In this document: positions 1 to 17,378 of the stretch, one piece after another
Numbering within the stretch: position 1 is the stretch's first letter
How the letters are laid out: each line of letters opens with the position of its first letter
From: Candidatus Bathyarchaeota archaeon BA1
Lineage (GTDB): Archaea; Thermoproteota; Bathyarchaeia; Bathyarchaeales; Bathyarchaeaceae
Assembly (NCBI GenBank): GCA_001399805.1
Contig: LIHJ01000001.1
Coordinates: 1 to 17,378, forward strand
Direction of reading: 5' to 3'
Length of the DNA: 17,378 nt
Made by a program: the position numbers and the translations under genes
The notes under the pieces: model-generated
What the model was told of the DNA's origin: nothing
The model's input: the letters and a program-made list of their open reading frames with translations, nothing else
Database searches by the model: none

Positions 1-1
1 G

Positions 2-144
2 CTAATGATTCTTTCGAGGCAAGCCTTGAAGTTTCAGTTGATGCTTCATGGCCATGAAGGCAGCATCAAAACCCTTCAATTCCTCTTAATGGGATTTTTG
101 ATCACAACATCCTCAGCGATTCGGGAGAGGAGCTTAGGGAGTTT
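2..144 (-). pseudogene. possible 3' remnant of an unidentified gene
   Basis: On the - strand two short open stretches in different frames follow each other. The first (about 144 to 78) reads KLPKLLSRIAEDVVIKNPIK and stops at a TGA. The second ends at the TAG at 2-4 and contains KGFDAAFMAMKHQLKLQGL. The composition of both looks protein-like, and they would join with one frameshift near 75-80. No family is recognised and the piece is short, so this may be chance. Confidence 0.2.
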
Positions 145-258
145 TTAACGCTTTTTTCTTTTCTTCTTTATGTAATCATAAATACAACCAACTAAACAAC
201 CAATAGCAAAAAATAAAAACATGCTTATTACAAATATTTGCATTATTTCATGAATCAT
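145..258 (-). CDS. possible 37-residue single-pass membrane protein
   Basis: A short ORF from ATG (258-256) to TAA (147-145). It encodes a hydrophobic segment at about residues 7-26 (IFVISMFLFFAIGCLVGC), then a strongly basic tail, KKKRKKR. That is the layout of a small single-span membrane protein with the basic tail inside the cell. An AAGGTG lies about 11 nt before the ATG, farther than ideal. The region is AT-rich, which raises the odds of a chance hydrophobic ORF. The frame stays open after the stop into the remnant at 2-144, so it might instead be part of a decayed longer gene. No function is assigned. Confidence 0.35.
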   Translation of the reverse strand: MIHEIMQIFVISMFLFFAIGCLVGCIYDYIKKKRKKR

Positions 259-493
259 GATTAAATGCACACCTTACAAAACTAATGTATCTATATAATG
301 GAATTTTGAAATAACTTTAACGCCAATTCCCTCTAAATATACTTTAGGGACAAGTTGGCTGAGGTAGTTTTGCAGGAAGTTGAGGAAGAAGAGAAGCATG
401 TGTAGATGGGTGTCTGTAGGAGGCGTGCACATATTTACTGAACACCGACGGTCACTATCTAAAGGATAAAACCATGAAGTGCATTGAGATAAT

Positions 494-545
494 GAACACC
501 AACAAACCAGAAACGGAAGCCAAAAATTGAAGAACACCAACAAAC
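494..545. repeat. 14-bp direct repeat, two copies
   Basis: GAACACCAACAAAC occurs at 494-507 and again at 532-545, a 38-bp period. The DNA between the copies is not repeated, and no third copy was seen. There is no transposase or site-specific recombinase nearby. Its meaning is unknown. Confidence 0.5.
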
Positions 546-570
546 ATAAAGGCCAGGCACCCTTTGAATC

Positions 571-578
571 TTATATTA
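571..578 (+). promoter_or_regulatory. TATA-like box for the AbrB/DUF5678 operon
   Basis: TTATATTA lies 69 nt upstream of the GTG start at 647. Archaeal transcription usually begins about 25 nt downstream of the box, which puts the start near 600, inside the palindrome at 593-615. This is inferred from sequence and spacing alone. Confidence 0.4.
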
Positions 579-592
579 CCTCATTAACATCA

Positions 593-615
593 TGTTAAGT
601 ACACTGTACATAACA
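593..615. promoter_or_regulatory. 23-bp palindromic operator candidate
   Basis: The left arm TGTTAAGTACA (593-603) and right arm TGTACATAACA (605-615) flank a single central C at 604. The arms match as inverted repeats at 10 of 11 positions. The site covers the predicted transcription start of the gene at 647, whose product begins with an AbrB-like DNA-binding fold. A dimeric repressor bound here would block initiation, so autoregulation is the simplest reading. The symmetry is seen directly; the role is inferred. Confidence 0.6.
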
Positions 616-646
616 TTTATTTGAACGCTCCATCAAATACTATTCG

Positions 647-1084
647 GTGAGAACCTTGACAACTAAAGGTAAGGGTCGTGTAATCCGTCATAAACGTGGT
701 GGCGTCTACATTTACGTTCCAGCAGAGGTGGCTGGAGACACATCCTTTCCCTTTAAGGAAAAGCGTGATGCTTTGGTTTATGTGCAAGGCGGGCGCTTGA
801 TCATTGAGAATTTTCGTGAAGAAGCTGATTATAGTGAGGAGATGGAGGCAAACTACAAGGCATATTTGAAGGTTAAGGATGACTTTGTCGAAAAATATAG
901 GGGGAAGGTAGCTGCCATCGCCGACGGAAAAGTGATATGCATCGCGGATTCCGCAGAAGAAGCTGCGAAAATAGCGGCTGAGAAAGGGCCCGAAGTTAAA
1001 CACAGGATATTTTGGAAAATTGGAGAAGACGAAGAGGTAAGAGTGAGAAAGATCCGTGGAAGTTGGTTAAGGAGGCTACATTAG
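647..1084 (+). CDS. AbrB-like / DUF5678-like small regulator
   Basis: A 145-residue protein read from GTG. Residues about 9-54 (ending DALVYVQGGRLIIEN) look like a SpoVT/AbrB swapped-hairpin DNA-binding domain. Residues about 78-130 (DDFVEKYRGKVAAIADGKVI, then a helix rich in Ala and Glu) resemble DUF5678, a small archaeal domain often encoded next to retropepsin-like proteins. The stop codon TAG overlaps the GTG start of the next gene by one base, so the two are surely translated from one message. A 23-bp palindrome sits 32 nt upstream, consistent with self-repression. Both domain calls rest on pattern memory, not alignment. It could be the antitoxin-like half of a two-gene module. The upstream Shine-Dalgarno site is weak. 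Confidence 0.85.
   Translation: MRTLTTKGKGRVIRHKRGGVYIYVPAEVAGDTSFPFKEKRDALVYVQGGRLIIENFREEADYSEEMEANYKAYLKVKDDFVEKYRGKVAAIADGKVICIADSAEEAAKIAAEKGPEVKHRIFWKIGEDEEVRVRKIRGSWLRRLH
1067..1075 (+). promoter_or_regulatory. Shine-Dalgarno site that fixes the protease start
   Basis: TTAAGGAGG lies inside the 3' end of the preceding gene, 8 nt before the GTG at 1084. It supports that GTG over an in-frame ATG at 1012, which has no such site and would overlap the upstream gene by 73 nt. Confidence 0.7.
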
Positions 1085-1533
1085 TGCCGTACTGGAACTA
1101 CTCTGAGGTTAGGAAGCCGCCTATTCCAGCTATGAAGATCACCATAGTGACACCTGACGGAAAAATATCCTACCCAACGCATCTTGATGAAGAAAAAGAG
1201 GTCGAGGTTGACACCGGCTATGACGGTTCAATACTTGTGCCAGATTATGTGTATTATGACATACTCCATCTAAATAAATTTGAAACGCCCGAAAGAGGAA
1301 AGATAGAAACGCCGTTAGGCGAAGTAGAGAACCTTTACATAGCGAGGGCGTTCATAATGATACCTCTCATAAATGTTAAAGTTGAAACCCTAGTAGAAAC
1401 TTTCATAGGGTGTAGGGAAATGCTGGCAGGAAGGGAGCTATTAAATAAACATTCACTCACTCTGAATGGGCCTGAAAAGAGGCTTCATGTGAAAAGTTTC
1501 AGCCATCATCCACAGAATAACTCCCGCTATTAA
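1084..1533 (+). CDS. clan AA (retropepsin-like) aspartic protease
   Basis: A 149-residue protein from GTG 1084. The key motif is VEVDTGYDGSILVP, with Asp43-Thr44-Gly45, the catalytic triad of single-domain aspartic proteases of clan AA, which act as homodimers. Near the C-terminus, GCREMLAGRELLNKHSLTLN resembles the second conserved part of the fold, where a hydrophobic-Gly stretch meets a helix and a final strand. The substrate is unknown. It overlaps the AbrB/DUF5678-like gene by one base and lies 22 nt before gatD, so it may be part of a four-gene transcript. An obvious possibility is that it cleaves or is controlled by its partner, but nothing in the sequence proves this. No signal peptide is seen, so it should act in the cytoplasm. 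Confidence 0.8.
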   Translation: MPYWNYSEVRKPPIPAMKITIVTPDGKISYPTHLDEEKEVEVDTGYDGSILVPDYVYYDILHLNKFETPERGKIETPLGEVENLYIARAFIMIPLINVKVETLVETFIGCREMLAGRELLNKHSLTLNGPEKRLHVKSFSHHPQNNSRY

Positions 1534-1555
1534 AATAAGAGGGAGGAGATGAAGA

Positions 1556-2893
1556 TTGAGCGAAGAATTCCCGGGCTATAAAGGAGTAGCCTTACAAACC
1601 CTAAAAGAGGCTGGGGCCGAGATTGGCGATATTATTCAAATTATAAAAGATGAAACCAGCTATGAGGGCATCCTCATCCCAAGATCCGAATATGGCGATG
1701 ATAAGCACATCGTTGTCAAGTTAAAAAGTGGTTACAACATCGGGGTGCGTGTCACCCCAACAACGTCGATTGAAAAAGTTGGAGCAGGGATTAAGCCCGC
1801 CTTCATTCCTCCTCCGCTCCCAGAACAAAAGCCTAGCTTGCCTAAAGTAGCAATTATCAGCACTGGGGGCACCATCGCCAGTCGAGTGGACTATCGAACA
1901 GGGGGGGTTCGGCCAGCCCTTTCCGCCAGCGACCTCTACAGTGTTGTTCCGGAGCTTTCTGAAATCGCCATGATAGATGCTGAGATTCTTTTCAGCCTGT
2001 TCAGCGAGAACATCACCGCAAGGCATTGGTCAGAGATGTCCAAGACCGTGGCTGAGCACATTGAGAACGGCGCGGCTGGTGTGGTGGTGGCGCATGGGAC
2101 CGACACCATGGGATATACCGCTGCAGCCTTGAGCTTTGCATTGCAAAGCCTACCCGTGCCGGTGATCATGGTTGGTTCTCAGCGTTCTGCGGACCGCCCC
2201 AGCTCTGATGCCGCAACTAATTTGGTGGGTGCTGTGAAAGCGGCTGCTTATGTTCCTTTTGCTGAGGTGGTGCTTGCCATGCATGAGACGGTTTCTGACA
2301 GGTCCATCATTTTTCATCGGGGAACGAAGGTGAGGAAGTGCCACACGAGTCGTCGGGACACCTTCAAGTCCATCAACTCTTCCCCACTTGCCAGAATGGA
2401 AAATGATCAAATCACCATGTTGATCGAAGATTTTAATGGAAGGGATCCTAAGCGGAAATTGATCTTAAAGCCAGATTTTGATGAAGGGGTGGCACTCGTC
2501 AAGTTTTATCCCGGCTTAAACCCTGAAGTAATTGAGTGGTATGTGGATAAGGGTTACAGGGGCCTCATCCTCGAAGGATCAGGACTAGGTCACATAAGCA
2601 GTTACTGTTTCTCGTCCATCCAGAGGGCCATCAAAAATGGCGTGGTGGTTGGCATGACCTCCCAGTGCATCTGGGGGCGCATAGGCATGAACGTTTACGA
2701 CACGGGTCGGGACCTCTTGGCGATGGGGGTGATCCCCCTCGAAGACGTGTTGCCTGAAACAGCCACGGTGAAGCTCATGTGGGTATTGGGCCAAACAAAG
2801 GACGTTGAGGGAGCCAAAACGCTTCTGAAAACAAACATAGCCCACGAGTTCTCGTCAAGAACCACCGAAGAAGAGAGGAAAGCGGAGGAATGA
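1556..2893 (+). CDS. gatD: Glu-tRNA(Gln) amidotransferase subunit D
   Basis: A 445-residue archaeal GatD, which releases ammonia from glutamine or asparagine for GatE to amidate Glu-tRNA(Gln). Residues 1-90 form the N-terminal beta domain of this family; the rest is an L-asparaginase fold. Asparaginase signatures are clear: STGGT at 102-106 and HGTDT at 180-184, giving the likely catalytic Thr106, Thr182 and Asp183, with Lys261 in RKCHTSRRDTF. GSQRSADRPSSDAATNL at 207-223 is also typical. Length is normal for GatD. The TTG start is preceded by GGGAGGAG with 7 nt spacing; a nearer ATG at 1549 is out of frame. The gene ends one base before the gatE start, so the two are co-translated. It follows the protease gene by 22 nt. 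Confidence 0.95.
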   Translation: MSEEFPGYKGVALQTLKEAGAEIGDIIQIIKDETSYEGILIPRSEYGDDKHIVVKLKSGYNIGVRVTPTTSIEKVGAGIKPAFIPPPLPEQKPSLPKVAIISTGGTIASRVDYRTGGVRPALSASDLYSVVPELSEIAMIDAEILFSLFSENITARHWSEMSKTVAEHIENGAAGVVVAHGTDTMGYTAAALSFALQSLPVPVIMVGSQRSADRPSSDAATNLVGAVKAAAYVPFAEVVLAMHETVSDRSIIFHRGTKVRKCHTSRRDTFKSINSSPLARMENDQITMLIEDFNGRDPKRKLILKPDFDEGVALVKFYPGLNPEVIEWYVDKGYRGLILEGSGLGHISSYCFSSIQRAIKNGVVVGMTSQCIWGRIGMNVYDTGRDLLAMGVIPLEDVLPETATVKLMWVLGQTKDVEGAKTLLKTNIAHEFSSRTTEEERKAEE

Positions 2894-2894
2894 C

Positions 2895-4802
2895 ATGAGC
2901 ATCGATTATCCCAATATTGGCTTAAAGGCGGGACTTGAGGTCCACCAACAATTGGACACAAGAAGTAAACTCTTTTGTTCATGTAGGCCCCAGCTTTTCA
3001 AAGAGGAGCCTGAAATCACGTTCTTAAGGAGGTTAAGACCTACCCAAAGTGAGCTGGGTCAGGTTGATCCCGCCGCCCTCTTTGAGTTTCAGAAGGGTGT
3101 AAAAATTCTCTATGAGGCGAGCAGGGAGACCTCATGCCTGGTGGAGATGGATGAGGAGCCCCCCCATGACCTCGATCAAGAGGCGGTGGAGATCGCCCTT
3201 ATCGCGGCTTTGATGATAGGGGCAAAACCCGTGGATGAGATCCATGTGATGCGCAAAACAGTCATCGATGGGTCTAACACGACGGGCTTCCAGAGGACAT
3301 GCGTCATCGCCCTCGGCGGTGAGGTGGACATTGAGGGGGAAAGGGTTCCTATACAGCACGTGGGCCTTGAGGAAGACGCCGCCAGAAAGATGGGGGAGGA
3401 GGGCCCCATCATTCGGTATCGCATTGATCGCCTTGGGATCCCTCTTATTGAGGTTACGACGGCCCCTGTCATCTACTCTCCCCAAGAGGCGGAGAAAATC
3501 GCGCTGGCTATTGGACGTATTTTGAGGGCTACGCGGAAGGTTAAGCGAGGCTTAGGGACGATTCGCCAAGACCTGAACATATCCATTCCGGAGGGTGCCC
3601 TCATCGAGATCAAAGGTGTCCAGGAGCTGGAGCTGGTCTCCAAGGTGATCGAGTACGAGGTTCAGCGCCAGCTTAGTCTCCTTAAGATACGGGATGAGCT
3701 GAAAAATCGAGGAGTAACGGAAGAGGACGTGAGAGATGAGTTTGTGGATGCGACCCCAATCTTTGAGCAGACAAAGTGTCGGGTTGTCCAAAGGGCTCTA
3801 AGCCAAAATCAACGGGTGTTAGCTGTTGGGTTGCCCAGATTCGCTGGATTGCTTAAAATGGAGCTGGCGCCCGGGATGCGACTTGGGTCCGAGATGGCGG
3901 ACATCGCCCACTTTTGGGGGAGGGTTGGGGGCATCTTCCACACTGATGAGTTGCCAGCCTATGGAATAACAGCGGAGGAAGTTGATCAACTTAAGCGCCT
4001 CATGAAGGCGGGATTGCATGACGCCGTAGTGTTTGTTGCAGACACCCAGGAAAATGCGGCTGATGCCCTAGGGGCTGTGGTGCAAAGGGCAAGAGAGGCG
4101 GTTAAAGGTGTTCCTGAAGAGACGCGTGCAGCCAATCTAGATGGAACCACCCGATACATGCGGCCGAGACCTGGGGCTGCTCGGATGTATCCTGAGACGG
4201 ATGTCCCCCCGATCCAATTAACAAGAGAGTATATTGAAGAATTGCGCGTTCGCCTTCCTGAATTACCTGAGCAGAAAATGGGTCGCTTGATGAGGCAGTA
4301 TGGGTTGAATCTGAAGCTGGCAGAGCAGATTCTCGATTCCGAGTATGCGGACCTCTTTGAGGAAATAGCTCAATCAACCAAGGTTTCGCCCACGGTTATC
4401 ACTGTTGCGTTAACTGAAACCCTGAAGGCGTTGAGGCGGGATGGGGTTGATGTCGAGAAGATAGTTGATGATCAGATCCGGGAACTATTCCGCCTCATAG
4501 ACTCGGAGGAAACCGCCAAGGAGGCGATACCAGACATCATTGTTTGGCTTTCGAAGCATGAGGGCGCAAGGGTGAAAGATGCCATAGAAAGCCTAGGATT
4601 AGGGGTGATCTCTAAAAGGGAGCTGGAAATAATGATCGATGATTTGATGAAGGAAAACAGAAGCGTCATACAAGAGAGAGGAAGGGGGGCCTTTGGTCTC
4701 CTAATGGGCATGATAATGAAGAGGGTTAGGGGAAGAGTAAAAGCTGAGTTAGTGAGTGAAATCTTAAAGAGAAAGCTGGAGAAGTGTATTCAACGGTTTT
4801 AA
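2895..4802 (+). CDS. gatE: Glu-tRNA(Gln) amidotransferase subunit E
   Basis: A 635-residue GatE, the tRNA-binding kinase/amidase subunit that activates and amidates Glu-tRNA(Gln) using ammonia from GatD. The start of the catalytic domain reads GLKAGLEVHQQLDTRSKLFC (residues 9-28) and includes a C-x-C at 28-30. IDRLGIPLIEVTT (177-189), GTIRQDLNISI (221-231) and IEIKGVQEL (237-245) are hallmarks of GatB/GatE. An AspRS-like GAD insertion follows at about 280-410, then the conserved RYMRPRPGAARMYPETD segment and a helical tail with a YqeY-like end. The insertion separates GatE from bacterial GatB. A GCGGAGG site lies inside the 3' end of gatD. No odd residues were seen, and length is normal. Confidence 0.97.
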   Translation: MSIDYPNIGLKAGLEVHQQLDTRSKLFCSCRPQLFKEEPEITFLRRLRPTQSELGQVDPAALFEFQKGVKILYEASRETSCLVEMDEEPPHDLDQEAVEIALIAALMIGAKPVDEIHVMRKTVIDGSNTTGFQRTCVIALGGEVDIEGERVPIQHVGLEEDAARKMGEEGPIIRYRIDRLGIPLIEVTTAPVIYSPQEAEKIALAIGRILRATRKVKRGLGTIRQDLNISIPEGALIEIKGVQELELVSKVIEYEVQRQLSLLKIRDELKNRGVTEEDVRDEFVDATPIFEQTKCRVVQRALSQNQRVLAVGLPRFAGLLKMELAPGMRLGSEMADIAHFWGRVGGIFHTDELPAYGITAEEVDQLKRLMKAGLHDAVVFVADTQENAADALGAVVQRAREAVKGVPEETRAANLDGTTRYMRPRPGAARMYPETDVPPIQLTREYIEELRVRLPELPEQKMGRLMRQYGLNLKLAEQILDSEYADLFEEIAQSTKVSPTVITVALTETLKALRRDGVDVEKIVDDQIRELFRLIDSEETAKEAIPDIIVWLSKHEGARVKDAIESLGLGVISKRELEIMIDDLMKENRSVIQERGRGAFGLLMGMIMKRVRGRVKAELVSEILKRKLEKCIQRF

Positions 4803-4999
4803 CGATCTTGGTCATGATTATTACGTTATTTAGTCTAGCCAAATTTTGTAGCGCTATCTTAAATTTATTCATTTAATCGTAATTTGAATGCCTAATGGTC
4901 AATCAAGTTAAACCACAAGTGACATGGAAAATGGTTTATAGAAGAGGGGAATATACATTAAACGAATTAAACAATCTGCTCCAAGCGATGGTTTGTTGA
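4803..4999. other. AT-rich intergenic stretch after gatE
   Basis: No strong gene, hairpin terminator or RNA is seen. A 34-residue + strand ORF at 4895-4999 contains WKMVYRRGEYTLNELNNLL, which is protein-like, but it has no ribosome binding site. Its end comes within a base of the remnant on the other strand, so it is left uncalled. Confidence 0.4.
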
Positions 5000-5211
5000 T
5001 TAAACTCGTTTTTTTAATTCAACTAGGGCTCTCCACAACATTTTATCGTCGATGGCTTCATCAGTTTCAAGCTCTTGATTAGAGGTTAATAGCTTTCGAA
5101 ACTCTTCATAACTATTGCATGATACTTCTTTTCAAGAATCTTCATGCGCCTTTCTAATTCTTCTATTGAAATGGTGTTCAAATCCAATATTACCTCTTCG
5201 ATGCTTTGCAT
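5000..5211 (-). pseudogene. frameshifted small antitoxin-like gene
   Basis: From ATG (5211-5209), with GAGGAG about 6 nt upstream, the frame reads SIEELERRMKILEKKYHA and then runs into a stop. Moving one frame over at about 5110-5118, it continues as SYEEFRKLLTSNQELETDEA and ends ELKKRV at a TAA (5002-5000). Joined, it is about 70 residues. It has the shape of small acidic archaeal proteins (coiled helix with EKKYGxSxEEF, then an acidic D/E stretch, then a last helix) that often sit beside toxin-like genes. A single-base deletion would explain the break. The upstream remnant ends only 13 nt before this start, as in a two-gene operon. The family label is from memory and is uncertain; a sequencing error is the alternative to true decay. 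Confidence 0.55.
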
Positions 5212-5224
5212 GCAGACTCCTCTG

Positions 5225-5517
5225 CTATTGTCTGGTGAGCGTTTGAGCATTAGATACATCGAGAGGAACCATGTTTAAGGCTTTAAGGCGCAGGTGAGAG
5301 CCTTCTTCATCTAAATCATACCTCATAATGTCATGCTCATATTCACAATTTTTCTCACAAGACTAACATGAGTCTCCTTGGTCCTCCCCTCAATCGGCAG
5401 ACTGACTCTAACAAATAGCACAGAATATTAAAACTGGTCGACGAAACTATGCCCACAGATCTCCGCCGTCTTCCTCAGAGCACTGAGCGTAGAAAAAAAT
5501 AATCTTTTTTTCAACAT
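5225..5517 (-). pseudogene. decayed unidentified gene, with in-frame stop and frameshift
   Basis: From ATG (5517-5515) the frame reads RLFFSTLSALRKTAEICGHS, meets a TAA, stays protein-like (YSVLFVRVSLPIEGRTKE), and then shifts frame near an A-run around 5345-5355. It resumes as MRYDLDEEGSHLRLKALNMV and ends at a TAG (5227-5225). Two lesions in about 97 codons point to decay. The following antitoxin-like remnant starts 13 nt later in the same direction, so the pair looks like an old operon. I do not recognise the family; a toxin partner is possible by position only. Confidence 0.45.
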
Positions 5518-5788
5518 TCAACTACCTAGGGTAGGCATTGAGCCTATAGCCATAGGCTAATAGTTTAATAGTATGGCATAGCTGACTGAATTTTTTTAAA
5601 TCCGATTTAAGTCCCTTTCTCGTTTTGGGTTAAGTTTGAAGCTCTAAAGGTCGTGATACCCCCCATTAACTTAAGCCTATATGGCTTACATTAATAGTTG
5701 CCAAAAGCGATTAAGCTGGCGTGGTTGGTTTAAAAATTAAAAGGCAGAACATGATAAATTATATGTATGCATTTATTAGGAATGGGAT
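5518..5788. other. gene-free stretch with small hairpins
   Basis: No ORF is supported here. It contains the inverted repeats at 5522-5558 and one at 5673-5687 (AAGCC and GGCTT around TATAT). TTTAAAAA at 5729-5736 is a possible TATA box for the gene at 5789. Confidence 0.4.
5522..5558. repeat. two adjacent small inverted repeats
   Basis: CTACC (5522-5526) pairs with GGTAG (5530-5534) around TAG. Seven nt later AGCCTAT (5541-5547) pairs with ATAGGCT (5552-5558) around AGCC. Both stems are perfect. No T-run follows on either strand, so a terminator role is not clear; they may be protein-binding sites or RNA hairpins. Confidence 0.5.
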
Positions 5789-6280
5789 GTGGACATGGGG
5801 AAGATCCAAGTGCATATTAAGGCTCCCTTCGGCGAAATTGTTGTGGAAGGGAATAACCCTCAAGAAATTCTCGAAATGATAAGGGCGATACCCCCAGACT
5901 TTATGAGCGAGATGGGCGGCTTAATCTCCGCAAAATTTGTTCCGCCTATAAAGGCTCAGCTGGAGGGAATAGTCGAGCTCACCACCGAGGGACCCATTAT
6001 AACCACTAGGCAGGAGCTCACCCACTATGAGGCGATTGGACTCGTCCTGTACGCTTCAGATGAGAAGAGGAACACCGCTGCGCACATTAGCCGACTGATT
6101 GAGGTAAGCGGAATCAAATGTCAGGTTCCAGCCAGACTCAACGAGATGGCAAAGCGTGCAATCGTGTTTAAGCCAAATCCAGCCATGCCCGAATGGAAAC
6201 TCACCACACAGGGGGAAAAATGGATCACAGACGAAGTTTTGCCAAAATTAAGAGGGACGATTGAAGGACAGCAATTATAG
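5789..6280 (+). CDS. two-domain winged-helix protein, paralogue 1
   Basis: A 163-residue protein, the first of four related genes. Residues 5-33 (QVHIKAPFGEIVVEG, then a helix) form a small beta-beta-alpha unit. A middle segment carries EGPIITTRQELTHYEAIGLV at about 68-87. Residues about 92-155 look like a winged helix (HISRLIEVSG, then ARLNEM, then WKLTTQGEKWITDEVLPKLR). It shares the PFG motif with paralogue 2 and forms a subgroup with it. The GTG start has AGGA 7 nt upstream; ATG 5795 is an alternative. It stands apart from the other three by 448 nt, with a broken gene between, so it likely has its own promoter. The family is unknown to me; DNA binding is inferred from the fold. Confidence 0.85.
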   Translation: MDMGKIQVHIKAPFGEIVVEGNNPQEILEMIRAIPPDFMSEMGGLISAKFVPPIKAQLEGIVELTTEGPIITTRQELTHYEAIGLVLYASDEKRNTAAHISRLIEVSGIKCQVPARLNEMAKRAIVFKPNPAMPEWKLTTQGEKWITDEVLPKLRGTIEGQQL

Positions 6281-6285
6281 TTCTG

Positions 6286-6566
6286 TTATCTTCCTTCATG
6301 ATATTCGTCATAAGCTTTAAGCGCAGCTTTAATGTATTCTTTTAGCTTTTCAGGTGGAGTCTCCGGACTGATCGCTAGCGTTATAGAAAGTGGAGCTACA
6401 GGCATTCTAGGGATTTTTGGTGAAATTTTTGCAATGGGTTTGATTTTTACTTGTGTTAGTTTAGTGGCTTAGCGAGAGTAAGCACATCCTCAAGTTTAAA
6501 AGCGTACACGAGTATATCTAAGAAAGCATTAAGTTTCCTAACACGTGGAATATGTAGCAGACGCAT
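6286..6566 (-). pseudogene. frameshifted unidentified small gene
   Basis: From ATG (6566-6564), with an AAGG about 7 nt upstream, the first frame reads MRLLHIPRVRKLNAFLDILV and continues to LTLAKPLN before a TAA at 6458-6456. A second frame, open from 6468, continues KIKPIAKISPKIPRMPVAPL and ends in a helix, PPEKLKEYIKAALKAYDEYH, with a TAA at 6288-6286. Joined by one shift at about 6456-6468, it would be near 93 residues. Both parts look coding. I do not recognise the family. It is divergent from paralogue 2 and shares the operator-like DNA between them. The alternative is a real 39-residue ORF from ATG 6405. Confidence 0.45.
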
Positions 6567-6595
6567 TAAAAACCTTTTTTGTTTTATTAACGTTA

Positions 6596-6675
6596 AATTA
6601 CGTTATAATGTAATTCGATGTTATTACGTTTAAAATGATGGAAAATTACCTTGTAGCGTTTTACATCGAATTACA
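6596..6675. promoter_or_regulatory. cluster of AATTAC half-sites, candidate operator
   Basis: A 20-bp near-palindrome at 6596-6615 has arms AATTACGTTA and TAATGTAATT, matching at 9 of 10 positions. TGTAATTCGATGT at 6609-6621 recurs exactly inverted as ACATCGAATTACA at 6663-6675, 41 bp apart. A further AATTAC is at 6644-6649 and a TTACGTT at 6624-6630. The cluster lies just upstream of the TATA-like box at 6686 and between two divergent genes. Cooperative binding of a winged-helix regulator is a reasonable inference. The repeats are seen directly; the AT-rich background lowers their significance. Confidence 0.55.
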
Positions 6676-6685
6676 TAAAACCGAT

Positions 6686-6695
6686 AAATTTAAAA
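6686..6695 (+). promoter_or_regulatory. TATA-like box for the winged-helix/nurA/herA operon
   Basis: AAATTTAAAA lies 34 nt before the ATG at 6729. A start about 25 nt downstream (near 6715) would leave a short leader carrying GGAGG (6718-6722). It would drive paralogues 2-4 and possibly nurA and herA. Confidence 0.45.
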
Positions 6696-6728
6696 GTCTC
6701 TTCGCATATTTATATTCGGAGGTTTCCC

Positions 6729-7187
6729 ATGAAGATTCGAGTAGTAATAAAGAGACCCTTTGGAGATGTTGAATTAGAAGGAGACAGCCTTGATGAACTT
6801 ATTGAGGGCTTGCAAGCATTTCCAGATTGGCTTGCTGTGATAGACAAGCTCATCATCAGTCCTGAAATGCCAGCTGGAACACAAGAACGCCTTACGGGGC
6901 TCATAGAATTTTCTAAAGACGGCCCGCTTGTAATTGTGCCAAGAGAAAAGATAAGCGATAAAGAAGCCATCGGATTGCTTCTCTACGCTCAAGACCCGGA
7001 AGGGCTTGAGCCGAAGGAGGTTGGTCGGCTCTTAGATCTTAGTGGTCGACCATCTATGGGTTTCGGTTCTCGATTAAGCGAGATAAGACGTGAAGGTCTC
7101 GTAATTAAAGAGGACAACTTGTACAGGTTATCGGCTGCTGGAAGAAAATGGACTGAGGACCTAGTTTCAAGACTGCGGGGTGGTTAG
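6729..7187 (+). CDS. two-domain winged-helix protein, paralogue 2
   Basis: A 152-residue protein read from ATG, with GGAGG 6 nt upstream. Residues 2-30 (KIRVVIKRPFGDVELEGDS and a helix) match the beta-beta-alpha unit of paralogue 1. GLIEFSKDGPLVIVPREKIS (57-76) and KEAIGLLLYA (78-87) match the shared middle segment. Residues about 92-150 form the winged helix: EPKEVGRLLDLSG, then SRLSEIRREGLV, then LYRLSAAGRKWTEDLVSRLR. It is the first gene of a tight run; its stop abuts the GTG of paralogue 3 with no gap. A TATA-like box and the AATTAC cluster lie directly upstream, so it is the best candidate to bind that DNA. Family unknown to me. Confidence 0.88.
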   Translation: MKIRVVIKRPFGDVELEGDSLDELIEGLQAFPDWLAVIDKLIISPEMPAGTQERLTGLIEFSKDGPLVIVPREKISDKEAIGLLLYAQDPEGLEPKEVGRLLDLSGRPSMGFGSRLSEIRREGLVIKEDNLYRLSAAGRKWTEDLVSRLRGG

Positions 7188-7691
7188 GTGGGCAGCGAGG
7201 AAGCCAAGTTGGAGCTTTCTGTGAAATATAGAGACATGGAAGTAAAATTCTCTGGGGATAGAGATGAAGTTATTCGGTCATTCTTTGACTTTCTAAGCAA
7301 GATTTTTCCTGCATTTGAACTCATGTCTAGTTTGACATTAACCATCGATCTGGAAGATTTACTGAAACGTGCAGCTGAATTTATGGTCTTCACGCCTGAA
7401 GGCTCTGTGTTAAAAGTTCCAAAGGAACAATTACGAGAGAGAGAAGCCATCATTGCACATCTTGTCAAGACATATATAGGTTATCGAACAGGAAAGCTCG
7501 TAAAGGACTCTCTTTCCATCGCTGACATCCTCACTCTTACTGGAGGTAAACCAGGAACTGTTGCAGCTCGTTTGAGTGAAATGGCTGATCTAGGTTGGGT
7601 AGAACGAGTTGGGCGTGGCGAATATCGAGTAACCACTCTTGGAGTAAAATCATTTATCGATGAGATTTTACCAGAAATCAAGTCTCGATAG
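7188..7691 (+). CDS. two-domain winged-helix protein, paralogue 3
   Basis: A 167-residue protein starting at GTG right after the previous stop. The N-terminal unit (KLELSVKYRDMEVKFSGDRD, 7-26) is followed by a longer helix, FFDFLSKIFPAFE (32-44), which it shares with paralogue 4 but not 1 and 2. The middle segment has FTPEGSVLKVPKEQLREREA (68-87). The winged helix runs from about 108 to 165: SLSIADILTLTGG, then TVAARLSEMADLGWVERVGR, then EYRVTTLGVKSFIDEILPEI. The wing with RVGRGEYRVT is classic. Acidic and basic patches alternate; no catalytic motif is seen. It lies 10 nt before paralogue 4. Function is not known. Confidence 0.88.
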   Translation: MGSEEAKLELSVKYRDMEVKFSGDRDEVIRSFFDFLSKIFPAFELMSSLTLTIDLEDLLKRAAEFMVFTPEGSVLKVPKEQLREREAIIAHLVKTYIGYRTGKLVKDSLSIADILTLTGGKPGTVAARLSEMADLGWVERVGRGEYRVTTLGVKSFIDEILPEIKSR

Positions 7692-7692
7692 G

Positions 7693-7702
7693 TGTAATTA
7701 CA
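7693..7702. promoter_or_regulatory. perfect 10-bp palindrome at the paralogue 4 start
   Basis: TGTAATTACA fills the gap between paralogues 3 and 4 and ends on the A of the ATG. Each half is the same TGTAATT/AATTACA unit as at 6609-6615 and 6669-6675. It may be a second operator that acts on translation or transcription, or a chance match in AT-rich DNA. Confidence 0.35.
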
Positions 7703-8202
7703 TGAGCGTCCAACCTAAGCTGAGAGTTCATCTGGAGTGCGGAGATGCAAGAGTGGATTTTGAAGGCGACGCAGATGAAGTATTCAAAGCCTTCACAGAA
7801 TTTTTAAATAAAATTTATCCTAGCTTTGAAGTTGCGCGTAAACTTATTTTTATACCAGATATCATTGGGCTTTCTGAAGAAATTGCTGGACTTATAGAAA
7901 TCGCTCCGGAAGGGCCAATGCTTGTCTTAGGTCGAGAGCTGCCAGCGGATGAAACCATCTGTCTTGCTCTTCTAGGGTCGGATATTGGAAATAGATTAGG
8001 TAAATTAAGTAAGGCTTCTTTATCTTTAGACGAGCTGGCAAAAGTCACGGGAAAGGCACATAAAACCATCATGAATCAGTTGCCCTGGATGATTGATGAG
8101 GGGCTCATTGAAAGAGTTGGCAAAGGTGAATATAGGATAACTAGTTTGGGGATTAAGCGAGCTCAAAACGTCATTAAGGATTATAAGGCTTCAAGAAAGT
8201 GA
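7702..8202 (+). CDS. two-domain winged-helix protein, paralogue 4
   Basis: A 166-residue protein from ATG 7702, chosen over an upstream in-frame ATG at 7660 because AGGTG sits 7 nt before it and the family homology begins here. The N-terminal unit is KLRVHLECGDARVDFEGDAD (6-25), then a helix with FTEFLNKIYPSFE (31-43), close to paralogue 3. The middle has IEIAPEGPMLVLGRELPADE (65-84). The winged helix at about 106-160 reads SLSLDELAKVTGK, then IMNQLPWMIDEGLIERVGK, then EYRITSLGIKRAQNVIK. It is the nearest paralogue to nurA, 36 nt upstream, so it is the strongest candidate for a NurA-HerA partner. No nuclease or ATPase motif is seen. Confidence 0.88.
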   Translation: MSVQPKLRVHLECGDARVDFEGDADEVFKAFTEFLNKIYPSFEVARKLIFIPDIIGLSEEIAGLIEIAPEGPMLVLGRELPADETICLALLGSDIGNRLGKLSKASLSLDELAKVTGKAHKTIMNQLPWMIDEGLIERVGKGEYRITSLGIKRAQNVIKDYKASRK

Positions 8203-8238
8203 GAAGATGCTCCTTTTGCCACTGACTGGTGAAAGCTA

Positions 8239-9327
8239 TTGATTAAACAATTGGGTTCCACAGCATCAAAATGTGGCTTTCCCCAATCCCTTGATGACCT
8301 ACAGCTTCCACAGAGGCTCATTGAACTTAGTATCAGGTCCATGAAAAACATGGGTGGGGAATACTTTCAGCCCTATGAAATCGTCTATCATGACGACGCT
8401 GTAGTAACCTCGGATGATGTTGTGCCCTTCTTTCTGCATAACAACTCCTGCACCCTGCAGTCGATCCCATTGAAACCCGTCCACGATGATACCACGATCG
8501 TGGCCATCGACGTCTCCAGTATAAAGATTGGCGAAACCGAGACTGGCATATTGTGTGCAGTTCGTGGGGCCATCGTTTGGAAGGAGGGGAGCCAATATAG
8601 GTATCTTCGGCTGGGGCCCTTCCCCTTCCACGTCACCGAGGAAAACAAGAGGGAGATTTATAACCTGCTTAGGCGATACTACTTTGATGCTTCTAAGGAA
8701 GTGAACGCCCCCAGCCTCATCCATATGCAGGCTCGGATCGGCAACCTGCTGGAGCGGTGGATTCAGATGGGAATCTGCAGCTCCTCGCAGGGGAGCATCA
8801 TTTTGTGGGATGGCTCGCTAACGGCTGGGACCGTCGACAGCCCCGTCAATGTTGTTTCTCAGCTCCTAGAAATGGCGAGGGGGCGCCTTAACACAATCTT
8901 GGCATTTTCTAAAATGACTCGGCTGAGGCTCTTGGGGCATCGGCTCACCGACCTCCTATGGAAGTGCCAGCCTCCATGCTTGCTGGAGATCGATGGCTTC
9001 TCCATCCCATCTGGTCCCGTACGCTTTCTCGGGAACATCTATGTGGCGAGGCTCAGTGAGGGGAGCTGCTCGTTCCGATTGGACATCGACCGGCGAGTTC
9101 CTAAGGAGCAGGGGATGGAGGCCATGCAAAGGCTCCTAGGAAACGACTTGATTACTCAAAGTTATCCAGAAACCCTACGCTTGGCCCACATCTATTCAAC
9201 CTTCACCGCCAACGAGGTGATAGGCATCCAGCGCTTCATCGCCCAGCAATGTGGATTGAAAATTGTTACACGACCAAATGTGCGTAGGCTCCTTTTTGGA
9301 CCCTTCGGAAAGGGCCCTGAGGGGTGA
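8239..9327 (+). CDS. nurA: NurA 5'-3' nuclease
   Basis: A 362-residue NurA nuclease, which works with the HerA translocase to resect 5' ends at double-strand breaks. The metal-binding core is visible: Asp91 in IVAIDVSS, an acidic Glu near 172 (LLERWIQ), Asp191 in ILWDGSL, and Asp283 in LDIDRR. Tyr309 and His317 in SYPETLRLAH keep the 8-residue spacing of the conserved Tyr/His pair in Sulfolobus NurA. The C-terminus has the basic RPNVRRLLFG stretch. The TTG start is preceded by GGTGA; no ATG gives the full N-terminus. It follows paralogue 4 by 36 nt and precedes herA by 10 nt, a clear operon. All expected catalytic residues appear intact. Confidence 0.93.
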   Translation: MIKQLGSTASKCGFPQSLDDLQLPQRLIELSIRSMKNMGGEYFQPYEIVYHDDAVVTSDDVVPFFLHNNSCTLQSIPLKPVHDDTTIVAIDVSSIKIGETETGILCAVRGAIVWKEGSQYRYLRLGPFPFHVTEENKREIYNLLRRYYFDASKEVNAPSLIHMQARIGNLLERWIQMGICSSSQGSIILWDGSLTAGTVDSPVNVVSQLLEMARGRLNTILAFSKMTRLRLLGHRLTDLLWKCQPPCLLEIDGFSIPSGPVRFLGNIYVARLSEGSCSFRLDIDRRVPKEQGMEAMQRLLGNDLITQSYPETLRLAHIYSTFTANEVIGIQRFIAQQCGLKIVTRPNVRRLLFGPFGKGPEG

Positions 9328-9337
9328 GAGCTAGGGG

Positions 9338-10789
9338 TTGCGGCTTTATAGGAAAGAGGGTAACACGGTTCAAATCCTCAGCTTCCCAGACGAGAATATC
9401 GAAAAGGGGGACTACCTCCTCATCGAGGAGCCAAAGGCCAACGAGGGCTTGATCACCCAGATAGTCGATATCCAATTTGCCAATGTTCCGGGCATTTTGG
9501 AGGAGCTCCTACGAGATTCCAGCGACGATCAGCATTTATATGGGGATGACCTCGACCCGCTGGAGGTGGCCTCCCACATCACCTACATACAAGACGCAAG
9601 AATGCTCATCTGCAAGATCCGTGGAGCCATCGAAGACGGGAAGCTGAGCGTAAACACATCGTGGCTCCCATCACGCTCCCAATCCAGCATCAAAAAGCTT
9701 CCCACATCCTCCCTACTAACCCTAGCAAAAATTAGTGAGGGCCTTCCCATCAATCTTGGCGAGACGAAAGAGTCCCTTCCGCTCACCATTGATGCTCATG
9801 CGCTTGATGGAAAATTGAGCATTATCACTGGAAAAAAGGAAACGGGGAAATCCCACCTCTCCAAGCTGCTGGTTCTGGGTCTCATTGATTATGGGGCCAT
9901 AGTGGTGGTCCTTGACCTAAACGGGGAGTACATCAACCTAGGTTTTTCATCAAATGGTGGAAAGAGCGAGTATCACAACAAGGTTCACGTTTTCACCCCT
10001 GGGGCTAATCTTAAGGTGAACCTCGCTCAAATGGATCTGAGGGTTATGCTAAACATCCTCATCCACGCCCTCAATCTACCTGGCACCTCGGCTCGAGAGT
10101 TTAGACGGATATGGCAGTTCCTCGATGGGCGATGCACCCTCACCCTACGCGAGCTTGGTGAGGCCATTAGGAATTGGAAGTGTAATCAGCATGTGCGAGA
10201 CGCCCTCTTCTCCCGCTACTATAGCCTATTAAACTCCGGCTTCTTCACCGATAATCTGGCGGAGGCAACGACCATGGAGGAAAATTTTTCAATTCGGAAT
10301 GGTGGGGCATTTATCATAAATTTGCAGGATGTTTCGTCCGTGGATCGACAAATCGTGGTGGAATATACACTTGGGAAGCTGGTCGAGCTCCTGACTCAAT
10401 GGAAGATAAAAGCGATTTTTCTATTTGCCGAAGAAGCCCATCTCTATCTTCGCGAAACCTATTGGGACGATATTGTTACGAGGATGAGGCATTTTGGGGT
10501 CTTCACCACCTTCGTAACGAATCAGCCCGACACCATACGAGAAAACATCTATCGCCAAGCCGACAACATCTTCCTCTTCAACTTCACCAACGAACACGAC
10601 CTTGAAACCGTTTCGAGGGCAGCGAAGGTGGACGCGGATACCGTGAAGTCCATTGCAAGAGACCTGCCGCCCCACCACTGTCTCCTACTTGGTAAGGCGG
10701 TGAAAGACTTCCCCGTCGTCGTGAGAGTGAGAGCCCTCGACGTCCAAACCATGGGACAAACGAGGCTCTTCTTCGCCAACAAAAACTAA
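9338..10789 (+). CDS. herA: HerA-like hexameric DNA translocase
   Basis: A 483-residue HerA/FtsK-type ATPase that pumps DNA to NurA. Residues 1-100 fit the N-terminal HAS-barrel. The Walker A motif is GKKETGKS at 165-172, followed by VVVLDLNGEY (189-198). Walker B is AIFLFAEEAH at 359-368, with the catalytic Glu at 365 or 366. FVTNQPDTIRENIYRQADNI (392-411) holds the polar sensor and a likely arginine finger region. The C-terminal FPVVVRVRAL strand is typical. The start is TTG with GGGGTGAG about 9 nt upstream, inside the nurA stop. Length is normal for archaeal HerA. It closes the winged-helix/nurA/herA operon; the next gene is 141 nt away. Confidence 0.95.
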   Translation: MRLYRKEGNTVQILSFPDENIEKGDYLLIEEPKANEGLITQIVDIQFANVPGILEELLRDSSDDQHLYGDDLDPLEVASHITYIQDARMLICKIRGAIEDGKLSVNTSWLPSRSQSSIKKLPTSSLLTLAKISEGLPINLGETKESLPLTIDAHALDGKLSIITGKKETGKSHLSKLLVLGLIDYGAIVVVLDLNGEYINLGFSSNGGKSEYHNKVHVFTPGANLKVNLAQMDLRVMLNILIHALNLPGTSAREFRRIWQFLDGRCTLTLRELGEAIRNWKCNQHVRDALFSRYYSLLNSGFFTDNLAEATTMEENFSIRNGGAFIINLQDVSSVDRQIVVEYTLGKLVELLTQWKIKAIFLFAEEAHLYLRETYWDDIVTRMRHFGVFTTFVTNQPDTIRENIYRQADNIFLFNFTNEHDLETVSRAAKVDADTVKSIARDLPPHHCLLLGKAVKDFPVVVRVRALDVQTMGQTRLFFANKN

Positions 10790-10930
10790 GTCTAGCTATC
10801 AAGGGGCTATGAGGCTTCTTGTGATCCTAAGGGTATGTGTTTTCTATAGAGAAACCTAAAAGTAGATTTTATCGAAAACCTTAAGAATGGTCCTAAATAA
10901 AACTAAGAAAACAATGGAGAGGGAATAGCT

Positions 10931-11242
10931 ATGGTTTATTGTACTAAGTGTGGCGCCAAGAATGAAGACGATGCCATACTGTGCGTGAAGTGTGGGGCAA
11001 GCCTGCAGACAGGAGCCCACCCATCTCGAAGGTACGAACACCAACACACAGAAGAAGAGTGTTTCGGGATCCCTAGGGGTGGCGCAATTGCGGGTGTAAT
11101 CTTCGGCATAATAATCATATTTTTTGGGCTGTCTTGGCTTATGGGTTTTAAGTTTTGGAAAGTCTTTTTGCCGCTTATTATAATCGTCTTTGGAATATTG
11201 GTCCTTGCTGGCGCCCTTTACGGGCTTCGCCGCAGACCTTAA
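10931..11242 (+). CDS. zinc-ribbon membrane protein
   Basis: A 103-residue protein. It begins MVYCTKCGAKNEDDAILCVK with Cys4, Cys7, Cys18 and Cys21 in two C-x-x-C knuckles, a standard zinc ribbon. A linker with a charged HQHTEEE stretch leads to two predicted membrane spans at about 51-71 and 77-95, then a basic tail, LRRRP. The layout is common in archaea; the zinc ribbon should face the cytoplasm. GGAGAGGG lies about 8 nt before the ATG. The gene is tail to tail with the next - strand gene, with a single base between the stops. Its function is unknown. A degenerate zinc-ribbon gene at 13447-13650 may be a distant relative. Confidence 0.85.
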   Translation: MVYCTKCGAKNEDDAILCVKCGASLQTGAHPSRRYEHQHTEEECFGIPRGGAIAGVIFGIIIIFFGLSWLMGFKFWKVFLPLIIIVFGILVLAGALYGLRRRP

Positions 11243-11243
11243 T

Positions 11244-12002
11244 TCATGTACGAAACTTACATATAGCCATTCTGCAAGCGTAACAAATCATCTTGTGATC
11301 CCACTGGGAAAGGGATATTCGCGTAAGAAGCCAGAAATCAATTAAAAAAATCAAAAACAGGTCGATGGCTAGGCTGCGAACAAGAGTATCAATCCCGATT
11401 AGTATCGAGAACGCCCCTAAGACAAAGAACACATTCAAAAGGAAACGAGTGACACTTCTTCCATTCTTAAGCAGGGGAAATTGTAGCAAGCCAAAGCCCA
11501 CTCCAAAAATTCCAAGATTAACTGCAAGAAGACCTTCCTGACCGATACGCCAATCGTTGAAAAAATAGAGGATGGTCCCAACAAGGGTGATCAGCGCTCC
11601 TAGAAGCAGTCCTGCACAGCTGGTACAAAACGTCTTGTTTTTTATCCGAAACACGTGTGTAGAAAAGTTTCCACAATCAGGGTGATGTCCGCGAACTGTA
11701 GGTTGATTCCTATGAGAAGCCAGCCAGTTTTGTCGGGAATCACTGTACTTGTTTACAGGCATCTCTTCTTTCTTGAAATGAAGGGTCCCCGAACACTCCT
11801 TTGGAAATAAAGCCGCCAAGATTCCTAAGGCGCAGATCGGGCCGAAGATCGAGCCGATCATTGGTCTTCGCCAGAGAAGGCCCTCCTCCGCCGCCGGAGG
11901 ATTAAACGCGAGCATCCCCATGACGAACAATCCGAAAAGCGAAACGCTCATCAAAAAGAGTAGATAGGGATCTCGACTTAGGCTATGAGATATGAGAACC
12001 AT
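11244..12002 (-). CDS. polytopic membrane protein with a Cys/His motif (DUF2085-like)
   Basis: A 252-residue protein with about six predicted membrane spans (roughly 13-33, 48-66, 127-147, 155-175, 185-205, 207-228). Between spans 2 and 3 lies GHHPDCGNFSTHVFRI followed by FCTSCAGLLLGALITL, a pattern of His and Cys residues (H106, H107, C110, H116, C126, C129) that resembles DUF2085 and related families and could bind a metal. A second C-x-x-C is near the end (C240, C243). The chosen ATG lies two bases after the radical SAM stop. A longer frame reaches back to 12137 but would overlap that gene by 133 nt. It is the last gene of a - strand operon. The function is not known. Confidence 0.7.
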   Translation of the reverse strand: MVLISHSLSRDPYLLFLMSVSLFGLFVMGMLAFNPPAAEEGLLWRRPMIGSIFGPICALGILAALFPKECSGTLHFKKEEMPVNKYSDSRQNWLASHRNQPTVRGHHPDCGNFSTHVFRIKNKTFCTSCAGLLLGALITLVGTILYFFNDWRIGQEGLLAVNLGIFGVGFGLLQFPLLKNGRSVTRFLLNVFFVLGAFSILIGIDTLVRSLAIDLFLIFLIDFWLLTRISLSQWDHKMICYACRMAICKFRT

Positions 12003-12004
12003 GC

Positions 12005-13429
12005 TCAATAGAAACCTCTCAACTGCTTTACGATGCCTCGAGTGGCCATATACCAGTAGACCATTCTCTTTATCTCGTTCCCAGAGAAAAGCCCCTTCAA
12101 TCTTCTGCTCCAAGAACCGAAGAAGCTTCGGTAGCATTCGTAGAGTTCTTCCTGCACCTCTTTTCTTGAAAGGGTCTCTGTGGGCATGATGGCGTGAACC
12201 ATGTCGTAGTTAGCCCAGTTGAAATCCTCGATCCAGCCGTTTCGCTTGGCCTCCTCAAAGACCTCGGTCCCGGGAAACGGGGTGAGGATCGCGAAAATTG
12301 CTAGATCAGGATCTAAATCATTTGCGAACTCTCTCAGATTGGCTATTGACTCAGCTGAGTCCTTGCGTTCCCCGATGATGAACATTGCGTGAGCGAATAT
12401 ATCGTTCTCCCTCAATAATTTCACGGCTGTCTTGGCGTCTTCAGGATCTATCCTTTTGTTGAAGGTCTCAAGGGTGGATCGCCTATGGCTTTCTACGCCG
12501 AGAAGCGTCCAGCGAAGGCCCGATTTTCGCATTTTAGGCAAAAAATCACGGTGCTTCACAACATCGTCACACCTAACCTGCAGAAACCACATCACATCGT
12601 CTTGAATTCCTCGTCGAATAATCTCATCAGCTAAGTCGCTGGCACGTCTTCCCAAGCCGAAGTTGTCATCTATCAACCAGATGAACTCACTTCCGTAGTT
12701 TTCATAGCAAAACTCCATCTCGTCCGCGATCCGCTTAGGCGACTTACCTCTCCATCTCCCTTCCCAGTGCCTCCATTGGCTGCAAAACGTGCATCGATGC
12801 GGGCAACCCCTCGACCCCTCTACCAAGGCGTACTTGGCTCTGGGGCCCGCCATCGCGGTGAAATGATATTCATGCATAAAATTTTCGACAAACTTATAGC
12901 CTGGGTAGGGAAGGTTGTCCAGGTTCTCAATCAACGGTTGCGGAGGATTATGTTGGACGCCCTCGTTGTGCCTGAAGGAAATGCCCTTTATCCTTACAAA
13001 AGACTTTCCTTCAGCGAATGCCCGGGCCAATTCTACGAGGGCTCTTTCCCCTTCTCCACGAACGATCACGTCTATCTCAGGGTACGTTTCTAAGCTTTCT
13101 TGAGCCGTGACGGTGAAGTGCTGACCTCCAGCAATGGTTAAAGCATCCGGTCTCACTTTCTTGGCTGCTTCTAGGGTTCGAACAGCGACGTAGGTGTTGC
13201 AGGTGGCCAGTGCGCTGGAAGCTACGATGTCAGGGTTGAAGGATTCCATCCGCTTTTCCAATCCTTTCCAGTCTAGACGCATGGCTTGACAGTCCAAAAC
13301 CTCTATCTCCACATCCCTATTCTCCCTTTCAAGGTAAGCTGCTAGCTGAAGGATTCCGTAGGGAGGCGGAAGATACTCTCCCATGACAAACCAGTAGTCC
13401 TTGGGTGGTTCCACAAATAGAACCTTCAT
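12005..13429 (-). CDS. B12-binding-type radical SAM enzyme
   Basis: A 474-residue protein. Residues 1-140 form a cobalamin-binding-like Rossmann domain (MKVLFVEPPKDYW, then PYGILQLAAYLE, then GGQHFTV and IDVIVRGEGERALVELARAF). The radical SAM core follows, with CPHRCTFC giving Cys209, Cys213 and Cys216 for the [4Fe-4S] cluster, and later LIDDNFGLG and LLGVESHRRSTLETFNK. This is the BchE-like class that often methylates unactivated carbons or rearranges rings. The usual D-x-H-x-x-G cobalamin motif is absent from the N-terminal domain, so B12 may bind base-off without His, or not at all. The ATG has AAGGTG 5 nt upstream. It is third in a - strand operon, two bases before the membrane protein. 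The substrate is unknown. Confidence 0.9.
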   Translation of the reverse strand: MKVLFVEPPKDYWFVMGEYLPPPYGILQLAAYLERENRDVEIEVLDCQAMRLDWKGLEKRMESFNPDIVASSALATCNTYVAVRTLEAAKKVRPDALTIAGGQHFTVTAQESLETYPEIDVIVRGEGERALVELARAFAEGKSFVRIKGISFRHNEGVQHNPPQPLIENLDNLPYPGYKFVENFMHEYHFTAMAGPRAKYALVEGSRGCPHRCTFCSQWRHWEGRWRGKSPKRIADEMEFCYENYGSEFIWLIDDNFGLGRRASDLADEIIRRGIQDDVMWFLQVRCDDVVKHRDFLPKMRKSGLRWTLLGVESHRRSTLETFNKRIDPEDAKTAVKLLRENDIFAHAMFIIGERKDSAESIANLREFANDLDPDLAIFAILTPFPGTEVFEEAKRNGWIEDFNWANYDMVHAIMPTETLSRKEVQEELYECYRSFFGSWSRRLKGLFSGNEIKRMVYWYMATRGIVKQLRGFY

Positions 13430-13446
13430 ATAGGCACCTTGCTATG

Positions 13447-13650
13447 TTATTGCTGACATGGGGATTGCTGTATCCAACGTATAAAGAAGAGAACTACAGA
13501 TGGGGTCATCACTTCCATTATTCCATTCTTCTCATATCTCGCTCTCTTCTTCTCATCTCTTCTTAGAGGCAGCGGGAGTCGGAGTTCCGCAGGAAGGAGA
13601 GAATTTGCATCCTCAACCAACTCTTTCCCACATTTTGCGCAGTATGGCAT
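13447..13650 (-). pseudogene. broken zinc-ribbon gene
   Basis: From ATG (13650-13648), with AGGTGG 4-5 nt upstream, the frame starts MPYCAKCGKELVEDA, a classic zinc-ribbon first knuckle. It then becomes Leu/Pro-rich and unlike the family. Shifting frame at about 13604-13607 restores KFSPSCGTPTPAASKKR, the expected second knuckle, except that the first Cys of C-x-x-C is Ser. So the gene shows both a likely one-base deletion and a lost zinc ligand. The unshifted ORF would give a 67-residue protein. It lies between the Nudix and radical SAM genes in the same operon, 17 nt before the latter. A sequencing error could explain the frameshift but not the Ser. Confidence 0.6.
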
Positions 13651-13689
13651 TTTCCCACCTCAAAACAACATTAGCGATAAGACATAATA

Positions 13690-14142
13690 TCATTTTTCAT
13701 AACGGAACCTTTCTAATTCGCCCCAATGCTTTTTGAGAAATAAGCGGAGGGTTCGTGTCAAGTCGTAGGTTTCCGCCTCTTCTAAGGGTATCCATCGAGC
13801 CTCCAACACGTCTGAGGCAGGCTTTAAGGTCCCGCCCTTAGGTCGAGCCAAAAACTGCAACAAAACATAATGATATCTTAGGCGCCCGTTCTCGCCCATG
13901 ACCATGCTGTCCATCACGTCCATGGGCCGGTTGACCACAACCTCGATGTCTAAGCCGCACTCTTCCTTCACCTCTCGAATAATGGCGTCTTGAACCCTCT
14001 CCCCCAACTCCACAACTCCGCCGGGGATGCTCCACTTCCCCTTCCCCGGCTCAACTCCCCTCTTCACTAGAAGAAGCTTACCCTCCTGTAGGATAAGGGC
14101 CCCAACACCCACAATAGGCCTTGTAGGATACTCCCGACCCAA
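13690..14142 (-). CDS. Nudix hydrolase
   Basis: A 150-residue Nudix hydrolase, which cleaves nucleoside diphosphates linked to another group. The Nudix box is complete: Gly42, then Glu48, Arg56-Glu57, Glu60-Glu61 and Gly63 in GGVVELGERVQDAIIREVKE with ECGL following. It is preceded by GKGKWSIP, typical of the ADP-ribose or MutT-like branches. The start is TTG with AAGGAGG 7-8 nt upstream. It heads the - strand operon and shares a 100-nt divergent region with mre11. The exact substrate cannot be told from sequence. An NTP or nucleotide-sugar role is possible, and the location beside a repair gene may be coincidence. Confidence 0.93.
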   Translation of the reverse strand: MGREYPTRPIVGVGALILQEGKLLLVKRGVEPGKGKWSIPGGVVELGERVQDAIIREVKEECGLDIEVVVNRPMDVMDSMVMGENGRLRYHYVLLQFLARPKGGTLKPASDVLEARWIPLEEAETYDLTRTLRLFLKKHWGELERFRYEK

Positions 14143-14175
14143 ACTCAGTCCTCCTTCATCAATGCTTTCACCCTC

Positions 14176-14191
14176 CTTTTATACTTAAAAG
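14176..14191. promoter_or_regulatory. symmetric, bidirectional TATA-like element
   Basis: CTTTTATACTTAAAAG has perfect arms CTTTTA and TAAAAG around TACT. It sits between the divergent Nudix (start 14142) and mre11 (start 14244) genes. Read either way it gives an acceptable archaeal TATA box, with starts near 14160 on the - strand and near 14210 on the + strand. One element may serve both genes. Confidence 0.5.
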
Positions 14192-14243
14192 CTAGCCATA
14201 CCTACTAAAGTTGAAGAGTTTACGCAAATCGAAGGTCTGGAGC

Positions 14244-15452
14244 ATGAAACCCTTCAGCTTTGTTCACGTTGCCGATCTGCATCTGGGGTATGCACAGTAT
14301 AACCTGGATGTTCGACGTGAGGACTTTGATGTAGCATTCGGAGAGGTAGTGGAGAAAACCATCGAGTTGAAGCCTAATTTCACGATCATTGCAGGCGACC
14401 TATTTCAGCACGCCCGTCCCTCCAACATCACCCTTGAGACAGCCATAACCAATTTTAGGCGGCTTAGAGACGCTGGAATAACGGTGCTTGCCGTGGATGG
14501 CTCCCATGATTCTGCGCCCAATGTGATCACGGGCACCATCCTCAACCCGCTGGATAAGGCTGGCCTTATTCATTATCTACCCCGCCACGAGGGAGCCTCT
14601 TGGCGAAATGAGAATTGTTACGTTTATGGCATACCCAACCTTCGAACCAAGCGAAGAACCGAGGAGCTGCTCCCCACCTTTCTGTGGGAGAACAGGCCAA
14701 CGCCTGACCCTTCCCTCTTCAACATATTTGTCTTCCACATGGCCTTGGACATTCCCAGTGTGAAGCCCCCCTTGATGGAGGCGGAGGCTCAACCCGAATT
14801 GCTTCCTGACGGCTTCAATTATTATGCGGGCGGTCACGTGCACATGCCACACAAGATCCCCATCAAGAATGGCCTCCTCGTTTATAGCGGATGCACCGAA
14901 ACTGTGAACTATGAGGATGCCCTGATTGAGAAGGGCTTCTATCATGTTGAGGTGAATGAAAAAGGTGAACCCGAACCTCATCACATCAAGCTCAAAAACC
15001 CCCGCCGCTTCATTGTTTTGGATCACGACTACACAGGCTTAACCCCCACAAAAATAACAGAGAAGGCAACACAACTCGTGAAGGAAGTTGATGAAGTTGG
15101 GGTGGTGATTGTCCCCATACTGCGGGGTGTATTGCCCTCGGAAGCCAGTCGTGGGGAGGTCGACCTCTCCAAAGTCAGAAGTGCTGCTGAAAAGGCTCTT
15201 TTCGTGCATCCCCTCCTGCGACTAAGGGAAACAGAGGTTCCGGAGGAGGTCATACGCTCCATCTTTGAGGGGGAGTTGAAGGACCTGAAAACGAAGGCAT
15301 TTGAGTACTTCTTAGAAATCTTCTCGGAGCGCCACACCAAGGAGGAGGCTGAGAAGATAGCGAGACTCGCTGTTAATCTCATCGAGCCCCTTGTGAGGAG
15401 GGAGGAAACCAAGGTGAAGGAGGCCTTGGAGGCATTCGCCCATGAGGGTTAA
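14244..15452 (+). CDS. mre11: Mre11-like nuclease, with a motif III change
   Basis: A 402-residue Mre11, the 3'-5' exonuclease/endonuclease partner of Rad50. The phosphodiesterase motifs are ADLHLG (Asp11, His13), AGDLFQHARPSN (Asp52), DGSHDSAPN (Ser87, His88), VFHM (His165) and AGGHVHMPHK (His198, His200). The family normally has Asn in motif III (GNHD), where it binds a metal; here it is Ser. The C-terminal part from about 330, with KEEAEKIARLAVNLIEPLVR, is the Rad50-binding helical region. I chose ATG 14244, with AAGGT 8 nt upstream; an in-frame TTG at 14211 would add 11 residues before the conserved start and is a leaderless alternative. The stop overlaps rad50 by 11 nt. Confidence 0.93.
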   Translation: MKPFSFVHVADLHLGYAQYNLDVRREDFDVAFGEVVEKTIELKPNFTIIAGDLFQHARPSNITLETAITNFRRLRDAGITVLAVDGSHDSAPNVITGTILNPLDKAGLIHYLPRHEGASWRNENCYVYGIPNLRTKRRTEELLPTFLWENRPTPDPSLFNIFVFHMALDIPSVKPPLMEAEAQPELLPDGFNYYAGGHVHMPHKIPIKNGLLVYSGCTETVNYEDALIEKGFYHVEVNEKGEPEPHHIKLKNPRRFIVLDHDYTGLTPTKITEKATQLVKEVDEVGVVIVPILRGVLPSEASRGEVDLSKVRSAAEKALFVHPLLRLRETEVPEEVIRSIFEGELKDLKTKAFEYFLEIFSERHTKEEAEKIARLAVNLIEPLVRREETKVKEALEAFAHEG

Positions 15453-17378
15453 GGCCGTTCAACTGGAAAACATCCGATCCCACACCAAGACGATGATCCC
15501 CTTCGCCAGGGGGTTCAATTGCCTCGTCGGTGGCTTGGGGTGTGGGAAGTCAAGTATCCTCTACGCCATCGACTTCGCCCTCTTCGGAGAACCGCTGGGT
15601 AGAAGCTACGAATACCTCCTTAGGGAGGGGGCGGACATCGGCAAGGTAGTAGCTCAATTCATTCATGGAGGAAAAACCTACACCATCTCGAGAGCCCTCC
15701 GAAGGCGGGGGAAGGGCATCAGCCAAGACACAGAGCAACTCAAACTCTTTGAGGACGAGAAACTCATCGCCAGCGTAAAAAGCGAGGCAGTTGCTGAACA
15801 GTTAAAGGCCATCACCGGCCTCGACAAGGACCTCTTCCGAGAAGTTGTCTGGGTGAGACAAGAGCGTTTGAAAGAGTTACTGAATGTGGCCCCACGAGAA
15901 CGCCAAAAAAGACTAGACCAACTGTTCGGACTTTCCGATTATGAAGTGGCATGGAGTGGTCTGGCTGGGGTCCAAAAAGAATACGAGGTGGAAAAGGGCG
16001 TCTACGAGCGCGACTTCGACGTGATTGGAATGGAGAAACTTCAGAAGGACTATAACAAGGCAGTGGAAGAATTTGCGTTAATTGAAGGCGAGCTTGAGGA
16101 CTTGAGGAAAAAATTCGTCCAAGCCGAAGCCTCCTTCAGCGAAGTGAATTTCCGCCTACAAAGCCTCGAAGAGTTAAGAAAACAAACGGAAGAGCTACAA
16201 AGGAAAGAGGCCCAACTGCAGACAAACATCGCCAACACCGAAGACACCTGCGCGAGATTAGCGGAAGAAATCGAACGGAAGAACGTTTCCATCGATGACT
16301 TAGAAGAACGCCTAAAATCCATGGAGACCCAGGAAAGGTCTCATCGAGACAGGCTTCAGAAAGCGGGAGTAAAACCGGATCGAACGGTTGAGGAGCTGAG
16401 AAAATACCTTGCCGCGCTCGAAGAACAGATGAGGAGTGTTGGCGGCGAGCAGGAGGTTGTGAAAAAAGATATGCTCACCTCTCAAAACCGTATCTCAAGC
16501 TTGACAACTGAAAGCAGGTGCCCCTTGTGTCTACAGAACATTGCTGGAGAGTATAAGAGCCGACTGCTGGAGCATCTTCATAGAGAAAACACTGAGCGAG
16601 GAAGAAGGCTGGCTGAGCTTCAAAGGGACCTCGACGAATTGGAAAGGCTGTATAGCATAGTCAACCTCGCCGTCTCGATTTTGCAACCCCTCATTCCTCA
16701 AGTCGAAGGTCTGAAAAGCCGAGTTGCCGAGGAACGGGAATCCTTGAGCAGACTTTCGGCGGAATTTGAAGAGAGGCAACGACAAGAGAAGGCATTTCGA
16801 GATCAGCTCAGCACGATACGTGCAGAAATCGCGAAATTTGACATCGCTGAGCTGGAGTCTGCACGAAAACTTCGTGATGAGGCCTTCATGCGCTATTCCA
16901 ACGTAAAGCATAGGCTGGAAGCAACGGGGAACCGGAAAAGGGATGTCACGTTAAGAATGGATGAGCTCAAGGAACGCCTAGACCACGCTCAACAAAAAAT
17001 GGAGCGGATGGAGAAAATCAAGAGGCTTCTCGTGATCATGGAGGGAATACGAGGTGCCTACAGAAGCATCCAGCCCAAGTTGCGGAGAGAATTCGTTACC
17101 TATCTGGAACGGATGGTTCAGCAGGTTTTGGACGGACTCATTGGGGCGGCGGGACCCACGCTAATCGTGAGGATAGACGGGGACTACACGCCTCTCACCC
17201 GGAGCGAGGAGGGATACGAACGAGATGTCTCAAACCTCTCTGGCGGGGAGCGGACCCTCCTCGCCTTCGCCTACCGCCTCGGCCTCGGTCAACTAATCAT
17301 GCAGTCGAGGACTGGGCACGGGTTCTACACGCTACTCCTCGACGAACCAACAGAAAGCCTTGGTAGGGAGGACGGCTC
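15442..17378 (+). CDS. rad50: Rad50 ATPase, 3' end beyond the window
   Basis: Open from ATG 15442 through the window end (645 residues seen). It is an ABC-type ATPase with coiled coils that tethers and opens DNA ends with Mre11. Walker A is GGLGCGKS (30-37), followed by SILYAIDFALFG; the usual Asn before the last Gly-x-Gly-Lys is Leu. The Q-loop is WVRQERLKELL with Gln140. Coiled coils run about 165-359 and 364-555, and the zinc hook is CPLC at 360-363. The signature LSGGE is at 599-603 and Walker B LLLDEPT at 631-637 with Asp634 and Glu635. In Pyrococcus furiosus the hook lies near 444 of 882, so this protein is short; I estimate about 700 residues in all. Its ATG lies 11 nt inside the mre11 stop, so the two are translationally coupled. 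Confidence 0.96.
   Translation, partial: MRVKAVQLENIRSHTKTMIPFARGFNCLVGGLGCGKSSILYAIDFALFGEPLGRSYEYLLREGADIGKVVAQFIHGGKTYTISRALRRRGKGISQDTEQLKLFEDEKLIASVKSEAVAEQLKAITGLDKDLFREVVWVRQERLKELLNVAPRERQKRLDQLFGLSDYEVAWSGLAGVQKEYEVEKGVYERDFDVIGMEKLQKDYNKAVEEFALIEGELEDLRKKFVQAEASFSEVNFRLQSLEELRKQTEELQRKEAQLQTNIANTEDTCARLAEEIERKNVSIDDLEERLKSMETQERSHRDRLQKAGVKPDRTVEELRKYLAALEEQMRSVGGEQEVVKKDMLTSQNRISSLTTESRCPLCLQNIAGEYKSRLLEHLHRENTERGRRLAELQRDLDELERLYSIVNLAVSILQPLIPQVEGLKSRVAEERESLSRLSAEFEERQRQEKAFRDQLSTIRAEIAKFDIAELESARKLRDEAFMRYSNVKHRLEATGNRKRDVTLRMDELKERLDHAQQKMERMEKIKRLLVIMEGIRGAYRSIQPKLRREFVTYLERMVQQVLDGLIGAAGPTLIVRIDGDYTPLTRSEEGYERDVSNLSGGERTLLAFAYRLGLGQLIMQSRTGHGFYTLLLDEPTESLGREDG

Follow-up and report, generated by a model that had tools for sequence, protein, structure and literature searches.

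How archaeal NurA–HerA is called to work is the question raised by this locus, in which four small related proteins are encoded ahead of the pair. In a review, the activation of NurA–HerA after break recognition is described as remaining elusive (PMC7690668).

In the window, the whole stretch of 17,378 nucleotides analysed here, p1 (5789–6280; 163 aa), p2 (6729–7187; 152 aa), p3 (7188–7691; 167 aa, GTG start), p4 (7702–8202; 166 aa, ATG start, the longest ORF beginning at 7660), the nuclease gene nurA (8239–9327; 362 aa), and the translocase gene herA (9338–10789; 483 aa) are all located on the plus strand. The p1 product, with a beta-beta-alpha (bba) unit, an EGP/EAIGL middle segment, and a winged helix, is of type I as is p2, while p3 and p4 are of type II. 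The p1 gene has its own upstream region, and a packed run is opened by p2, the gaps in the ORF list being 448 nt (p1–p2), 0 (p2–p3), 10 (p3–p4), 36 (p4–nurA), and 10 nt (nurA–herA). The four paralogues and the gaps from p2 to herA had been described in the initial annotation, with which the ORF coordinates and the pairwise comparison agree. Outside the module, genes whose sequence suggests gatD (1556–2893) and gatE (2895–4802) are located upstream, and mre11 (14211–15452) and presumably rad50 (15442 to the contig end; the two spanning 14211–17376), downstream, all on the plus strand. The mre11–rad50 genes are not packed with nurA–herA in the window, since mre11 starts 3.4 kb past herA with opposite-strand genes between. 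The closest relatives of the window indicate bathyarchaeal DNA.

The fifth and sixth genes of the run are identified by their domains as the NurA–HerA DNA-processing pair. NurA exceeded the Pfam cut-off for PF09376 (30.8 against 21 bits), and HerA that for DUF87 (52.2 against 23.2 bits). Acidic residues D91, D191, D282, and D284 of NurA, invariant across nine loci, are probably catalytic. The P-loop GKxxxGKS and the FLFAEEAH motif of HerA are conserved, Walker A and B are intact, and the best PDB match was HerA itself (4d2i, E 1.2e-11); NurA alone gave only chance-level matches in the PDB. Using our own profiles, HerA was found in 153 of the 256 genomes of the class, an undercount of NurA–HerA because the profiles missed diverged pairs beside the array; three genomes first taken to lack NurA–HerA (those of loci L009, L014, and L015) were found by Pfam searches to carry diverged NurA–HerA there. 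A total of 100 HerA loci were drawn from the 153 positive genomes, leaving out by hand the twelve genomes represented by L001–L013, near-identical relatives, fragments, and some others. NurA was located immediately upstream of HerA in 99 of these 100 loci, and in 17 of the 100 the 6 kb read downstream of herA contained mre11.

The paralogy of p1–p4 exceeds chance. In pairwise comparison, p1 and p2 share 33% identity (E 2e-25) and p3 and p4 share 40% (E 7e-34), and the four cross-subgroup pairs ranged from E 2e-8 (p2–p4) to 0.002–0.003 (p2–p3). The profile of type I aligns with that of type II over its full length (hhalign 99.5%, E 1e-22). A tree of 149 members separates p1 and p2 (type I) from p3 and p4 (type II) and so upholds the two subgroups of tandem paralogues proposed earlier, which are old. 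The p1 protein is set apart by its placement in a separate clade within type I, as is its gene by the distance from p2; p1 as a default member of the NurA–HerA unit was rejected.

Weak but consistent winged-helix matches were found in the C-terminal third of the family. All of p1–p4 stayed below every Pfam and NCBIfam cut-off, including those of MarR, ArsR, IclR, TrmB, and HVO_A0261. The commonest weak Pfam match was PF25213 (HVO_A0261_N), seen in 13 of 43 members with a best E of 1.3e-5; p3 and p4 scored 19.8 and 20.6 bits, short of the cut-off of 35 and within the winged helix only, and p1 and p2 gave no PF25213 match and no usable match in Pfam or NCBIfam. Two relatives (P0006 and P0013) bear a precomputed PF25213.2 label, and a third (P0154) is named a predicted transcriptional regulator in one source. 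The best PDB sequence match of the family was AspA (E 9.9e-6), covering the winged helix alone (profile positions 104–164); full-length homology to this AspA/PadR-type partition protein was not found, the N-terminal half being unmatched. For the N-terminal unit no trustworthy relative emerged (UPF0045 at E 0.0036), and the O protein, described below, matched nothing in the PDB. Kinship to the CRISPR-associated CARF/Csa3 proteins was not supported, because the matches span little beyond the winged helix.

The family is present in 220 of the 256 genomes of the class, 10 of them with weak matches (E above 1e-6), and also beyond the class. It is large and appears to be undescribed: as a whole it carries no name in Pfam or NCBIfam, and no published description was found by a literature search whose coverage did not extend to the two founding HerA papers. 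The initial annotation had likewise known of no HerA–NurA partner of this kind. Absences may be gaps, since the genomes are mostly metagenome assemblies.

The link between the family and NurA–HerA is real. In 95 loci, 1.6 kb or more of upstream sequence was available, of which as much as 12 kb was read. Type I/II (at E < 1e-15) or O was found upstream of nurA–herA in 92 of them, type I/II in 52 and O in 80, where O is a divergent bba-winged-helix gene upstream of nurA that resembles type I/II and is absent from the window. None of the 95 had type I/II downstream of nurA–herA or on the other strand. Outside the class, the family lies beside nurA–herA in all five loci read. The association is kept with three NurA–HerA groups that, by BLAST of NurA, have little or no detectable similarity to each other. 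In one lineage, type II was present in 27 of 34 genomes with herA of the window type versus one of 27 without (Fisher p 1.5e-9, kinship ignored), even though it is often far from herA there (unlinked in 16 of 25 genomes). On a GatE tree the HerA label takes five changes, at least four of them forced by starred branches, and type II is absent from all 23 HerA-negative rows, G119, the sole negative genome with type II, not being in the tree. Homologues collected by the profile search that the initial annotation had proposed were thus not scattered free of these genes.

The array has a second conserved neighbour, gatDE, and many relatives carry an array of U, type I, and type II near it. In genomes without window-type HerA, type I persists and adjoins gatE in nine of 11 loci read. 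In the HerA-negative genome G134, U and type I are still found next to gatE (L180), and co-loss of U with HerA was therefore rejected. The interpretation in the initial annotation is thus partly supported: the association with nurA–herA is lasting, though not exclusive. In 16 of the 153 HerA-positive genomes, type I/II matches are weak or lacking altogether, and a strong one occurs in about 73 of the 103 genomes counted as HerA-negative, some of which hold diverged NurA–HerA missed by the profile; both observations count against a control function for the family.

Upstream of p2, an inverted repeat with arms at 6601–6621 and 6663–6683 (a perfect 14-nt core at 6608–6621 and 6663–6676) and an ACGT pair (6589–6603) precede a TATA-like stretch, AAATTTAAAAG (6686–6696, plus strand), which ends 32 nt before the start codon, is also listed as a repeat copy, and may be the TATA box of p2. 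The repeat arms match the ACGT pattern of relatives only loosely. Of 23 p2-type arrays, 21 had at least two ACGT in the 195 bp surrounding the start, compared with 0.35–0.74 ACGT per region in shuffles, the array groups having been picked after the pattern was seen. Of the 80 loci with O, 70 contained TTGnnCA-N7-CATGYnCAAY next to a TTTAAATA-like box between O and nurA, 59 a second element, TGATTGRRCAA, and 76 at least one of the two; inverted repeats with 8-nt arms were present in 34 of the 80 intergenic regions versus 3.9 in shuffles. When a matrix trained on these sites was used to scan 2.8 Mb, 126 of 128 matches fell at O/nurA, a count in which most sites appear once per strand and again in loci that overlap. 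A related dyad, TTTGTTGATTGAACAATCAACAAC, occupies the same position at L271 and L275, outside the class, and inverted repeats at L272, L273, and L274 were within chance (33, 140, and 113 of 200 shuffles equally good).

A single operator for the whole family was rejected, because the matrix scan detected no O operator ahead of type I/II arrays and at least two ACGT occurred in only five of 26 U-led trios and two of the 28 type II pairs that have no type I. Operator-like dyads, looked for as the mark of a local regulator, were thus found at O–nurA and at p2-type arrays, not at U-led arrays. Of the roles offered initially, regulator is the one favoured by this DNA. The missing unifying operator, the chance-level repeats at L272–L274, and the lack of O in the window count against control, and three or four paralogues, or the four to five mini winged-helix genes at L222 and L228, exceed the needs of a simple local regulator.

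Weighing these observations, we favour, at about an even chance, the reading that the family consists of dedicated control proteins of NurA–HerA rather than its physical partners. The p2–p4 proteins, and less surely p1, would serve the NurA–HerA unit as dedicated winged-helix proteins with sequence-specific DNA binding. They would form homo- or hetero-oligomers by way of the bba N-terminal unit and bind operator arrays in the promoter of their own operon as well as in that of nurA–herA. Such binding, by repression or activation and in response to some signal, would time the production of the DNA-end-processing machine. One promoter ahead of p2 in the window, its TATA-like stretch immediately preceded by palindromic sites, would drive p2-p3-p4-nurA-herA as a single autoregulated operon; in many relatives the job would be divided between the array near gatDE and O, which shares its promoter region and the conserved dyad with nurA–herA.

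The paralogues could instead be components of the machine, making up a stoichiometric hetero-oligomeric DNA-binding adaptor that loads HerA–NurA at ends or sites or gates NurA, with the operator-like DNA reflecting autoregulation only. We hold this to be somewhat unlikely. It would explain the co-directional packing in the window, the same-strand upstream type I/II in 52 of the 95 class loci, the side-by-side retention of several paralogues, the association with three diverged NurA–HerA groups, and the lack of type II in most cases where window-type HerA is missing, even when unlinked. It fits poorly with O, whose divergence from nurA across a shared conserved dyad in most of the class is the usual layout of a local regulator, with the array lying opposite in strand to nurA–herA at four of the five loci outside the class, and with the 11 of 153 genomes that keep HerA without any type I/II match. 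A wider proposal, which we regard as doubtful, joins the two functions: the two types, accompanied in many lineages by U and O, would form a hetero-oligomeric, sequence-specific DNA-binding complex that controls itself and recruits NurA–HerA to defined chromosomal sites, as a targeted resection or segregation system that stayed, in Bathyarchaeia and in further lineages of their phylum, while the neighbouring NurA–HerA diverged or was exchanged.

It is improbable that the family is a regulatory one linked to gatDE or acting independently and that the nurA–herA neighbourhood is functionless inherited synteny. The array does adjoin gatE in many genomes where nurA–herA is elsewhere or absent, and in the NurA-less genomes of L231–L233 a lone type I stands beside gatE within 18 kb, type II missing; yet gatE does not appear in the stretch read for 15 of the 37 linked arrays, type II is in most cases missing along with window-type HerA though often unlinked, NurA–HerA groups with hardly any detectable NurA similarity retain the same neighbours, and the O–nurA dyads are conserved. 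Very improbable, in our judgement, is a defence island, with NurA–HerA as an antiviral nuclease–translocase and the winged-helix proteins as silencing or sensing regulators, comparable to HerA-based antiphage systems. HerA matches the PADLOC HerA and mads_8 models and, far under its cut-off, NCBIfam HerA_antiphage; two genomes (G010 and G229) carry a separate NurA–HerA–Mre11–Rad50 set, and loss is patchy in one lineage. These model matches, however, fall in the ATPase core that HerA proteins share; mre11 is nearby in the window and in the 17 loci mentioned above, and the locus, present in 153 of 256 genomes and frequently found in a single neighbourhood, with gatDE or NUDIX genes, is unlike mobile islands.

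Under the control reading, a family accompanying three very different NurA–HerA groups, class-wide and beyond, speaks to the question posed at the outset. Since this association is joined by the general absence of the type II half without NurA–HerA and by conserved operator-like DNA at a shared promoter, the question becomes approachable by simple tests with small proteins.

Among known systems, the HVO_A0261_N winged-helix domain (PF25213) is approached by the weak matches of some members, p3 and p4 staying below its cut-off and p1 and p2 being unmatched. AspA, the winged helix-turn-helix partition protein of plasmid pNOB8, resembles the family in the winged helix only, and the neighbours here are a HerA translocase and a nuclease instead of ParA/ParB. 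With local regulators of the MarR, ArsR, and TrmB kind the family shares the winged-helix C-terminus and, for O, transcription away from nurA, the conserved dyad lying next to a TATA-like box; the mini genes of L228 even exceed the MarR, IclR, ArsR, or HTH_24 cut-offs. The p1–p4 proteins differ from such regulators in staying below the cut-offs, in the extra bba N-terminal unit, and in occurring as paralogue sets. At two canonical HerA–NurA–Mre11–Rad50 loci of relatives (L239 and L240), no family member was found in the 9 and 16 kb read. The window departs from this canonical archaeal operon of DNA end resection in the winged-helix paralogues before nurA and in the position of mre11–rad50 outside the packed run, and agrees with it in that NurA is directly upstream of HerA with conserved motifs and mre11–rad50 is near.

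Reading of the open reading frames on the window bore out the six genes of the initial annotation and their intergenic gaps, that is, the four small winged-helix paralogues p1 to p4, nurA and herA. The proposed paralogy was also confirmed by BLAST (p1-p2, 33%, E 2e-25; p3-p4, 40%, E 7e-34; pairs across the two subgroups, E 2e-8 to 0.003), and the proposed two subgroups were recovered in a tree of 149 members: type I, composed of a p1 clade, a p2 clade and five divergent rows, and type II, comprising p3, p4, one further clade and four stray rows. The profiles of the two types were aligned over the full length (99.5% by hhalign). None of p1 to p4 reached a cut-off in Pfam or NCBIfam; the relevant weak matches are on the C-terminal winged helix, and two relatives, P0006 and P0013, carry the precomputed label of a winged-helix family, PF25213. 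The putative beta-beta-alpha unit was read from sequence and alignment.

Of 7999 proteins scored with a profile built from 43 members, 1791 matched at E <= 0.001. Across genomes, the family was found at this threshold in 220 of the 256 genomes of the class Bathyarchaeia, including ten weak cases (E only above 1e-6), and at E <= 1e-6 in 160 of a sample of 398 genomes across the phylum; 87 of these 160 lie outside the class set, and 70 of the 87 reach E <= 1e-15. The named relatives are bathyarchaeal, as in one set of 16 loci, of which 15 are so named and the remaining one is titled only Thermoproteota; judged by these relatives, the window is probably bathyarchaeal too. The family is real and widespread.

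A total of 100 HerA-centred class loci were read, drawn from the 153 genomes positive with our own HerA profile; nurA is located directly upstream of herA in 99, and the other, L084, is at a contig end. The suspected linkage to nurA-herA proved strong: among the 95 loci that extend 1.6 kb or more upstream, type I/II or O, the gene divergent from nurA, is present upstream in 92 (all except L074, L157 and L161), type I/II within the sequence covered, at most 12 kb, in 52 and divergent O within 1.8 kb in 80. Of the 71 loci that extend 7.5 kb or more upstream, 37 have a type I/II array within 7.5 kb. Type I is always farther from herA than type II (36/36 class loci with both upstream), and at E < 1e-15 every type I/II gene of these class loci is upstream of nurA-herA and on the same strand. 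O and the further upstream gene U have a common layout of beta-beta-alpha unit and winged helix and are related to each other (97.6% by hhalign); by sequence, both are likely akin to type I/II, a kinship graded only as likely because the profile matches are weak (18.7-50%). Downstream of herA, a zinc-ribbon protein gene with a membrane segment by eye follows directly on the window (10931-11242; three profile matches among the collected loci, itself included). The minus-strand gene at 13690-14142 is presumably a NUDIX hydrolase, and 50 of the 92 loci whose sequence extends more than 2 kb past herA carry a homologue there.

Our HerA profile missed diverged NurA-HerA pairs, and Pfam searches were run on 28 chosen genomes. 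Diverged NurA and HerA were detected beside the array in G009, G014 and G015, and NurA and HerA in 10 of the 12 searched genomes of the G226-G253 group; no pair was detected beside the array in G245, G253 and G016. At L228 and L222, two loci of this group, four to five different tiny winged-helix-like genes (80-108 aa) stand in tandem between type I and nurA, opposite to nurA-herA (L228 7862-9240; L222 9223-10712), and all five of L228 match helix-turn-helix families in Pfam. These mini genes occupy the place of type II in relatives. Outside the class, type II, divergent O and nurA-herA were all present in five of five loci read (L271-L275), with the array strand opposite to nurA in four. The L273 locus (969-9000) lies on the sole contig of a 2.83-Mb genome from another lineage and combines gatD-gatE with one type II gene, a divergent O and a nurA-herA pair that belongs with the window's group. 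An extra gene of 227-237 aa, with an N-terminus helix-turn-helix-like by eye, lies between O and the array at L272 (2763-3467), L274 (2493-3176) and L009 (9161-9874); the L272 copy has no Pfam match.

Both NurA and HerA of the window exceed the Pfam cut-offs, and their motifs are kept across nine loci. BLAST among the enzymes gave three groups, A (window, L010, L273), B (L014, L222, L228) and C (L009, L271, L272, L274, L275), with NurA scores of about 100-644 bits within groups, at most 28 bits between A and B or C, and about 47-70 bits between B and C. The same accessory genes thus accompany enzymes of little or no detectable similarity, so that plain inherited synteny is a poor explanation. 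Two genomes, G010 and G229, carry a second, canonical NurA-HerA-Mre11-Rad50 set (L239, L240) besides the NurA-HerA with winged-helix genes; the canonical NurA scores at most 34 bits to any of the three groups, and no family member was found within the 9 and 16 kb read. In the parts of herA read at L272 (2-1156), L274 (1-852, minus strand) and L275 (6633-8001), an intein-like stretch interrupts the P-loop region; Intein_splicing scored 42.6 bits in L275 against the cut-off of 35.8, and 35.7 and 33.1 bits, just below it, in L274 and L272.

The co-absence with HerA was examined in 61 genomes (G079-G139), our HerA profile finding this HerA in 34 and not in 27. O is present in 33/34 and 0/27, respectively (one E 5e-4 match ignored), as expected because O adjoins nurA. 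Type II (E < 1e-40) is present in 27/34 and 1/27 (G119). Among 25 of the 27 compared for placement, type II lies within 12 kb of herA in nine, 69-230 kb apart on the same contig in seven and on another contig in nine, so linkage alone does not explain its co-absence. In a GatE tree of 42 genomes, the HerA label has to change five times, at least four being forced by starred branches, and type II is absent from all 23 HerA-negative rows (G119 is not in the tree). Class-wide, any type I/II match is absent in 11 of the 153 HerA-positive genomes and only a weak one is present in five more; a strong match is present in about 73 of the 103 other class genomes, without a match to the HerA profile.

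The family might instead belong to the side of gatD-gatE or merely hitch-hike, since these genes precede the array on the window and in many relatives, in some of which nurA-herA is far off; gatE without an array was never seen in the stretch read at the HerA-centred class loci. Of the 27 HerA-negative genomes, 21 keep a family member, which argues against every member having NurA as its partner. It is type I in all 11 with the locus read, beside gatE in nine, and Pfam searches detected no NurA in 10 of the 11 HerA-negative genomes searched (G105 has one). On the other side, gatE is absent from the stretch read in 15 of 37 linked arrays. gatDE is therefore a competing neighbour, and some of the pattern comes from shared synteny.

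The intergenic region between O and nurA carries TATTGtTTATTGtATTGnnCAT-n-TTGnnCATGCACAACA-TTTAAATA. TTGnnCA-N7-CATGYnCAAY is present in 70 of 80 such regions (consensus dyad, TTGTGCAT-N7-ATGCACAA), a second element in 59 and either element in 76, and inverted repeats with 8-nt arms in 34 versus 3.9 in shuffles. The matrix from the 70 sites gave 128 matches in the 2.8 Mb searched, of which 126 fall at O or nurA, counting both strands and overlapping loci. At the same spot TTTGTTGATTGAACAATCAACAAC is found in L271 and L275 (matched by 2 and 3 of 200 shuffles); the repeats of L272, L273 and L274 are not beyond chance (33, 140 and 113 of 200). Before p2-type arrays (a grouping chosen post hoc: type I-II-II, the same followed by U or O, I-I-II-II, and I-II-U), two or more ACGT palindromes stand upstream of a TATA-like box in 21 of 23, as compared with 5/26 U-led trios, 2/28 type II pairs and 1/88 O genes; upstream of type I-led arrays the spacing is most often 10-11 bp (17/40). 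On the window itself, an ACGT pair stands at 6589-6603, and the stretches 6601-6621 and 6663-6683 form an inverted repeat of 21 nt whose 14-nt cores match perfectly.

If these proteins were dedicated winged-helix DNA-binding regulators that control their own operon and nurA-herA, the divergent position of O, the dyads and the co-absence would all follow, and this is the best reading. A role as physical subunits or loaders of NurA-HerA would better account for the production of several paralogues alongside the enzymes; antiviral use is a further alternative. The association with nurA-herA is strong.

The earlier remark that no such partner of HerA-NurA was known to be described fits the HerA/NurA and FtsK-HerA papers listed, in which titles and abstract openings mention none, subscription papers being mostly outside the search; the family is apparently undescribed. 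For Sulfolobales, PMC9905601 notes that transcription factor B3 co-regulates the herA operon following DNA damage; this factor is a different regulator from the p1-p4 family.
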